Source: Sphingosinicella sp. (GTDB taxonomy: Bacteria > Pseudomonadota > Alphaproteobacteria > Sphingomonadales > Sphingomonadaceae). From it: a DNA stretch of 64,000 nucleotides. The notes beneath the pieces were generated by a model, which had not been told where the DNA came from, made no database searches, and saw only the letters and a program-made list of their open reading frames with translations. Location of the stretch: NCBI RefSeq assembly GCF_013911755.1, contig NZ_JACESP010000002.1, positions 186,001-250,000 on the forward strand, written 5' to 3'. Below are positions 1 to 64,000 of this stretch, piece by piece (the stretch's first letter is position 1; every line of letters starts with the position of its first letter). The translations under genes and the position numbers were made by a program.

Positions 1-675
1 CACTTCGCGCACCGCGAACAGCTCGGCTGCGTTGGAGGGCTTCACTGAGCCGCCGTAGAGAATGAGGATGCGCCGCCCGTCCTCTCCGTAGCGGGCAACG
101 AGACGCGCCCGAATGGCGTTGTGCATCTCGTCCACATCGCCCGCGAGCGGCGTGCGGCCCGTGCCGATCGCCCACACGGGCTCATAGGCGATGACGACAC
201 TCGCCGGATCGGCGTCGGGAAGCGAGCCGTCGATCTGCGCCGCCACGACGTCGAGATGACGCCCGGCGTCGCGCTCGGCCTCCGTTTCGCCCACGCAAAT
301 GATCGCACGCATGCCAGCGCCGATCGCGGCGGTCGCCTTCGCTTTCACGACCGCGTCGGTCTCGCCGTTGTCAGTGCGTCGCTCGCTGTGGCCGACGATC
401 ACGAAGTCGCAGCCGAGATCGGCGAGCATCGCCGCTGCGATGCAGCCGGTGTGCGCGCCCGACGGGTTCGTGTGGCAATCCTGCCCGCCGATACGCAGGC
501 GCGAGCCCGCTGCCGCGTCCTTCGCGAGCGCCAGGAGCGTGAACGGTGGCGCGATCGCAACTTCGACGCGGGACGGCGCGCTATCGGCCGCGCGCGCGAT
601 CGCTTCCGCCTCGGCAAGCGCCGCTCTCAGGCCGTTCATTTTCCAGTTGCCCGCAACCAGCATCGGCTTTTCCAT
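1..675 (-). CDS. tpiA: Triosephosphate isomerase (partial, C-terminus beyond window)
   Basis: Interconverts dihydroxyacetone phosphate and glyceraldehyde 3-phosphate in cytoplasmic glycolysis. The 225 visible codons begin MEKPMLVAGNWKMNG, the family's opening with substrate-binding Asn and Lys. The catalytic His lies in IVGHSERR, the catalytic Glu in AYEPVWAIGTG, and a phosphate-gripping Gly loop (LYGGSVKP) appears near the window edge. About 25 residues are missing. The ATG at 673-675 follows a GGAGAG ribosome site five bases upstream. It is divergent from ppiD. The other triose-phosphate genes (gap, pgk, fba, tkt) are about 50 kb away in this window. Confidence 0.97.
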   Translation of the reverse strand, partial: MEKPMLVAGNWKMNGLRAALAEAEAIARAADSAPSRVEVAIAPPFTLLALAKDAAAGSRLRIGGQDCHTNPSGAHTGCIAAAMLADLGCDFVIVGHSERRTDNGETDAVVKAKATAAIGAGMRAIICVGETEAERDAGRHLDVVAAQIDGSLPDADPASVVIAYEPVWAIGTGRTPLAGDVDEMHNAIRARLVARYGEDGRRILILYGGSVKPSNAAELFAVREV

Positions 676-740
676 CAAACTCTCCATGTGCATTTGCGGT
701 AGGCCTTAGCAATGCACGCACGGGCAAGCCAAGGGCGCGC

Positions 741-769
741 TTGCCGCGCCTGCTGCAGATACCTATAAA
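741..769 (+). promoter_or_regulatory. Probable sigma-70 promoter for ppiD-trp
   Basis: TTGCCG at 741-746 and TATAAA at 764-769 are separated by exactly 17 bases, 51 bases before the ppiD start codon. It is the best promoter match in the tpiA/ppiD divergent gap. No room for another promoter is seen before trpE, so it may drive ppiD and the downstream trp genes. Transcription start is not known. Confidence 0.6.
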
Positions 770-819
770 CCGGGCGCTATTTCCAATGCCGAACGCGCGC
801 GAATGACCAAAGGCTCCCG

Positions 820-2748
820 ATGATCAGTTTTTTCCGCAAGGCCCTCTCTTCCTGGATCGTCCTTGCCCTTCTGGGGCTCGTGCTCGTCGCGTTCATTGTC
901 ACCGGCATCGGTGACCCGTTCGGCGGTGGCCCGGCGGCGAACACAGTGGTCGAGGTGGCCGGAGAGGATGTCACCGACGCGCAGCTTTCCAGCCAGTTCG
1001 ACCGGCAGCTCGCGACGATCCGGCAGGAACAACCGGGTATCACCGCGGCGCAGGCCGTGCGCGGCGGCATGCTGGAAGGCGTGCTTGAACGCCTGATCGG
1101 CTCGCAGGCACTCAGCGCGATGGGTGAAAAGCTGGGCCTCGGGCCGAGCAAGCGGCAGGTGGACGCCGAAATCGCCTCGATCGCGGCGTTCCGCGGACCC
1201 GACGGACGCTTTTCCGAGGACGTTTTCCGCCAGGCGATCAGCGCTCAGGGGTTGACCGAAGACATGGTGCGCCGCGAGATCGGCGGCGACGTCGTGCGCC
1301 GCCAGTTGCTCGGCCTCGTCGACTCGATCCCGATGACGCCCCGCAAGCTCGCCGAGCCGTTCACGGCCCTCCAGCTCGAGCAGCGCACGCTCGAGCTTGG
1401 CGCGATTCCGGCGCAGTCCTTCCCGGTGCCGACGCTCAGCGACGCGGACCTCGAGGCCTTCTACAAGAAGAACATCGCCAACTACACGGTGCCCGAACGC
1501 CGCCGCATCACCTATGCGCTGATCGACAGCGCCGAGATCGCGAAGACGGTGAAGGTGACCGACGCGGCGTTCGCCGACTACTACAAGCGCCACGCCAGCG
1601 AATTCGCCGCGAGCGAAACGCGGACGCTGCGTCAGGTGGTGGTGCAGGACAAGGCGCAGGCCGACACGATCGCGAAGCGGGCGAACGCCGGCGAGGACTT
1701 TGCCGCTGTCGCGAAGGATGTGGCGGGATATGGCGAAACCGACCTTGAACTCGGCACGCTTTCGAAGATCGCGCTTGCCGACCAGACCGCCGACGCCGTG
1801 GCGGACGCGGCGTTCAAAGCCGCATCGGGCAAGATCGCCGGGCCGGTGCAGAGCGAATTCGGCTGGCATGTCGTGCATGTCGACGCCGTCGTAACCAAGC
1901 CCGCGCGCACGCTCGCCGAAGTTAAGGACGAGATACGCCCTGCGGTCGAAACCGAACTTGCCGCGAACGCTGTCGCCGATATCGTGGAGAAGGCCGATGA
2001 CGCGCTCGCCGATGGTGCGAACATCGCCGAGGCGGCGAAAGATCTCGGTCTTACCGTGGTCCGCATTCCCCCGGTGACAAGCGAAGGTCTGACGCTCGGC
2101 GAATCCGGTCTCCAGCTCGACCAGCGCATCCGCCCGCTCATCGAGCGTGCGTTCACGACCGAAGAGAACGACGAGCCGACGGTCGAGGACGTTTCCGAAA
2201 CGCTGCACGCATTGATGGACGTGGAAGAGGTCGTGCCGCCGACACCGGTGCCACTCGCCGACATCAAGCCGCAGGTCACGGCCGCGCTCACCTTCGAGCG
2301 CCGGATGGATGCCGCGAAGACGGTTGCCGACAAGATCGTCGCGGGCCTCAAGGCCGGCAAGCCGCTCGCCGCGCTGCTTGCGGAAAACAAGATGCCGCCC
2401 GCGCAGAGCTTCACAGCGCGCCGCATCGAGATCGCCGCGCGCCGCGAGCCGGTGCCGCCGCCGATCAGCCTTGGCTTCGCACTTGCAAAGGGCGATGCGC
2501 GCGCACTCGCACAGCCGCGCAACGGCGCCTGGTTCGTCGTGCACGTTGCCGATGTGAAACCGGGCAACCTTGCTGAAGCGCCAGCCTTCCTCGATCAGAT
2601 GCGTTCGCAGATGCAGACCGCCGCAACGAATGAGTACGCCCAGAACTTCGTGGCGGCGATCATGTCCAACGTTGGCGTCAAGCGGAACGACAAAGCTCTC
2701 GAACGCCTGAAGCAGCGCTACCTGGGCACCGCCGACCAGCCCGATTGA
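820..2748 (+). CDS. ppiD: Peptidylprolyl isomerase PpiD, SurA N-terminal domain
   Basis: Membrane-anchored periplasmic folding factor for exported and outer-membrane proteins. The 642-residue protein has an N-terminal anchor at about residues 11-32 with no cleavage site, a SurA_N-like chaperone region at about 35-165, and a parvulin rotamase domain at about 240-365 recognisable by GEDFAAVAKD and the closing FGWHVVHVD. Length fits PpiD. AAAGG lies upstream of the ATG. The next gene, trpE, starts 10 bases after the stop, so the two are probably co-transcribed; a PPIase before trpE is common in sphingomonads. A 14-base sequence around the start codon is repeated exactly at the trpE start. Confidence 0.93.
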   Translation: MISFFRKALSSWIVLALLGLVLVAFIVTGIGDPFGGGPAANTVVEVAGEDVTDAQLSSQFDRQLATIRQEQPGITAAQAVRGGMLEGVLERLIGSQALSAMGEKLGLGPSKRQVDAEIASIAAFRGPDGRFSEDVFRQAISAQGLTEDMVRREIGGDVVRRQLLGLVDSIPMTPRKLAEPFTALQLEQRTLELGAIPAQSFPVPTLSDADLEAFYKKNIANYTVPERRRITYALIDSAEIAKTVKVTDAAFADYYKRHASEFAASETRTLRQVVVQDKAQADTIAKRANAGEDFAAVAKDVAGYGETDLELGTLSKIALADQTADAVADAAFKAASGKIAGPVQSEFGWHVVHVDAVVTKPARTLAEVKDEIRPAVETELAANAVADIVEKADDALADGANIAEAAKDLGLTVVRIPPVTSEGLTLGESGLQLDQRIRPLIERAFTTEENDEPTVEDVSETLHALMDVEEVVPPTPVPLADIKPQVTAALTFERRMDAAKTVADKIVAGLKAGKPLAALLAENKMPPAQSFTARRIEIAARREPVPPPISLGFALAKGDARALAQPRNGAWFVVHVADVKPGNLAEAPAFLDQMRSQMQTAATNEYAQNFVAAIMSNVGVKRNDKALERLKQRYLGTADQPD

Positions 2749-2758
2749 TCGGCTCCCG

Positions 2759-4267
2759 ATGATCCATCCCGAAGCCGCGGACTTCGCGCGGATTTACGAA
2801 GCCGGAAAGCCGCAGCTCGTCTGGACGCGGCGCATCGCCGATACGGAAACCCCGGTTTCCGCGATGCTGAAGCTCGGCAGGGCGGGATCGGGCGCTTTCG
2901 TGCTCGAATCCGTAGAGGGCGGGACGGTGCGCGGGCGCTATTCACTGCTCGGCTTCGCGCCCGATCTCGTCTTCCGGGTTCGCGGCAGGCAGGCGGAGAT
3001 CAATGCCCGCTTCGCCTCAGTACCTGATGCGTTCACGCCCGTCGATGCGGCGCCCCTCGACGCGCTCCGCGATCTCGTCGCCGGGTGCCGCATGGACCTA
3101 CCGCCGGACCTGCCGCCCGCCTTCGCGTGTCTCGTCGGCTACATGGGCTATGAGACAATTGGGCTCGTCGAACCGGTGCCGACCCCGGAGAGCGATCCGC
3201 TCGGCCTTCCCGACATGCTGTTCGTGCGCCCGTCGCTGCTGATGGCGTTCGACCGATTGAAGGACGAACTTTTCATCGCCGCACCTGTGTTTCCCGGCGG
3301 TCTTTCGGCAAGCGGTGCGCTTGCCGCCGCGATCGAACGCATCGAAACCGCCGAGGCGCGCCTGGCGGGCGCGCTCCCGCAAGGCTCGCGCGAGGCTGCG
3401 CTGCCTGCCGCCGCCGACGTGACGCATCATACCGATCCGGCGCGCTATGCCGAAATGGTTCGTCGCGCGCAGGACTATATTGTCGCGGGCGACATCTTTC
3501 AGGTGGTGCTGGCGCAGCGTTTCTCGATCCCGTTCGCGCTGCCGCCTTTCAGCCTCTACCGCTCGCTCAGGCGCATAAACCCCTCCCCGTTCCTCTATAT
3601 GCTCGACCTGCCGGGTTTCGCGCTCATCGGCTCCAGCCCGGAGATCCTCGTGCGCGTGCGTGACGGCGAAGTCACGGTACGCCCCATCGCCGGGACCCGA
3701 CCGCGCGGCGCGAACACCGTGGAGGATGCTGCGAACCGCGACAGCCTGCTCGCCGACCCCAAGGAACTCGCCGAACATCTGATGCTCCTCGACCTCGGCC
3801 GAAACGATGTCGGCCGCGTGTCGTCGGAAGGCAGCGTTTCGGTGACGGAACGCAACACGGTCGAGTTCTACAGCCACGTGATGCACATCGTCTCGAACGT
3901 GCGCGGCGACCTCGCCAAGGACAAGGACGCCATTGATGCGCTGATGGCGGGTTTCCCGGCGGGTACGGTTTCGGGCGCACCCAAGGTGCGCGCGATGCAG
4001 ATCATCGCCGAGCTGGAAGCCGAGAAGCGCGGCGCCTACGCGGGCGGCGTCGGCTATTTCTCGCCCGACGGATCAATGGACAGCTGCATCGTGCTGCGCA
4101 CGGCAGTGGTAAAGGACGGCACGATGCACATCCAGGCGGGCGCAGGCATCGTGGCGGATTCGACGCCTGCCTACGAGCAGCGCGAGTGCGAGGCGAAATC
4201 CGGCGCGCTGATCGCCGCGGCGCGCGACGCCATCGCGCGCGCGCGCGAGCCGGGATACGGGCAATAA
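2759..4267 (+). CDS. trpE: Anthranilate synthase component I
   Basis: Converts chorismate to anthranilate using ammonia from TrpG; first committed step of tryptophan synthesis. It is 502 residues, the usual length. The N-terminal FVLESVEGG segment corresponds to the LLES tryptophan-feedback site. The catalytic domain shows PIAGTRPRG, DLGRNDVGRV, FPAGTVSGAPKVRAM and QAGAGIVADS, all diagnostic of chorismate-utilising enzymes; the GRND pattern and retained ES motif favour TrpE over PabB. It lies 10 bases after ppiD and 39 bases before trpG. There is no space for a leader-peptide attenuator directly upstream. Confidence 0.97.
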   Translation: MIHPEAADFARIYEAGKPQLVWTRRIADTETPVSAMLKLGRAGSGAFVLESVEGGTVRGRYSLLGFAPDLVFRVRGRQAEINARFASVPDAFTPVDAAPLDALRDLVAGCRMDLPPDLPPAFACLVGYMGYETIGLVEPVPTPESDPLGLPDMLFVRPSLLMAFDRLKDELFIAAPVFPGGLSASGALAAAIERIETAEARLAGALPQGSREAALPAAADVTHHTDPARYAEMVRRAQDYIVAGDIFQVVLAQRFSIPFALPPFSLYRSLRRINPSPFLYMLDLPGFALIGSSPEILVRVRDGEVTVRPIAGTRPRGANTVEDAANRDSLLADPKELAEHLMLLDLGRNDVGRVSSEGSVSVTERNTVEFYSHVMHIVSNVRGDLAKDKDAIDALMAGFPAGTVSGAPKVRAMQIIAELEAEKRGAYAGGVGYFSPDGSMDSCIVLRTAVVKDGTMHIQAGAGIVADSTPAYEQRECEAKSGALIAAARDAIARAREPGYGQ

Positions 4268-4306
4268 CTTGCCCTCTCCGCCTCCCTTGACTAGGGCGGT
4301 CGCGCC

Positions 4307-4900
4307 ATGATCCTCGTCATCGACAATTACGACAGCTTCACTTGGAACCTCGTCCACTATCTGATGGAGCTGGGGGCGGAGGTGGAGGTTGTGCGCAATG
4401 ATGCGATCTCTGCCGGGCAGGCGCTTTCGAGCGGCGCGTGCGCGTTCCTGATATCGCCGGGGCCGTGCACGCCGAATGAAGCCGGGATCAGCCTCGACAT
4501 GGTCGCGGCCTGCGCGGACGCGGGCAAGCCCCTGCTCGGCGTCTGTCTCGGCCATCAGGCGATCGGCCAGCATTTCGGTGGCAAGGTGGTGCGCGGGCAC
4601 CTGATGCACGGCAAGACGTCGCCCGTCCGCCACGACGGCACCGGGCTCTTCGCCGGCATTCCGTCGCCGTTCACGGCGACGCGCTATCATTCGCTGATCG
4701 TGGAGGGTATTCCCGAGAGCCTGATCGTGAACGCGTGGTCGGACGACGAGGCGGTAATGGGCTTCCGTCACGCGAACCTCCCAATCCATAGCGTGCAATT
4801 CCACCCCGAAAGCATCGCGACCGAGCATGGCCATGACATGCTCGCCAATTTCATGCGGATAGCAGGGATGAACCCGCGTCCGCGCGACATCGCCGCGTGA
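4307..4900 (+). CDS. trpG: Anthranilate synthase component II (class I glutamine amidotransferase)
   Basis: Hydrolyses glutamine and channels ammonia to TrpE. The 197-residue protein opens [19 protein letters not shown]. The nucleophile is Cys80 in [11 protein letters not shown], and the His166/Glu168 pair in VQFHPES completes the triad. TrpG and PabA are close relatives, so the enzyme may also serve folate synthesis if no separate pabA exists. Its TGA overlaps the GTG start of trpD by four bases, implying translational coupling. Confidence 0.96.
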
Positions 4901-5886
4901 AGCATCTGCCCGCGACCCACGCGCCGCTCGGCGAGGCAGAGGCGCGCGCGGCATTCGACGCGATTCTGAACGCCGATGTCGAGGATGCGGAAATCGCCCG
5001 TTTCCTGACCGGCCTCGCCGAGCGCGGTGAGACGGTTGACGAGATCGTTGCGGCGGCAAGCGTGCTGCGCAGCCGTATGCGACCCGTGGCGGCGCCCGAA
5101 GGCGCCATCGACGTGTGCGGTACGGGCGGCGACGGCGCGCATACGCTCAACATCTCGACTGCGGTCGCCATTGTTGTCGCCTCGTGCGGTGTGGCGGTCG
5201 CCAAGCACGGTAACCGGGCAGCCTCTTCAAAGTCTGGTGCGGCGGACGTGCTTTCAGCGCTGGGCCTCGATCTAGACCTTGCTTCCGATACGGTGGAACG
5301 CTCGCTCGCGGAGGTCGGCATCGGCTTTCTGTTTGCTGCGAAGCATCATCCTGTGATGGCGCGTGTCGCGGGCGTGCGGCGCGCGATCGGGCGACGAACA
5401 ATCTTCAACATGATCGGGCCGCTCGCGAACCCGGCAGGGGTGAAGCGGCAGCTTGTGGGCGTGCCGGGGCGGCAATGGGTGCTCCCCATCGCCGAAGCGC
5501 TGCAGCGGCTGGGCGCCGAGGCGGTGATGGTCGTCCACGGCAGCGACGGGCTCGACGAGCTGACCGTCACAGGGCCGACGACCTGCACGCGGCTGATCGC
5601 AGGCCGCCTCGAAATCGAAGAGGTCTCGCCCGAAACGGCAGGACTCGCGCGGCACGAACCCGATGCGATCCGGGGCGGTACGCCGGAGGAGAACGCCGCG
5701 GCGATGCTGCGGCTTCTGCAGGGCGAACGCGGCGGCTATCGCGACATCGTGTGCCTGAACGCCGCCGGCGCCTTGATAGTCGCGGGCAAGGCCGAGGATT
5801 GGGCCGCTGGTGCGGCCATGGCAGCGGCGGCGCTCGACGACGGACGCGCGCGGGCGCTGCTGGAACGTTGGAAGACCTTTCGATGA
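4897..5886 (+). CDS. trpD: Anthranilate phosphoribosyltransferase
   Basis: Transfers phosphoribose from PRPP to anthranilate. The 329-residue protein starts with GTG (4897-4899) overlapping the trpG stop. The PRPP-binding [14 protein letters not shown] segment lies near residue 70, followed by [12 protein letters not shown], and the second metal-binding element is [12 protein letters not shown]. Length is normal and it is not fused to TrpG as it is in enterics. Its TGA overlaps the trpC ATG by four bases. Confidence 0.97.
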
Positions 5887-6674
5887 GCGACGTGCTGGCG
5901 GAAATCTGCGACCACAAGCGGGGCGTCGTCGCGGCGCGGAAAGCCGCGCGGCCGATCAGTGAGATTGAAGCGGCGGCGCGCGCGGCGGATGCGCCGCGCG
6001 GCTTCAAGGCGGCGCTCGATACGGCAAAGCGGGAGGGCCGCTTCGGCCTTATCGCCGAGATCAAGAAGGCGTCGCCGAGCAAGGGGCTGATCCGCGCGGA
6101 CTTCGATCCGCCGGCGCTGGCGCGCGCCTACCGCGCGGGTGGGGCTTCGTGCCTCTCGGTGCTGACAGAGGAGCACTGGTTTCAGGGTAGCGACGACAAG
6201 CTGATCGCGGCGCGCGCGGCGGTGCCGTTGCCGGTGCTGCGCAAGGACTTCATGGTCGATCCGTATCAGGTGGCGGAGGCGCGGGCGATTGGGGCGGATG
6301 CGATCCTGATCATTGTGGCGGCGATCGGTATGGGGCTGGCGCGGGAACTGGAGGACGCGGCGTTCGGGTGGGGGATGGATGTTCTGGTTGAAGTTCACGA
6401 TGTAGCCGAGCGGGATGCTGCGCTTATCCATCTGAAATCGCGGTTATTGGGAATTAATAATCGTAATCTCAAGACATTGCATGTTGATATTGAGACTTCG
6501 GTTGAGCTGTCGGCCGTGCCGGAAGGCTATACGCTTGTCGGCGAGAGCGGGCTGCGGACGCGGGCGGACCTTGATCGGCTGGCGGCACACGGCATCAACA
6601 GCTTCCTTGTCGGAGAGTCGCTGATGGCGCAGGATGACGTCACTGCCGCGACGAAACGGCTGCTGGAGGGCTGA
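5883..6674 (+). CDS. trpC: Indole-3-glycerol phosphate synthase
   Basis: Closes the indole ring from CdRP. The 263-residue TIM barrel shows [42 protein letters not shown] and TLVGESGL in the correct order. The reading frame stays open far upstream in high-GC sequence, but ATG at 5883 is chosen because it overlaps the trpD stop and gives the family N-terminus. It is monofunctional, with no TrpF domain; trpF, trpB and trpA are not in this window. A conspicuous AT-rich patch lies inside the gene (6421-6480, 23 G/C of 60) without damaging conserved motifs. Confidence 0.96.
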
Positions 6675-6677
6675 TCG

Positions 6678-7154
6678 ATGACGCTCACCCACCTCGACGA
6701 AGCCGGCAAGGCCCGCATGGTCGACATTTCGGGCAAGGCGGTGACGGCACGCACGGCGATCGCCGAAGGGCATATCGCCATGTCCGCCGACGCGCTTGCA
6801 GCCGTGCGGGACGCGAGCACAGTGAAGGGCGATGTGCTTGCCGTCGCGCGCATCGCGGGGATCACCGCTGCAAAAAAGACCGCCGACCTCATCCCGCTCT
6901 GCCACCCCCTGCCGCTCACCAGCGTCGGCGTGGACTTCACGCTGGAGGACGGCGGCGTGCGCGTGGAGGCGACAGCTGCGACGACCTGGGGCACGGGCGT
7001 TGAAATGGAAGCGATGACAGCGGCTTCGGTCGCGCTGCTGACGATCTACGACATGGTGAAAGCCGTGGACAAGGCGATGGTGATTTCGGGCGTGCGCCTG
7101 CTGAAGAAGACCGGCGGCAAATCCGGCGACTGGACCGCGCCGGGCGGATGCTGA
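6678..7154 (+). CDS. moaC: Cyclic pyranopterin monophosphate synthase
   Basis: Acts after MoaA to build cyclic pyranopterin monophosphate for molybdenum cofactor. It is 158 residues with [20 protein letters not shown] and the catalytic-loop stretch [10 protein letters not shown], then the C-terminal KTGGKSG. It starts three bases after trpC and overlaps moeA by seven bases, so cofactor synthesis appears tied to the trp transcript. moaA, moaD and moaE are not in this window. Confidence 0.97.
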
Positions 7155-8338
7155 GCTACGAGGACGCGCTGGCGCGGCTGCTTGCGGCCTGTGAGCCGGT
7201 TCCGCCCTTAGACCTTCCGCTCGCCGAAGCCACCGGCCTGACGCTTGCCGAAGACCTCATTGCACGGCTGACGCAGCCGCCCTTCCCCTCTTCCGCGATG
7301 GACGGATATGCGGTTCGCTGGGCCGATATGCCGGGGCCGTGGCGCGTCGTCGGCGAAAGCGCGGCGGGACGGGGCTTTGCCGGAGAGGTCGGCGCGGGCG
7401 AAACCGCCCGAATCTTCACCGGGGCTCCCCTGCCCCAAGGCGCCGACACGGTGATCGTGCAGGAAGAGGTTCGCCGCGAGGGCGACCTGCTGACGCTGAC
7501 GGGCGAAGGTCCGCCGCGCGTCGGCGCACACATCCGCGTGGCGGGAAAGGATTTCAGCGCAGGCGAGCGACTGATCGCGGCGGGAACGCGTCTTTCGCCA
7601 CAGCATCTTGGCCTTGCCGCCGCTTCCGGGCACGGCAGCCTTTCTATAAGGCGCCCCCGCGTCGCGATCATCGCGACGGGAGATGAGCTGGTGCCGCCGG
7701 GCGCGGTGCCGCAGATGGACCAGATCGTGAGTTCGAACGGCGTGATGCTTGCCGCGCTGCTGCGCGCGGCGGGCGCGGAGGTGCGCGACCTCGGCATCTT
7801 TCCCGACAATCTTGACGCCATCGCCAAGGGGCTCAGCGCAGCCGGCAACGCGGACCTCATTGTCACCATCGGCGGCGCGTCGGTCGGCGACCATGATCTC
7901 GTACAGGCCGCGCTGATGGACGCAGGCGCGGCGCTCGATTTCTGGAAGGTCGCGATCAAGCCGGGCAAGCCCCTGATCGCCGGATCGCTTGGGCGTGCGC
8001 GCGTGCTCGGGCTGCCCGGCAACCCGGTCTCCGCCTTCGTCTGCGCCGTGCTGTTCGCGCTGCCGATGCTCGCGCGCATGGCGGGGAGCACGAACGCCGA
8101 CCCGGTGACCACGGCGCGGCTGCTCGCCCCCCTGCCCGCCAACGGCAACCGCCGCGATCACCTGCGCGCGCGGCTGACAGCAGACGGCGTACGCGCGTTC
8201 GATGCGCAGGATTCCTCCATGCTCGGCGTGCTCGCCGGCGCGAACGCGCTCATCATCCGCCCGGAAGGCGCTCCGGCGGTGGAGGCCGGCACGGATGTTC
8301 CCGTGCTCGCGCTTGACAGGGTTTTCGCCACCCCCTAA
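7148..8338 (+). CDS. moeA: Molybdopterin molybdenumtransferase
   Basis: Inserts molybdate into adenylylated molybdopterin. The 396-residue protein has [10 protein letters not shown] near residue 48, the [14 protein letters not shown] loop, the MoCF-binding core with [21 protein letters not shown] and KPGKP, and the [10 protein letters not shown] motif before domain IV. The ATG lies inside moaC with a seven-base overlap. The stop is two bases before the lexA SOS box, so read-through into lexA is possible but lexA has its own operator. Confidence 0.96.
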
Positions 8339-8340
8339 AT

Positions 8341-8355
8341 GTTCCCCATTCGTTC
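8341..8355 (+). promoter_or_regulatory. LexA operator (alphaproteobacterial SOS box)
   Basis: GTTC at 8341-8344 and GTTC at 8352-8355 are separated by exactly seven bases. This is the direct-repeat GTTC-N7-GTTC operator described for alphaproteobacterial LexA, unlike the enteric CTG-N10-CAG palindrome. It lies 57 bases before the lexA start, so autorepression is inferred. Confidence 0.85.
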
Positions 8356-8411
8356 ACGAAAAACGGAACATGTTGTGGACGAGTCGTGAAACACGGAGGG
8401 CGGAACCGGAC

Positions 8412-9074
8412 ATGCTGACGCGCAAGCAACACGAACTGCTGATGTTCATCAATGATCGGCTGCAGGCGGGCGGCGTCTCGCCTTCGTTCGAGGAGATGAA
8501 AGAAGCCCTCGATCTCAAATCGAAATCGGGCGTCCACCGGCTGGTGAATGCGCTCGAGGAGCGGCAGTTCATCCGGCGGCTGCCGAACCGCGCCCGCGCG
8601 CTTGAAGTGCTGCGCTTCCCAGAAACCGGCACGGCGCCGAAGGCTCCGCTGCGGCAGATGCCTGTCGTCCAGGCGGCGAACGATGACATCATCACGCTGC
8701 CGCTGCACGGAAAGATCGCGGCGGGCATGCCCATCGAGGCGATGGAAAGCGACCGCAGCCTGTCGGTTCCCGCAGCCCTGCTTGGCGGCGGCTCCGGCGA
8801 TCATTTCGCACTGGAGGTTTCCGGCGACTCCATGATCGAGGCGGGCATTCTCGACGGCGACTATGCGCTCGTTCAGAAATGCGACACGGCACGCGACGGC
8901 GAAATCGTCGTGGCGCTGGTCGATGAGGACGAGGCGACGCTCAAATACCTGCGCCGCGACAAGGGTGAAATCCGCCTCGACCCGGCGAACAGCGCTTACA
9001 CCGCGCAGCGCTATGCACCGAACCGCGTGCGCGTGCAGGGCAAGCTCGTGGGGCTGCTGCGCCGCTACAATTGA
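8412..9074 (+). CDS. lexA: SOS repressor LexA
   Basis: Transcriptional repressor of DNA-damage genes that cleaves itself when RecA is activated. The 220-residue protein has an N-terminal winged helix ([13 protein letters not shown] through about residue 65). The scissile Ala-Gly lies at about residues 104-105 in KIAAGMP. The nucleophile Ser140 is in EVSGDSM and the general base Lys178 in ATLKYL. The frame is open further upstream, but this ATG is chosen because it gives the canonical N-terminus and lies downstream of the SOS box. It converges with dmeF. Confidence 0.96.
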
Positions 9075-9110
9075 GGACTCATTCGGCCCTGACGGCCTGC
9101 AAATGGTGGC

Positions 9111-9167
9111 TTTCGGCGCTTCCGGTGCTCACGTACCTTTCGTACGCTCCGCTCCGGGCCGCCGAAA
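9111..9167. repeat. Large imperfect hairpin, REP-like or bidirectional terminator
   Basis: Outer arms TTTCGGCG (9111-9118) and CGCCGAAA (9160-9167) are perfectly complementary. An inner CGTAC (9132-9136) and GTACG (9142-9146) form a second hairpin. It sits in the 123-base gap between the convergent lexA and dmeF. No T-run follows on either side, so it may be a repeated intergenic palindrome rather than a classic terminator. Confidence 0.55.
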
Positions 9168-9197
9168 TCCAACATTTTCGGCGCATCATTTTCTGAA

Positions 9198-10139
9198 TTA
9201 CCGCGCCTCGATGGTGAGGTGCGCGAGTTCGTGTACGGGACGCAGGCGTTCGCGGGCGGTTTCCGGCGGGATGCCGGATACGGAAACGATCGCCGCGTGA
9301 ACCCCGGGGCCGACCTGCCAGACGTGAAGATCGCGGATGCTGGCGTCGCCCGTTTCCACACATTCCCGGATTTCCGCGACGAGGTGTGGATCGGCGGCAT
9401 CGAGCAGAACGGCTGACGTATCGCGCATCAGCGTCCACGACCAGCGCGCGATCACGACGGCGCCGACGATGCCCATGACCGGATCAAGCCAGACCCAGCC
9501 GCCATATCGCCCGGCGAGCAGCGCGGCGATGGCGAGAACTGACGTGAGCGCATCGGCGAGCACATGCAGATAGGCGGCGCGGAGATTATTGTCGCTGTGA
9601 TGATGGCCGTGATGGCCGTGATGGCCGTGGCCATGATGATCATGATGGTGATCGTGGCCGTGGCTGTGTCCGTGATGATGGCCGCCCGACAAAAGCGCGG
9701 CGCTGACGAGATTGACGGCAAGCCCGACCACGGCAACGATCGTCGCTTCGCCGAACGCGACATCGACAGGACGCGCGAGCCGGAGCGCGGATTCGAACGC
9801 AATGCCAAGCGCGATGACGCCGAGCACGAGCGCGGACGCAAAGCCCGCGAGGTCGCCGACCTTGCCGGTGCCGAACGAATAGCGCGGACTATCGACATTG
9901 CGGCGTGCATAGGCATAGGCGATCGCGGCGATGCCGAGCGCGCCGGCGTGCGTCGCCATGTGGAAGCCGTCCGCAAGCAGCGCCATCGAGCCTGTCGCGT
10001 AGCCTGCGATGATCTCGGCGACCATCATCACGGCCGTCAGCAGCACCACCCAGAGCGTGCGGCGCGCGTTCGCGTCGTGGTTCTTGCCGAGGAAATCGTG
10101 GGAATGGGCACCATCGGCGATGCCGGGAAGTCCGCTCAA
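9198..10139 (-). CDS. dmeF: Cation diffusion facilitator, DmeF-type Co/Ni efflux transporter
   Basis: Inner-membrane proton-driven metal exporter. Visible are an N-terminal HSHDFLGKNHD motif typical of the DmeF branch, six predicted membrane helices, the metal-site segments ALLADGFHMATHAG and HVLADALTSV in helices II and V, a very His-rich cytoplasmic loop between helices IV and V, and a C-terminal domain after about residue 215. I choose the TTG at 10137-10139, giving 313 residues, because GGAGGCGAGA precedes it and it lies 13 bases after the dmeR stop; the frame is open further upstream inside dmeR. Metal specificity is inferred from the family and the adjacent regulator. Confidence 0.88.
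   Translation of the reverse strand: MSGLPGIADGAHSHDFLGKNHDANARRTLWVVLLTAVMMVAEIIAGYATGSMALLADGFHMATHAGALGIAAIAYAYARRNVDSPRYSFGTGKVGDLAGFASALVLGVIALGIAFESALRLARPVDVAFGEATIVAVVGLAVNLVSAALLSGGHHHGHSHGHDHHHDHHGHGHHGHHGHHHSDNNLRAAYLHVLADALTSVLAIAALLAGRYGGWVWLDPVMGIVGAVVIARWSWTLMRDTSAVLLDAADPHLVAEIRECVETGDASIRDLHVWQVGPGVHAAIVSVSGIPPETARERLRPVHELAHLTIEAR
9602..9628 (-). repeat. Three tandem 9-bp units encoding the DmeF His-rich loop
   Basis: Three exact copies of GATGGCCGT lie at 9602-9610, 9611-9619 and 9620-9628, followed by degenerate ATGATG/GTGATC units. On the minus strand they encode the Gly-His-His repeats of the metal-binding loop. The unit is a whole number of codons, so copy-number change would keep the frame. 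Confidence 0.8.
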
Positions 10140-10152
10140 TCTCGCCTCCACT

Positions 10153-10434
10153 TCAGCGCATGTGCCGCTTGAGCACGGTGGCAAGCTCGTCTGCACCCGC
10201 CGCACGCTCTGCATCGCTCAGCCCGGGTGCTGCGACGTGCGCGCGCAGGTGATCCTCGACGAGTTCATCCATCAGTCCGGCAACGGCACCGCGCACGGCG
10301 GCGGCGAGATGCAGCGTTTCGCTGCACGGCGCCTCGCCGGTGATCGCCCGCTCGATCGCGGCGACCTGTCCGGCGATGCGGCGGACACGTGCAACAAGGC
10401 GGTCCTTGCGTTCGGTTTCCTGAAGATGTGCCAT
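10153..10434 (-). CDS. dmeR: Metal-sensing repressor, CsoR/RcnR family (DmeR-like)
   Basis: Small all-helical tetrameric repressor that should release DNA on binding Co(II) or Ni(II). The 93-residue protein starts MAHLQETERKDRL, followed by the family signature VRRIAGQVAAIERAI, a Cys in EAPCSET, and the C-terminal VEDHLRAHV. An N-terminal His at position 3 and the loss of the CsoR Cys-His-Cys set argue for the RcnR/DmeR branch. It is directly upstream of dmeF with a 13-base gap. No Shine-Dalgarno is visible before the ATG; instead a G-tract operator lies four bases upstream, so the transcript could be leaderless. Confidence 0.88.
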   Translation of the reverse strand: MAHLQETERKDRLVARVRRIAGQVAAIERAITGEAPCSETLHLAAAVRGAVAGLMDELVEDHLRAHVAAPGLSDAERAAGADELATVLKRHMR

Positions 10435-10437
10435 AGC

Positions 10438-10454
10438 ATAGGGGGGTATCCTAT
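10438..10454 (-). promoter_or_regulatory. Probable DmeR operator (G-tract inverted repeat)
   Basis: ATAGG at 10438-10442 and CCTAT at 10450-10454 flank GGGGTAT, giving an A/T-rich inverted repeat with a run of six G. RcnR/CsoR-family repressors bind such AT-flanked G-tracts. It sits just before the dmeR start and overlaps the last codons of comEC. Assignment is inference from family and position. Confidence 0.6.
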
Positions 10455-12661
10455 TCTGGCGCGCGCTGCAACCTGCCCCCGCCTTCCCGGGCGGGCTTAT
10501 GCCGTGCCCAGGGATGTACCCCGTCCTCACGCGCGACCGAGCGGATGCGCGGCCCATCCAGCCAGATCGACAGCGCGCCGGTTTCGCCGAGCGCGGCGCG
10601 GTCGAGCTTCAGCCAGCGCGGCGCACACCAGTATGGCAGCAGGCGATCGCTGACGACGATGTCTGCCGCGGCGCAGGCGGGTTCGAACGCGGCGCGGTCG
10701 ATGAGAAGGCCTGAGCGTGTTGCGAGCAGCGTCCATGCACGGCCGCCCGCCATGATGCGCGCGGTGCAGGCATCGGGCGTGCAGCGCGCGTCCGGCAGGG
10801 TTTCGAGATTGCCGCTGATCGCCTCCCCCGCCGCGTCCGCCCACATCGAACGCACGTAATCCCCGGCGCGCGAGCGCAGGAGCGCGACCTTTCCGTCCCG
10901 CACCACGGCGAGGTGTTTGCCGTCCCCATCGACGATGAGGTCGGGCGGCTGCGCAGCCGCCATGCCCACAGCGCCGATCGCGACGGGAACCAGCGCCAGC
11001 CAGCGGCGTCGCGTCTGCCAGAGACAGAACCAGACGCCGCCGAGGATCAGCACGGCGAACGCCCAGTCCGGCGCGGCGGGGAGCCTGGAGACGGCGCCGG
11101 GCATCGCCGCCGCGATCTCGGCAACGCGAATGAGCAGATCGAGCGCATGGCCGAGCAGCCAGTCGATGGGCGCGGCGAGCCCGACCGCGCCGAGGAACAC
11201 CGAGAGGCCGAGCAGCGGCAGGATCACGAAGCTGGTGAGCGGGATCGCGGCGAGGTTCGCAGCGACGCCGTAGAGGCCCATCTGGTTGAAGTGGAAAAAG
11301 GCGATCGGCGCGAGCGCGATCTCGGCAGCGATACCGGTGGCGAGGAGCGCGAGGACGCCGCGCCACAGGCGCAGGGCGCGGCCCGCCTCTTTTCCGGCAT
11401 TGAAGCGGCGTCCGAGCGGCGACTCGTAGAGTGCGACGATCGCCGTGACGGCGGCGAAGCTGAGCTGGAAGCTTGGCCCGAGCAGGAAATCGGGGCGGAC
11501 GAGGAGGATGAAAAAGGCCCCCGCCGCGACAAGGCGCAGCGAAATCGCCTCTCGCCCCAGTGCGAGGCCAACGAGCACGATGAGGACGGCGATGCACGAG
11601 CGCACCGTCGGCACCTCCGCGCCCGCAATCAGTGTGTAGCCGATACCTGCGACTGCAGCGGCAAGCGCGGCGATCAGCTTGATGTTCATATTGAGCGCAA
11701 GGCGTTCGCTCTGCGCGAGCAGGCGGCGCGTGGCCCAGAGCACGCCGCCGACCACGACGGCGATGTGCAGCCCCGAGATCGAGATGAGGTGCGCGAGGCC
11801 GCTGTCGCGCATCGCTTCGGTGACGTCTTCGGGGATGCCGCCGCGGTCGCCGGTGACGAGCGCGGCGGCAAGGCCCCCCTCCCTGCCGCCGACGCTATCC
11901 TGCAGGCGTTTGGTAAGCGCGCTGCGGAAGGCCTCGAAGCGGCGGACGAGGCCGGGCCTCGGCGGCGCGGGCGCAACGACGGCGACGTCCGAAAGCGCGT
12001 ATCCGACGGCGCCGATGCCGTCGAACCACGCGCGGCGCGCGAAATGATAGCCGCCGGGAATGTTCGGCCCGGGCGGCGGTGAGAGCGAGGCGCGCAGGGC
12101 GACGCGCGCGCCGGGGGCGATACCCGCCGGCGCATCGCCGCGAATGCCGATGCGCGCGGTGAGGCCCGGCAGACCCGACATGCCGATGAGGCGCAGGCGC
12201 GTGCGCCCCTCCGCCGGGCGCGGTTCGACGGCTTCGACGGTGGCCTCGATCATGAGCGCGCGCCATGTGCGTTCGATGACCGGCGCACGGACCTGCTCGG
12301 CACGCAGCCACGCGGTGCCGATGCCGAGCGCAAAAAGCAGGCCGAAGACGGCAATGGTGATACGCGGGAGGCCATTTGCCAGCAGGCCGAACACGGCAAG
12401 CGCGCCGCCGATGAGCATCGCCGCTTGCCAGTCGCGCGCGGTGGGCAGCATGAACCACGCCGCGATGCCGAGCCCGAGCGCGACGGGGGCGAACAGCACG
12501 AGCTGGTGGCGTTCCTCCGCGAGCCAGATTTCGATGGCTTCGTGCAGGCGGAACAGACGCGCACGCGGCGACGCTCCGGCCTCGACCGGCCCGGTTTGAA
12601 CGGCTGGCAGCGTTATGTTAGAGCCCCCGCGACTTTCTTCAGTTTCGGACAGGATATTCAT
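10451..12661 (-). CDS. comEC: ComEC/Rec2-family membrane protein
   Basis: Predicted inner-membrane channel for DNA uptake. About 736 residues if started at the ATG 12659-12661; the frame stays open upstream. It has an N-terminal DUF4131-like region with two or three helices (about 45-190), then a polytopic Competence domain (about 250-520) carrying the hallmark [13 protein letters not shown] and [12 protein letters not shown]. After about residue 570 a short domain begins [14 protein letters not shown] but lacks the HxHxDH motif of the metallo-beta-lactamase domain, so nuclease activity is doubtful. The start overlaps gltX by two bases and has no clear ribosome site. Confidence 0.88.
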
Positions 12662-14087
12662 GGGCGCAAGCGCCAAAACCCCGGTCGTCACCCGCTTCGC
12701 ACCGAGCCCGACCGGCTTCCTCCATATCGGCGGCGCGCGCACCGCGCTGTTCAACCTGCTCTATGCGAAGGCGACCGGCGGGACGTTCAAGCTGCGCATC
12801 GAGGATACCGACAAGGCGCGTTCCACGAAGGAGGCGATCGACGCGATCATCGACGGACTTTCGTGGCTGAACCTCGATTGGGACGGCGAGATCGTCTACC
12901 AGTCGGAGCGTGAAGCGCGGCACGCGGAGGTGGCGCGGAGCCTGCTGGAGACGGGCGGCGCTTACAAATGTTTCGCGACCCCCGAAGAGCTGGAGCAGAT
13001 GCGCGAGACCGCGCGGGCCGAGAAGCGGCCTCTCCGCTACGATGGGCGCTGGCGGGACCGCGATCCCTCCGAGGCGCCCGAAGGCGCGCCCTATGTGATC
13101 CGCCTGAAGGCGCCGCAGGAGGGCGAAGTGACGATTCACGACGCCGTGCAGGGCGCGGTGACGGTGAAGAACGCCGAGCTCGACGATTTCGTGCTGCTGC
13201 GATCGGACGGGACGCCGACCTATATGCTGGCGGTCGTGGTCGATGACTACGACATGGGCATCACGCACGTGATCCGCGGGGACGATCATCTGAACAACGC
13301 GTTCCGGCAGCTCGCGCTCATTCGTGCGCTCGGCTGGGCTGAGCCTGCCTACGCGCACGTGCCGCTGATCCACGGCGCGGATGGGGCGAAGCTTTCGAAG
13401 CGGCACGGCGCGCTCGGGGTCGACGCGTACCGCGACATGGGGTTCCTGCCCGAGGCGCTGGAGAACTACCTGCTGCGGCTCGGCTGGGGGCACGGCGACC
13501 AGGAGTTCTTCACGCGCGAGGAGGCCGCCGCCGTCTTCACGCTCGAGGGCATCGGCCGCAACCCGGCGCGACTCGACTTCAAGAAGCTCGAGAACGTCAA
13601 CGGGCACTATCTGCGCATCGCCGACGACGCGCGGCTGGTGGGGCTGATCGAACGCAGGATCGCCGCCACGCTGGCGCGCGATCTGACGCCGGACGAGACG
13701 GACTTGCTGCTCCGCACAATGCCGCATCTGAAGGTAAGAGCAAAAGATTTGAATGAGTTGGCCGACTCGAGCATCTTTCTGTTTCGGCAGCGCCCAATAA
13801 CACTCGACGAAAAGGCCGAAGGGTTGCTAGACAGCGCCGGCAGGGGGCGCCTCGCGGCACTGCGGGAGGTCATCGCCGGGGTCGGCGAATGGACGGCCGC
13901 AGCCATCGAAGATGCTGTGCGGACCTTCGCGGAGCGCGAACAAACCGGTCTCGGCAAGTTCGCGCAGCCACTGCGCGCGGCGTTAACGGGAACAACAATC
14001 TCGCCGGGTATATTCGAAGTGCTTGAAGTGATGGGGCGCGATGAGAGCCTCGGCAGGATAGACGATCAGGTTGGAAAGACGGCCTAG
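12660..14087 (+). CDS. gltX: Glutamyl-tRNA synthetase
   Basis: Charges tRNA-Glu (and in many alphaproteobacteria tRNA-Gln). The 475-residue class I enzyme shows [19 protein letters not shown] with the HIGH-equivalent HIGG at residues 22-25, the editing-free glutamate site [20 protein letters not shown], and the KMSKS-equivalent KLSKR in [16 protein letters not shown] 12660 is preceded by AGGA. The C-terminal anticodon-binding part (from about 13730) is less GC-rich and uses codons such as aga, ttg and aat that are rare in the rest of the gene. gltA follows after 32 bases. Confidence 0.96.
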
Positions 14088-14119
14088 ACCGCCAACGAAA
14101 ACGGAAGGGTGAGCGAGCC

Positions 14120-15406
14120 ATGAGCAACACGACTGCGAAGCTGGATCTGGGCGGCAAGGCCAGCGATTACCCGGTGCTTTCGGGCTCCGTTGGTCCGGAC
14201 GTCGTCGATATCCGCAAGCTTTATGGCAACACCGGCGCGTTCACCTACGACCCCGGCTTCACGTCCACGGCCTCGTGCGAATCGAAGATCACCTACATCG
14301 ACGGCGACCAGGGCGTGCTGCTGCACCGCGGCTACCCGATCGACCAGCTCGCGGAAAAGTCGAGCTTCATGGAGGTCGCGTACCTGCTGATGCGCGGCGA
14401 GCTGCCGAACCCGAACGAGTATGACGAGTTCGTGCGCACGATCACGCGGCACACGATGATCCACGAACAGCTGGCGATGTTCTATCGCGGCTTCCGGCGC
14501 GACGCGCACCCGATGGCGATCATGTGCGGCGTCGTCGGCGCGCTTTCGGCGTTTTATCACGACTCGACCGACATCAACGATCCCGTCCAGCGCCGGATCG
14601 CCAGCCACCGCCTGATCGCCAAGATGCCGACCATTGCGGCGATGGCGTACAAATATTCAGTCGGCCAGCCGTTCCTCTACCCGGACAACAGCCTCTCCTA
14701 CACGGGCAACTTCCTGCGCATGACCTTCGGCGTGCCGGCGGAAACCTATGAGGTCGACCCCGTGATCGAGAAGGCGATGGACAAGATTTTCATCCTCCAC
14801 GCCGACCACGAGCAGAACGCCTCGACCTCGACCGTGCGCCTTGCCGGTTCGTCGGGCGCCAACCCGTTCGCGTGCATCGCAGCGGGTATTGCCTGCCTGT
14901 GGGGCCCGGCGCATGGCGGCGCCAACGAGGCCGCGCTCGAAATGCTGCGCGAGATCGGCACGCCCGACAAGATCCCGGAATACATCAAGCGCGCCAAGGA
15001 CAAGGATGACCCCTTCCGCCTGATGGGCTTCGGCCACCGCGTCTACAAGAACTACGACCCGCGCGCGAAGGTGATGCAGAAGACGGCGAACGAAGTTCTC
15101 GCCAAGCTGGGTGTCACCGATCCGGTGTTCGACGTGGCGCGCGAGCTGGAGCACATCGCGCTCAACGACGAATATTTCATCGAGAAGAAGCTCTACCCGA
15201 ACGTCGACTTCTACTCGGGCGTCATCCTCTCGGCGATCGGCTTCCCGACCTCGATGTTCACCGTGCTCTTCGCACTCGCCCGTACCGTCGGCTGGGTAGC
15301 GCAGTGGAACGAGATGATCGAAGACCCGGCACAGAAGATCGGCCGCCCGCGCCAGCTCTACACGGGCGCGACGGCACGTGATTACGTGGAGATCACGAGC
15401 CGCTGA
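14120..15406 (+). CDS. gltA: Citrate synthase (type I/hexameric family)
   Basis: Condenses acetyl-CoA and oxaloacetate in the TCA cycle. The 428-residue protein has [13 protein letters not shown], the active-site [30 protein letters not shown] carrying the second catalytic His, and the catalytic Asp within [16 protein letters not shown]. Length and the AKLDLGG N-terminus fit the Gram-negative NADH-sensitive class. GGAAGGGTGAG precedes the ATG. An intrinsic terminator follows. Confidence 0.97.
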
Positions 15407-15431
15407 GCCGAAGGCTTCGCGCAGGAAACGG

Positions 15432-15460
15432 ACGGGCGCCTTCGGGCGCCCGTTTTCGTT
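15432..15460 (+). terminator. Intrinsic terminator of gltA
   Basis: ACGGGCGCC (15432-15440), a TTCG tetraloop, then GGCGCCCGT (15445-15453) form a perfect 9-bp stem followed by TTTCGTT. It lies 26 bases after the gltA stop and just before the convergent gene's stop. Confidence 0.9.
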
Positions 15461-15466
15461 GGCAGG

Positions 15467-16240
15467 TCAGCGCATCGCGGCGCGGGCGTCGAGCATCGGC
15501 TGCTGGGGCACGGTGATGCCGCCGCTCCACGGTCTGTCGAGGTCGAGGATCAGCAGCAGCGCGAGCGTGAGGAGCGCGAACAGGATCGTGGTGACGACGC
15601 GGTGACGACGCCCGGAACCGCCGAGCACATAGCCGACGATCCCTGCGGACATCAGCGCATAGAGGATCAGCACCTCGACCACGCGGCCTGGAATCCGCGC
15701 CGCGCGCTCTGCCTTGCGGGCGCTTGCTGCGTCGAACATCTCGTTGGTGGCGGTGATGATCGTGCTTGCAATGGGCGGCGGCGTATCGCGGATGGCGTTC
15801 CGCATATCTGCCCAGAGCGCGGCCTGCACCCTCTCCGTCTCCGCTTCGACGGCTGCCGCGTGACCGTTCCCATTCGGCAGTTTCAGCCGCACATCCGTAT
15901 AGCGCGCGACGGCGGCTTGCAGAGCAGGACCGGTCTCGACGCCCGCAAGCCCGGCACGGAGCCAGGCGGTGCCGATGGCGTTGGCTTCGGTCACCACCAT
16001 CGCGCGGCGCGTATCATAGCGATTGAGCGCCAGCGAAAAGGTGAACGCGATCAGCAGCCCGAGCAGCGCGAGAGCGGCGGAAAGCAAGTATCCCTCCCGC
16101 TCCCCTTCCCCGTCGCGTTCGCCGCGTGCGCGCTGGCGAAGCGAGGCGCCGAGCCATGCGAGCGCGGACATGGCGGCGAAGAAAACGAGACCGAGGAGCC
16201 AGAGATTTGCCGATACGAAGGCCGTGTCGATGAGGCCCAT
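15467..16240 (-). CDS. DUF4239 (bestrophin-like) membrane protein
   Basis: No experimental function is known to me for the family. The 257-residue protein has two N-terminal helices (about 10-30 and 50-72, the second ending in the conserved LALNRYDTRRAMVVTEANAIGTAWLR), a soluble middle, and two C-terminal helices (about 190-235). It closes with DLDRPWSGGITVPQQPM, the DUF4239 signature. The 12-base gap to the histidine kinase upstream suggests one transcript DUF2336 / kinase / DUF4239. A channel-like role is only suggested by the bestrophin-like fold label. Confidence 0.8.
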   Translation of the reverse strand: MGLIDTAFVSANLWLLGLVFFAAMSALAWLGASLRQRARGERDGEGEREGYLLSAALALLGLLIAFTFSLALNRYDTRRAMVVTEANAIGTAWLRAGLAGVETGPALQAAVARYTDVRLKLPNGNGHAAAVEAETERVQAALWADMRNAIRDTPPPIASTIITATNEMFDAASARKAERAARIPGRVVEVLILYALMSAGIVGYVLGGSGRRHRVVTTILFALLTLALLLILDLDRPWSGGITVPQQPMLDARAAMR

Positions 16241-16252
16241 ACGTGCAGCGCG

Positions 16253-17713
16253 TCAGCCCGCCGCCGGAAGTGTGAGCGTGAAGCGCGCGCCCATGTCCTT
16301 GTGGCTTTCGAGCGTGAGGCCACCATCCATGAGCTCGGCAAGGCGCCGGGAGATGTGGAGGCCAAGGCCCGTGCCCTCGCCGCTCGCCACATAGGGCGGC
16401 TTCGGCAGCTGCTCGAACTTTTCGAACACGCGGGCCTGGTCTTCGGGCGCGATGCCGGGGCCGGAATCCCAGACCGTGACGGCGACATGGCCGGGCAGCG
16501 TCGTCGCCGGCTCGGCGCCGACAAAACCGCCTTCGGGCGTGAACTTGACGGCATTGGTGAGCAGGTTGACGAGAATCTGCAGCGTGCGGCGGCGATCACC
16601 CCGGGCCCGCATCGGCGCATCGAGCGCGACTGCCTTGATGTCGATGCTCCGCGCCGACGCCTTCATCTGGACCATCGCACGCGCCTGTTCGACGAGCTTG
16701 GCAAGGTCGAAATCCTCGGTTTCGAGATCGATCTCGCCCGAATCGAGGCTGGAGATGTCGAGCAGATCCTGAATGAGGCCGAGTAGATGACGCCCCGCGT
16801 TGGCGATATCGCCCGCATATTCGACGTACTGCGCCTTCAGGGGGCCATGGACTTCGTGGTTCATTGCCTCGGCGAAACCGATGATGGCATTGAGCGGCGT
16901 GCGGAGCTCGTGGCTCATCGACGAGAGGAAATTGGCCTTGGCGGTGCGCCCAAGCTCAGAGCGCATCCGCTCGATGAGTCGCGCGCTGTCCGGCACCACC
17001 GCCGCGACGCCGCGATAGCCGCAGCCACCGTCCTTCGTGGGCACCGCGACCCCCGCCAGACGGTAAAGCCGCGTGGCGCCGCCCTGAGTGGTGACGGACA
17101 TCAGCTGATCGCGGAAGCTGGAACCGCGCGCCTGCGCGGATTCATAGGGCACTTCACCGTTCTCGCCGCGCAGAAGCGTGCCGATGGCGGTGAGTGGCCG
17201 ACCGAGAAGCGCGCCCGCGGGCTGACCGACCAAAAGCTCGAGCGCGCGTGAAATCGAGGTCAGCGTGCCGCGGCTGTCCGTCTCCCAATACCAGTCCGAA
17301 TTGACGCGCACGAGCTCATCGCCCTGCCAGCCGGCAAGGGTATCGCGCTCCCGCTGCTCAATCGTGATGGACGATTCCCGCATGATTCCCACGAATTTCA
17401 ACTCGTTGCGGGCCAGTGTCGACACGGGCACGAAACGAACGTGAAAATGACGTGGATTGCCCAAAAGCTCAAGAGTGAAGCTTGCGGAAACCGATTCTCC
17501 TCCCGGTGCCAGCGCAGCGACCAGCTGGGCAGCAAGTTCGCCGGGCGCGAGCAGGGCGGCACGTTCAAGCTCGGCGTAGGCGGCGTTGGCTTCGAGGAGC
17601 GCGCCGGTGGGCAAACATTCGAACACAGTCGCGCCCGCAAGCGCAGGGTCTGCTGCAGCAAGCGCATCGAGCGCGCTCGCATGGCCGGGGCGGATGTCGC
17701 GCGGCTCGAACAT
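16253..17713 (-). CDS. Soluble PAS-containing sensor histidine kinase
   Basis: A 486-residue kinase with no membrane helix. Residues about 20-115 and 130-245 look like two PAS-type sensor modules (WYWETDSRGTLTSIS opens the second). The phospho-acceptor is His268 in SHELRTPLNAIIGF. The ATP domain has the N box NLLTNAVKFTPEGG, G1 DSGPGIAPED and G2 GEGTGLGLHI. No receiver domain or response regulator is adjacent, so it is an orphan kinase. It begins five bases after the DUF2336 gene stop and is probably translated from the same mRNA. The signal is unknown. Confidence 0.92.
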   Translation of the reverse strand: MFEPRDIRPGHASALDALAAADPALAGATVFECLPTGALLEANAAYAELERAALLAPGELAAQLVAALAPGGESVSASFTLELLGNPRHFHVRFVPVSTLARNELKFVGIMRESSITIEQRERDTLAGWQGDELVRVNSDWYWETDSRGTLTSISRALELLVGQPAGALLGRPLTAIGTLLRGENGEVPYESAQARGSSFRDQLMSVTTQGGATRLYRLAGVAVPTKDGGCGYRGVAAVVPDSARLIERMRSELGRTAKANFLSSMSHELRTPLNAIIGFAEAMNHEVHGPLKAQYVEYAGDIANAGRHLLGLIQDLLDISSLDSGEIDLETEDFDLAKLVEQARAMVQMKASARSIDIKAVALDAPMRARGDRRRTLQILVNLLTNAVKFTPEGGFVGAEPATTLPGHVAVTVWDSGPGIAPEDQARVFEKFEQLPKPPYVASGEGTGLGLHISRRLAELMDGGLTLESHKDMGARFTLTLPAAG

Positions 17714-17718
17714 GGCCG

Positions 17719-18861
17719 CTACGCGTCGCCCTCATTCAGATCGTCGATCGCCTGCCGAAGCCCGGCATCGAGCTGCCAGTAGTGCAGCACGCGGCGCGCG
17801 GCGGCGACATCGAGGTCGTCGTGAAGACGGAGGATTTCCGCGACCGCAGAGGGCGGACGCGCGCTCGCCGCATTGCCAAGTTCGCCGAGCACGATCACGA
17901 GTGACGCCGTGGCGTCGCGGCTGACGTCAACCGCCTTCGCCAGCACAATGAAGCTTTCGCTCGCCGGATCGGTGACGATCCGCCACACGGTGTTGAAAGC
18001 GATCTTCGCGCGGGCGGCGAACGCCGCGGTGAACAGGCTAAGTCGCCCCTGGCGCAGCGTGCGAAGCAGGAAGCCATCCGTCAGCTCGCCGAGTTCATTG
18101 AGGCGCCGCGCGAGCTGGAGCGCGCGGGACTGCACGGACTGCGTGTCGTCGTATTCCACCATCGCGCGCTTTGCCGCGCGTTCGAGCATCGGATCGAGCA
18201 CGGCCTGATCGATGACGAAATTCTTGAGGATGTGGCGGCGGAGCGCGGCGGCCACCCACCAGTAAACCTCTTGCGCGAGATCGGCGGGAAGATCGTTCTG
18301 CGTGAGGAGCGGCTGCTGGAACTGGCCGTTGCGCTTGCTCTCCGCGACCAGAAGCTCCATCGCGCGGCGCGACAGCACGGGGTCTTCGGTGCGGATCAGG
18401 CCTTCGAGGACGTCGTCCTCGCTGCCCTTGAGGCCACGCTCGGCCAACGCCTCGGTGAGCGGCGGCGAGACGGTTTCGCGCAACGCGATCGCCATGCGAT
18501 GTTCTTCCGCGCACTGGATGACGATGTCCATCAGCGCGGGATTGCGAACCACACTGCTGCGTTCAAGGATCGGACGTGCCACCTCGATGCTGTCGCTCGC
18601 GAGCCGGGCTTCGAGATCGGGCTGCGATGCGGGCGAACGCCCGAGCGCTTCGACGAGGTGTCGGCGCACCTCCATTTCGACCGTGCCGAGCAGACGCCCG
18701 AGCACATCTGTCATCAGCGCGCGTTGCTGATCGGTGAGCCGCTGCGCCGCGGGCAGGAACAGGTCCGTTATCGCGTGCGCCAACTGCGCCCGCGCCGCGC
18801 CGGAACGGCCAGCAGCGAGACCCAACAGCGCCTGAACGTCGATTGGCCGATCCAGCGGCAA
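17719..18861 (-). CDS. DUF2336 domain protein
   Basis: A 380-residue soluble, Leu/Ala-rich, helical-repeat-like protein. The DUF2336 region spans about residues 10-300, with repeated VEALGRSPASQPD / VRNPALMDIVIQ-type helices resembling HEAT repeats, and a distinctive Trp pair in QEVYWWVAAALRRHIL. Family members are restricted mostly to alphaproteobacteria and often sit beside two-component genes; function is unknown. Here it is first in a likely three-gene unit with the orphan histidine kinase and the DUF4239 protein, so a regulatory or scaffold role for the kinase is a reasonable guess. Confidence 0.82.
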   Translation of the reverse strand: MPLDRPIDVQALLGLAAGRSGAARAQLAHAITDLFLPAAQRLTDQQRALMTDVLGRLLGTVEMEVRRHLVEALGRSPASQPDLEARLASDSIEVARPILERSSVVRNPALMDIVIQCAEEHRMAIALRETVSPPLTEALAERGLKGSEDDVLEGLIRTEDPVLSRRAMELLVAESKRNGQFQQPLLTQNDLPADLAQEVYWWVAAALRRHILKNFVIDQAVLDPMLERAAKRAMVEYDDTQSVQSRALQLARRLNELGELTDGFLLRTLRQGRLSLFTAAFAARAKIAFNTVWRIVTDPASESFIVLAKAVDVSRDATASLVIVLGELGNAASARPPSAVAEILRLHDDLDVAAARRVLHYWQLDAGLRQAIDDLNEGDA

Positions 18862-18944
18862 GGCAACCCCTCTTTGGTGCGAACCCGTATCTTTTCTAGG
18901 ATGCCGAACCTAGAGGGATGCACCTAAAATTGGATTAACCTTGG

Positions 18945-20408
18945 CTAGAAACGCGTACGCCAACCGATCTCAATCGCGGTTTTCGCATCGCTGGTGCCGG
19001 GCGTGTTCGGCGCGTCGGTATCGTAGCGGGCCTCGAGGCTGATATCGCCGAACGCGGTGGGGAGTTCGGTACCGACTTCGAAGGCGTTGTACGTCTCGCG
19101 ATTGAGCGAGAGGTTGTTGTTCCGAAGGTTGCTCGTCTTGTTGATGTCGACGCGGCGATAGGTGCCGTAAAAACGCCGATTCTTCGCGTCGGTGACGGAA
19201 AGACCCGCGGTCCAGAGTTCGCTGTCGCCATCGAGGCTGTGGCCGAGCGCGCGGTCGCGGTAGGTGAAGCCATCGAAGTATATGAAATTGTTATACATGC
19301 TGCCCGGATAGGTCTTACCGCCGCCGAGCTTTACCGCAAGCGTGTCGGACCATTCGCCAAGCAGCGTCCAGCTTGCGCCCTGATCGCCGATGGGGCCGGA
19401 CAGCGTGAACCCGGCCATGCGGGAGAACTGCTCGATGAGGAGGTTGTCCTCGTCCTCCGCTTCCCACTCGGTATACGCCTGCACGGCGACATTGCCGATC
19501 ATGCGCGTGTAGCTGATGTCGAAGCCGGCGATCTGATTGCCGGGCTCGTTCAAGGTGCCCGTGTTGTCGGCGTCGCCGATGCCGACGACGGCGTCGAAGA
19601 TGGTGCCGAGCCCGCACGGACGGCCGCTGCCGCAGAGTTGAAGCCCGCGATTGAGGCCGATTTCGAGGCCGGGGACGGGTTCGAACGACAGACGCATTCC
19701 GGCGATCGCCGGGTTGTTGTAGTCCGCGCGCGTTTCGGTCGCGATGCCCGCGAAAATATCGAGCCGCCACGGGCCGAACCAGCGGAGCACCGGGAAGTCG
19801 ATCGGCTCGGGCACCAGCCGCTTGATGCCGACGCGCGGGATCGGGCGGGCGTTGGTGGAGAAGAGCAGCGCGCTGTCGTGGCCCGGGCCCCACCATGTGT
19901 CGACATAGCCGCCGTAAAGCGCCCAGTTGCCGATGGGGAGTGCGAGCGTCGCGGGTTCGAAATGGAAGTCGCGGCCCTGCTGGCCTTCGCGCCAGCCGAC
20001 GCCGTAAGAGATGTAGAGCTTGCCGAGTTCGTGCTCGGCGCGGACCGTGACGTCGCCGTCCTCGCGCGCCGTATCGCCGAAATCACGGACGACCGAAGGC
20101 CGGTTCGTGGCGCGGGCGCGGACCTCGTAGCGGCTCTTCTGCCCGTCACGCTCGGAAAGGATCGTAAGGCGGCGCACGGCGGCGCCCAAGTGCGACGGCA
20201 ACGTCTGGCCCTTGGCGCGCTCAAGTCCTTCGGCGACCTGCGCCCACGGCAGCGGCCATGCGTTGACGGGGCCGCGGATCAGCCCAGCCGCCTTCAGAAG
20301 CTCGACATCGCTGCGGACCTGACGGTCGCCCGCTTCGAGCCACGGCCCGGCGGCGGCGGGCATGGCCGACAGCAGGACGGCGGCGGCCGCTATACCCAGA
20401 GACTTCAT
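18945..20408 (-). CDS. Wzi-like capsule assembly outer-membrane protein
   Basis: Predicted outer-membrane beta-barrel of 487 residues. The signal peptide MKSLGIAAAAVLLSAMPAAA ends near residue 20. A helical N-terminal part (DVELLKAAGLI, AVRRLTILSE) precedes many amphipathic strands, and the protein ends in WRTRF with the C-terminal Phe expected for BamA recognition. GYVDTWWGPGHDSALLFS is characteristic of the Wzi family, which anchors group 1 capsule in E. coli. The ATG overlaps the nucleotidyltransferase stop by ATGA, with GGGGAG upstream, so it belongs to the inositol cluster. Its substrate here is unknown; surface polysaccharide or an inositol-containing glycan are both possible. Confidence 0.82.
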   Translation of the reverse strand: MKSLGIAAAAVLLSAMPAAAGPWLEAGDRQVRSDVELLKAAGLIRGPVNAWPLPWAQVAEGLERAKGQTLPSHLGAAVRRLTILSERDGQKSRYEVRARATNRPSVVRDFGDTAREDGDVTVRAEHELGKLYISYGVGWREGQQGRDFHFEPATLALPIGNWALYGGYVDTWWGPGHDSALLFSTNARPIPRVGIKRLVPEPIDFPVLRWFGPWRLDIFAGIATETRADYNNPAIAGMRLSFEPVPGLEIGLNRGLQLCGSGRPCGLGTIFDAVVGIGDADNTGTLNEPGNQIAGFDISYTRMIGNVAVQAYTEWEAEDEDNLLIEQFSRMAGFTLSGPIGDQGASWTLLGEWSDTLAVKLGGGKTYPGSMYNNFIYFDGFTYRDRALGHSLDGDSELWTAGLSVTDAKNRRFYGTYRRVDINKTSNLRNNNLSLNRETYNAFEVGTELPTAFGDISLEARYDTDAPNTPGTSDAKTAIEIGWRTRF

Positions 20409-21115
20409 GCAGCACACTCCCCTTCCGCGCCGAGCCAGCGCTCCGCAATATCCAGCGCCCGTGCATCATCGACATCGAGCCAAGCGCAATCCCCGGTTTC
20501 GACCGCACGCGCAAGCCCGGACGCGGCGAGCGCGGCAACGCCCTGCGACAGGCTGGGTGCAGGAAGGCCGGCGAGCGCGTCAAACAGCGGTCTGCCGACG
20601 GAGAACACGCCGGTGTCGTAGCCGTTGAACGGTTCGAGATGCTTGCCGATGGCGACGATGGCATCGCCTTCGGTGCGGACGCGCGTGACGTCATCCTCGT
20701 CGATCCACGCGTGGCCGATCCGGCGATCGACGCCGAGCAGCAGTGCGCCGTCGTCGGCGGGCGCCTCCGCCACGGCGCGGTAGAGCGCGGGGTCGACGAG
20801 ATGGTCGGCCATCACCAGCAACGCGCGCGCGGTGATGAAGGGCGCAGCCGCCAGCGCGGACACGCCGTTCGGCAGCGCGGGATCGGCGACGGTGACCGTT
20901 CGAACGGCAAGCGGCAGATTCCACTCGGCAAGGGCCGCTGCGACCTCTTCCGCGCGGTGCCCGAGCACGACCGTGACGTCATCGACGCCCGCTTCGGCAA
21001 GGCGCAAAGCCGTGTGCAGCAGCAGCGGACGCCCCGCGACGACCGCAAGCGGCTTCGACGGGGCGTGACTGCGCAGCCGGCTGCCGAAACCGGCGGCAAG
21101 CACGATGGCCTGCAT
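20405..21115 (-). CDS. Sugar/inositol-phosphate nucleotidyltransferase
   Basis: A 236-residue single-domain NTP transferase. The nucleotide-binding signature LAAGFGSRL with SKPLAVVAGRPLL lies in the first 30 residues, the metal-binding Asp in MADHLVDP, and the C-terminal DVDDARALDIAE resembles CTP:inositol-1-phosphate cytidylyltransferases and LicC-type enzymes. It lies 12 bases after the inositol-phosphate synthase gene, so inositol-1-phosphate is the obvious candidate substrate, making CDP-inositol. Glycerol-, choline- or sugar-phosphate remain alternatives. It overlaps the wzi-like start by four bases. Confidence 0.78.
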   Translation of the reverse strand: MQAIVLAAGFGSRLRSHAPSKPLAVVAGRPLLLHTALRLAEAGVDDVTVVLGHRAEEVAAALAEWNLPLAVRTVTVADPALPNGVSALAAAPFITARALLVMADHLVDPALYRAVAEAPADDGALLLGVDRRIGHAWIDEDDVTRVRTEGDAIVAIGKHLEPFNGYDTGVFSVGRPLFDALAGLPAPSLSQGVAALAASGLARAVETGDCAWLDVDDARALDIAERWLGAEGECAA

Positions 21116-21127
21116 GGGCCGCTGTTC

Positions 21128-22234
21128 CTAGTGCAGCTTGCCGCCGCCGGCGATGAACGCCTCCAGCGCGGCGAAGGCGATGTCGTCGGTCGTCTGGCGC
21201 GGGGGGTGCTTGCAGAAATAGCTGGCAGCCGCATCGATCGGCCCGGCGAGGCCGCGATCGAGCGCGAGCTTCGCACAGCGGATCATGTCGATGGCGACGC
21301 CCGCCGAATTGGGGCTGTCTTCCACCGACAGGCGCAGCTCGAGGTTCATCGGAACGCCGCCGAAGAGCTGACCTTCCATGCGCAAGAAACAGACCTTGTT
21401 GTCGTTCTGCCACGCCACATAGTCCGACGGGCCGACGTGGATGTTCTCGTCATCCATGCGGCGCGCGGCGACCGACTGTACCGCTTCGGTCTTCGACTCC
21501 TTCTTGGAGGCGAGCCGCGTGCGGTTCAGCATGTTCAGGAAGTCCGTGTTGCCGCCAGTGTTGAGCTGGTAGGTCCGGTCGAGCTTCACGCCGCGCTTGG
21601 CGAACAGATCGGTGAGCACGCGGTGGACGATCGTGGCGCCGAGCTGCGCCTTGATGTCGTCGCCGATGATGGGAAGACCCGCATCCGCGAAGCGCTTCGC
21701 CCAGACGGGATCGCTGGCGATGAACACCGGGATGTTGTTGACGAAGGCGACGCCGGCTTCGAGCGCGCATTCGGCATAGAACTCGGTGGCCTTCTGGCTG
21801 CCGACGGGGAGATAGTTCATCAGAACGTCGGCGCGGGTTTCGCGCAGCACGCGCACGACCTCGTCCTTGTCCGCCTCCGCCTCGTCCGCCACGAGGAAGG
21901 TGCGATCATCGGGATAGTCCGCCATGTGCTCGCCGACGCCGTCGAGGAGACGGCCCATGCGGACGCGCGCGCCGGTTTCGGGAACATGATCGCAGAACAC
22001 GGCGGTGCAGTTCGGCTTCGCGAAGATCGCTTCGGCAATATCCATCCCGACCTTGCGGCGGTCGATATCCCAACCGGCAACGAAACGAATGTCCTTCGGA
22101 CGATAACCGCCGAGATCCCAGTGCAGCAGGCCGATCTGTTCGTTCGCGCCGCCGTTCTGATAATGGGCGACCCCCTGAACCAGCGAACTTGCGCAGTTGC
22201 CGATACCAACGACCGCTACTCTAACTTCATGCAT
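21128..22234 (-). CDS. ino1: Myo-inositol-1-phosphate synthase
   Basis: Converts glucose 6-phosphate to L-myo-inositol 1-phosphate using NAD. The 368-residue protein opens with the Rossmann motif VAVVGIGNCASSLVQG, contains NYLPVGSQKATEFYA, FVNNIPVFIASDP, the active-site Lys region PIIGDDIKAQLGATI, and NTGGNTDFLNM. This matches the short prokaryotic/archaeal Ino1 form rather than the 530-residue eukaryotic form. The gene is uncommon in Proteobacteria; its place between a nucleotidyltransferase and a CDP-alcohol phosphotransferase points to an inositol lipid or osmolyte. suhB (inositol monophosphatase family) is 23 kb away in this window. Confidence 0.95.
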   Translation of the reverse strand: MHEVRVAVVGIGNCASSLVQGVAHYQNGGANEQIGLLHWDLGGYRPKDIRFVAGWDIDRRKVGMDIAEAIFAKPNCTAVFCDHVPETGARVRMGRLLDGVGEHMADYPDDRTFLVADEAEADKDEVVRVLRETRADVLMNYLPVGSQKATEFYAECALEAGVAFVNNIPVFIASDPVWAKRFADAGLPIIGDDIKAQLGATIVHRVLTDLFAKRGVKLDRTYQLNTGGNTDFLNMLNRTRLASKKESKTEAVQSVAARRMDDENIHVGPSDYVAWQNDNKVCFLRMEGQLFGGVPMNLELRLSVEDSPNSAGVAIDMIRCAKLALDRGLAGPIDAAASYFCKHPPRQTTDDIAFAALEAFIAGGGKLH

Positions 22235-22276
22235 GGGAAAGATCCTGAGACGCGTCTACTGCGCGGTTGAACACGA

Positions 22277-23635
22277 TCACTTAGCGTTGCCAGCAGAATC
22301 GGGCAAGAATGTGTAGGCCGTCTTTGCAAAGTTCGCGGCGATTTGATCGCTGTTTTCGCTGCCATACTCCTGAAGCCGGACAAAGAAGCGCGCCTGCATG
22401 ACGAAAAAGGTGATCGCGCTGTACGCTGCGATCATCGCAAAGCCCGCATACCAGGCGCCAAACGCCGCGAACGGCAAAAGGCTCCAGAAGAACGTATTGC
22501 GGCGCCCGGCGACGAGACGGAACCGCCGTTCGAACGCGCCGGCGTCGTCGATCTGCTTGCCCGTGAAGCGCCGGAAGAACTCGCCCTGCACGGCTTCCGC
22601 GAGCGCGAAGCCCACGCAGATCGCGGCGAGCGGCCATGCGCCGCCATGCCCGATCGAATTGAAATAATAAGCGAGTGCCGCGAACCAGCCGTACTCGACG
22701 ACCTTGTCCGCGACATGTTCGAGGTCGCCCCATTTCGAGAACTCGACGCGCGTGCGCGCAAGCTTGCCGTCCACGCCGTCGAGCGGCCCGATGATGAGCG
22801 CGAGGATGAGGCCGATCCACAAATGGCCGAGCGCGAACGCCGCCATCGCCGCGAGGCCAAGCAGGAACACGCCCACCGAAATCATGTTGGGCGTAAGCGG
22901 GGTCGGGAGCAGCAGGCGCGTGAGCAGGTTTTCGATCGGCGGGTGAATGAAGCGCGCGGGCCAATCGAGGATGCCCTTCTGCGCGGCGGCGAGTGCGTCG
23001 TTGGTCGCTGCATCGGCGGACGCGGCATCGACGGCGCGGCGCCATTGCAGCGGCACCTCGCGCCGCCGCGACGGACAATAAGCGGGGATACGCCCGACCT
23101 CTACTGGCGTATGCGGCCCCTCCCCCAGCGCCGAGCGCACCAGCGTCGCCTGCATGTCCCAGTCGCCGAGGCGGCCCGCGACGCTGCGAACGAGGCGCCC
23201 CGGAAAGCGCGCGAGCCCCGCGAAGAAGCGGTCCGACGCGATTCGCTCCGCGGCGATCGGTCGTTCGTCCGCCTCCATCCAGACGCCGAGCACGACATCT
23301 CCGGTCGCCCACGCGACGGCAGCGATCGCACGCTCATCGGCGACGAGGCCTTCATCGAGTGAGAGCACACTGTCTTCCTCGCGGATCGCGGCACGAACGC
23401 CGTCGCCGCCGTGAACGACCTCGACCCCCGGCGTCGCACGCCGTGCGCGGTCGAGCGCGGCAGCGAGGCGCGGCGTCACGCGCTCCACCATGACGACGAC
23501 GCGCTCCGCACCCGCGCGGCGGCACTGGCGGATCTGACGATCCACCGAGGCGATTCCCGTGATGCCGAGCGCGGCCAGCGGTTCGTCCGCTCCGGCGCTG
23601 AAATGATGGGCATAGAGCAGCGCCACAAGCGCCAT
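22277..23635 (-). CDS. Nucleotidyltransferase-like / CDP-alcohol phosphotransferase fusion
   Basis: A 452-residue two-part protein. Residues 1 to about 200 resemble a MobA/IPCT-like nucleotidyltransferase (GITGIASVDRQIRQCRRAG, then AERVVVMVE) but lack the LAAGxGxRL signature; the expected KPL is EPL, so this half is probably catalytically dead. Residues about 270-445 form a membrane CDP-alcohol phosphotransferase with several helices, starting after PTPLTPNMISV. Its motif reads DGVDGKLAR, eight residues, G, then His at +4 and Lys at +8 where the family has two Asp. The layout copies the archaeal bifunctional IPCT/DIPPS enzyme. ATG 23633-23635 is chosen for GGAG upstream; the frame is open 34 codons further. 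Confidence 0.82.
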   Translation of the reverse strand: MALVALLYAHHFSAGADEPLAALGITGIASVDRQIRQCRRAGAERVVVMVERVTPRLAAALDRARRATPGVEVVHGGDGVRAAIREEDSVLSLDEGLVADERAIAAVAWATGDVVLGVWMEADERPIAAERIASDRFFAGLARFPGRLVRSVAGRLGDWDMQATLVRSALGEGPHTPVEVGRIPAYCPSRRREVPLQWRRAVDAASADAATNDALAAAQKGILDWPARFIHPPIENLLTRLLLPTPLTPNMISVGVFLLGLAAMAAFALGHLWIGLILALIIGPLDGVDGKLARTRVEFSKWGDLEHVADKVVEYGWFAALAYYFNSIGHGGAWPLAAICVGFALAEAVQGEFFRRFTGKQIDDAGAFERRFRLVAGRRNTFFWSLLPFAAFGAWYAGFAMIAAYSAITFFVMQARFFVRLQEYGSENSDQIAANFAKTAYTFLPDSAGNAK

Positions 23636-23724
23636 CGACGTCTCCGGGTCTGAATGGATGGCGGACCATAAGGGCAAGCAAGTGGACTTGCCAACACTCC
23701 CCGGAGCAGCGCACATCGCACACG

Positions 23725-24549
23725 ATGCATTCCACAATCGACACGGCAGACGGCGGGCGCCCGCGCGGCATAGAGGAACCGCTGAACATCGCGGTCATTC
23801 ACCCGGTGTCGCGGGCACTGCTGCCGATTGCGGTGAAGCTTCATATTCCGCCCAACGCCATTTCGATCGCCGGAATCGGCTTCGGCATCGTCGCCGCGTG
23901 GGCTTACTTCCAGTATGAGAAGCCGGTGATGGCGCTCGCCGGATTCGCGGCGATGCTTGCCTGGCACGTCTTCGACGGCCTCGACGGCATGACGGCGCGC
24001 GCGACGGGACGCAGCAGCGATTTCGGGCGGTTCCTGGATGGCTTCTGCGACTACAGCGTGTTCATCCTCGTCTATCTGAGCCTGGCGTTCAGCGCCGCCG
24101 AACATGTGGGAATCGCGGTCAGCCTGTCGCTCGCGGTCGCTGCGGGCGCCGCGCATGTCGTGCAGGCGGCGTGGTACGAGCTTCAACGCGAAGTGTTCAT
24201 CCGGCGCAGCGCGGGCCAGCCGGGCATTGCGCCGCGCGAGGCCGTGGGCGGCTTCCTCGAAGTCGGCTACAACGCGCTTCAGGCGAAGCTGATGCCGGGG
24301 GCGCATGCGCTCGATGCCGCGCTCGGCGCCGATCCGGCGCTGCGCGCGCGCTATATCGAAAGGCTTCGACCTGTGCTCGCGGGCGCCACGATCCTGGGCG
24401 CGAGCGGACGCACGTCCGCGATTTTCGTCGCGTGCCTGGCCGGAAGCCCGCTCTGGTACTGGCTTTGGGAAATCCTCGGCCTCAGCCTCGCAGCGGTTCT
24501 GATCGAACGCGTGCGCCGGCAACGTGAAGCCACGTTTCTAGAATCTTGA
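23725..24549 (+). CDS. CDP-alcohol phosphatidyltransferase
   Basis: A 274-residue integral membrane enzyme that should transfer a phospho-alcohol from a CDP-alcohol to a hydroxyl acceptor, releasing CMP. The motif DGLDGMTARATGRSSDFGRF continues LDGFCD and is complete, with all four Asp of D-x2-DG-x2-AR-x8-G-x3-D-x3-D. About six hydrophobic helices follow. It is divergent from the fusion gene across 89 bases, so both promoters share that gap. A CDP-inositol:lipid or phosphatidylinositol-phosphate synthase role is inferred from ino1 nearby. A hydrophilic insert at about residues 150-215 is long for the family. Confidence 0.85.
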   Translation: MHSTIDTADGGRPRGIEEPLNIAVIHPVSRALLPIAVKLHIPPNAISIAGIGFGIVAAWAYFQYEKPVMALAGFAAMLAWHVFDGLDGMTARATGRSSDFGRFLDGFCDYSVFILVYLSLAFSAAEHVGIAVSLSLAVAAGAAHVVQAAWYELQREVFIRRSAGQPGIAPREAVGGFLEVGYNALQAKLMPGAHALDAALGADPALRARYIERLRPVLAGATILGASGRTSAIFVACLAGSPLWYWLWEILGLSLAAVLIERVRRQREATFLES

Positions 24550-24846
24550 GAAACGCAGGATTTCGGAGTCGAGACGCGCAAGGAGTGCGCTGTCGCCAGG
24601 GGCCGACAGCTCGGCAAGCAGCGCGATCGCGCCGATGGCCTCCGCGCCGATAGACTGCGCCGCGCCTTTCAGGCGGTGCGCGGCGGCTTTCCAGCCCGCC
24701 CGATCCTTCGCGGCGCGCAGGTCGGCGGCGTAGGCGGGCAAATTTTCGCGGAATTCCGACATCAGATCGTCGAACAACGCCGTATCCCCGCCCGTGATTT
24801 CGAGCAGGCGGTGCGGCAGGAAAGCGGGGGCGGATTCGGGGTTCAT
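24538..24846 (-). CDS. Stand-alone Hpt phosphotransfer protein
   Basis: A 102-residue helical protein with the Hpt signature AAHRLKGAAQSIGAEAIG; the His in HRLKGAA is the phospho-acceptor. The N-terminus (PHRLLEITGGDTALFDDLMSEF) matches helix A/B of Hpt domains. It relays phosphate between a hybrid kinase and a response regulator, neither of which is adjacent. ATG 24844-24846 is chosen because the upstream ten codons look non-coding. Its 3' end overlaps the convergent phosphotransferase gene by 12 bases. Confidence 0.85.
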   Translation of the reverse strand: MNPESAPAFLPHRLLEITGGDTALFDDLMSEFRENLPAYAADLRAAKDRAGWKAAAHRLKGAAQSIGAEAIGAIALLAELSAPGDSALLARLDSEILRFSRF

Positions 24847-24979
24847 GCGCCCATGTTCGACGACGAGTGTTAACAAACTGTCGACAAATGCCGATTGCCG
24901 GGCTGTCCTGTCCGCACGGGCGATGATAGACAGGTGCGCAAGGGGTTTTCACACACAGGTTTCGCGGGGGTCGTGCACC

Positions 24980-27331
24980 ATGAGTCCAGTCGGTCGGCGG
25001 TCGTTTCCGGAAAAGCTTCCGCCGGACTACGCATGGCAGCAGAACGCCGTGCCCGACGCCGCGCCGGATACGTCAGCGCCGATGAAGCGCCTGCGCCAGA
25101 TGGATGACGAGGCCATAGATGAGGCCGTGCCGACATTTTCGAGCCGCGTGCTGCTGTTCGCCTCGCTGGCCTCGCTCGCCTGGCTGGCGCTTGCCGCCGC
25201 CGTCGTCTGGCTGATCGCCGGTTCGGCGGGTGTTGGCGCGCTGACGCTGACCGAATGGGCGGGCGTCGCTGGCGGTGTCGCGGCGCCGCTTTCGGCGATC
25301 TGGCTGATCGCGCTCGTCGCCGCGCGCGTCTGGCCGGGGCAACAGCGCGAAATGCTCGCGCGAATCGAAGCCGCCGAAGAACGCTTCGCGCTGACGGCGC
25401 GCGAAACGCGCACGCAGCTTGAAAGCATCGATTCGGTGCTGGCGGCCGTGACCCTGCGCGTCGAAGGTCTGCGCAAGGTGTTCGCCGACGAGGTTGAAGG
25501 CTTCGTCAGCGCCACCGACGCCGCCGTTCACCGCACGCGCACGCTTGCGGGGACGCTCGCCGAAGACCGTGCCGCGATCGACGCCAGTTCTGCAGCGCTC
25601 GCGGAGAGCAGCGACAAGGCGCGCGCCAGCTTCGATTCGCTTGCCAGCGCGCTGCCCGAAGCCGAAGCGCAGGTGAACCGCATCGCGGGGCTGCTCGCGA
25701 CGAGCGCCACCGATGCACGCACGCAGCTTCAGGAAACCGAAGACCTGCTCGCCGCGGTGTGGGCACGGAGCGAGGAAGCGGGCGCGCAGGCCAAGGCCGC
25801 GACCGCAAGCCTCACCAGCGTGATTTCCGCCATCGCCACCTCCGCCGGCGAGGCGGAAGGCCGGCTCGGCAGCTATGCCGCCACACTTGAAGCGAGCGGC
25901 GATGCCGCGCTCGCCAAAACCGGCGAGGCGCTGGAAGCGACGCGCGCCGGGGTCGAAGCACAGACCGCGGCGCTCGCTGCAGCGATCTCGCGGACCTCGC
26001 TCGATCTTGAAGACATCGGCGGCCGTGCGATCGAAACCATCGCAAACCGGATCACGGGCATCGCCGAGCACGTTTCCGAACTGAGCCGCCGCATCGCCGA
26101 GCAGGACGCAGGCAGCCGCGGTTTCCTCGACACGGTCGAGCGCGGTTTCAGCGTGCTCGACGCCAAGCTCGGCAATGCCGCGAATTCGAGCGAGAGCGTG
26201 CTTGCCAGCCTCTCGGCGCGGATCGGGCAGGTGCGCGGTGAGATCGATTCGCTCTCCACGCCGCTCGGCGCCACGCGCGGCGCGGCGAAAGAGATCGGCG
26301 ATTCGCTCGCCGCCGTGCGCGAAGCGACAGAACAGGCGCTCGCCTCTTTGTCTGATGGCGTTCCCGCCAGCGCCGAAAAGGGTCTCGGTGCGATCGACGC
26401 TCTGCGCGGTTCGGTGGCGAACCTCTCGCAGGATGTCGACCGGGTGGCGGAACGCGCCGCCGCCATCAACATGCCGATCGCCGCGGGACGCAAGGCGATC
26501 GACGAACTGCTCGATGGGCTGGAAGACCAGCGCGAAAGCCTCGAAGCCGTGGTGGCCAAGGTGCGCGGCGAGATCGAGACCGCGCAGGGCATCCTGTCGG
26601 GCGTCGAACGCTCGGCGGAAAGCACCGCGCTCAGCGCGACGACGCAGTTGATCGACGCGCTCGGGCGCGTGCGTGAGGTCGCGGCGCAGACGGCCGGAAC
26701 GGTGAAAACGGCGCTCGAAGCGGTCGTCGAGGAGGCGCGCGAGGCGCTGACCAAGGCATCGCGCGAGGCTGTGCGCCAGAGCGCGATCGAGCCGGTGGAA
26801 ACGCAGATCAAAGCGCTGGAAGCGGCGGGCCAGCGCAGCGCCGACGCCGCGCAGGCCGCCGCCGAGCGACTGTCGCGCCAGCTCGTCTCCGTCGCCGAGA
26901 CGGCGGCCGCGATCGAAACGCGCGTGAACGAGGCGGACTCGCACCTCGACGCGGCGCTTCGGAAGGACATCGGCCGCCAGTCCGAACTGCTCGTCGAAGC
27001 GCTCAACAGCGCCTCGATCGATATCGCCAAGGGGCTTTCGGCGGAGGTCACCGAGACGGCGTGGAAGCAGTATCTGGCGGGCGAACGCGGTGTTTTCTCA
27101 CGCCGCGCCGTGCAGCTCCTCACGAACCGCGACGCCAAGGAAGTCACGCGCCGCTACAGCGAAGACGCCGAGTTCCGCGATGGCGTGCGCCGCTATATCC
27201 ACGATTTCGAGGCGATGCTCCGTCGCTTCAACGCGGACCGCGACGGCAACGCGCTTTCGATGACGCTGCTGTCGTCCGACCTTGGCAAACTCTACGTGGC
27301 GCTGGCGCAGGCGACGGAGCGGCTGCGCTGA
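24980..27331 (+). CDS. Membrane-anchored long coiled-coil protein
   Basis: I cannot assign a function. The 783-residue protein has a short cytoplasmic N-terminus, two membrane helices at about residues 53-80 and 90-113, then roughly 550 residues of Ala/Glu/Arg-rich helix with heptad-like spacing and repeated short phrases (ASLTSVISAIATSAGEAE, AIETRVNEADSHL). The C-terminal 100 residues differ and look globular: WKQYLAGERGVFSRRAVQLL, then YIHDFEAMLRRFN and LSSDLGKLYVALAQA. Homologues in alphaproteobacteria are often labelled ATPase or kinesin-like without an ATP motif; I see no Walker A. ATG 24980 gives a sensible N-terminus; the open frame upstream overlaps the Hpt gene. Confidence 0.8.
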   Translation: MSPVGRRSFPEKLPPDYAWQQNAVPDAAPDTSAPMKRLRQMDDEAIDEAVPTFSSRVLLFASLASLAWLALAAAVVWLIAGSAGVGALTLTEWAGVAGGVAAPLSAIWLIALVAARVWPGQQREMLARIEAAEERFALTARETRTQLESIDSVLAAVTLRVEGLRKVFADEVEGFVSATDAAVHRTRTLAGTLAEDRAAIDASSAALAESSDKARASFDSLASALPEAEAQVNRIAGLLATSATDARTQLQETEDLLAAVWARSEEAGAQAKAATASLTSVISAIATSAGEAEGRLGSYAATLEASGDAALAKTGEALEATRAGVEAQTAALAAAISRTSLDLEDIGGRAIETIANRITGIAEHVSELSRRIAEQDAGSRGFLDTVERGFSVLDAKLGNAANSSESVLASLSARIGQVRGEIDSLSTPLGATRGAAKEIGDSLAAVREATEQALASLSDGVPASAEKGLGAIDALRGSVANLSQDVDRVAERAAAINMPIAAGRKAIDELLDGLEDQRESLEAVVAKVRGEIETAQGILSGVERSAESTALSATTQLIDALGRVREVAAQTAGTVKTALEAVVEEAREALTKASREAVRQSAIEPVETQIKALEAAGQRSADAAQAAAERLSRQLVSVAETAAAIETRVNEADSHLDAALRKDIGRQSELLVEALNSASIDIAKGLSAEVTETAWKQYLAGERGVFSRRAVQLLTNRDAKEVTRRYSEDAEFRDGVRRYIHDFEAMLRRFNADRDGNALSMTLLSSDLGKLYVALAQATERLR

Positions 27332-27427
27332 GCTTCATCGTATCGGGCGGCGCAGTTGTGCGTCCCCCGACTTCGCTCGGAATGATGGACGTAAAGTAAA
27401 ACGCTGTTCGCGCACGCGGCGCCCAGC

Positions 27428-27676
27428 TTAGTTCGGCATGAAGTCGAGGTAGCCCGCTTCACCCAGCCACCAGACGCCGGCCATCAGGACGGCCGAAATG
27501 AGCGTCGTCCAGAGCAGCTTCTTGGCGAGCATCGGGTGCGCGGGCGCGCTGTCGGCCTGACCCCTTACCTTGTTCTCGCCGGCTTCGTCGGCCGTGCGGA
27601 CACCGAACGGGAGAACCGCGAACAGCGTGACCGTCCAGATCAGAAGATAGATCGCGAGTATCGACCCCCAGCCCAT
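27428..27676 (-). CDS. DUF1467 small membrane protein
   Basis: An 82-residue protein with two membrane helices (about 5-25 and 52-72) separated by a polar loop containing FGVRTADEAGE, typical of DUF1467. Function unknown. The family is frequent in alphaproteobacteria at the end of the nuo-birA-coaX-rnj series, as here. Its ATG shares one base with the ribonuclease J stop (TGATG), so it is translationally coupled. Confidence 0.85.
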   Translation of the reverse strand: MGWGSILAIYLLIWTVTLFAVLPFGVRTADEAGENKVRGQADSAPAHPMLAKKLLWTTLISAVLMAGVWWLGEAGYLDFMPN

Positions 27677-29325
27677 CAGCCCTTCACCCTTGTGATCGTT
27701 ACCTCGGTGATCGGCTTCTTGCCCGTCCAGTCCCGCGCCGTACGGCGTACGGCGACGCGGATCGCCTCGGCAAGCGCCTCTTCGGTCTTGCCACGCGTCT
27801 TCGCGACGGCTTCGCTGGCAGCGGAGACGCAGTCGTCGAGAAATTCGTCGCGGTCGTCTTCCACCGGCACGCCGTGCGACTGCACCTGCGGCGGCGCGAG
27901 CAGGCGGCCCTTGCCGTCGAGTACCACGAACACCGCGATGAGACCGTTGTGCATCATGCGGCGGCGCGCGAGCATCGTCGCGCCGTCGGCGGGCAGGATC
28001 ACGTCGCCGTCGAGGACGAGACGCCCGACGGGCTCGTGACTGATGATCTGCGGTTTGCCGGGCGCAAGGCGGATGGCGCTGCCGTTCACGGGCACGACCG
28101 CTTCCGGCACACCGACGCGGCGGGCAAGGCGCGCGTGCTCTTCCATATGGCGGCGCTCACCGTGGACGGGGATGGAGATTTGCGGCCGAATCCAGCCGTA
28201 CATCGCCTCCAGCTCCGGGATACCCGGATGCCCGGAAACGTGGACATGCGCCTGCCGGTCCGTGATGATCTCGATGCCCTTCGCGGCGAGCGCGTTCTGT
28301 ACGCGGCCGATTGAAATCTCGTTGCCGGGAATCTGCTTCGACGAATAGACGACGAGGTCGCCGCGTTCGAGCTTGATATAGGGATGGTCGCCGTCCGCGA
28401 TGCGCGAGAGTGCGGCGCGCGCCTCGCCCTGGGCGCCCGTCGAGACGATGAGCAGCTTGTCGCGCGGCACCTTCATCGCCTCTTCCTGCGAAATCGTGCG
28501 CGGAAAATCGGTGAGGTAGCCAACGCTCTTCGAGACTTCGAGGATGCGGTCGAGCGAGCGGCCGACGACGCAGATCTGGCGGCCGGTGTCCTTCGCAACC
28601 TCGCCGAGCGTGTGGAGCCGCGCGGCATTCGACGCGAAGGTGGTGACCAGCACCCTGCCCTTGTGCCCCGCGATCACCTTGTCGAGGCCTTCGCGGACGC
28701 CGGTTTCGCTGCCCGACGCTTCGGGATTGAAGACGTTGGTGGAATCGCCGACGAGCGCGAGGATGCCCTCGTCGCCGAGCGCGGTGAGTTCTTCCGCCGT
28801 GGACGGCACGCCGAGCACGGGCGCTTCATCGAGCTTCCAGTCACCGGTGTGGAATATCTTGCCGTAGGGCGTTTCGATGAGGAGCGCGTTGCCCTCGGGG
28901 ATGGAATGCGCGAGCGGCACATAGCGGCACTTGAACGGGCCAAGGTTGACCTCGCCTTCGAGCGGCACGACGTTCAGCTCGACATCGCGCTCGATGCCCT
29001 CTTCGATCAGCTTCTTGCGGATGAGGCCCGCGGTGAACGGCGTCGCGAACAGCGGCACGTCGAAATCACCGACGAGATAGGGGATCGCGCCGATGTGATC
29101 CTCGTGGCCGTGGGTGAGCACGATGCCGAGCAGATCCTTCTGCCGGTCCTCGATGAACGACAGGTCCGGGAGCACCAGTTCGATGCCCGGCAGATTCGGA
29201 TCGGCGAAGGTCATGCCCAGATCGACCATGATCCACTTGCCGTTGCAGCCGTAGAGATTGACGTTCATGCCGATCTCGCCCGAGCCGCCGAGCGGCAGGA
29301 AGATCAGTTCTTTTCCAGGCTTCAA
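27676..29325 (-). CDS. rnj: Ribonuclease J
   Basis: Endo- and 5'-3' exoribonuclease of the metallo-beta-lactamase/beta-CASP family, acting in rRNA maturation and mRNA decay. The 549 residues contain LPLGGSGEIGMN, the zinc motif HGHEDHIG, a conserved His in VPLAHSIPEGNAL, HTGDWKLDE, and beta-CASP motifs GDSTNV, TFASNAARLHT and HVSGHPG. The C-terminal domain (about 450-549) is complete. It is coupled to coaX upstream by a four-base overlap and to DUF1467 downstream by one base. Confidence 0.95.
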   Translation of the reverse strand: MKPGKELIFLPLGGSGEIGMNVNLYGCNGKWIMVDLGMTFADPNLPGIELVLPDLSFIEDRQKDLLGIVLTHGHEDHIGAIPYLVGDFDVPLFATPFTAGLIRKKLIEEGIERDVELNVVPLEGEVNLGPFKCRYVPLAHSIPEGNALLIETPYGKIFHTGDWKLDEAPVLGVPSTAEELTALGDEGILALVGDSTNVFNPEASGSETGVREGLDKVIAGHKGRVLVTTFASNAARLHTLGEVAKDTGRQICVVGRSLDRILEVSKSVGYLTDFPRTISQEEAMKVPRDKLLIVSTGAQGEARAALSRIADGDHPYIKLERGDLVVYSSKQIPGNEISIGRVQNALAAKGIEIITDRQAHVHVSGHPGIPELEAMYGWIRPQISIPVHGERRHMEEHARLARRVGVPEAVVPVNGSAIRLAPGKPQIISHEPVGRLVLDGDVILPADGATMLARRRMMHNGLIAVFVVLDGKGRLLAPPQVQSHGVPVEDDRDEFLDDCVSAASEAVAKTRGKTEEALAEAIRVAVRRTARDWTGKKPITEVTITRVKG

Positions 29326-30092
29326 CGCCTGTTCCTTTCATCGATAATCGTAAGGCCGCGCACCGTGAGATCGACGTCCACGACATCGATCACGCTGGTG
29401 TAGGGCTCGAACAGGACGGCAAGGCCGCCCGTTGCCAGAACTTTCATCGGCCCCGCGGCCTCCGCCTTCAGGCGGGCGACCAACCCCTCGATCATCGCGA
29501 GATAACCGAAGAAGATGCCCGACTGCATGGCGGACACCGTGTCGTAGCCTTTCGCCTTGCCGCCCTTCGGCGGCGCAACGGCAACACGCGGCAATTGCGC
29601 GGCGGCGACGTAAAGCGCCTCCGCCGACAGGTTGATGCCGGGCGCGATGATGCCGCCCGTATAGGCATTGCCGACGAAGATGTCGAATGTCGTCGCGGTG
29701 CCGAAATCGATGATGATGAAATCACCTTCGTGACGATCGCCCACGGCGACGCAGTTCACGAGGCGGTCCATGCCCACCTGCTCGGGGTGCGCGACCTCGA
29801 TGCCGACGCCGAGATCGAGATCCTTGGTCACGACCAGCGGATCAATGCCGAAGCCGCGCCGCGCCATGCGTTCGAGATTGAAGAGCGTGGTCGGGACAAC
29901 GGTGGAGATCACCACGCGGTGGACCTTGTGGCGGTCGACGCCGTCAATCTCCATGAGCTGGGTGAGCCAGACCATGTATTCGTCGGACGTGCGCGACGCC
30001 TGCGTGGATATGCGCCACCGGTGGACGATCTCGCCGTCGTCCACCACCGCGAACATCGTATTGGTATTGCCGACATCAATCGCGAGCAGCAT
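29322..30092 (-). CDS. coaX: Type III pantothenate kinase
   Basis: Phosphorylates pantothenate, first step to coenzyme A. The 256 residues begin MLLAIDVGNTNTMFAVVD (phosphate-1 loop), with the adenosine/phosphate-2 motif FIIIDFGTATTFD, the pantothenate site GMDRLVNCVAVG, GGIIAPGINLSAEALY, and a C-terminal LATGGLA. Type III enzymes are not feedback-inhibited by CoA and need a monovalent cation. It overlaps birA and rnj. Confidence 0.96.
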   Translation of the reverse strand: MLLAIDVGNTNTMFAVVDDGEIVHRWRISTQASRTSDEYMVWLTQLMEIDGVDRHKVHRVVISTVVPTTLFNLERMARRGFGIDPLVVTKDLDLGVGIEVAHPEQVGMDRLVNCVAVGDRHEGDFIIIDFGTATTFDIFVGNAYTGGIIAPGINLSAEALYVAAAQLPRVAVAPPKGGKAKGYDTVSAMQSGIFFGYLAMIEGLVARLKAEAAGPMKVLATGGLAVLFEPYTSVIDVVDVDLTVRGLTIIDERNRR

Positions 30093-30802
30093 CAGGCCTG
30101 ATCTCCCAATGTGAACACTTCGCCCGCGTGGATGGGGCGTAACGTCCCGTCCGGCAAGCGCAGAAGCAGCGCGCCGTCCTCCGCCAGACCTTCAAACGTC
30201 CCGGTGATGTCGGCGTTCCCGAGTCGGGCGACGATGGGCTTGCCGATGCCGGCGGCAGCACTGAGCCAGTCGGCGCGCGTGGCGGCGAATCCATCCTCGC
30301 GCCAGCGGCGGCGGTGCGCGGCGAAGGCTTCGGCGAGCGTTTGGCATGCCTCCCGCGCGGAGGGTGGCACGATGCCTGCTGCGGCGAGGCTCGTCGCTGG
30401 GCGGTCGGTGCCCTCGGGGAAGTGCGCGAGGTTGACGCCGATGCCGATGATGACGCCCTGCGCGTGGCCTTCGAGCAGGATGCCCGCGACCTTCACGCCG
30501 TCCAGCAGCAGGTCGTTCGGCCATTTGAGCGATAGGCGTCCGCGTGGCACCCAGCGGGCGACGGTATCGAGCAGCGCGTTCGCCGCGACGAACGAGAGCT
30601 GCTGCGCGGCCCCTTCCCCCGGCTGCGGCGCGGCGAAGGTGCTGGTGAAGACATTGCCGATGTCGGACGTCCACGCCCGCGCGCGGCGGCCGCGCCCTGC
30701 CGTCTGCCGGTCGGCGCGGACCCAGAGCCCGTCTTCCGGGTTATCGGCGATCCAGTCGTTCGTGCTGCCGGTTTCGGCAAGATCGATGATGCGGAAACTC
30801 AT
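30092..30802 (-). CDS. birA: Biotin--[acetyl-CoA-carboxylase] ligase, no DNA-binding domain
   Basis: Makes biotinyl-AMP and attaches biotin to BCCP. The 236-residue protein starts MSFRIIDLAETGSTNDW and contains the adenylate-loop ADRQTAGRGRRARAW, the biotin site LSLKWPNDLLLDGVKVAGIL, and IIGIGVNLAHFP. There is no N-terminal winged helix, so it is a class I ligase that cannot repress bio genes. ATG 30800-30802 overlaps the nuoN stop by four bases, choosing it over an in-frame start 12 codons upstream. Confidence 0.95.
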   Translation of the reverse strand: MSFRIIDLAETGSTNDWIADNPEDGLWVRADRQTAGRGRRARAWTSDIGNVFTSTFAAPQPGEGAAQQLSFVAANALLDTVARWVPRGRLSLKWPNDLLLDGVKVAGILLEGHAQGVIIGIGVNLAHFPEGTDRPATSLAAAGIVPPSAREACQTLAEAFAAHRRRWREDGFAATRADWLSAAAGIGKPIVARLGNADITGTFEGLAEDGALLLRLPDGTLRPIHAGEVFTLGDQA

Positions 30803-32244
30803 CCGGTGACGATAATGCGCGCCGCCGCCGTCGCCCACGCCACGAGCGGCGCGATGGCGAGCATCCCGAGCGGCGAGCAGAACACCGCCGCCGCCGTCAG
30901 CACGACACCGTTCACGCGGCTGTCGCCCGGCGCGAGCGTGCCCACCGGCTCGTCGAAGTACGCGAGCTTGACGACGCGCAGGTAGTAATAGGCGCCGACC
31001 ACCGACGTAACGACGCCGATCACTGCGAGCACATACATCTCGGACGCAATGGCGGCATTGAAGACGCTGAACTTCGGCCAGAAGCCGAGCATTGGCGGGA
31101 TGCCGGCAAGGCTGAACATGAACACGGCAAGCGCGGCGGCAAGGCCGGGACGCGTTTTCGAAAGGCCCGCGAGGCGCGCCATGTCGTCAACAGGCGTGCC
31201 GTCCGGGTCGCGGAGCGCGAGGACGACGAGGAACGAGCCGATCGTCATCGCGGCATAGATGCCCATGTAGAAGAGCACGCCCGCGATACCGGCTTCCGTG
31301 CCTGCCGCGAGGCCGATGAGCGCGAAGCCGACGTTGTTGATCGACGAGTAAGCGAGCAGGCGCTTGATGCTGGTCTGTCCGATGGCGCCGACGGCGCCGA
31401 GGATCATCGAGGCGACCGCGGCGAAGGCGATGATCTGGCGCCATTCGTCGGCAAGCCCGCCGAAACCTTCGATCGCGACACGCACGAGGAGACCCATCGC
31501 GGCCACCTTCGGAGCGGAGGCGAAGAAGGCGGCGACCGGCGTCGGCGCGCCCTCGTAAACGTCGGGCGTCCACATGTGGAACGGCACGGCGCTGATCTTG
31601 AACGCGAGCCCCGAGAAGATGAAGACGAGCCCAAAGACGATGCCGATCGAGGCCTCGCCTTCAAGCTGCGTGCCGAGCGCCACGAAGTTCGTGCTGCCGA
31701 CGAAGCCGTAGATGAGGCTGATGCCGTACAGCAGGATGCCGCTCGCCAGCGCGCCGAGCACGAAATACTTGAGGCCGGCTTCGGAGGACTTCGCTTCGCT
31801 GCGGTGGAACGCGGCGAGCACGTAGGCGGCGAGGCTTTGCAGCTCGAGGCCGACGTAGAGCGACAGCAGGTCGTTCGCCGAAACCATCATGCCCATGCCG
31901 AGCGCGCCGAGCATGAGCAGCACGGGGTACTCGAACTTGTCCGAATGCGCGCGGCGCAGATACGGAATCGCGATCACGGTGCAGACGGCGGCCGCGCCGT
32001 AAACCACGACTTTCAGGTAATCCGAAAACAGGTCCGCGACGTAGAGACCGTCGAAGGCGAACGCGCGCGGGGAATCGTCCATCATGAATACACCGGCGAC
32101 GGCATAGATGACGACGGCGAGCCACGAGATCAGGCCGAGGCTGCGGTCGCCGCGGAACGTCCCGACCATCAGCAGCAACATGGCACCGAGCGCGAGGACG
32201 ATTTCCGGTGCGGCGATGCCGAGCGATTGCGCGAGCGGCTGCAT
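30799..32244 (-). CDS. nuoN: NADH-quinone oxidoreductase subunit N
   Basis: Proton-pumping, antiporter-like membrane subunit of complex I. The 481 residues carry about 14 helices; the charged residues typical of the pump channel appear in HMWTPDVYEGAPTPVAAF and IKRLLAYSSINNVGF. It is last of the nuo genes; its stop overlaps birA by four bases and its start overlaps nuoM by one. Confidence 0.96.
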   Translation of the reverse strand: MQPLAQSLGIAAPEIVLALGAMLLLMVGTFRGDRSLGLISWLAVVIYAVAGVFMMDDSPRAFAFDGLYVADLFSDYLKVVVYGAAAVCTVIAIPYLRRAHSDKFEYPVLLMLGALGMGMMVSANDLLSLYVGLELQSLAAYVLAAFHRSEAKSSEAGLKYFVLGALASGILLYGISLIYGFVGSTNFVALGTQLEGEASIGIVFGLVFIFSGLAFKISAVPFHMWTPDVYEGAPTPVAAFFASAPKVAAMGLLVRVAIEGFGGLADEWRQIIAFAAVASMILGAVGAIGQTSIKRLLAYSSINNVGFALIGLAAGTEAGIAGVLFYMGIYAAMTIGSFLVVLALRDPDGTPVDDMARLAGLSKTRPGLAAALAVFMFSLAGIPPMLGFWPKFSVFNAAIASEMYVLAVIGVVTSVVGAYYYLRVVKLAYFDEPVGTLAPGDSRVNGVVLTAAAVFCSPLGMLAIAPLVAWATAAARIIVTG

Positions 32245-33788
32245 CAGTGGGTCTCCGCCGAGGTTTGGGGTTTGGCCGCGGCCTGCTTCACGACCGCAAC
32301 GGTCTGCTGGTGCGGCGCGGTCGGCTCAAGCCGGGCGACGATCGCCGCCACGGGCGCGCGCACGGGATCGATGAACACGTTCGGCGCGACACCCATCCAA
32401 AGCACGAACACCGCGATCGGCGCGAGGCAGAGGATTTCGCGGAACGAGAGGTCCGGCATTGCGCGCACTTCGTCCTTCGTTGCCTCGCCGAACATTACCT
32501 TGCGGTAGAGATAGAGCATGTAAGCCGCGCCAAGGATGATACCCGTGCAGATCACGGCGGTCGCGAAGGTGGACGTGCGGAACGCGCCCATCATCACGAG
32601 GAACTCGCCGATGAAACCGCTGGTGCCCGGAAGGCCGACCGACGCCATCGTGAACAGCATGAACAGGATCGCATAGCGCGGCATGATCGTGGCGACCCCG
32701 CCGTAGGCATCGATGTCGCGCGTGTGCAGCCGGTCGTAGACGACGCCGACGCACAGGAAGAGCGCGCCCGAGACGAGGCCGTGGCTGAGCATCACGACGA
32801 TCGACCCTTCGATCGCCTGCTGGTTGAAGCCGAAAAGGCCGACGGTGACGAACGCCATGTGCGCGACCGACGAGTAAGCGATCAGCTTCTTCATGTCGGA
32901 CTGCGCAAGCGCGATAAGCGACGTGACGACGACCGCGATCATCGACAGCGCGAAGACGATCCACATCAGCTCCGCCGAGGCCGCCGGGAACATCGGCAGC
33001 GAGAAGCGGATGAAGCCGTAGCCGCCCATCTTCAGGAGCACGCCCGCCAGGATCACCGAGCCCGCTGTCGGCGCCTGCACGTGCGCGTCGGGCAGCCAGG
33101 TGTGCACCGGCCACATCGGCATCTTCACGGCGAAGCTCGCGAAGAAGGCCAGCCACAGCCATGTCTGCACATGCGGATCGAAGTCGTAGGTGAGCAGCTG
33201 CGGGATCGAGGTCGTGCCCGCGACGCTCGCCATATAGAGCATGGCGAGCAGCATCAGCACCGAGCCGAGCAGCGTGTAGAGGAAGAACTTGTAGCTCGCG
33301 TAGATGCGGTCCTTGCCGCCCCAGATGCCGATGATGAGATACATCGGGATCAGGCCGCCTTCGAAGAAGACGTAGAACAGGAACAGGTCGGTCGCCGCGA
33401 AGACGCCGATCATCAGCGCTTCCATGAGCAGGAACGCCGCCATGTATTCCGGCACGCGCTTTTCGATCGAGGTCCACGACGCGAGGATGCAGATCGGCAT
33501 CAGGAACACGCTGAGCGCGATGAGCACGAGGCTGATGCCGTCGATGCCGAGCGACCACGAGAAGTACGGCTCGAACAGCGGCAGGCTTTCGGCATACTGG
33601 AAGCTCGCCGAGCCCACATCGAAGCGCGCCCACAGGATGATGCCGAGCACGAGTTCGGCGAGCGTGACGCCGAGCGCCGCCCAGCGCGCCGTATTCGCCC
33701 GCGCGTTTTCGTCGCCGGGGACGAACAGCAGCAGCGTCGCCGCCGCGAGCGGCAGCAGGATCATCAGGGAAAGGATCGGAAAGCCCAT
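32244..33788 (-). CDS. nuoM: NADH-quinone oxidoreductase subunit M
   Basis: Proton-pumping subunit of complex I; 514 residues, about 14 helices. Conserved elements: the Glu-bearing AAFLLMEALMIGVFAATD, MPMWPVHTWLPDAHVQAPT and DMKKLIAYSSVAHMAF with the key Lys. The N-terminus is taken at [11 protein letters not shown], whose ATG shares one base with the nuoL stop; the longer frame upstream lies inside nuoL. Confidence 0.96.
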   Translation of the reverse strand: MGFPILSLMILLPLAAATLLLFVPGDENARANTARWAALGVTLAELVLGIILWARFDVGSASFQYAESLPLFEPYFSWSLGIDGISLVLIALSVFLMPICILASWTSIEKRVPEYMAAFLLMEALMIGVFAATDLFLFYVFFEGGLIPMYLIIGIWGGKDRIYASYKFFLYTLLGSVLMLLAMLYMASVAGTTSIPQLLTYDFDPHVQTWLWLAFFASFAVKMPMWPVHTWLPDAHVQAPTAGSVILAGVLLKMGGYGFIRFSLPMFPAASAELMWIVFALSMIAVVVTSLIALAQSDMKKLIAYSSVAHMAFVTVGLFGFNQQAIEGSIVVMLSHGLVSGALFLCVGVVYDRLHTRDIDAYGGVATIMPRYAILFMLFTMASVGLPGTSGFIGEFLVMMGAFRTSTFATAVICTGIILGAAYMLYLYRKVMFGEATKDEVRAMPDLSFREILCLAPIAVFVLWMGVAPNVFIDPVRAPVAAIVARLEPTAPHQQTVAVVKQAAAKPQTSAETH

Positions 33789-35836
33789 TATTCGCCGCCC
33801 AGCATCTTCGGGAGGAACCACGCTGCCGCGGCGGCGAGGCCGATCAGCATCACGAACGCGTAAGTGTAGAGGTAGCCGGTCTGCAGCCGCCGCGCGACGC
33901 CTGCGCCGCCCATCACCAGACCAGCAAGGCCGTTCGGGCCGAAGCGGTCGATGGTGCCCTCGTCACCCTTCTTCCACAGGAAGCGGCCAAGCCACTTCGC
34001 CGGGCGCACGAAGATCACATCGTACAGCTCGTCGAAGTACCACTTGTTGAAGAGGAACGCGTGGAGCCCGCGGAACATCGCGACGAAGCGCGCGGGCGCG
34101 CCCGGATCGCGGATGTAGTTGTTCCACGCGATGAACAGGCCGAGCAGCATGACGGCGGCGGGCGACAGCTTCACCCACAGCGGCACTTCATGCGAAGCGT
34201 GCGCGAGGTGCGCGTCGAACGCCAAAGCGCCCTTCCAGAACGCGACGCCGCCCTCCGCGTCAATGAACGCGTGGTGGAAGAGGAAGCCCGCAAACACTGC
34301 GCCGAGCGACAGGACGCCGAGCGGGATGAGCATGCTCGCCGGGCTTTCGTGCGGATGATAGCCGAGCGTGCCGTCATCGTGGGCATGGGCATGGGCCGGA
34401 GCATGATGATCGTCATGCGCATGGTCATGCCCGTGATCGCCGTGCGCCGCGTGTTGGATATGCTCGCTCTGCGACCAGCGCGGCTTGCCGAAGAAGGTGA
34501 GGAACACGAGGCGCCACGAATAGAAGCTGGTGAGCAGCGCCGCGAAGACACCGACGCCGTAGGCGACGTAGCCCGGCTGCGTGCCCGCCGCGAAGGCGCT
34601 CTCGATGATCGCATCCTTCGAATAGAAGCCTGCGAAACCGAAGACGCCGATGATGCCGACGCCGGTGATGGCGAGCGTGCCGATCGTCATCGCCCAGAAG
34701 GTGAGCGGGATGTGCTTACGAAGGCCGCCGTAGTAGCGCATGTCCTGCTCGTGGTGCATCGCGTGGATCACGCTGCCTGCACCGAGGAACAGCAGCGCCT
34801 TGAAGAAGGCGTGCGTGAACAGGTGGAACATCGCCGCGCCGTACGCGCCCACGCCTGCGGCGAAGAACATGTAGCCGAGCTGCGAGCAGGTCGAATAGGC
34901 GATGACGCGCTTGATATCGTGCTGCGTGGTGCCGACGGTGGCCGCGAACAGCGCCGTCGCCGCGCCCACATAGGTGACGACGCTGAGCGCGATTTCGCTC
35001 GTTTCGAAAAGCGGCGACAGGCGGCAGACCATGAACACGCCCGCCGTCACCATCGTGGCGGCGTGGATGAGCGCGGAAACCGGCGTCGGGCCTTCCATCG
35101 CATCCGGCAGCCAGGTGTGGAGGCCGAGCTGCGCCGACTTGCCCATCGCGCCGATGAACAGCAGCAGGCAAAGCGCGGTCAGCGTATCGACCTGCGCGCC
35201 GAGGAATTCGAAGCTGCTGCCCGCGAAGTTCGGCGCGGCTTCGAGAATGGTCGCGATGTCCGTTGTGCCGAACACCATGAACACCCCAAAGATGCCGAGC
35301 GAGAAGCCGAAATCGCCGACGCGGTTGACGACGAACGCCTTGATCGCCGCGGCGTTCGCGGACGGCTTCTGATACCAGAAGCCGATGAGCAGGTACGACG
35401 CGAGGCCGACGCCTTCCCAGCCGAAGAACATCTGCACGAGATTGTCCGCCGTCACCAGCATCAGCATGGCGAAGGTGAACAGCGACAGATACGCGAAGAA
35501 GCGCGGCTGATCGGGATCCTCCGCCATGTACCCCCACGAATAGAGGTGCACGAGCGCGGAAACCGTCGTCACCACGACGAGCATCACGGCGGTGAGCGTG
35601 TCGAGCCGGAGCGACCAGTCGACGACGAGGCCGCCCGAGCGGAACCATTCCATGACCGGCTGGCCCTCGACGGGCACGCCGGAGAGCACGGGAATGAAGA
35701 TCGCCCACGACAGCGCGCAGGCCAGGAACAGCCCGCCCGTGGTGATCGCCTTGGCGAGCGTGTTGCCGAGCATGCGGTTGCCGAGACCGGCAATGATCGC
35801 CGTGAGCAGCGGCAGGAATACGATGGTATGAAGCAC
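33788..35836 (-). CDS. nuoL: NADH-quinone oxidoreductase subunit L
   Basis: Distal proton-pumping subunit with the long lateral helix. The 682 residues include [40 protein letters not shown] and [18 protein letters not shown]. Between late helices there is a strikingly His/Asp-rich hydrophilic insert of about 40 residues (around residue 455-495, DNA about 34360-34475), much longer than in E. coli NuoL and similar in style to the DmeF metal loop. It is separated by six bases from nuoK and overlaps nuoM by one base. Confidence 0.96.
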
Positions 35837-35842
35837 GCCCGC

Positions 35843-36148
35843 TCAGCCCTTCATCATGTTGATGTCGTCGACCGCGATGGTGCCGCGGTTGCGGAAGTAG
35901 ATCACCAGAATGGCAAGGCCGATGGCCGCCTCGCCCGCCGCGACGGTGAGCACGAACATCGCGAACACCTGGCCCACGAGATCGCCGAGGAATGCCGAGA
36001 ACGCCACGAGGTTGATGTTCACGGCAAGCAGGATCAGCTCGATCGACATCAGGATGATGATGACGTTCTTCCGATTGAGAAAGATGCCGAGCACGCCGAG
36101 GACGAAGAGGATCGCCGCGACGGTGAGATAGTGGGTGATGCCGATCAT
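35843..36148 (-). CDS. nuoK: NADH-quinone oxidoreductase subunit K
   Basis: A 101-residue membrane subunit of complex I with three helices. The two buried Glu residues used in coupling lie in [13 protein letters not shown] and [14 protein letters not shown]. Its ATG overlaps the nuoJ stop by four bases. Confidence 0.97.
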
Positions 36149-36765
36149 TTGAGTTTCACCCCCTCGCCCACGGGCACGCTGACAACATCGACCGCCTCTT
36201 CGGGCCGCACGGCGTTCTGGCGCGCAATGCTCTGCTTCCTGACGCCCGTGCGCTGGCGGTGCGTGAGCACGATCGCGCCGATCATCGCGGTGAGCAGAAC
36301 CATGCCTGCCGCCTGGAAGATGTAGACGTATTTCGTGTAGATGAGCGCGCCGAGCGCCTCTGTGTTGGTGACGTCACCCGCTGCCGAAAGCGGCGCCGCG
36401 GCAACCCCCTGCGCGCCCGCGCCGAGCGTCCAGGCCGTGCCGGCGATCACGAGTTCGGCAAGCAGCACGCCCGCGAGCATCAGCCCGAACGGCATGTAGC
36501 GCGAGAAGCCCACGCGCAGCTCGGAAAAGTCGATGTCGAGCATCATGACGACGAACAGGAACAGCACCGCGACGGCGCCGACGTAGACGATCACGAGGAT
36601 CATCGCGATGAACTCGGCGCCGAGCAGCAGGAACAGGCCGGCGGCGTTGAAGAACGCCAGGATCAGCCAGAGCACGCTGTGCACCGGGTTGCGGGCGAAA
36701 ATCACCGCCGTTGCCGACAGGACGATAATGCCTGCGAGCATGTAGAAGATGATAGCCTCGATCAC
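36145..36765 (-). CDS. nuoJ: NADH-quinone oxidoreductase subunit J
   Basis: Membrane subunit of complex I with five helices; its third helix ([19 protein letters not shown]) is the family hallmark, containing the pi-bulge segment. I place the start at GTG 36763-36765 ([12 protein letters not shown]), giving 206 residues, because no ATG gives the family N-terminus and a GAGGGG sequence lies 13 bases upstream; an in-frame codon 20 positions further is possible. The 34-base gap to nuoI is the longest inside the nuo series. Confidence 0.93.
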
Positions 36766-36799
36766 GGTTTCGACTTGCCCCTCTTTTGCCTGCGGCGGG

Positions 36800-37288
36800 T
36801 TATCGCCACTGCGCGTCCGCCGCAAGGTTGGCGGCGATCGCCGCTTCCCACTGCTCGCCGTTCGCGAGCAGCTTCGCCTTGTCGTAGATCAGCTCTTCGC
36901 GCGTTTCGGTTGCGAACTCGAAGTTCGGCCCTTCGACGATGGCGTCCACCGGGCAGGCTTCCTGACAGAAGCCGCAGTAGATGCACTTGGTCATGTCGAT
37001 GTCGTAGCGCGTGGTGCGGCGCGAGCCGTCCTCGCGGGGCTCGGCCTCGATCGTGATCGCGAGCGCCGGGCACACCGCCTCGCACAGCTTGCACGCGATG
37101 CAACGCTCCTCGCCGTTCGGATAGCGGCGCAGCGCGTGCTCGCCCCGGAAACGCGGACTGATCGGCCCCTTTTCAAAGGGGTAGTTCAGCGTCGCCTTCG
37201 GCTTGAACATGTACTTGAGCGTAAGCGCCATGCCCTGGACGAACTCCAGCAGCAGCATCGATTTGGCGGCGCGGAATATGGCGGTCAT
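36800..37288 (-). CDS. nuoI: NADH-quinone oxidoreductase subunit I
   Basis: Carries clusters N6a and N6b in the peripheral arm. The 162 residues contain two ferredoxin-type 4Fe-4S motifs, [12 protein letters not shown] and [12 protein letters not shown]. It begins [16 protein letters not shown] with the amphipathic helix that docks on NuoH. The ATG overlaps the nuoH stop by four bases; a much longer open frame upstream lies antisense-free inside nuoH and is not used. Confidence 0.97.
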
Positions 37289-38331
37289 GACGCAAACCTG
37301 TCTGTGAAGAACATCAGCCACCCGGACACCAGGAACACCCAGAAGAGCGACAGCGGCAGGAATACCTTCCATCCCAAGCGCATCAGCTGGTCGTAGCGAT
37401 ACCGTGGCACGGTCGCCTTTACCCAGGCGAAGAGGAAGAACACGAACGCCATCTTCGCAAGGAACCAGATGAAGCCCGGGATCACGTAGAGCGGCGCCCA
37501 GTCCACCGGGGGCAGCCAGCCGCCGAGGAAGAGGACCGAGGTCATCGCGCACATCAGCAGGATGTTCGCGTACTCGCCGAGCCAGAACAGCGCGAAGCTC
37601 ATCGACGAATATTCGACCTGATAACCCGCGACGAGTTCGGCTTCCGCTTCAGGAAGGTCGAACGGCGGGCGGTTCGTTTCGGCGAGCGCCGAGATGAAGA
37701 ACACGACGCCCATCGGGAAGAGCAGCGGATTGAAGATATTGCCGTTCAGAAACAGGATGTTGCTCTGCTGGCTCATCACGATGTCGCTGAGATTGAATGA
37801 CGAGGCGTAGAGCACGACGTTGATGATGACGAGGCCGAGCGAGACTTCGTAGGACACCATCTGCGCCGCCGAACGGAGGCCGCCGAGGAACGGGTATTTC
37901 GAGTTCGACGCCCAGCCCGACATGATGATGCCGTAGACGCCCAGCGACGAGACCGCGAACAGATAGAGGATGCCGACGTTGATGTCGGCAAGCACCGCGC
38001 CCGCATCGAACGGGATCACCGCCCAGCCGATCAGCGCGAGCGTAAAGGTGATCATAGGCGCAAGCAGGAACACGCCCTTGTTGGCGCCCGACGGGATGAT
38101 GGTTTCCTTGAGGAACACCTTCGCGCCGTCGGCAAAGCTCTGCAACAGACCCCACGGGCCGACCACGTTCGGGCCGCGCCGCAGCTGCATCGCCGCCCAG
38201 ATCTTGCGGTCCGCATAGACCGCGAAAGCGACCGCAACCATCACCGGCAGCGCGATGAGCAGGATGAGGATGAGCGTGGCGACCAGATAGCCGAGGTTCG
38301 GCCCGATCAGATCCTGAAAGAACGCCGTCAT
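37285..38331 (-). CDS. nuoH: NADH-quinone oxidoreductase subunit H
   Basis: Eight-helix membrane subunit forming the quinone chamber with NuoB and NuoD. The 348 residues show the first cytoplasmic loop [20 protein letters not shown], the Glu-rich [20 protein letters not shown] loop, and [11 protein letters not shown]. Overlaps nuoG by one base and nuoI by four. Confidence 0.97.
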
Positions 38332-40352
38332 TATTCCGCCGCCTCCAGAACCGGCTGGCCATGCAGCAGCGTCGCCGAGCAGGCCTGCATCACCTCGGAC
38401 GCGCGCGCGATGGCGTTCGTCAGGTAGAAATCGTGGATGAAACGGCCGATCGGTGCGGCGTCGAACTCACCGCCGGTGCCGAAGTCGATCTCGCCGGAGG
38501 CCGGCGCAATGCCTTCCTCGGCGAGGTGCGGCCATTCGGCGGCGATGCGCGCGCGGAGCGCCGCGAAGCTGTCGTAGGGCAGCTTATTGCCAAGCACTTC
38601 GGAAAGCGCCCGGAGGATCGCCCAGTCTTCACGGGCGTCGCCCGGCGCGAACACGGCGCGGTAGGCGTGCTGAACGCGACCTTCCATGTTGACGTAGGTG
38701 CCGTCTTTCTCGGCGAAGCTCGCCGAGGGCAGGATGACATCGGCGCCGCGTGCGCCGAGATCGCCGTGGTGGCCGATATAGACCTTGAAGACACCCTCAA
38801 GATCGGTGCCGATCTCGTCCGCGCCGTGGACGATGAGCGCTTTCAGACCGCCGCCGAGCACTTCGGCGATGCCGCCTTCGTGCGTGAAGCCGATGTCGAG
38901 ACCGCCGACCCGCGAGGCGGCGGTGTGGAGAACGTTGAAACCCTCTGCGTTCATCTTCGCGGCCTTGGCGATCTTGCCGAGCGCGGCGAGGATCGCAGGC
39001 GCGTCGCCGCGCGTGAGCGCTGCCGCGCCGACGATGATCGCGGGCTTCGTCGCGCTCTTCAGCGCGTCAGCCGCCACCTTCGGCAGCTTGCCGAGGACGG
39101 ACGCGCCGTCGCCGAGCTGCGTGACCGGATAGGTGAGATCGACCTCCGGGCCGACGTTGAAGACCTTGGCGCCCTTCTTGACGACCGCCTTGCGCAGGCG
39201 CGTGTTGACGAGCGGCGCATCCCAGCGCGGATTCGCGCCGACGAGGAGCACGACGTCAGCATCCTCGATCCCGGCGATACCGGTGTTGAAGCGGTAAGCC
39301 CCCGCGCCGCCGACGGGCAGCGCCATGCCGTCCGTCCGGCATTCGAAGCGGTCCGAACCGAGCGACTTCATCAGGTCCTTGAGTGCGACCATCGATTCGA
39401 CGTCGAGCAGTTCGCCCGCGACCGCGCCGATCTGGTTGCCGCCGAGGTCGGAGAGGCCGGTTTTCACGGCGTTGAAGGCTTCCGCCCACGTCGCCGGCTC
39501 CAGCTTGCCGCCGCGGCGCACATAGGGCTGATCGAGGCGGCGCTTGCAAAGGCCGAGCGGCGCGTAGCGCGTCTTGTCGGACGCCCACTCCTCGTTCACG
39601 TCGTCGTTGACGCGCGGCAGCACGCGCAGCACGGCGGGGCCGCGCGCATCGATGCGGATGTTGGTGCCCACCGCGTCCATCACGCAGATGCCGCTCGTCT
39701 TCGTCAGCTCCCACGGCCGCGCCTCGAACGCATAGGGTTTCGAGGTGAGTGCGCCGACGGGGCAGAGATCGATGACGTTGCCCGAAAGCTCCGACTTCAC
39801 CGCCTGTTCGAGGTAGGAGGTGATCTGCATGTTCTCGCCGCGGTAGAGCGCGCCGAGCTCGTCGGTGCCCGCCACTTCCTCGGCGAAACGCACGCAACGC
39901 GTGCAGTGGATGCAGCGCGTCATGGCCGTCTTGATGATCGGCCCCATGTACTTCTCGGTGACGGCGCGCTTGTTCTCCGTGTAGCGCGTACGCCCGCGGC
40001 CGTAGGCTACCGACTGGTCCTGCAGGTCGCACTCGCCGCCCTGATCGCAGATCGGGCAATCGAGCGGGTGGTTGATGAGCAGGAACTCCATCACCCCTTC
40101 GCGCGCCTTCTTCACCAGGGCGCTGTCGGTGCGGATTTCCTGCCCTTCGGCGGCGGGAAGCGCGCACGAGGCCTGTGGCTTCGGCGGCCCCGGCTTCACC
40201 TCGACGAGGCACATGCGGCAGTTGCCCGCGATCGAAAGCCGCTCGTGATAGCAGAAGCGCGGGATTTCCTTGCCCGCAGCCTCGCACGCCTGAAGCACGG
40301 TGGCTCCGGCGGGGACTTCGACCTCGATGCCGTCGACGGTTAGTTTAGGCAT
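38331..40352 (-). CDS. nuoG: NADH-quinone oxidoreductase subunit G
   Basis: Large peripheral subunit with three or more Fe-S clusters. The 673 residues start with a 2Fe-2S ferredoxin domain ([19 protein letters not shown]), then the His-ligated 4Fe-4S segment [18 protein letters not shown], a second 4Fe-4S motif [10 protein letters not shown] with distal [10 protein letters not shown], and a molybdopterin-oxidoreductase-like C-terminal domain without cofactor. Its ATG shares one base with the stop of the small membrane protein upstream. Confidence 0.96.
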
Positions 40353-40555
40353 CAGCCATCACCCCAAAGGAAGTCATAAGCGATAAAGCAGAGCACCGCC
40401 GCCACAGGGAGTGCCAAAAACGCGAGCCAACACCCCAAGTGGAGGCGCTTGCTGAGGCGCTTGCGCGCCACTTCATCGGCACCTTCGAAAACAAAGCGAC
40501 CCACAAGCTCAGCGCAAGCATGGAAGACCACCTCCAAGACCGGGCCTGCTGGCAT
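40352..40555 (-). CDS. Unrecognised small membrane protein inside the nuo operon
   Basis: A 67-residue protein I do not recognise. It begins MPAGPVLEVVFHACAE, has a basic middle (EVARKRLSKRLHLG) and one hydrophobic helix at about residues 41-63, ending YDFLWGDG. GGGGGA lies five bases before the ATG, and the TGA shares one base with the nuoG ATG, the same coupling used through the operon, which supports real translation. Codons are less GC-biased than those of nuoF and nuoG. It is not one of the 14 core subunits; an accessory or assembly factor of complex I is possible, as is an unrelated protein using the operon. Confidence 0.75.
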   Translation of the reverse strand: MPAGPVLEVVFHACAELVGRFVFEGADEVARKRLSKRLHLGCWLAFLALPVAAVLCFIAYDFLWGDG

Positions 40556-40570
40556 AGATCCCCCATCGCC

Positions 40571-41878
40571 CTACTCCGCCGCCACGGCGAGGGCTGCGCC
40601 CCGGCGTTCGTTGATGCGGCGCTCAAGTTCCGGGCGGAAGTGGCGGATGAGGCCCTGGATCGGCCAGGCCGCCGCGTCGCCGAGCGCGCAGATGGTGTGG
40701 CCCTCAACCTCGGTCGTGACGTCGAGCAGCGTATCGATTTCCGAAAGATCGGCGTCGCCGGTACGAAGCCGCTCCATCACGCGCCACATCCAGCCGGTGC
40801 CTTCGCGGCAGGGCGTACATTGCCCGCAGCTTTCGTGCTTGTAGAAATACGAGATGCGGCTGATCGCGCGGACGATGTCGGTGGACTTGTCCATGACGAT
40901 CACCGCCGCCGTGCCGAGGCCGGACTTGAGTTCACGGAGCCCGTCGAAGTCCATCGGCGCGTCCATGATCTGTTCGGCGGGCACGAGCGGCACGGACGAG
41001 CCGCCGGGGATGACCGCGAGCAGATTGTCCCAGCCGCCGCGAATGCCGCCGCCGTGCTTCTCGATCAGCTCGCGGAAGCTGATGCCCATCGTTTCTTCAA
41101 CGACGCACGGCGTGTTCACGTGGCCGGAGATCTGGAAAAGCTTGGTGCCGAGGTTGTTCGGGCGGCCGAAGCCGGCGAACCATTCGGCGCCGCGCCGCAG
41201 GATCGTCGGGACGACCGCGATGCTCTCGACGTTGTTCACTGTCGTCGGGCAGCCGTAGAGACCTGCGCCCGCCGGGAACGGCGGTTTCAGGCGCGGCTGG
41301 CCCTTCTTGCCTTCGAGGCTTTCGAGGAGCGCGGTTTCCTCGCCGCAGATGTACGCGCCCGCGCCGCGATGGACGTAGACGTCGAAATCATAGCCCGAAC
41401 CGCAGGCGTTCTTGCCGATGAGGCCCTTGTCGTAGGCCTGCTCGACCGCTGCGAACAGCGTCTCCGCCTCGCGGATGAACTCGCCGCGAATGTAAATGTA
41501 CGCCGCCTTCGCGCGCATCGCGAAACCGGCGATCAGCGCACCTTCGATCAGCTTGTGCGGATCGTGGCGGATGATCTCGCGGTCCTTGCACGAGCCGGGC
41601 TCGGACTCGTCGGCGTTGATGACGAGGTAGGACGGGCGATCCTCGCGCGGTTCCTTCGGCATGAAGGACCATTTGAGCCCCGTGGGGAAGCCCGCGCCGC
41701 CGCGCCCGCGAAGGCCCGACGCCTTCACCTGCTCGATGATCCAGTCCTGCCCCTTGGCGAGGAAGTCCTTGGTGCCGTCCCAATCGCCGCGCTTCAGCGC
41801 GCCTTTGACGCCCCAATCCTGGAACCCGTAGAGGTTCGTGAAGATGCGGTCCTTGTCCTCAAGCGGCGCAATGGTCAT
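40571..41878 (-). CDS. nuoF: NADH-quinone oxidoreductase subunit F
   Basis: Binds NADH, FMN and cluster N3. The 435 residues contain the FMN/NADH loop [29 protein letters not shown], the acidic [15 protein letters not shown], and the cluster ligands in [11 protein letters not shown] with a distal Cys in [12 protein letters not shown]. Start [13 protein letters not shown] is chosen because its ATG overlaps the nuoE stop; the open frame upstream lies in nuoE. Confidence 0.97.
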
Positions 41879-42507
41879 GCCATGAACTCCTTGAGAACAC
41901 GGGGTCCGCCCACGGGCGCGCTGTTCTGGCGATCGACCTGCGGGCCGGGCTTCGGCGTCTTGCCGGCGGCAAGCTCGTCGAGGATGCGCGTCATGCTCGC
42001 GTAGTCGAGGTCTTCGTAATTGTCGTCGTTGATCTGCACCATCGGCGCGTTCGCGCACGTGCCCATGCACTCGACCTCGGTGAGCGTGAAGAGGCCGTCC
42101 GCCGTGGTGTGGCCCTTGGCGAGCCCCTTGTCCTTGCACGCCTTCATCACGTCGTCGGACCCGCGCAGCATACAGGGCGTCGTTCCGCAGACCTGTACGT
42201 GATGACGGCCAACCGGCGCCAGATTGTACATCGTGTAGAAGGTCGCCACCTCGAGCACGCGGATGTACGGCATCCCGAGCATCCCCGCGATGAACTCGAT
42301 CACCGGGATCGGCAGCCAGCCCTGCGTCTTCGTCTGCGCGCCGACCTGGCGCTGCGCGAGATCGAGGAGCGGCATCACGGCGGATTGCCTACGCGCCTCC
42401 GGATAGCGCGCAAGGATCACCTTCACGCGCTTGGCGTTCTCGGGCGTCCAATCGAAGCCATCGAACGCGTGATGCTGTTCGGGCGTAGCTGAAGCGGCGT
42501 GACTCAC
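41875..42507 (-). CDS. nuoE: NADH-quinone oxidoreductase subunit E
   Basis: 24-kDa-type thioredoxin-like subunit with the off-pathway 2Fe-2S cluster N1a. The ligands are in VCGTTPCML and [10 protein letters not shown]. It has 210 residues, including a C-terminal tail ([12 protein letters not shown]) longer than the E. coli form. The start is GTG at 42505-42507, overlapping the nuoD stop as GTGA. Confidence 0.96.
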
Positions 42508-43703
42508 CGGTCGACCTCACCGAAAACGATATCGAGACTGCCGAGCACGGCGGGCGCGTCGGCGAGCATGTGACCCTTGCAGAGGAAATCCATCGCCTGC
42601 AGGTGCGAGAAGCCCGTTGGGCGGATCTTGCAGCGGTACGGCTTGTTGGTGCCGTCCGAGACGAGATAGATGCCGAACTCGCCCTTGGGGCTTTCGGTCG
42701 CGACGTAGACCTCGCCCTCCGGCACGTGGAAGCCTTCGGTGTAGAGCTTGAAGTGGTGGATGAGCGCCTCCATCGAGCGCTTCATCTCGCCGCGCTTGGG
42801 CGGGACCACCTTGCGGTCGAGGCTGGCGATCGGGCCTTCCGGCATCTCGCGCAGGCACTGCTTGATGATGCGCAGCGACTGCTTCATCTCCTCGATGCGG
42901 ACCATGAAGCGGTCGTAGCAGTCGCCGTTCTTGCCGACCGGCACGTCGAATTCCATGCGGTCGTAGACCTCGTAAGGCTGCGACTTGCGGAGATCCCACG
43001 GCAGGCCGGAGCCGCGAATGCAAGGGCCGGAGAAGCCCCACGCCACCGCATCCTGCTCGCTGATGACGCCGATATCGACGTTGCGCTGCTTGAAGATGCG
43101 GTTGTCGCAGATCAGCGCCTCGAAGTCGGCGAGCGCCTTCGGGAAGGCGTCGGCCCAGTCGGCGATGTCCGCGATCAGCTTCGGCGGCAGGTCCTGATGG
43201 ACGCCGCCGGGGCGGAAATAGGCCGCGTGGAAGCGCGCGCCCGAAGCCCGCTCGTAGAAGCCGAGCAGCTCCTCGCGTTCCTCGAACAGCCACAGGATCG
43301 GCGTCAGCGCGCCGACGTCCATCGCGTGCGCGGTGGTGTTGAGGATGTGGTTGGCGATGCGCGTCAGCTCCGCGAACAGCACGCGGATATACTGGGCGCG
43401 CAGCGGCACCTCGATATCGAGCAGCTTTTCGATGGCGAGCACGTAGCTGTGCTCCATGGACATCGGCGACACGTAGTCGAGCCGGTCCATGTAGGGCAGC
43501 GCCTGCAGGTAGGTCTTGTACTCGATCAGCTTCTCGGTGCCGCGATGCAGCAGGCCGATGTGCGGATCGCAGCGCTCGATGATCTCGCCGTCCAGCTCCA
43601 TGACGAGGCGCAGCACGCCGTGCGCCGCCGGGTGCTGCGGGCCGAAGTTGATCGTGTAGTTCTGGATTTCGACGTCGGGCGTCGTGGTTGCGACTTCGGA
43701 CAT
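42504..43703 (-). CDS. nuoD: NADH-quinone oxidoreductase subunit D
   Basis: 49-kDa subunit lining the quinone site. The 399 residues have [20 protein letters not shown] with the quinone-site His, [30 protein letters not shown] with the Tyr-Asp pair, and [20 protein letters not shown]. It is separate from NuoC, unlike the fused enteric NuoCD. Confidence 0.97.
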
Positions 43704-44332
43704 CAGACAGGCTTTCCTTCCGCCTTCTCATCGCCCGGCAGCACGTATTCGGCGCCTTCCCAAGGGCTCATGAAGTCGAAGCTGCGGAAATCCTGCGCAA
43801 GCTTCACGGGCTCGTAAACGACGCGCTTGTGCTCTTCGGAATAGCGCAGCTCGACATAGCCGGTGAGCGGGAAGTCCTTGCGGAACGGATGTCCGGTGAA
43901 GCCATAGTCGGTGAGGATGCGGCGATGATCCGGGTTGCCGTCGAAGCGGACGCCGTACATGTCCCACACTTCGCGCTCCAGCCAGCCCGCGACCGGCCAG
44001 AGATCGACGACCGACGGCACCGCGTTCTTCTCGTCTGTGAGCGTCTTGACGCGGATGCGGCGATTCTTCGTCAGCGACAGCAGGCAGTAGTTGACCTCGA
44101 AACGCTCGGGGCGCTCCGGGTAATCAACGCCCGCGATCTCCATGAGCTGCTGGTATTCAAGACCGGGCGTGTCGCGCAGCGTCTCCAGCGCCTTGTAGAG
44201 ATCGCGGCGGTGAACAGTCAGCGTCACCTCGAAGGCGTGCTCGGTCGCGGCGATGACGAGATCACCGAGCGCGGCGCGTGCGGCTTCGACGACGCCTTCA
44301 TCGGAAGAGGTCCGGGGCGCAGGGCTTCTCAT
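43703..44332 (-). CDS. nuoC: NADH-quinone oxidoreductase subunit C
   Basis: 30-kDa-type peripheral subunit. The 209 residues include [20 protein letters not shown], the conserved [20 protein letters not shown] and [18 protein letters not shown]. Start overlaps the nuoB stop by four bases and its stop overlaps nuoD by one. Confidence 0.97.
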
Positions 44333-44874
44333 CGTTCGAACGTCCCCACGCGGCGGATCTTCCGCTGCAGCTGAAGGATGCCGTAAAGCAGCGCTTCCGC
44401 GGTCGGCGGGCAGCCCGGCACGTAAATGTCGACGGGCACGATGCGGTCGCAGCCGCGCACCACGGAATAGCTGTAGTGGTAGTAGCCGCCGCCGTTGGCG
44501 CAGCTGCCCATCGAGATGACGTAGCGCGGTTCAGACATCTGGTCGTAAACGCGGCGCAGCGCCGGGGCCATCTTGTTGCAGAGCGTGCCCGCGACGATCA
44601 TCACGTCCGACTGGCGCGGGGATGCGCGCGGCGCGGCGCCGAAACGCTCGAGATCATAGCGCGGCATACTCGAATGCATCATCTCGACCGCGCAGCACGC
44701 AAGGCCGAAGGTCATCCACCACAAGGAGCCCGTACGCGCCCAGTGGAAAAGCTCCTCGGTCGAGGTGACGAGGAAACCCTTGTTGGAAACCTCGCTGTTG
44801 ATGTCGTCGACGAAGCCCTGGTCCGGCATGATGATGCTGGAGCCGGCGGGCGCCATTTGGGTGTCTACTCCCAT
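44329..44874 (-). CDS. nuoB: NADH-quinone oxidoreductase subunit B
   Basis: Holds terminal cluster N2 next to quinone. The tandem Cys ligands are in [12 protein letters not shown], with the others in [11 protein letters not shown] and [12 protein letters not shown] take the ATG at 44872-44874 ([11 protein letters not shown], 181 residues), inside the nuoA stop region with a ten-base overlap; the next ATG six codons later (44854-44856) has GGAG 11 bases upstream and is an equally plausible start. Confidence 0.96.
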
Positions 44875-45242
44875 TCCAGCGCGCCCTTCTTCCATTCGTA
44901 GATGAATCCGATCGTGAGGATGCCGAGGAACACCATCATCGACGCCCAGCCGAACACGCCCGTCGCGCCGAGACTGACCGCCCACGGGAACAGGAACGCG
45001 ACTTCGAGGTCGAAGATGATGAACAGGATCGACACCAGATAGAAGCGCACGTCGAACTGGCGGCGCGCGTCTTCGAATGCGGGGAAGCCGCACTCATACT
45101 CGGCGAGCTTGTTGGGGTCCGGCTTGTTGGTTCCGATGAGGTTCGAAACCAGCACCGGCAAGCCGACGAAGACGCCCGAAAGCACCACCGCGACACCCAG
45201 AAACAAGAGGATCGGCAGATACTCCGCCGCGACCGATTGCAT
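44865..45242 (-). CDS. nuoA: NADH-quinone oxidoreductase subunit A
   Basis: Three-helix membrane subunit opening the operon; 125 residues. The cytoplasmic loop [20 protein letters not shown] contains the conserved Cys-Gly-Phe switch, and the second helix is [21 protein letters not shown] sigma-70-like promoter lies 26 bases upstream in the 77-base gap after suhB. Confidence 0.97.
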
Positions 45243-45267
45243 ACGCGATTCCCTGATGTTCGCGGCG

Positions 45268-45296
45268 CTTTTAGGCGCGTGTCAGCGGGCTTGCAA
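45268..45296 (-). promoter_or_regulatory. Candidate promoter of the nuo operon
   Basis: Reading leftward, TTGCAA (45296-45291), a 17-base spacer, and TAAAAG (45273-45268) precede nuoA by 26 bases. Both hexamers match four of six consensus positions. It is the only such pair in this gap. efp-suhB read-through remains possible. Confidence 0.4.
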
Positions 45297-45319
45297 GGCT
45301 GTAAGCCTGCCTTTCGAAA

Positions 45320-46129
45320 TCACTTTGCTGCGCTGCGAAGTGCCCCGCCGATGAGTTTATGCAAACGCGTCTGAATAGCGCTATTCGACGCGATGATCTC
45401 GCGCCGTTCGAGCGGTCGGTCGCCGCCGCGATAGTCGCTGACGAAGCCCCCGGCCTCGCGCACCAGAAGGATACCGGCAGCGACATCCCAGAGGTTGAGC
45501 CCCGCCTCCCAATAGCCGTCGTAGCGCCCCGCCGCGACCCAGGCGAGATCGAGCGCGGCCGACCCGAACCGGCGAATACCTGCGACATTTGGCGCCACCG
45601 CCTGCAGGATGGAATCGAACTGATCGAAGTCGCCGTGACCGCGGAACGGCACGCCGGTGGCGATCAGGCTGTCGCCGAGCTCCTTGCGCGCCGAAACACG
45701 AAGGCGCTGGTTCTGAATCCATGCACCCCTGCCCGCCTCCGCCCAGAAGCTCTCGTCGGTCATCGGTTGATAGACGAGGCCCGAGATGATCTGGCCGTCC
45801 TGCTCCGCCGCGATGGTGATCGCGAAGTGCGGGATGCCGTGCAGGAAGTTGGATGTGCCGTCGAGCGGATCGACGATCCAGCGCGGACGCGAAGGATCGC
45901 CCTCGATCTCGCCGCCTTCTTCCAGCACCAGCCCCCAGTCGGGCCGTGCCTGCCGCAGGATCTCGACAATGGTGCGCTCGGCCGCGCGGTCGGCGTTGGA
46001 TACGAAGTCCGACGGGCCCTTGCGGGAGACCTGAAGCTGCGACACCTCATTGAAATCACGGCGCAGCCGCGGCGCAGCCTTGCGCGCGGCCTTGTCCATG
46101 ATGGTGATGAGGGCGGAATGGGCGGGCAT
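45320..46129 (-). CDS. suhB: Inositol monophosphatase family protein (SuhB-like)
   Basis: Mg-dependent, Li-sensitive phosphatase; the family also includes SuhB, which acts in rRNA antitermination. The 269 residues show LEEGGEIEGDPSRPRWIVDP, continuing LDGTSNFLHGIP (metal site), and LNLWDVAAGILLVREAGG (second signature). Inositol-1-phosphate is one accepted substrate, which links it loosely with ino1 in this window. It starts 11 bases after efp. Confidence 0.92.
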   Translation of the reverse strand: MPAHSALITIMDKAARKAAPRLRRDFNEVSQLQVSRKGPSDFVSNADRAAERTIVEILRQARPDWGLVLEEGGEIEGDPSRPRWIVDPLDGTSNFLHGIPHFAITIAAEQDGQIISGLVYQPMTDESFWAEAGRGAWIQNQRLRVSARKELGDSLIATGVPFRGHGDFDQFDSILQAVAPNVAGIRRFGSAALDLAWVAAGRYDGYWEAGLNLWDVAAGILLVREAGGFVSDYRGGDRPLERREIIASNSAIQTRLHKLIGGALRSAAK

Positions 46130-46140
46130 AAGGGTTCCGA

Positions 46141-46704
46141 TCAGTCCGCGCGGCGGACGTAGGTCTGCTCGTAGACGTCGACGACGATGCGCGTGCCCGA
46201 TGCGATGTGCGGCGGCACCAGGATACGCACGCCATTGTCGAGCACGGCGGGCTTGTAGCTGGACGACGCCGTCTGGCCCTTAACCACAGCGTCGGCCTCC
46301 ACGATCGTGGCTTCGACCTGATCGGGAAGCTGCACGGAAAGCGGCTTTTCTTCATAGAGTTCCATGACGACGTCCATGCCGTCCTGGAGGAACGCGGCGG
46401 CATCGCCGAGAAGATCCTGCGGCAGCGAAACCTGCTCGTAGGTCTCCTTGTCCATGAAGGTCAGCATGTCGCCTTCGGCGTAGAGGAACTGGAAGTCCTT
46501 GGTGTCGAGGCGAACGCGCTCCACCGTTTCCGACGAACGGAAGCGGACGTTGGTCTTGCGGCCGTCGACGAGGTTCTTCAGCTCCACCTGCATGTAGGCG
46601 CCGCCCTTGCCGGGCTGCGTGTGCTGGATTTTAACGGCGCGCCACAGCCCGCCTTCATATTCGATGATGTTGCCGGGACGAATGTCCACGCCGCTGATCT
46701 TCAT
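46141..46704 (-). CDS. efp: Translation elongation factor P
   Basis: Relieves ribosome stalling at polyproline. The 187-residue protein has three beta-barrel domains: KOW-like domain I with the loop PGKGGAY bearing Lys33, the residue modified by EpmA in other bacteria, the OB domain II from about residue 65, and the signature domain III ending YVRRAD. epmA/epmB are not in this window, so modification state is unknown. suhB follows after 11 bases. Confidence 0.96.
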
Positions 46705-46754
46705 GGGTGCGTTCCTGAGAAAGAAGGTCGAAACCGAATGCGTTGGGGCTTCTA

Positions 46755-47450
46755 TCAGCGCGCGGGCGCGGGCTCAAGGACGCTCTGAAACGCTTTCACA
46801 CCCGCCCCGGCGCCATCCGGATGCGCCCAGACGGCCCTGGAAACGGCCAGAAAGTCCGCACCGGCGGCAACGAGCGGCGCGGCGTTCTCTGCCGTTATGC
46901 CGCCGATGGCGACACAGGGAATCTCGCTGATCGTCGTCCACCACGACAGGATCGACGGATCGGGACGATGCGTCGTCACCTTGGTTGCGGTGGGATAGAA
47001 GGCCCCGAACGCCACATAATCAGCGCCCGCCTCGCCCGCTTCCATCGCGAAGTGGCGGCTGTCGTGACACGTGACCCCGATCTGCGCGTCGTGGCCGAGC
47101 AGGCTGCGCGCCGCCGCGACACTGCCGTCGGTCTGTCCCAGGTGCACGCCATCGGCGCCCAGTTCCTTCGCGAGGTCGGCGCGGTCGTTGAGGATGAAGG
47201 CGACGTCATACGCCGCGAGGATCGGTTTCAGCGCGGCGCCGGCGCGCAGGATTTCCATGTCCTCCACGCCCTTCAGGCGAAGCTGGAACGCCGCCACAGG
47301 ACCCGCATCGAGCGCGGCCTTCAGCGTTTCGGGAAAGCCCGGATCGTAGCGCTCCGGCGAGATCAGGTAGAGCTGGCACGGCGGCCGCTTATCCCGCTCG
47401 AAACGGTCGGCGAAACCGGGATCGAGCGCCACATCGTCATCATTCATCAT
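46755..47450 (-). CDS. thiE: Thiamine-phosphate synthase
   Basis: Joins HMP-pyrophosphate and HET-phosphate to thiamine phosphate. The 231-residue TIM barrel has FQLRLKGVE (pyrophosphate-binding start), [53 protein letters not shown] and [12 protein letters not shown]. An N-terminal extension of about 25 residues is acidic. The ATG ATG start overlaps the O-methyltransferase by 11 bases, which leaves no room for a TPP riboswitch. Confidence 0.94.
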
Positions 47451-48108
47451 TCACCACCGCGATCATAAACCCGTCCCAACCCTTGGCACCCACGGTCTGG
47501 ATCGCCGTGGCCGTCAGCCGGGGCTCGGCTGCGACGACATCGAAAAGCGCGCGCGTGCCAAGGATCGCGGCGTCGGTGCTCGAGGCGTCCGTCACACGCC
47601 CCTCGCGCACCACATTATCGACGATGATGAGCGCGCCCGGCCTCGCGAGTGCCAGCGCCGCCTTCAGATAGGCAACGTTGTTCGGCTTGTCGGCGTCGAT
47701 GAACACGAAGTCGAAGGGCCCTTCGCTCTCAGTTTCCATGCGCGAGAGCGTCTCCACGGCCGGGCCGACGCGGATCTCGACCTTGTCGCCGATGCCTGCC
47801 GTATCAAGGTTCGCGCGTGCGACCTCGGCGTGGTGCGGATCGATCTCCAGCGTGACAAGAGTTCCGTGGCCGGGAAGCGCGCGGGCGAGCCAGATCGTCG
47901 AATAGCCGCCGAGCGTGCCGACCTCAAGAATCCGCCACGCGCCGATGGAACGCGCAAGTATATGGAGCAGCTTGCCCTGCGCCGCGGACACGTCGATCGC
48001 GGGCAAGCCCTCGGCCGCATTGCGGGCCAGGGCCTTGTCGAGCGCTGGATCGCCGCCGATCAAACGGTCGGCGATCCAGGCGTCAACCTCGGCCGAGGCC
48101 ACGGACAT
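47440..48108 (-). CDS. Class I SAM-dependent O-methyltransferase (CCoAOMT-like)
   Basis: A 222-residue cation-dependent small-molecule O-methyltransferase. SAM motif I is [16 protein letters not shown]; the acidic ligand is [13 protein letters not shown]; metal ligands are in [11 protein letters not shown] and [10 protein letters not shown]. Substrate is unknown; related bacterial enzymes methylate catechols. It lies five bases after fba and overlaps thiE, so it is in the same transcript. Confidence 0.9.
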
Positions 48109-48113
48109 CGGGC

Positions 48114-49028
48114 CTATTCCTTGCCCTTGTAGATGTTCACCAGCTTCGCGAGCATGGCCATCGCTTCGTCGCGCGGACGCTGGAAGGTGTTGCGGCCGAT
48201 GATCGAGCCGTTGCCGCCGCCGTCGCGGATGTCGCGCGCGTCCTGATATACAGCGTCGGCGCCCTTCGCAGCGCCGCCCGAGAAGACGACGATGCGGCGG
48301 CCGTTGAAGCACGACTTCACGACATGCGCCACGCGTTTCGCCTGCGTCGAAGCGTCCAGCTTCTCGTAGGCCTTCTGCGCGTCCTTCTGCTCGATGTGCG
48401 CGGTCGGCAGCTTCACCTTGATGATATGCGCGCCGAGCAGCGCCGCCATGTGCGCCGCATAGGCGCCGACGTCGAGCGCCAGTTCGCCGTCCTTCGAAAG
48501 ATTGCCGCCGCGCGGATACGACCAGATGACCGTGGCGATACCCACCGACTTCGCTTCGGCAGACATTTCACGGATTTCCTCCATCATGTCGAACACGTCG
48601 TCGGCGCCCGGATAGATGGTGAAGCCGATCGCCGAGCAGCCAAGGCGCAGCGCGTCGTCGACCGTCCCGGTCACGGCCTGGTTGATCGAGGTCGCCCAGC
48701 TGTTCGAGCTGTTCACCTTGAGGATCGTCGGGATCTGGCCCGCGAACGTGTCGGCGCCCGCCTCGATCATGCCGAGCGGCGCGGCATAGGCGGAAAGCCC
48801 CGCGTCGATGGCGATCTGGAAGTGGTAGTGCGGGTCGTAAGCCGGCTCGTTGACCGCGAAGCTGCGCGCCGGGCCATGCTCGAAGCCCTGATCGACCGGG
48901 AGGATGATGAGCTTGCCGGTGCCGCCGAGCTGGCCCTGCATCAGAATGCGGGCGAGGTTCGCCTTCGTGCCGGGGTTGTCGCTTTCATAGTTCGAAAGGA
49001 TGGTCTTCACGGCTTTCGTGATCTTCAT
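48114..49028 (-). CDS. fbaB: Class I fructose-bisphosphate aldolase, DhnA/FbaB type
   Basis: Cleaves fructose 1,6-bisphosphate. The 304-residue TIM barrel starts MKITKAVKTILSNYES, has LIILPVDQGFEHGPARSF, SAIGFTIYPGADDVFDMM, TVIWSYPRGGN, and a Lys pair in AHIIKVKLPT (K204/K206), one of which should form the Schiff base. C-terminal VVFSGGAAKGADAVYQDARD binds phosphate. ATG 49026-49028 is preceded by GAGGACGACG. It is the archaeal-type class I enzyme, not the zinc class II Fba found in many bacteria. Confidence 0.94.
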   Translation of the reverse strand: MKITKAVKTILSNYESDNPGTKANLARILMQGQLGGTGKLIILPVDQGFEHGPARSFAVNEPAYDPHYHFQIAIDAGLSAYAAPLGMIEAGADTFAGQIPTILKVNSSNSWATSINQAVTGTVDDALRLGCSAIGFTIYPGADDVFDMMEEIREMSAEAKSVGIATVIWSYPRGGNLSKDGELALDVGAYAAHMAALLGAHIIKVKLPTAHIEQKDAQKAYEKLDASTQAKRVAHVVKSCFNGRRIVVFSGGAAKGADAVYQDARDIRDGGGNGSIIGRNTFQRPRDEAMAMLAKLVNIYKGKE

Positions 49029-49096
49029 TCGTCGTCCTCGTCGCTTTTTGGCTGCTGTGTTGGGAACGCTGTAGCCAATGCCCCGGTTCATCGCAA

Positions 49097-49122
49097 CGCC
49101 GTCCGGGAGTATCTGGACGGCG
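49097..49122. promoter_or_regulatory. Inverted repeat in the fbaB / secreted-protein gap
   Basis: CGCCGTCC (49097-49104) and GGACGGCG (49115-49122) form perfect 8-bp arms around GGGAGTATCT. It lies 69 bases upstream of fbaB and 75 bases upstream of the divergent secreted-protein gene. No T-run follows on either strand, so an operator is more likely than a terminator; the cognate factor is unknown. Confidence 0.4.
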
Positions 49123-49196
49123 AAATCCAAACGCTTATCGTGCGCGAACGTTGCTTGCGCGTGTGTGTCGATTCTCACTCCGGCAAAGAAAGCAGC

Positions 49197-49988
49197 ATGA
49201 TGACATTCCCCCGCACCGTCAGCCTCCTCGCCGCCGTTTCCCTGAGCCTTTCAGGTTTTCCCGCCAGCGCCGATACCCCGGGCGACCTCAGCGATCTCGT
49301 CGGCGCCCGCGGCAGTTCAGGTGAAAACGAGATGATTTCGCGCGGCTACTACAACCACCACACCGCCGAAGCCGACGACGGCAAGTACAGCTATTGGTGG
49401 AACCAATCGAAAAAGAAGTGCGCGCGCGTGCTCACAAGCGATGGCCGCTACGAGAAGATCAAGGCCGTGAGCGCTTCCGATTGCGGCCAGAAAGGTTCCG
49501 ACGGTGACAAGACCGCAGCGATCGCGATCGGCGCCGCCGCGCTCATCGGCGTTGTGGCGCTTGCGTCAAAGTCGCACCATCGAGGCGACAGGGACTACGA
49601 TACGCGGGGGACCGCAGATTTCGAGCGCGGCTACCGCGACGGGCTGTACAGCCATGCATACTATAATTACGGCCGCAGCGACGCCTATTCGGACGGGTAC
49701 AGCGCGGGCGTGAAGGAACGCGGCTATCAGACGCCCTACCGCGACGGCTACTCCCATAACGCCGGATACAATCCTTATTCGGGGTATCAGGACGTCGTTG
49801 GTCACTCGAACGACAGGGCGGACTCGATGCTCCGCGACCGCGGCTATGTTTACCTGGGCAAGGATGAAACGGGCGGCGGTCACGAGCGCACGTACTGGAA
49901 CGCGGAAAGCCGTCAGTGCATTTCGGTGCGCACGAGCAGCGGAAACGTGGTGGACGCGCATTCGATAAAGGCGCGCAACTGCCGGTGA
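49197..49988 (+). CDS. Secreted protein with a duplicated Cys-containing domain
   Basis: I do not recognise a named family. The 263-residue protein has a signal peptide ending near PASA-DTPG. Two similar segments flank a linker: residues about 50-100 (RGYYNHH ... YWWNQSKKKCARV ... ASDC) and about 215-263 (RGYVYLG ... TYWNAESRQCISV ... ARNC). Both have a Tyr-Trp-Asn, one Cys, a V-R/L-T-S turn and a closing Cys, suggesting one disulfide per repeat. Between them is a hydrophobic helix (TAAIAIGAAALIGVVALAS) and a Gly/Tyr/Asp-rich stretch. The middle helix could anchor it in a membrane. Start ATG 49197; a second ATG follows immediately. Confidence 0.72.
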   Translation: MMTFPRTVSLLAAVSLSLSGFPASADTPGDLSDLVGARGSSGENEMISRGYYNHHTAEADDGKYSYWWNQSKKKCARVLTSDGRYEKIKAVSASDCGQKGSDGDKTAAIAIGAAALIGVVALASKSHHRGDRDYDTRGTADFERGYRDGLYSHAYYNYGRSDAYSDGYSAGVKERGYQTPYRDGYSHNAGYNPYSGYQDVVGHSNDRADSMLRDRGYVYLGKDETGGGHERTYWNAESRQCISVRTSSGNVVDAHSIKARNCR

Positions 49989-49992
49989 GCGG

Positions 49993-50520
49993 CTAATAGG
50001 CGGAGAAAGCCGCCGCGACCTGCATGTCCGCCTCGCGGCGGCCGAGCACCATCGTCCAGAAGCGGCCCTTGCTGGGAGAGCAGGCGTAGCCGATGCCGAC
50101 GTCGGTGACGTCTTCGAGCATCATGTTGTCGCGGTGGCCGGGGCTCCGGTCCCACGCGACAACGACCGCCTCGGACGTCGGCAGGTTCCACGCGACGTTC
50201 TCGGCGCGCGGCACGCCGTCGAAGCGGGCACGGTCCGCGCGGTCGACGAAATTGCTTCCGTCCGAGCCGCTATGCGAGAGCTTGCCCCACCCGGCGAGAT
50301 CGTCCGAATGCGCCTGCGCGGCCCGGGTGAGCGCGTTGCTGACGCGCACGGGGCCAAGCCCCTGCCCGCGGCGCAGATCATTGAGTGCGGACACGGCCTC
50401 GGCAGGATTCACATCGCCTGGCGCGCACCAGCTGTGCTTCGCGACCGCAACGGTCGAAAAACCCGCAGCAACGGCCGGGGTGGCGATCAGGAACGCGGCA
50501 GTGGCGAGACGCATAAGCAT
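49993..50520 (-). CDS. Secreted CAP (SCP/PR-1) domain protein
   Basis: A 175-residue exported protein: signal peptide to about residue 28, then a CAP domain with HSDDLAGWGKLSHSG, RAENVAWN and SPGHRDNMML, which supply the His/Glu cavity residues of the family. Cys in HSWCAPGD and GYACSPSKG may pair. Bacterial members (YkwD type) have no firmly known activity. It converges with the preceding secreted-protein gene, stops four bases apart. Confidence 0.88.
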   Translation of the reverse strand: MLMRLATAAFLIATPAVAAGFSTVAVAKHSWCAPGDVNPAEAVSALNDLRRGQGLGPVRVSNALTRAAQAHSDDLAGWGKLSHSGSDGSNFVDRADRARFDGVPRAENVAWNLPTSEAVVVAWDRSPGHRDNMMLEDVTDVGIGYACSPSKGRFWTMVLGRREADMQVAAAFSAY

Positions 50521-50524
50521 GGCA

Positions 50525-50554
50525 CCGACCTTCGCGCCGAAGACTTAAGGTCGG
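50525..50554 (-). promoter_or_regulatory. Inverted repeat just upstream of the CAP-protein start
   Basis: CCGACCTT (50525-50532) and AAGGTCGG (50547-50554) form a perfect 8-bp inverted repeat ending four bases before the CAP gene ATG. On the plus strand it is followed by GTTTTAAG. On the minus strand it would fold in the 5' leader and could hide the ribosome site; a terminator or operator role is also possible. Confidence 0.4.
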
Positions 50555-50625
50555 GTTTTAAGAAAAGGTTAATTTCCCGCTCACCATTGCTGAAGTGACG
50601 CATCTGCGCGACAAAACCGGGTTCG

Positions 50626-51819
50626 TTACGCCCGCAGCGCGTCCACGCCCGGCAACGGCTTGCCTTCCATCCATTCGAGGAACGCGCCGCCCGCGGTCGA
50701 GACGAAGCTGAAGCTGTCCGCCACGCCCGCGTGGTTCAGCGCCGCGACCGTGTCGCCACCGCCCGCCACGGAAACGAGGCTTCCGGCCTCGGTGAGCGCC
50801 GCCGCCGTGCGCGCGAGCGCGACCGTTGCCGCGTCGAACGGTTCCATCTCGAACGCGCCGAGCGGGCCGTTCCACACGAGCGTGCGGCAGGTCTTGAGCG
50901 CGTCCGACAGCGCCTCCACAGCGGCGGGGCCAACGTCGAGGATCATCTCGTCCGCCGCGACTTCGTGCACGTTCACCGTGCGGATCGGCGGATTGGCGCG
51001 GAATTCCTTCGCCACCACAACGTCGTAGGGCAGATGCACGGTGCAGCGCGCTGCTTCCGCCTTGGCGAGGATGCCGAGCGCCGTGTCCTTGAGGTCGTGC
51101 TCGCACAGCGACTTGCCGACGTCGACGCCCTTCGCGGCGAGGAAGGTGTTCGCCATGCCGCCGCCGATGATGAGGTGATCGACCTTGCCGACGAGATTGT
51201 TGAGCACGTCCAGCTTCGAGGAGACCTTGGCGCCACCGACGACAGCCGCCACAGGCCGCTCAGGCTCGCCGAGCGCGGCTTCCAGATGCTCCAGTTCCGC
51301 CTGCATCGAACGGCCCGCATAAGCCGGAAGCACGTGCGCCAGCCCCTCGGTGGAGGCGTGCGCACGGTGCGCGGCGGAAAAGGCGTCGTTGACGTAGATG
51401 TCGCCGAGCTTCGCGATGGCGGCGACGAGCGCCGGATCGTTCTTCTCCTCGCCCGCTTCGAAGCGCGTGTTCTCAAGCACCGCGATCTCGCCAGCCGCCA
51501 TCAGGCCGACCGCCTGCTCGGCAGCCGGTCCCTTGCACTCGGTGACGAAGCCGACCGTGCGGCCGAGCACCTTCGCAAGCGCGCTGGAGATCGGCGACAA
51601 GCTGAGCATCGGGTCTTCGCCCTTCGGACGCCCGAAGTGCGAAAGCACCAGCACGATCGCACCCTTGTCGGCGAGTTCGTCGATGGTCGGCTGCGCCGCG
51701 CGAAGGCGGGTGTCATCGCTGACCTTGCCGTCCTGCATCGGCACGTTGAGATCGGCACGAACGAGGACGCGCTTGCCGCGCACGTCCCCGATGTCGTCGA
51801 GCGTCCGGAACCTGGCCAT
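50626..51819 (-). CDS. pgk: Phosphoglycerate kinase
   Basis: Makes ATP and 3-phosphoglycerate. The 397 residues begin [30 protein letters not shown] is the substrate loop, [10 protein letters not shown] binds 3-PG, and the hinge-distal ATP site contains [14 protein letters not shown] and [13 protein letters not shown]. Its ATG lies two bases after the gap stop, so gap and pgk are co-transcribed. Confidence 0.97.
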
Positions 51820-51821
51820 GG

Positions 51822-52829
51822 TTAGAGGAACGCCGCCATTGCCTTGGCGGTGTCGACCATGCGGTTCGAGAAGCCCCACTCGTTGTCGTACCACGAAACG
51901 ACGCGCACGAGCTTGCCTTCGAGAACGGCGGTTTCGAGGCTGTCGATCGTCGAGGATGCGGCCGTGTGCTGATAGTCGATCGAAACCAGCGGCTCGTCCG
52001 AATAGCAGAGGATGCCCTTCAGCGGTCCGGATTCAGACGCCGCCTTCAGGATCGCGTTCACCTCGTCCTTCGTCGTGTCGCGCTTCGGCGTGAAGGTCAA
52101 GTCGACAAGGCTGACGTCGGGCGTCGGCACGCGGATCGCCGAACCATCGAGCTTGCCCTTGAGTTCGGGAAGCACCTCGCCCACGGCGCGGGCGGCACCC
52201 GTCGTCGTCGGGATCATCGACATCGCGGCGGCGCGGGCGCGGCGCGGGTCGTCGTGGATCTGGTCGAGGATCTTCTGGTCGTTGGTGTAGGCGTGCACCG
52301 TCGTCATCAGGCCGCGTTCGATGCCGAGGGCATCGTTCAGCACCTTGGCGACCGGTGCGAGGCAGTTCGTCGTGCAGCTCGCGTTCGAAACGATCTTGTG
52401 CTCGGCCGAAAGCTTGTCGTTGTTCACGCCGAAGACGACCGTGAGATCGACATTCTTGCCCGGCGCGGAGATCAGCACGCGCTTGGCGCCCGCCGCCATG
52501 TGCTTTTCGGCCGAGGCGCGGTCCGTGAAGAAGCCGGTGCACTCGAGCGCGATATCGACGCCGTTCGCGGCGTGCGGCAGGTTCGCCGGGTCGCGCTCGG
52601 CCGATACCTTGATGCGCTTGCCGTCGATGATGAGGTCGTTGCCGTCCACCTCGACCGTGCCCTGCCACGTGCCGTGCACCGAATCGCGCTTGAACAGCAG
52701 GGCGTTCGCCTTCGCATCGGAGAGGTCGTTGATCGATACCAGTTCGAGCCCGCTGTCCGGACGCTCCAGAATAGCGCGCGCCACGAGGCGCCCGATGCGG
52801 CCGAATCCGTTGATCGAAACCTTCGCCAT
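51822..52829 (-). CDS. gap: Glyceraldehyde-3-phosphate dehydrogenase, type I
   Basis: Oxidative phosphorylation of glyceraldehyde 3-phosphate. The 335 residues open [17 protein letters not shown]; catalytic Cys152 is in [10 protein letters not shown]; phosphate site in STTT-equivalent [12 protein letters not shown]-terminal [14 protein letters not shown]. Asp35 (SINDLSD) after the second strand favours NAD over NADP. Placed 24 bases after tkt. Confidence 0.97.
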
Positions 52830-52853
52830 GTCTTCCGTACTCCTGTTCCTGAT

Positions 52854-54824
52854 TTAAGCGAGCTTGCTCCGGACCGCCTTCGCGATCGCGTCGGCGGTCA
52901 ATCCGAACTTCTCGAACAAGGCCTCGGCGGGCGCGGACGCGCCGAAGCGGTCGATGCCGAGCCGCAGGCCCTTGCGGCCCGTGTAGCGTTCCCAGCCCAC
53001 GGTCGTTCCCGCTTCGACCGACACGATGAGCGCGTCTTCGGGCAGGATGTCCGACTGATAGGCAGCGCTCTGAAGGTCGAAGAGTTCCCAGCAGGGCATG
53101 GAAACGACGTCGCAGCCGATGCCACCGGCTTCGAGCTGATCGGCGGCTTCGAGCGCGGCCTGCACTTCAGAGCCGGTCGCGAGGAACACGACCTTGCGCG
53201 CGGCTGCGGCGCTGCGCAGGCGGTAGGCGCCCTTAGAGGAGAGATTCTCGCCGGATTCCGTGCGAAGCTGCGGCAGGTTCTGGCGGGAAAGCGCGAGCAC
53301 CGTGGGGCCGCTGTCGTTTTCCAGCGCAAGCGCCCAGCACTCGGCGGTTTCGACGACGTCGGCCGGGCGCATAACGAGCACGTTCGGCATCACGCGCAGG
53401 CTCATCACGTGCTCGATCGGCTGGTGCGTCGGCCCATCTTCGCCAAGGCCGATCGAATCGTGCGTCATCACATAGATCACCTGCGCACGCTGCAGCGCGC
53501 TGAGGCGGATCGCCGGGCGGCAATAATCGGTGAAGACAAGGAAGGTGCCGCCGTAAGGCACGAGACCGCCGTGCAGCGCCATGCCGTTCATCGCGGCGGC
53601 CATGCCGAACTCGCGGATGCCGTAGTAGACGTAGCGCCCGCCATAATTCGCGGCGTCGAGCGTGCCGAGGCCCTTGGTCAGCGTGTTGTTGGAGCCGGTG
53701 AGGTCGGCCGAGCCGCCGATCGTGTTCGGCACGGCAGCGTTGATCGCGCCGAGCGCAAGCTCGCTTGCCTTGCGCGTCGCGACCGTCTGGGGCGCCGCGA
53801 TCAGGCTATCGATGTGCGCCTTCAGCGCCGGGCCTGCGGCTTTCAGTGCAGAGCCATCGAGCCAGCTCAGGAATTCCGCGTAACCCTCCGCCTTCGCAGC
53901 GTTCACCTTCCAGTCGGCGCTGATCTTCGTGCCGCGCGCGCCCGACGTGCGCCACGCATCCAGGATATCCGACGGGATTTCGAACGGCGCGTGACTCCAG
54001 CCGAGCGTTTCGCGCGCCGCCGCGATTTCCGCCGCGCCGAGCGGCGAGCCGTGCGTCGCCGCCGTGCCCTGCTTGTTGGGGGCGCCGTAGCCGATGATCG
54101 TGCGACAGGCGATCAGCGACGGGCGCGGATCAGCTTTCGCGGCCCGCAGCGCCGCGTCGATGCTCGCCGCGTCATGGCCGTCGCAGGAAACGACGTGCCA
54201 GCCCGAAGCCTCGTAGCGCGCCTTCACGTCTTCGGACGTCGACATCGAAGTCGCGCCGTCGATGGTGATGCGGTTGTCGTCCCAGATCACGTTCAGGCGG
54301 CCGAGCTTCAGGTGTCCGGCAAGGCCGATCGCCTCGTGATTGATGCCTTCCATCAGGCAGCCGTCACCCGCGATCACCCACGTATGATGGTCCTGCACCG
54401 CGCCGCCGAAGCGCGCGTTGAGATGACGTTCGGCAATCGCCATGCCGACGGCGGTGGCGAGCCCCTGCCCGAGCGGGCCGGTCGTCGTCTCGACGCCGGG
54501 AAGCTCGAAGTTTTCCGGGTGGCCGGCGCAGGGGCTGCCGAGCTGACGGAAGTTGCGGATCTGGTCGAGCGTCGGCTTCTCGTACCCCGTGAGATAGAGA
54601 AGCGCGTAGATCAGCATCGAGCCGTGGCCGGCGGAAAGTACGAACCGGTCGCGATCAGGCCATTCAGGCCACTGCGGATCGTACTTCAGATGCTGTGTGA
54701 AGAGAACCGTCGCGGCATCCGCCATGCCCATCGGCATTCCAGGGTGGCCGGAATTCGCGGCCTGTACGGCATCCATCGCCAGCGCACGGACAGCGTTGGC
54801 GAGATCGGCGTGATTGACGGTCAT
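52854..54824 (-). CDS. tkt: Transketolase
   Basis: Thiamine-diphosphate enzyme moving two-carbon units in the pentose-phosphate pathway. The 656 residues have AANSGHPGMPMGMADA, the GPLGQGLATAVGMAIAE loop, the ThDP motif from VIAGDGCLMEG to VIWDDNRITIDG, the catalytic Glu in YYGIREFGMAAAMNGM, and HDSIGLGEDGPTHQP. tkt-gap-pgk form a leftward glycolytic unit with fbaB further on. Confidence 0.97.
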   Translation of the reverse strand: MTVNHADLANAVRALAMDAVQAANSGHPGMPMGMADAATVLFTQHLKYDPQWPEWPDRDRFVLSAGHGSMLIYALLYLTGYEKPTLDQIRNFRQLGSPCAGHPENFELPGVETTTGPLGQGLATAVGMAIAERHLNARFGGAVQDHHTWVIAGDGCLMEGINHEAIGLAGHLKLGRLNVIWDDNRITIDGATSMSTSEDVKARYEASGWHVVSCDGHDAASIDAALRAAKADPRPSLIACRTIIGYGAPNKQGTAATHGSPLGAAEIAAARETLGWSHAPFEIPSDILDAWRTSGARGTKISADWKVNAAKAEGYAEFLSWLDGSALKAAGPALKAHIDSLIAAPQTVATRKASELALGAINAAVPNTIGGSADLTGSNNTLTKGLGTLDAANYGGRYVYYGIREFGMAAAMNGMALHGGLVPYGGTFLVFTDYCRPAIRLSALQRAQVIYVMTHDSIGLGEDGPTHQPIEHVMSLRVMPNVLVMRPADVVETAECWALALENDSGPTVLALSRQNLPQLRTESGENLSSKGAYRLRSAAAARKVVFLATGSEVQAALEAADQLEAGGIGCDVVSMPCWELFDLQSAAYQSDILPEDALIVSVEAGTTVGWERYTGRKGLRLGIDRFGASAPAEALFEKFGLTADAIAKAVRSKLA

Positions 54825-54884
54825 CTTCGGCTTGGTTCCCCAATATTTCGGCCGGGCGGCGAATCGGCGCGCACAATGGAGAGG

Positions 54885-54912
54885 GGCTTATGCTGCGTCA
54901 ACGTCATGTCAA
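54885..54912 (-). promoter_or_regulatory. Candidate tkt promoter
   Basis: Reading leftward, a perfect -35 hexamer TTGACA (54912-54907), a 16-base spacer and a weak -10 TAAGCC (54890-54885) lie 60 bases before the tkt ATG. The -10 is poor, so the assignment rests on the -35 and location. Confidence 0.35.
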
Positions 54913-54992
54913 GGCATGGCGGCCATGCACACATGAAAGAGGCGGGAATCCGGCTGAATCGAGATGAATCGGCGAACCGTCCGGCGCTTGCC

Positions 54993-55021
54993 TTGACCGT
55001 CATTCGGATTCGTTCTTATGT
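54993..55021 (+). promoter_or_regulatory. Candidate promoter for the zapA unit
   Basis: TTGACC (54993-54998), a 17-base spacer and TTATGT (55016-55021) lie 36 bases before the start of the small coiled-coil gene. The divergent tkt/zapA gap (54825-55057) contains nothing else I can identify besides the tkt promoter. Confidence 0.5.
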
Positions 55022-55057
55022 TCCTCGCCCAAACTGCTGATTTCGGGACTTTTCGGC

Positions 55058-55264
55058 ATGGATCAGATGACCGGTTTCGCGTCGGCGCTGACACGCCTCG
55101 AAAGCGCGCTCGACAGGCTCGAGCGTGCGGCCGCGGGTGTGGATGATGCGGGCGGTGCGCTCGCCGAACTGGACGTGCTGCGTCAGAAACACCACCGCCT
55201 GAAGGAATCCGCCGAACGCGCCGTCGCCGATCTCGACGTCCTCATCGCGTCGGCGCGGGGCTGA
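55058..55264 (+). CDS. Small coiled-coil protein (DUF4164-like) upstream of zapA
   Basis: A 68-residue, almost wholly helical protein (SALTRLESALDRLERAA, then LDVLRQKHHRLKESAERAV). Position between tkt and zapA and size match the DUF4164-type genes at this locus in other alphaproteobacteria. Function unknown; being coupled with zapA (four bases between them) and coiled-coil, a part in divisome assembly is plausible but unproven. Confidence 0.8.
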   Translation: MDQMTGFASALTRLESALDRLERAAAGVDDAGGALAELDVLRQKHHRLKESAERAVADLDVLIASARG

Positions 55265-55268
55265 GCGC

Positions 55269-55580
55269 ATGGGCCAGATCAACGTCACCATCGGCGGCCG
55301 TTCCTATCCCCTCGCCTGCCGCGACGGCGAGGAGGAGCGACTGAACCGCCTTGCCGCGCATGTCGATGCCAAGGCTGCCGATCTCCAGGGCGCGCTCGGG
55401 CAGATGAGCGAGCCCCGGCTGCTGTTGATGTCGGCCATTCTCATCGCCGACGAGTTCTTCGACCTGAAGGAACGCGACCCCTCGCTTGGCGACACGATCG
55501 CGACGGGTGCGCTCGAAAAGGCGGCGGCGCGGGTGGAAGCCATTGTCGCGGCCCTTGAGAAGCGGCGCGCCAACGCCTAG
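55269..55580 (+). CDS. zapA: Cell division protein ZapA
   Basis: Cross-links FtsZ protofilaments at the division ring. The 103 residues begin MGQINVTIGGRSYPLACRDG, the beta-strand N-terminus of ZapA, followed by the RLNRLAAHVDAKAADL helix and a C-terminal coiled coil. 6S RNA follows, as in many Proteobacteria. Confidence 0.93.
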   Translation: MGQINVTIGGRSYPLACRDGEEERLNRLAAHVDAKAADLQGALGQMSEPRLLLMSAILIADEFFDLKERDPSLGDTIATGALEKAAARVEAIVAALEKRRANA

Positions 55581-55590
55581 ATTAGACCAC

Positions 55591-55748
55591 GGCGGATACT
55601 GCCTGGTGCGCGCGATGCGAACATCCCTGAGGCGATATCGACATCCAAGGGTGCTGTCCCTGTGCGGATCCTGGTCCGACCATATGGTGCCCACCTGACG
55701 TTACTGGCGTCAGAGGATATTCCGGCAAACGGCCGAGGCGGTTCCGCC
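55591..55748 (+). ncRNA. ssrS: 6S RNA
   Basis: The 200-base gap between zapA and the 5-formyl-THF cyclo-ligase gene is the classical ssrS position. The ends can pair to form the closing stem: GGCGGATACTGCC at 55591-55603 with GGCGGTTCCGCC at 55737-55748. The interior is mostly self-complementary with an open middle, as expected for an RNA mimicking an open promoter and binding RNA polymerase sigma-70. Exact ends are inferred from the stem; a covariance-model search would settle it. Confidence 0.75.
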
Positions 55749-55758
55749 ACCCATTTTT
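55737..55758 (+). terminator. Terminator-like end of 6S RNA
   Basis: GGCGG (55737-55741), TT, CCGCC (55744-55748), then ACCCATTTTT. The short stem plus T-run could end transcription, though the same bases may instead close the 6S stem and leave the 3' end to processing. Confidence 0.45.
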
Positions 55759-55780
55759 GACCTGTCGCCCGGATTCCCGT

Positions 55781-56344
55781 TTGTCCACCGCCCTCCTCAC
55801 CGACAAGGAAACACTGCGCCGCGATGCCCGCGCCGCTCGGGCCGCGTTCGTGCGCGGTATTTCCGCGGACGATCGCAGGGCGCTGGAGGCGGCGCTCGCC
55901 GCGCGCGCGCTTCCCTTCCTCGCGAACGCCCGTGCAATCGCCAGCTACGTGCCGATGGGCCACGAGATCGACCCCGCTGCATGTATCGCGCAGGGCACAG
56001 TGCTGCTGCCGTGGTTCGCGAGCCGGGATGACGTCATGCGTTTCCGCGTCGCAGGCGGTCCGCTGGAGCCCGGTCCCTTCGGCACGATGCAGCCGCTTGC
56101 CGACGCTGCCGAGGCAGTTCCCGACACGCTTCTCGTTCCGCTCGTCGCGGCCGACGTGCACGGCAACCGCATCGGCCAGGGCAAGGGACACTACGACCGC
56201 GCGCTCGCCGCGCTCCGGGCCGTGCGCCCCACCGTGGCCATCGGCCTCGCGTGGGACGTGCAGATTCTGGATGCGCTGCCCGCCGACAGCTGGGACCAGC
56301 GCCTCGACGCGGTGGTGACGCCGACAAGGACACTCACCGCATGA
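55781..56344 (+). CDS. fthC: 5-formyltetrahydrofolate cyclo-ligase
   Basis: Converts 5-formyl-THF to 5,10-methenyl-THF with ATP. The 187 residues include KETLRRDARAARAAF (N-terminal ATP site), ASYVPMGHEIDP, and the signature LVPLVAADVHGNRIGQGKGH with YDRAL following. No ATG gives a good N-terminus; TTG at 55781-55783 is chosen, with another in-frame TTG at 55757 overlapping the terminator. Usually named ygfA/fau when next to 6S RNA. Confidence 0.92.
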   Translation: MSTALLTDKETLRRDARAARAAFVRGISADDRRALEAALAARALPFLANARAIASYVPMGHEIDPAACIAQGTVLLPWFASRDDVMRFRVAGGPLEPGPFGTMQPLADAAEAVPDTLLVPLVAADVHGNRIGQGKGHYDRALAALRAVRPTVAIGLAWDVQILDALPADSWDQRLDAVVTPTRTLTA

Positions 56345-56559
56345 CCGACCCCAAGCCGAGCCTCAGAAAGCCCTTCGGCGTGCTGCTGCTGATCGTCCTG
56401 ATCGCGGTCTATGCCGTTGTCGCCGTCGCCGTGGCCGAGCCCGTCACGCGGCTTCATGTGCTCGTACAACTCCCGGTCTGGATCATACTCGGCATCGCCT
56501 GGGTTTTCCCGGCCCGCCCCCTTGTTCGCTGGATAGAAACCGGACGCTTCCGCAAATGA
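56341..56559 (+). CDS. DUF2842 small membrane protein
   Basis: A 72-residue protein with two helices (about 13-33 and 40-58). The pattern PSLRKPFGVLLLI, then IILGIAWVFPARPLVRWIE, is DUF2842. Function unknown. Its ATG overlaps the cyclo-ligase stop and its stop overlaps the chorismate mutase ATG, both by ATGA. Confidence 0.85.
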   Translation: MTDPKPSLRKPFGVLLLIVLIAVYAVVAVAVAEPVTRLHVLVQLPVWIILGIAWVFPARPLVRWIETGRFRK

Positions 56560-56864
56560 CCGACATCGTTCCCCCCGACGCCTGCACCACCATGCCGGAG
56601 ATCCGCACCGCGATCGACGCGCTCGACCGCGAGATCGTCGCGCTGCTGGCGGAGCGGATGCGCTATATCGAGGCGGCGGCACGTGTGAAGACGTCGCGCG
56701 GCGCGGTGCGCGACGAAGCCCGGAAGGCGGACGTGATCGCCAAGGCCTGCGATGCCGCCGAAACGCACGGGCTGTCGCGCGATCACGTGGCGGCGATCTA
56801 TGAACTGCTTGTGGAGCGTTCCATCGCGCATGAGTTCAGGGTCTTCGACAGCGTCGAAGCCTGA
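56556..56864 (+). CDS. Chorismate mutase, AroQ class
   Basis: Converts chorismate to prephenate for Phe/Tyr. The 102-residue all-helical protein has IRTAIDALDREIVALLAERM, an active-site Lys in AARVKTSRGAVRDEARK, and YELLVERSIAHE. The family also contains isochorismate-pyruvate lyases (PchB); no siderophore genes are near, so mutase is preferred. Last in the zapA-side rightward unit. Confidence 0.85.
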   Translation: MTDIVPPDACTTMPEIRTAIDALDREIVALLAERMRYIEAAARVKTSRGAVRDEARKADVIAKACDAAETHGLSRDHVAAIYELLVERSIAHEFRVFDSVEA

Positions 56865-56883
56865 TTTCGTTTCCTGCGAGGAA

Positions 56884-56912
56884 GCGCCATTTCTGCCTGT
56901 GAGAAATGGCGC
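56884..56912. terminator. Perfect hairpin at the tRNA-Asp 3' end / chorismate mutase end
   Basis: GCGCCATTTCT (56884-56894) and AGAAATGGCGC (56902-56912) are perfect 11-base arms around GCCTGTG. One arm contains the encoded CCA and discriminator of the tRNA. There is no long T-run. It may end the rightward transcript or guide tRNA 3' processing. Confidence 0.5.
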
Positions 56913-56983
56913 GAGTGACGGGGCTCGAACCCGCGACCTCCGGCGTGACAGGCCGGCACTCTAACCAACTGAGCTACACCCGC
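56907..56983 (-). tRNA. tRNA-Asp (GTC), CCA encoded
   Basis: The minus strand reads GCGGGTGTAGCTCAGTTGG, a D-arm, anticodon stem-loop GGCCTGTCACGCC with anticodon GTC, then GGTTCGAGCC as T-loop and an acceptor end CACTCGC, discriminator G and CCA. The acceptor stem pairs with one G-T. Length is 77 with CCA. Confidence 0.96.
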
Positions 56984-57129
56984 GCGTTGCTTCGTATTTC
57001 GAAAGCCGGGCGTACCTATTGGTGGGGCCGGGCGCTGTCAAGAAGCATCTGCCGGATTTTACCGCAACTGACCGGGAACTGCGAAGCGCTTTGAAAAAAG
57101 CTGGGGAAACGCATAATTTTTGCCCCGCA

Positions 57130-57156
57130 TGTCACATGCGCCGAGCCTGTCTCGTC
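57130..57156 (+). promoter_or_regulatory. ECF41-type promoter
   Basis: TGTCACA (57130-57136), a 16-base spacer and CGTC (57153-57156) match the conserved -35 and -10 elements reported for ECF41 sigma factors. It lies 45 bases before the AhpD-like gene that precedes the ECF41 gene itself, so autoregulation is inferred. The rest of the 57000-57200 gap shows no other clear element. Confidence 0.75.
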
Positions 57157-57200
57157 ATGTCTGCAAGCGCGCGTGGTGCGCGCCGCCAAGGAGAACGGAC

Positions 57201-57662
57201 ATGACCGCCCGATTGAACAATGCGCACAGCTACGCACCCGAAGCCGTGAAGGCGATGATGGCGCTCGAAGAGAGCTTCAAGGACAGCGGCCTTGAACAGA
57301 ATTTGATGGAACTGGTGCGGCTGCGCGCATCGCAGATCAACGGCTGCGCGTTCTGCATCCACATGCATTCAACCGACCTGCGCCGCGCGGGCGAGGACGA
57401 GATGCGGCTCTACATGCTGAACGCCTGGCGCGAATCGACGCTCTACACGCCGCGCGAACGCGCCGCGCTCGGCTGGACCGATGCGCTCACGCGGCTTCCC
57501 GAAACGGGTGCACCGGATGCCGACTACGAAGCCGTGAAGGCCGCGTTCAGCGAGGCCGAGCAGGTGAACCTGACGCTTCTCATCGGATCGATCAACACAT
57601 GGAACCGCTTGCAGGTCGGTTTCCGCGCCCCGCACCCGGCGCTCCGCCGTGCCGCAGCCTGA
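57201..57662 (+). CDS. Carboxymuconolactone decarboxylase / AhpD-family protein
   Basis: A 153-residue helical protein with the redox motif NGCAFCIHMH (CxxC plus His) seen in AhpD-like peroxidases. GLEQNLMELVRLRASQ precedes it. Genes of this family are the standard neighbour of ECF41 sigma factors. AAGGAGAA lies before the ATG, chosen over an in-frame start 27 codons upstream that overlaps the promoter. Its substrate is unknown; the pair suggests an oxidative or electrophile stress response. Confidence 0.9.
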   Translation: MTARLNNAHSYAPEAVKAMMALEESFKDSGLEQNLMELVRLRASQINGCAFCIHMHSTDLRRAGEDEMRLYMLNAWRESTLYTPRERAALGWTDALTRLPETGAPDADYEAVKAAFSEAEQVNLTLLIGSINTWNRLQVGFRAPHPALRRAAA

Positions 57663-58512
57663 AGAGATCGCGCTGTTCGAGGCGCAGCGCCCCCGGCTGC
57701 TGCGCCTCGCCTACCGGATGCTCGGCTCGGTCGCGGAAGCCGAAGACGTGGTGCAGGACGCGTGGCTGCGCTGGTCCGAAGCGTCGGGCATCGATTCGCC
57801 CCCCGCGTGGCTGACGCGCGTCGTCACGCGCCTCTGCCTCGACCGGATGAAGTCGGCGCGGGCGCGGCGCGAAACCTATTTCGGCACATGGCTTCCCGAA
57901 CCCCTGCTCGCCGAGCCCGAAGCCATCGCCGATGATGTCACGCTCACGCTGATGCTCGCGCTTGAGCGCCTCTCTCCGCTGGAGCGCGCCGCCTTCCTGC
58001 TCCACGACGTGTTCGAGGTCAGCCTCGGCGACGTCGCCGCGACGCTCGGCCGCGATGCGGCTGCGGTGCGCCAGCTCGCCGTGCGTGCCCGGCGGCACGT
58101 GCAGGAGTCGAAATCGCGCTATACGGTGGAGGACGGCGAGGCCGAACGTATCGCGCAGGCCTTCTTCACTGCGGCGCGCGACGGCGACACGGCGGCGCTG
58201 CAGGCGATGCTCGCCGAGAACGTCGTGATCCATGCTGACGGCGGCGGGCGGGTTCTGGCCTTCCGCAACCCGATCCGCGGCATCGCGCGTGTGCTCCGGC
58301 TCTATGCGAGCCTGTTCCGCAAGTTCGGCGATGCCGCAACCTTGCTGCGTACGCTGCGCATCGACGGCCTTCCGGGCTTCGTCAGCCTCGATCGCGGCGA
58401 CGTGCTGCAGACGACCGCGCTGGCGATCGAGGACGGCCGCATCACCGCGATCTATATCGTGCGCAATCCCGACAAGCTCGGCCACGTCGCGCAGGCGCTG
58501 CCCATCAACTGA
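57649..58512 (+). CDS. ECF41-family RNA polymerase sigma factor (SigJ-like)
   Basis: A 287-residue ECF sigma with region 2 (RLAYRMLGSVAEAEDVVQDA), region 4 (LSPLERAAFLLHDVFEVSLG, then VAATLGRDAAAVRQ), and a C-terminal SnoaL-like extension (about 165-287) that in ECF41 proteins takes the place of an anti-sigma factor. The extension includes GDTAALQAMLAENVVIHADG and closes DKLGHV. Start is GTG 57649, overlapping the AhpD-like gene by 14 bases. No anti-sigma gene is adjacent. Confidence 0.93.
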   Translation: MPQPEEIALFEAQRPRLLRLAYRMLGSVAEAEDVVQDAWLRWSEASGIDSPPAWLTRVVTRLCLDRMKSARARRETYFGTWLPEPLLAEPEAIADDVTLTLMLALERLSPLERAAFLLHDVFEVSLGDVAATLGRDAAAVRQLAVRARRHVQESKSRYTVEDGEAERIAQAFFTAARDGDTAALQAMLAENVVIHADGGGRVLAFRNPIRGIARVLRLYASLFRKFGDAATLLRTLRIDGLPGFVSLDRGDVLQTTALAIEDGRITAIYIVRNPDKLGHVAQALPIN

Positions 58513-58516
58513 GGCG

Positions 58517-58912
58517 TCAGCGCGGTTTCACCGCGAAAGCCTGAATCTCCACCTTCGCGCGATCCTCGACGAGCGCCGCGACCTGCACCAGCGCCATCGC
58601 CGGGAAGTTCTTGCCCATGACGTCGCGGTAAGCCGCGCCCACGCCCTTCAGATTGGCGAGGTATTCGGCCTTGTCGGTCACATACCACGTCATCGACGTC
58701 ACGTGCTCCGGCCCCGCCCCGCCAGCCTTCAGCACCGCCACGATATTCTCCAGCGTCTGCCGCGTCTGCGCCGCGAAATCGTCCGTCTCGAACTCTGCGT
58801 TCGCGTTCCAGCCGATCTGGCCGCCGACGAAGATCAACGTGCCTTCGGCGGCAACGCCGTTCGCATAGCCGATGGGCTTCACCCAGCCTTCGGGTTGCAG
58901 GGTTTCAAACAT
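58517..58912 (-). CDS. RidA/YjgF-family protein lacking the deaminase arginine
   Basis: A 131-residue Rid protein. GTLIFVGGQIGWN and FAAQTRQTLENIVAVLKAGG are typical. In the active-site strand VQVAALVEDRAKVEIQAFAV the position aligned with Arg105 of archetypal RidA is Ala, so it is probably one of the non-deaminase Rid subfamilies. It is last in the tryptophan-catabolic operon; its ATG overlaps the thioesterase by eight bases. A role on an enamine or aminomuconate-like intermediate is guesswork. Confidence 0.88.
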   Translation of the reverse strand: MFETLQPEGWVKPIGYANGVAAEGTLIFVGGQIGWNANAEFETDDFAAQTRQTLENIVAVLKAGGAGPEHVTSMTWYVTDKAEYLANLKGVGAAYRDVMGKNFPAMALVQVAALVEDRAKVEIQAFAVKPR

Positions 58913-59321
58913 GGTGTGTCTCCAGATGCTGTTCGAAGGCCGCGCGCATGTCGTCCGGCCAAGGACGCGCGCGGTGGGTATCGGTGTCGGTGGCAACGAC
59001 GCGCTGATCGGCGGACCAGAGCAGCGTGTCGCGACAGGTAATGCGGTGCAGGAAATCCAGCGAGCTTCCGCCCACACGTTTCACGCCCACTTCGAATTCG
59101 AGCACGTCGCCATGCACGCCCGGATGGCTGAACGTGATGTCCAGCCGAACGGTCGGCACGGAGATGCGGCGCTCACCCATCATCACCGGCCACGGCGAAC
59201 CAATGGAGGCGAAGAATTCCTCCATCACCCCGACGAGCAGGTTGAGATAGGACGGGAAGTAAGCAATCCCCGAAGGGTCGCAGTCCCCGAACCGCAAGGG
59301 CCGAACCGTCGTGAACGCCAT
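58905..59321 (-). CDS. Hotdog-fold acyl-CoA thioesterase (4HBT type)
   Basis: A 138-residue thioesterase with the motif RFGDCDPSGIAYFPSYLN, where the second Asp is the expected catalytic residue of 4-hydroxybenzoyl-CoA thioesterases. FEVGVKRVGGSSLDFLHRI forms a central strand. It lies ten bases after the acyl-CoA dehydrogenase and should hydrolyse an aromatic or derived CoA ester in the pathway, or rescue trapped CoA. Confidence 0.9.
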   Translation of the reverse strand: MAFTTVRPLRFGDCDPSGIAYFPSYLNLLVGVMEEFFASIGSPWPVMMGERRISVPTVRLDITFSHPGVHGDVLEFEVGVKRVGGSSLDFLHRITCRDTLLWSADQRVVATDTDTHRARPWPDDMRAAFEQHLETHHV

Positions 59322-59331
59322 GACGGGCCGC

Positions 59332-60507
59332 CTAGTTCGCGAAGGCTGCGATGCCGGTGATCGCGCGGCCGATGATGAGCGCGTGCACGTCGTGCGTGCC
59401 CTCATAGGTGTTCACCACCTCGAGGTTCACCAGATGCCGCGCCACACCGAACTCATCGGAAATGCCGTTGCCGCCGAGCATGTCGCGCGCGGTGCGCGCG
59501 ATATCGAGCGCCTTGCCGCAGCTGTTGCGCTTCAGGATCGAGGTCAGCTCGACAGGCGGGTGCCCGTCGTCCTTCATGCGGCCGAGCCGAAGGCAGCCCT
59601 GGAAGCCGAGCGAAATGTCCGTCACCATGTCGGCGAGCTTCTTCTGGATGAGCTGGTTCGCCGCGAGCGGCCGTCCGAACTGCTTCCTGTCCATCGTATA
59701 TTGCCGCGCCGTCTTGTAGCAGGATTCGGCTGCTCCGAGCGCACCCCACGCAATGCCGAAGCGCGCCGAGTTAAGGCAGGTGAACGGCCCCTTGAGCCCA
59801 CGCACCTCTGGGAACATCGCCTCTTCAGGCACGAACACCTCGTCCATCAGGATCTGGCCGGTGATCGAGGCGCGCAGGCCCACCTTGCCGTGGATCGCGG
59901 GCGCGGAGAGCCCTTCCATGCCCTTTTCGAGGACGAAGCCGCGGATCGCGCCGTCGTCCGTCTTCGCCCACACGACGAACACGTCGGCGATCGGCGCGTT
60001 GGTGATCCATGTCTTGGCACCCGAAAGGCGGTAGCCACCCGGCACGCTCTTCGCGCGCGTCGCCATCGATCCGGGGTCGGAGCCGTGGTCGGGCTCGGTG
60101 AGGCCGAAACAGCCAATCCATTCGCCGCGCGCGAGCTTGGGCAGGTATTTCTGCTTCTGCGCTTCCGAACCGAACGTCTCGATCGGCACCATGACGAGCG
60201 AGGACTGCACGCTCATCATCGAACGGTAGCCGCTGTCGATCGCCTCGACCTCGCGCGCGATGAGGCCATAGGCGACGTAGCCGAAGCCCGCGCCGCCGTA
60301 TTCGGGCGAAATCGTCGCGCCGAGCAGGCCAAGCTCGCCCATCTCGCGGAAAATCGCCGGGTCGGTCTTCTCATGCCGGAAGGCCTCGACAACGCGCGGC
60401 GCCAGCCGGTCCTCGGCATAGCGGCGCGCAGTTGTGGAAATCATCTGCTCGTCTTCGGTCAGCTGCTGCTCAAGGCCGAAGGGGTCAAAGGGATCGAAAG
60501 TTGCCAA
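59332..60507 (-). CDS. gcdH: Glutaryl-CoA dehydrogenase-like acyl-CoA dehydrogenase
   Basis: FAD enzyme that oxidises and decarboxylates glutaryl-CoA to crotonyl-CoA. The 391 residues match the GCDH subgroup: [20 protein letters not shown] with the Arg used to bind the distal carboxylate, [44 protein letters not shown], and the catalytic Glu in [14 protein letters not shown]. Glutaryl-CoA is an end intermediate of Lys and Trp breakdown, which fits kynA/kynU upstream. Twelve bases separate it from kynA. Confidence 0.93.
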
Positions 60508-60519
60508 GGTCGTGCTCCA

Positions 60520-61365
60520 CTAGAGTTCGGTGCGTACTTTCCAGAGTTCCGGGAACAATTCCACCTCAAGCATCTTGCGGAGGTAGGACACACCCGAGGT
60601 GCCCCCCGTGCCGCGCTTGAGGCCGATGACGCGTTCCACGGTCGTTACGTGGTTGAAGCGCCAGCGCCGGAAATAATCCTCGAAATCGACGAGTTTCTCG
60701 GCGAGTTCGTAAAGCGCCCAGTGTTTCTCCGGTGCGCGGTAGACGATCTTCCAAGCCTCGACGACATCCTGGCTCTCGGCGCGCGGGCTCGCCCAGTCGG
60801 TGCGCTCCGCATCCGCCTTGCCGATCGGGATGCCGCTGCGCTGAAGGAGGAGCAGCGCCTCGTCATAAAGGCTCGGTTTTGAAAGGATGTCCTCGAGCTG
60901 CGCCATGATCTCGGGCCGGTGCGCGTGCGGTTTCAGCATCGCGGCATTGCGGTTACCGGCGAGGAACTCGATCGCGCGGTACTGGTAGGACTGGAAGCCG
61001 GAGGACTGGCCGAGCGAATCCCGGAACTCGGTATATTCGCTCGGTGTCATCGTGCGGAGCACGTCCCACGCGCTGTTCAGCTGCTCGAAGATGCGCGCCA
61101 CGCGCGTCAGCATCTTGAAGGCGTTCGAGACGCGCCCCTCACGTACCGCTTCCATCGCGGCGCGCACCTCGTGAATGGCGAGCTTCATCCACAGCTCGGA
61201 CGTCTGATGCTGGATGATGAACAGCATCTCGTCGTGCGCGGTCGAAAGCGGCTTCTGCGCGTTCAGAATCGGATCGAGCGACAGATAATCGCCGTACGAC
61301 ATGCGTTCCCGGAACGACATCTGCGCGCCGTCTTTGGCCGGGTCATAGGGTTGCTGGCTGGTCAC
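60520..61365 (-). CDS. kynA: Tryptophan 2,3-dioxygenase
   Basis: Heme enzyme opening the indole ring to N-formylkynurenine. The 281 residues include [20 protein letters not shown] with the active-site His, [18 protein letters not shown], the heme ligand His in [13 protein letters not shown], and substrate loop [15 protein letters not shown] 61363-61365 overlaps the kynU TGA, with AGAGGA eight bases upstream; the long upstream frame lies in kynU and is rejected. The formamidase (kynB) needed next is not in the visible operon. Confidence 0.96.
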
Positions 61366-62555
61366 GTGACAAGTCCTCTTCTGTGATATTCGGGTTTGTC
61401 CCAGCTCCTTTTGCTCAGCACGTCCTCCATGATGGAGACTGCGCCGAGCACCTCCTCCTCGCCGATATAGAGCGGCGTGAAACCGAACCGCAGCGCGTCC
61501 GGCGCGCGGAAATCGCCGATAACCCCGCGCGCGATCAGCGCCTGCATGATCGCATAGCCCTGCGGGTGACGGAACGACACCTGGCTGCCGCGCGATGCGC
61601 TGTCGCGCGGCGAGGCGAGCACGAGATCGGGGCAGCGCGCCTCGACCTCGCGAATGAACAGCTCCGACAGGGCCACCGACTTGCGGCGCACGTCCGCCAT
61701 ATCGACGCCTTCCCACGCATCGAGCGCAGCATCGAGTACGGCGAGCGCGATGATCGGCGGCGTGCCGACGCGCATCCGCTCAATTCCGCTGCCGGGTCGG
61801 TAGTCCTGGTCGAACGCGAACGGTGCCTCGTGGCCCATCCAGCCGGACAGCGCCGGGCGCGCGGCGTCGGCGTGCTCCGCCGCCACATAGATGAACGCAG
61901 GCGCGCCGGGGCCGCCGTTCAGATACTTGTAGGTGCAGCCCACAGCGAAGTCCGCGCCGGCGCCCTTCACGTCGACGGGGATCGCACCCGCCGAGTGCGC
62001 GAGATCCCAGATCACTAGGGCGCCCACGGCATGCGCTTTCGCGATCAGCTTCGCCATGTCGTGCTTCCGGCCCGTGCGGTAGTCGACCTCGGTGATCATC
62101 AGCGCAGCGACGCTCTCGTCGATCGCGGCTTCCACGGCTTCGGGTTCCACGACCTTCAGTTCATGCCCCCGCCCCAACGAAGCGATAAGGCCCTGCGCCA
62201 TGTAGAGATCGGTGGGGAAGTTGCCGCTGTCCGATACGATCACGCGCCGGTCGGGGCGCATTTCGAGCGCGGAGGCGAGCGCCTGATAGACCTTGATCGA
62301 AAGCGTATCGCCCATCACGACGCTGCCTTCGTGGGCGCCGATCAGCCGCGCGATGCGGTTGCCTACTTTGCGCGGCTGCACCATCCATCCGGCGGTGTTC
62401 CAGCCCTTGATGAGCTCGCCGCCCCATTCCTCTTCGATCACCTTCGCCGCGCGCGCCTTCGCGGCGATCGGCAGCGGGCCGAGCGAATTGCCGTCGAGGT
62501 AGATGACACCTTCGGGGATATGGAACATCGCGCGCGTTGCGCTGAAATCAGTCAT
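61362..62555 (-). CDS. kynU: Kynureninase
   Basis: PLP enzyme splitting kynurenine to anthranilate and alanine. The 397 residues begin with [14 protein letters not shown]-phosphate and ring contacts lie in [21 protein letters not shown] and [13 protein letters not shown]; the Schiff-base Lys210 is in [15 protein letters not shown]-terminal [14 protein letters not shown] is typical. Eight bases separate it from the CoA ligase gene upstream. Confidence 0.96.
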
Positions 62556-62563
62556 TGGACTCT

Positions 62564-64000
62564 CTAAGCCTTCAATCGGAAGCGCTGGATCTTGCCGCTC
62601 TCGGTTTTGGGAAGCGCGGCCGTGAACCGCACCGAGCGGGGATACTTGTAGGGCGCGATCGTTGCCTTCACATGGTCCTGCAGGGCCTTCACGACGCCGT
62701 CGTCCGGCGCGATGCCCTCTACCAGCACCACATGCGCCTCGACGATCTGCCCGCGCGCCTCGTCGGCAACACCGATCACCGCGCATTCGAGCACATGCGG
62801 ATGCTTGAGCAGCGCGGCTTCCACCTCCGGCCCGGCGATATTGTAGCCCGCAGAGATGATCATGTCGTCGGATCGCGCGGCGAAGTGGAACCGACCCTCC
62901 GCGTCCTGCGTGAAGGAATCGCCGGTGAGGTTCCAGCCGTTCCTCACGTACTTCTTCTGCCGCGTGTCCGCGAGATAGCGGCAGCCCACCGGCCCGCGCA
63001 CCGCAAGCCGCCCGACCTCGCCGCGCGGCAGTTCGTTCATGTCTTCGTCGACGATCTTCGCTTCATAGCCGGTGAGCGGCCGCCCGGTGCAGGCCGGGTG
63101 CATGTCGTCGAGGCGGTTCGAGATGAAGATATGCAGCAGCTCGGTCGCGCCGATGCCGTCGAGGATAGGCTTGCCGGTCTTGCGCACCCAGTCTTCGAAC
63201 ACCGGCGCAGGCAGCGTTTCGCCCGCAGACACGGCAATGCGCAGCGAGGAGAGGTCCGCGCCCTCGTCAAACGCTGCGAGCATCATCCGATACGCTGTCG
63301 GCGCGGTGAAGCTGATCGTCGCCTTGTAGGTCTCGATGATCTCGATCATGCTTTGCGGCGAGGCGTGTTCGAGCAGCGTCGCCGCGGCGCCGAAACGCAG
63401 CGGGAAGATTGCGAGGCCGCCGAGCCCGAAGGTGAACGCGAGCGGCGGCGAGCCGACGAAAATGTCGTCCGGGCGCACACCGAGCACTTCCTTCGCGTAG
63501 GCGTCCGCGATGATAAGGAGATCGCGGTGGAAGTGCATCGTCGCCTTGGGCTCGCCCGTGGTGCCCGAGGTGAAGCCGAGCAGGGCAACGTCGTCGCGTC
63601 CCGTGTTCACCGCCTCGAATGTCACGGCCTTACCGAGCGCGACGCGATCAAGTTCCGCATCGTGGTTGGCAGTGCCGTCGAAACCGACGACGGCTTTCAG
63701 GAAGCGGCTGTCCTTCGCGCACAGCACCATTTCGTCCATCAGACGCGTGTCGCAGAGCGCGAGGCTGATTTGCGCCTTGTCGACGATCTTCGAAAGCTCG
63801 CCCGCGCGCAGCATCGGCATGGTGTTGACGACGACCGCGCCCGCCTTCGTCGCGGCGAGCCAGCACGCGACCATCGCGGGATTGTTCGCCGAACGGATGA
63901 GCACGCGATGGCCCGGCTTGACGCCGTAGTCTTCGACAAGCGCGTGCGCGATGCGGTTCGACCAGTCGGTCAGCTCCTTGTAGGTGCGGCGGCGCCCGTT
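62564..64000 (-). CDS. Aryl-CoA ligase, probably 2-aminobenzoate-CoA ligase (partial, N-terminus beyond window)
   Basis: ANL-superfamily enzyme activating a carboxylate through an acyl-AMP. The 478 visible residues contain YKELTDWSNRIAHAL at the cut end, the phosphate loop LLGFTSGTTGEPKATMHFHR, the aryl-site VSAGETLPAPVFEDW, GIGATELLHIF, the hinge SDDMIISAGYNIAG, and the C-terminal catalytic Lys in PKTESGKIQRFRL. The sequence belongs to the benzoate-CoA ligase group; anthranilate is inferred as substrate because kynureninase, which makes anthranilate, is the next gene. Benzoate or hydroxybenzoate are alternatives. Roughly 50-60 N-terminal residues are missing. Confidence 0.88.
   Translation of the reverse strand, partial: NGRRRTYKELTDWSNRIAHALVEDYGVKPGHRVLIRSANNPAMVACWLAATKAGAVVVNTMPMLRAGELSKIVDKAQISLALCDTRLMDEMVLCAKDSRFLKAVVGFDGTANHDAELDRVALGKAVTFEAVNTGRDDVALLGFTSGTTGEPKATMHFHRDLLIIADAYAKEVLGVRPDDIFVGSPPLAFTFGLGGLAIFPLRFGAAATLLEHASPQSMIEIIETYKATISFTAPTAYRMMLAAFDEGADLSSLRIAVSAGETLPAPVFEDWVRKTGKPILDGIGATELLHIFISNRLDDMHPACTGRPLTGYEAKIVDEDMNELPRGEVGRLAVRGPVGCRYLADTRQKKYVRNGWNLTGDSFTQDAEGRFHFAARSDDMIISAGYNIAGPEVEAALLKHPHVLECAVIGVADEARGQIVEAHVVLVEGIAPDDGVVKALQDHVKATIAPYKYPRSVRFTAALPKTESGKIQRFRLKA

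Follow-up and report, generated by a model that had tools for sequence, protein, structure and literature searches.

In hyperthermophiles and in Rhodothermus, a CDP-inositol pathway brings together a myo-inositol-1-phosphate synthase (Ino1), a CTP:inositol-1-phosphate cytidylyltransferase (IPCT) and a CDP-alcohol phosphotransferase, and extends to DIPP synthase and the making of phospholipids from CDP-inositol. Heaver et al. (2022, PMC9246714), in the parts of the paper dealing with bacterial inositol lipids, call production of these lipids relatively rare in bacteria and describe a putative alternative cluster in Bacteroides and Prevotella that comprises MIPS, a nucleotidyltransferase and a CDP-alcohol phosphotransferase. 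The same parts report a PI-ceramide-like lipid in Novosphingobium acidiphilum, a species with no homology to either of their clusters and thus without cluster homologues to explain the lipid. In Caulobacter, CpgA-D direct ceramide diphosphoglycerate synthesis, in which the IPCT-like CpgD makes CDP-glycerate (PMC12275187, section on CpgD). Finally, AF2299 is described, in the portion of PMC4634129 concerned with it, as a CDP-alcohol phosphotransferase carrying a fused cytidylyltransferase-like domain.

The locus studied here lies in a 64,000-nucleotide stretch of Sphingosinicella sp. DNA (the window), and its genes look built for a CDP-inositol route to an envelope inositol lipid. The compact five-gene arrangement of the original prediction is present at 18945–24549, where ORFs and family matches identify a Wzi-family barrel, IPCT, Ino1, a fusion protein (FUS) and a CDP-alcohol phosphotransferase (CDP2; Table 1). 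Like the hyperthermophile pathway, it combines Ino1, IPCT and a CDP-alcohol phosphotransferase, and the closest profile matches of its IPCT are those from A. fulgidus and T. maritima; it differs in that separate genes encode IPCT and CDP2, the latter in a clade of its own, FUS has no nucleotidyltransferase loop and a shifted motif, and the host is an alphaproteobacterium. The proposed CDP-inositol logic is the same as in the described part of the Bacteroides/Prevotella cluster, but that cluster has a HAD hydrolase, which is absent among the scanned window genes, whereas FUS and a Wzi-family gene are found here. With Caulobacter CpgA-D, as portrayed in that section, the locus shares an alphaproteobacterial IPCT-like cytidylyltransferase and, as proposed, its use in activating the head group of an anionic sphingolipid with CDP, although the head group is phosphoglycerate there and would be inositol here. 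New here are CDP2 as the proposed core enzyme, the tie between the FUS motif and ino1 adjacency, and the capsule or MMPL–flippase context.

Table 1. Features of the candidate inositol locus and its flanks (positions in the window)
Feature	Position	Strand	Basis
Left synteny anchor: gltX, gltA, bestrophin-like, sensor kinase, DUF2336	12615..18861	.	gltX and gltA by eye from translation; other three by Pfam
wzi (Wzi-family outer-membrane barrel)	18945..20417	-	PF14052 E 1.5e-68; final operon gene
IPCT, CTP:inositol-1-phosphate cytidylyltransferase-like, 236 aa	20405..21115	-	Best PDB match A. fulgidus IPCT 2xme, E 6.7e-13
ino1, myo-inositol-1-phosphate synthase, actinobacterial type, 368 aa	21128..22234	-	1gr0 E 5.6e-127; PF01658 E 5.7e-36
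FUS, degenerate nucleotidyltransferase + CDP-alcohol phosphotransferase fusion, 452 aa	22277..23635	-	PF01066 E 9.2e-09; 4mnd E 1.3e-14
Divergent intergenic region FUS/CDP2, 89 bp	23636..23724	.	ORF coordinates
CDP2, CDP-alcohol phosphotransferase, 274 aa	23725..24549	+	PF01066 E 5.1e-12
Right synteny anchor: Hpt, 845-aa protein without confident family, RNase J, CoaX	24538..30092	.	Hpt by Pfam; RNase J via homologue L070:1853-3505; CoaX by eye

By coordinates, wzi shares 13 bp with IPCT, and gaps of 12 and 42 bp separate IPCT from ino1 and ino1 from FUS. There is no GC break at the locus, and both anchors are conserved as synteny in relatives. The mechanical FUS ORF begins at TTG 23737 and overlaps CDP2; the start is likelier to be ATG 23635. 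A Pfam scan of ten window genes (15467 to 27331; the five locus genes and five neighbours) detected no glycosyltransferase, flippase, MMPL or ABC exporter, and no HAD family or other phosphatase.

Ino1 scores 123 bits against PF01658 (cut-off 27) and is homologous to M. tuberculosis 1gr0 over its full length (3–363). A role as the mycothiol enzyme was dropped in view of its score of 460 bits against the curated mycothiol Ino1 equivalog TIGR03450, whose cut-off is 638. The IPCT profile (A3) matches 2xme at 2.3e-33 and 4jd0 at 1e-28, with the next family, LicC, reaching only 7.6e-14. R13, K21 and D104, taken as equivalents of T. maritima R16, K26 and D112 (numbering as in the CpgD section of PMC12275187), are invariant in 13/13 sequences. 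IPCT falls below the cut-off of the bifunctional IPCT/DIPP synthase model NF041135 (95.8 versus 580 bits). In other alphaproteobacteria, Ino1 and IPCT form one ORF at two loci (L085 and L086), and a 643-aa ORF of like kind is found at a third (L090); these fused ORFs lend indirect support to formation of CDP-inositol by IPCT from CTP and inositol-1-phosphate. The predicted sequence from Ino1 through CDP-inositol to a CDP-alcohol phosphotransferase is thus well supported by the IPCT profile, the ino1–IPCT fusions and gene co-occurrence.

The proposed gene-neighbourhood search bore out conservation of the locus: five families (f1, f2, f5, f7 and f8) of the order have FUS, ino1, IPCT and CDP2 as a set, an association that exceeds chance because it recurs across these families. 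Inositol lipids had been described as rarely reported in Proteobacteria; the genes themselves are not rare in this group. Of 296 genomes sampled from the order, 96 have ino1 (E ≤ 1e-40), with IPCT at only part of the ino1 loci. IPCT adjoins ino1 in 20/20 regions chosen from these 96, a choice that favours the IPCT-associated ino1 type. Of 80 named ino1 loci, 39 have IPCT, and at 34 of these a CDP-alcohol phosphotransferase was detected nearby; none was detected at the 41 loci without IPCT (the queries derive from IPCT loci and could miss a PIPS-type gene). This pattern fits CDP-inositol as the donor rather than CDP-diacylglycerol. Since eight of the ten such loci with ino1 at 80–83% identity have no IPCT, ino1 alone is no marker of the pathway. 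Many Sphingomonas, S. faeni and S. aerolata among them, carry a CDP2–ino1–IPCT operon, the order ino1–IPCT–CDP2 is found in a genome of the same class but outside the order (L084), and some operons have a single bifunctional IPCT/CDP-alcohol-phosphotransferase ORF. Relatives' genes were called by a simple script that missed some, e.g. the CDP2 of L150, which was seen by tblastn. In a Novosphingobium-like genus, ino1, IPCT and CDP2 stand together in all 11 ino1 regions examined, and the set might account for the inositol-type sphingolipid that N. acidiphilum makes by an unexplained route; the genome-contig scan had no Novosphingobium among the best 80 matches listed. Loci of this type supply named genes that can be deleted in sphingomonads, including cultured Sphingomonas, making the origin of the N. 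acidiphilum lipid testable.

CDP2 carries the complete canonical class I CDP-alcohol phosphotransferase motif, D1xxD2G1xxAR...G2xxxD3xxxD4, as DGLDGMTAR...G...D...D, with D84, G85, D87, G88, A91, R92, G101, D105 and D109 invariant in 14/14 sequences. Profile comparison (A2) revealed no close relative among solved structures; the best matches were AF2299 (5.1e-11) and CEPT1 (5.5e-7), with PIP synthases close behind. CEPT1 acts on a lipid acceptor. In a tree that held only six motif-less FUS rows, and in which the wrongly trimmed row FUS_L075 was misplaced, CDP2 formed a separate clade (support 100/99). CDP2, newly singled out here, therefore looks like the core inositol phosphotransferase of the proposed pathway, as judged from sequence. 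A search of viral_contigs gave 47 matches to the CDP2 pattern and no relatives of CDP2.

Most of the FUS profile can be aligned with 4mnd, a bifunctional IPCT/DIPP synthase (E 1.3e-14), confirming the N-terminal half as nucleotidyltransferase-like at the profile level; the catalytic loop of that half is not conserved, and the NF041135 score is 41.5 bits against a cut-off of 580. FUS resembles AF2299, as described in that portion of the source, in its domain fusion, but its profile matches AF2299 in the C-terminal half only and it does not have the G-x3-D spacing. The FUS motif, DGVDGKLAR-x8-G-x2-E-H-x2-D-K, departs from the class I pattern: its G-x2-E-x3-D stretch is one residue short and has Glu at D3, as in the other 14 intact copies. 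We therefore dropped the earlier view of FUS as an ordinary second CDP-alcohol phosphotransferase, given the shifted motif, Glu at D3 and loss of the motif in relatives. Nor did we retain the idea that FUS is simply dead, because the motif is intact in 15/18 loci with adjacent ino1, compared with 0/21 without (Fisher 3.2e-8, which overstates independence since rows share descent). These 39 rows are the best matches of one search and three from another, with L188 left out; of the 21 without adjacent ino1, 15 come from genomes without ino1 at E ≤ 1e-40 (some incomplete) and six from genomes with ino1 elsewhere. The motif is damaged in L078, L079 and L081 despite adjacent ino1, and in genus g69 it is lost in 5/5 copies, with ino1 in the genome and CDP2 adjacent; at least two independent losses are apparent. 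The 14-kb region of L067 has ino1 and intact FUS but lacks both IPCT and CDP2. Motif-less FUS is under purifying selection by dN/dS, computable for 13 of 17 motif-less pairs and with synonymous sites near saturation. The family thus offers a natural experiment in which a membrane transferase turns into a retained non-catalytic protein.

The original prediction also tied the locus to a surface polymer. Part of this stands, in that the same genes sit in ABC-type capsule clusters of relatives; the window itself contributes only the Wzi-family barrel (PF14052, 232 bits against a cut-off of 30.1), which is the one pointer towards such a polymer among the ten scanned genes. A Wzi-family gene is found in 5/8 family-f1 loci having FUS and IPCT (the window and, in the same position, L068, L069, L070 and L116), and was not found in L071, L112 or L119. 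Relatives in some families have an MMPL exporter and a Polysacc_synt flippase beside the set, and elsewhere KpsE-, KpsM- and Wza-like proteins and MshA-like glycosyltransferases share clusters with the inositol genes. These capsule- and lipid-export neighbours point to a possible surface role.

On balance, we consider it probable that the locus makes a cell-envelope inositol phospholipid by the CDP-inositol route. Ino1 would supply inositol-1-phosphate, from which IPCT and CTP would form CDP-inositol, and CDP2, a membrane enzyme with an intact active site, would transfer phosphoinositol from CDP-inositol to a lipid alcohol. Ceramide would be the first choice of acceptor, because the same genome encodes a serine palmitoyltransferase (2x8u, E 3.8e-211), and diacylglycerol the second. 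FUS may act as an accessory second transferase that needs CDP-inositol made nearby, adding, for example, a second phosphoinositol, and may also have a non-catalytic role under which it is retained after loss of the pathway. At the outer membrane, the Wzi-family barrel would place or hold this product or a glycan attached to it.

Were phosphoinositol instead part of a surface polysaccharide, whether as building block or as substituent, and transferred to a lipid-linked glycan by CDP2 and the second CDP-alcohol phosphotransferase, the Wzi-family gene would fit, as would the capsule-export-type clusters with family-4 glycosyltransferases (one MshA-like) found in 6/8 wider regions (L255-L257, L259, L260, L262) and in L149 and L150. 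Inositol is also noted in the Bacteroides thetaiotaomicron capsule in the relevant part of Heaver et al. (2022, PMC9246714). A KpsE-type cluster is present in, for example, Croceicoccus hydrothermalis and S. spermidinifaciens. Of the 37 sampled genomes with both genes, 11 have KpsE no more than 8 kb from ino1, but in the other 26 it is not near; many Sphingomonas operons have no such cluster in view, and in other families an MMPL exporter and a flippase accompany the set instead. As the CDP2 profile is moreover related to the lipid-acceptor enzyme CEPT1, we regard this polysaccharide role as rather unlikely. Di-inositol phosphate had been put forward as an alternative product; it is not an equal one, because of the export contexts and because the core transferase appears to be CDP2, not a DIPP synthase. 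FUS and the cdpapA relatives share homology with DIPP synthase, and bifunctional ORFs occur in some operons, but the separate CDP2 clade, the lipid and polysaccharide exporters of relatives, the loss of the motif throughout g69 and the absence of a phosphatase among the ten scanned genes make it very unlikely that the end product is this or some other soluble solute of the hyperthermophile kind.

It is also conceivable that IPCT activates another phosphorylated alcohol and ino1 is a mere neighbour. According to the CpgD section of PMC12275187, CpgD has T. maritima IPCT as its best structural match and keeps the three active-site residues, yet uses phosphoglycerate; the substrate call for IPCT can therefore fail, and 41 of the 80 named ino1 loci have no IPCT. 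The ino1–IPCT fusions and the adjacency in all 20 chosen regions (of 96) leave this explanation a slender chance. We give equally little credence to a CDP-diacylglycerol route like that of the phosphatidylinositol phosphate synthase of actinobacteria, in which IPCT would play no part in making the lipid: PIP synthase models match CDP2 and FUS weakly, below cut-off, but the phosphotransferase accompanies ino1 only where IPCT is present in the IPCT-derived searches, and the best solved relatives of CDP2 are AF2299 and CEPT1, even with PIP synthases close behind.

Returning to the inositol phospholipid, the capsule-cluster context suggests that in Gram-negative bacteria such lipids may serve as anchors for surface glycans. 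A fuller version, which we put forward as a doubtful but specific proposal, is that in sphingomonads a CDP-inositol-made phospholipid anchors a surface glycan, giving Gram-negative bacteria an equivalent of lipoarabinomannan or GPI: MshA/PimA-like family-4 glycosyltransferases would begin the chain on inositol, KpsMTE/Wza-type export would proceed without a Kdo linker, the Wzi-family barrel would hold the glycan in the window's lineage, and FUS would be a repurposed second transferase outliving the pathway as a pseudoenzyme. The relatives' clusters resemble ABC-dependent capsule systems (KpsMTE/Wza) in that the inositol genes are grouped with KpsE-, KpsM-, ATPase- and Wza-type genes, whose Kps/Wza-type matches fall below the cut-offs of curated models. 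They differ in that PF05159, which we take to be the KpsC/KpsS family, is absent from 8/9 genomes with such clusters and from the window's genome, and no such exporter is among the scanned window genes. A search without a positive control found no close KpsM in the window's genome, where Poly_export occurs twice elsewhere.

The original prediction of a compact five-gene locus at 18945-24549 is borne out by the gene spacing, and the GC profile shows no break across it. The genome containing the window (3.63 Mb, 48 contigs) has its closest named ino1 relatives, among the matches listed, in Sphingosinicella and Sphingomonas, and its source is therefore treated here as an alphaproteobacterium of sphingomonad type.

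Coordinates of the five-gene locus, components of a capsule-export type region (L256) and related ORFs; L-numbers are regions of related genomes, except L091, which belongs to the window's own genome
Feature	Position	Strand	Spacing or match
FUS (degenerate nucleotidyltransferase plus CDP-alcohol phosphotransferase)	22277-23635	minus	42-bp gap to ino1
ino1 (myo-inositol-1-phosphate synthase)	21128-22234	minus	12-bp gap to IPCT
IPCT (CTP:inositol-1-phosphate cytidylyltransferase-like)	20405-21115	minus	13-bp overlap with wzi
wzi (Wzi-family outer-membrane barrel)	18945-20417	minus	
CDP2 (separate CDP-alcohol phosphotransferase)	23725-24549	plus	divergent from FUS, 89 bp between
KpsE-like protein	L256		TIGR01010, 5.8e-91, under curated cut-off
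KpsM-like protein	L256		8.9e-26, under curated cut-off
TagH/Wzt-type ATPase, Wza-type exporter, family-4 glycosyltransferases	L256		under curated cut-offs
Family-4 glycosyltransferase	L256		best match MshA, D-inositol-3-phosphate glycosyltransferase, 2.5e-29, under curated cut-off
Motif-less FUS-like ORF	L094:7521-8729		
FUS paralogue, window's genome (contig C4)	L091:7794-8906		
ino1 contexts without IPCT	L087:8625-12097; L088:8328-15520; L089:5515-9060		

A profile built from 13 IPCT relatives matches the A. fulgidus IPCT 2xme (2.3e-33), the bifunctional IPCT/di-inositol phosphate (DIPP) synthase 4mnd (8e-33) and the T. maritima IPCT 4jd0 (1e-28), with the next-best family at 7.6e-14, and the equivalents of the three named catalytic residues of the T. 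maritima enzyme are invariant among the relatives. These features alone leave the substrate unfixed, because Caulobacter CpgD shares both and yet, according to an excerpt of its description, forms CDP-glycerate (PMC12275187). Genomic context is the stronger evidence. IPCT lies within 6 kb of ino1 in 39 of 80 named ino1 loci, and the proposed gene-neighbourhood comparison, with transferase queries drawn from IPCT loci and some loci being short contigs, places a CDP-alcohol phosphotransferase within 4 kb of ino1 in 34 of the 39 loci with IPCT versus 0 of the 41 without. Some alphaproteobacteria from other families encode Ino1 and IPCT in a single ORF (NCBIfam matches in L085 and L086; in L090 a 643-aa ORF of the same type, by tblastn and ORF length), and in six gamma-, delta- and Bacteroidetes-type MAGs ino1 adjoins one ORF combining IPCT and canonical CDP-alcohol phosphotransferase parts. 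The IPCT/transferase ORF of L162 matches NF041135 at 1.9e-91, under the model's cut-off. Counting against a simple reading, 8 of 10 named loci whose ino1 has 80-83% identity carry no IPCT.

A second sphingomonad ino1 context without IPCT was seen in L087-L089 (78-80% identity to the window's ino1) and probably recurs in L101-L107 (80-83%). In L088 the neighbours are a GH-like protein (PF11790), a methyltransferase, a histidine phosphatase, epimerases and a radical SAM/B12 enzyme; this context perhaps serves another cyclitol product.

The core transferase of the pathway is likely CDP2, judging from its motif, phylogeny and neighbours. The class-I motif is complete in 14/14 CDP2 sequences. In the tree CDP2 is a single clade (support 100/99), to which a copy from a genome beyond the order (L084) also belongs, and in many Sphingomonas CDP2 is the transferase found in an operon with ino1 and IPCT. 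Such a CDP2-ino1-IPCT operon is present on an 853-kb plasmid of S. parapaucimobilis, annotated as CDP-alcohol phosphatidyltransferase, inositol-3-phosphate synthase and NTP transferase, with nothing further. The CDP2 profile is closest to AF2299 (5.1e-11), followed by CEPT1 (5.5e-7), which moves a group from soluble CDP-alcohols onto a lipid, and PIP synthases (1.6e-6, 3.3e-6). The Sphingomonas-type operon was also seen in L147, a record labelled Arthrobacter sp. TPD3018 that looks mislabelled or contaminated.

The window's genome encodes serine palmitoyltransferase (2x8u, 3.8e-211), and therefore ceramide should be available as a candidate acceptor; diacylglycerol is the other possible one. 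As excerpted, Heaver et al. 2022 report that N. acidiphilum has a lipid fragmenting like a PI-ceramide, yet lacks homologues of the clusters they describe (PMC9246714). In genus g16 of our sample, ino1, IPCT and CDP2 occur together in all 10 g16 regions of the ino1-region set, plus L071. This genus is probably, not surely, Novosphingobium, because the best full-length plasmid-record matches to its 16S gene, obtained from one of three genomes searched, come from Novosphingobium (two, at 95.4% and 95.2%), ahead of Sphingomonas at 94.1%, among 15 listed; one more plasmid record, outside those 15, matches at at least 99%. For Pseudoblastomonas, which belongs to this order too, an excerpt of PMC12210278 names phosphatidylinositol as one of the major polar lipids. 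Among the open-access matches listed, subscription papers being outside the scope, we recognised no description of the locus or of a sphingomonad CDP-inositol pathway beyond the works cited.

The FUS profile aligns with the bifunctional IPCT/DIPP synthase across most of its length (1.3e-14), but FUS lacks a conserved nucleotidyltransferase loop, and its phosphotransferase motif has Glu at the D3 position and is one residue short. Among 39 FUS sequences this motif is intact in 15/18 with ino1 alongside (exceptions L078, L079 and L081) and 0/21 without (Fisher test, 3.2e-8, the rows not being independent), and ino1 was not found in the sampled genomes of 15 of the 21 motif-less copies. We conclude that FUS catalysis tends to accompany a nearby inositol pathway. 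Region L067 has ino1 and intact FUS with no IPCT or CDP2 within it; the five rows of genus g69 have lost the motif, though CDP2 adjoins and ino1 is present elsewhere in the genome. The six motif-less rows included in a tree fall at two separate positions within the intact clade, four of them grouping with L068 and L070 (support 96/74; wider clade 99/94). Motif-less FUS is constrained, though less so than gltA, with dN/dS of 0.10-0.30 (13 of 17 pairs computable) versus 0.04-0.17 (seven pairs); two intact pairs gave 0.10 and 0.29. It further follows that CDP2 can work in the absence of FUS catalysis, and that FUS also serves a second, putatively non-catalytic role.

Eleven of the 21 motif-less copies share one place, beside gltA or RNase J/coaX, where they persist in genomes mostly without ino1, the tested pairs being under purifying selection; besides L094, same-place copies were seen in L181-L188, L190, L193 and L194 (L188 unscored for the motif). 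The FUS paralogue of the window's genome carries a canonical motif (DTVDGKLAR...G...DHGLD), and no ino1 was found across the surrounding 17 kb.

Other families of the order often pair the inositol gene set with a Polysacc_synt flippase and/or an MMPL exporter. In genera g3 and g7 the set lies within a capsule-export type cluster, its genes clustered by blastp, in 6/8 wider regions (L255-L257, L259, L260 and L262); L149 from Sphingomonas spermidinifaciens and L150 from Croceicoccus hydrothermalis show the same setting. CDP2 was called in five of the six g3/g7 cluster regions (not L259), as was a Wza-type gene (not L262), and FUS is replaced in these clusters by cdpapA, a distinct CDP-alcohol phosphotransferase with canonical motif. 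Of the 37 sampled genomes having both KpsE and ino1, 11 (four genera) carry the two no more than 8 kb apart, including 8/8 g3 genomes with ino1. PF05159 is absent from eight of nine genomes with the KpsE-type cluster (on a different contig in the ninth) and from the window's genome. A Pfam scan of ten window genes, covering the locus itself plus five nearby genes, found neither export set, the Wzi-family barrel alone being there; a Wzi-family gene is present in 5/8 loci with FUS and IPCT in family f1, the window included.
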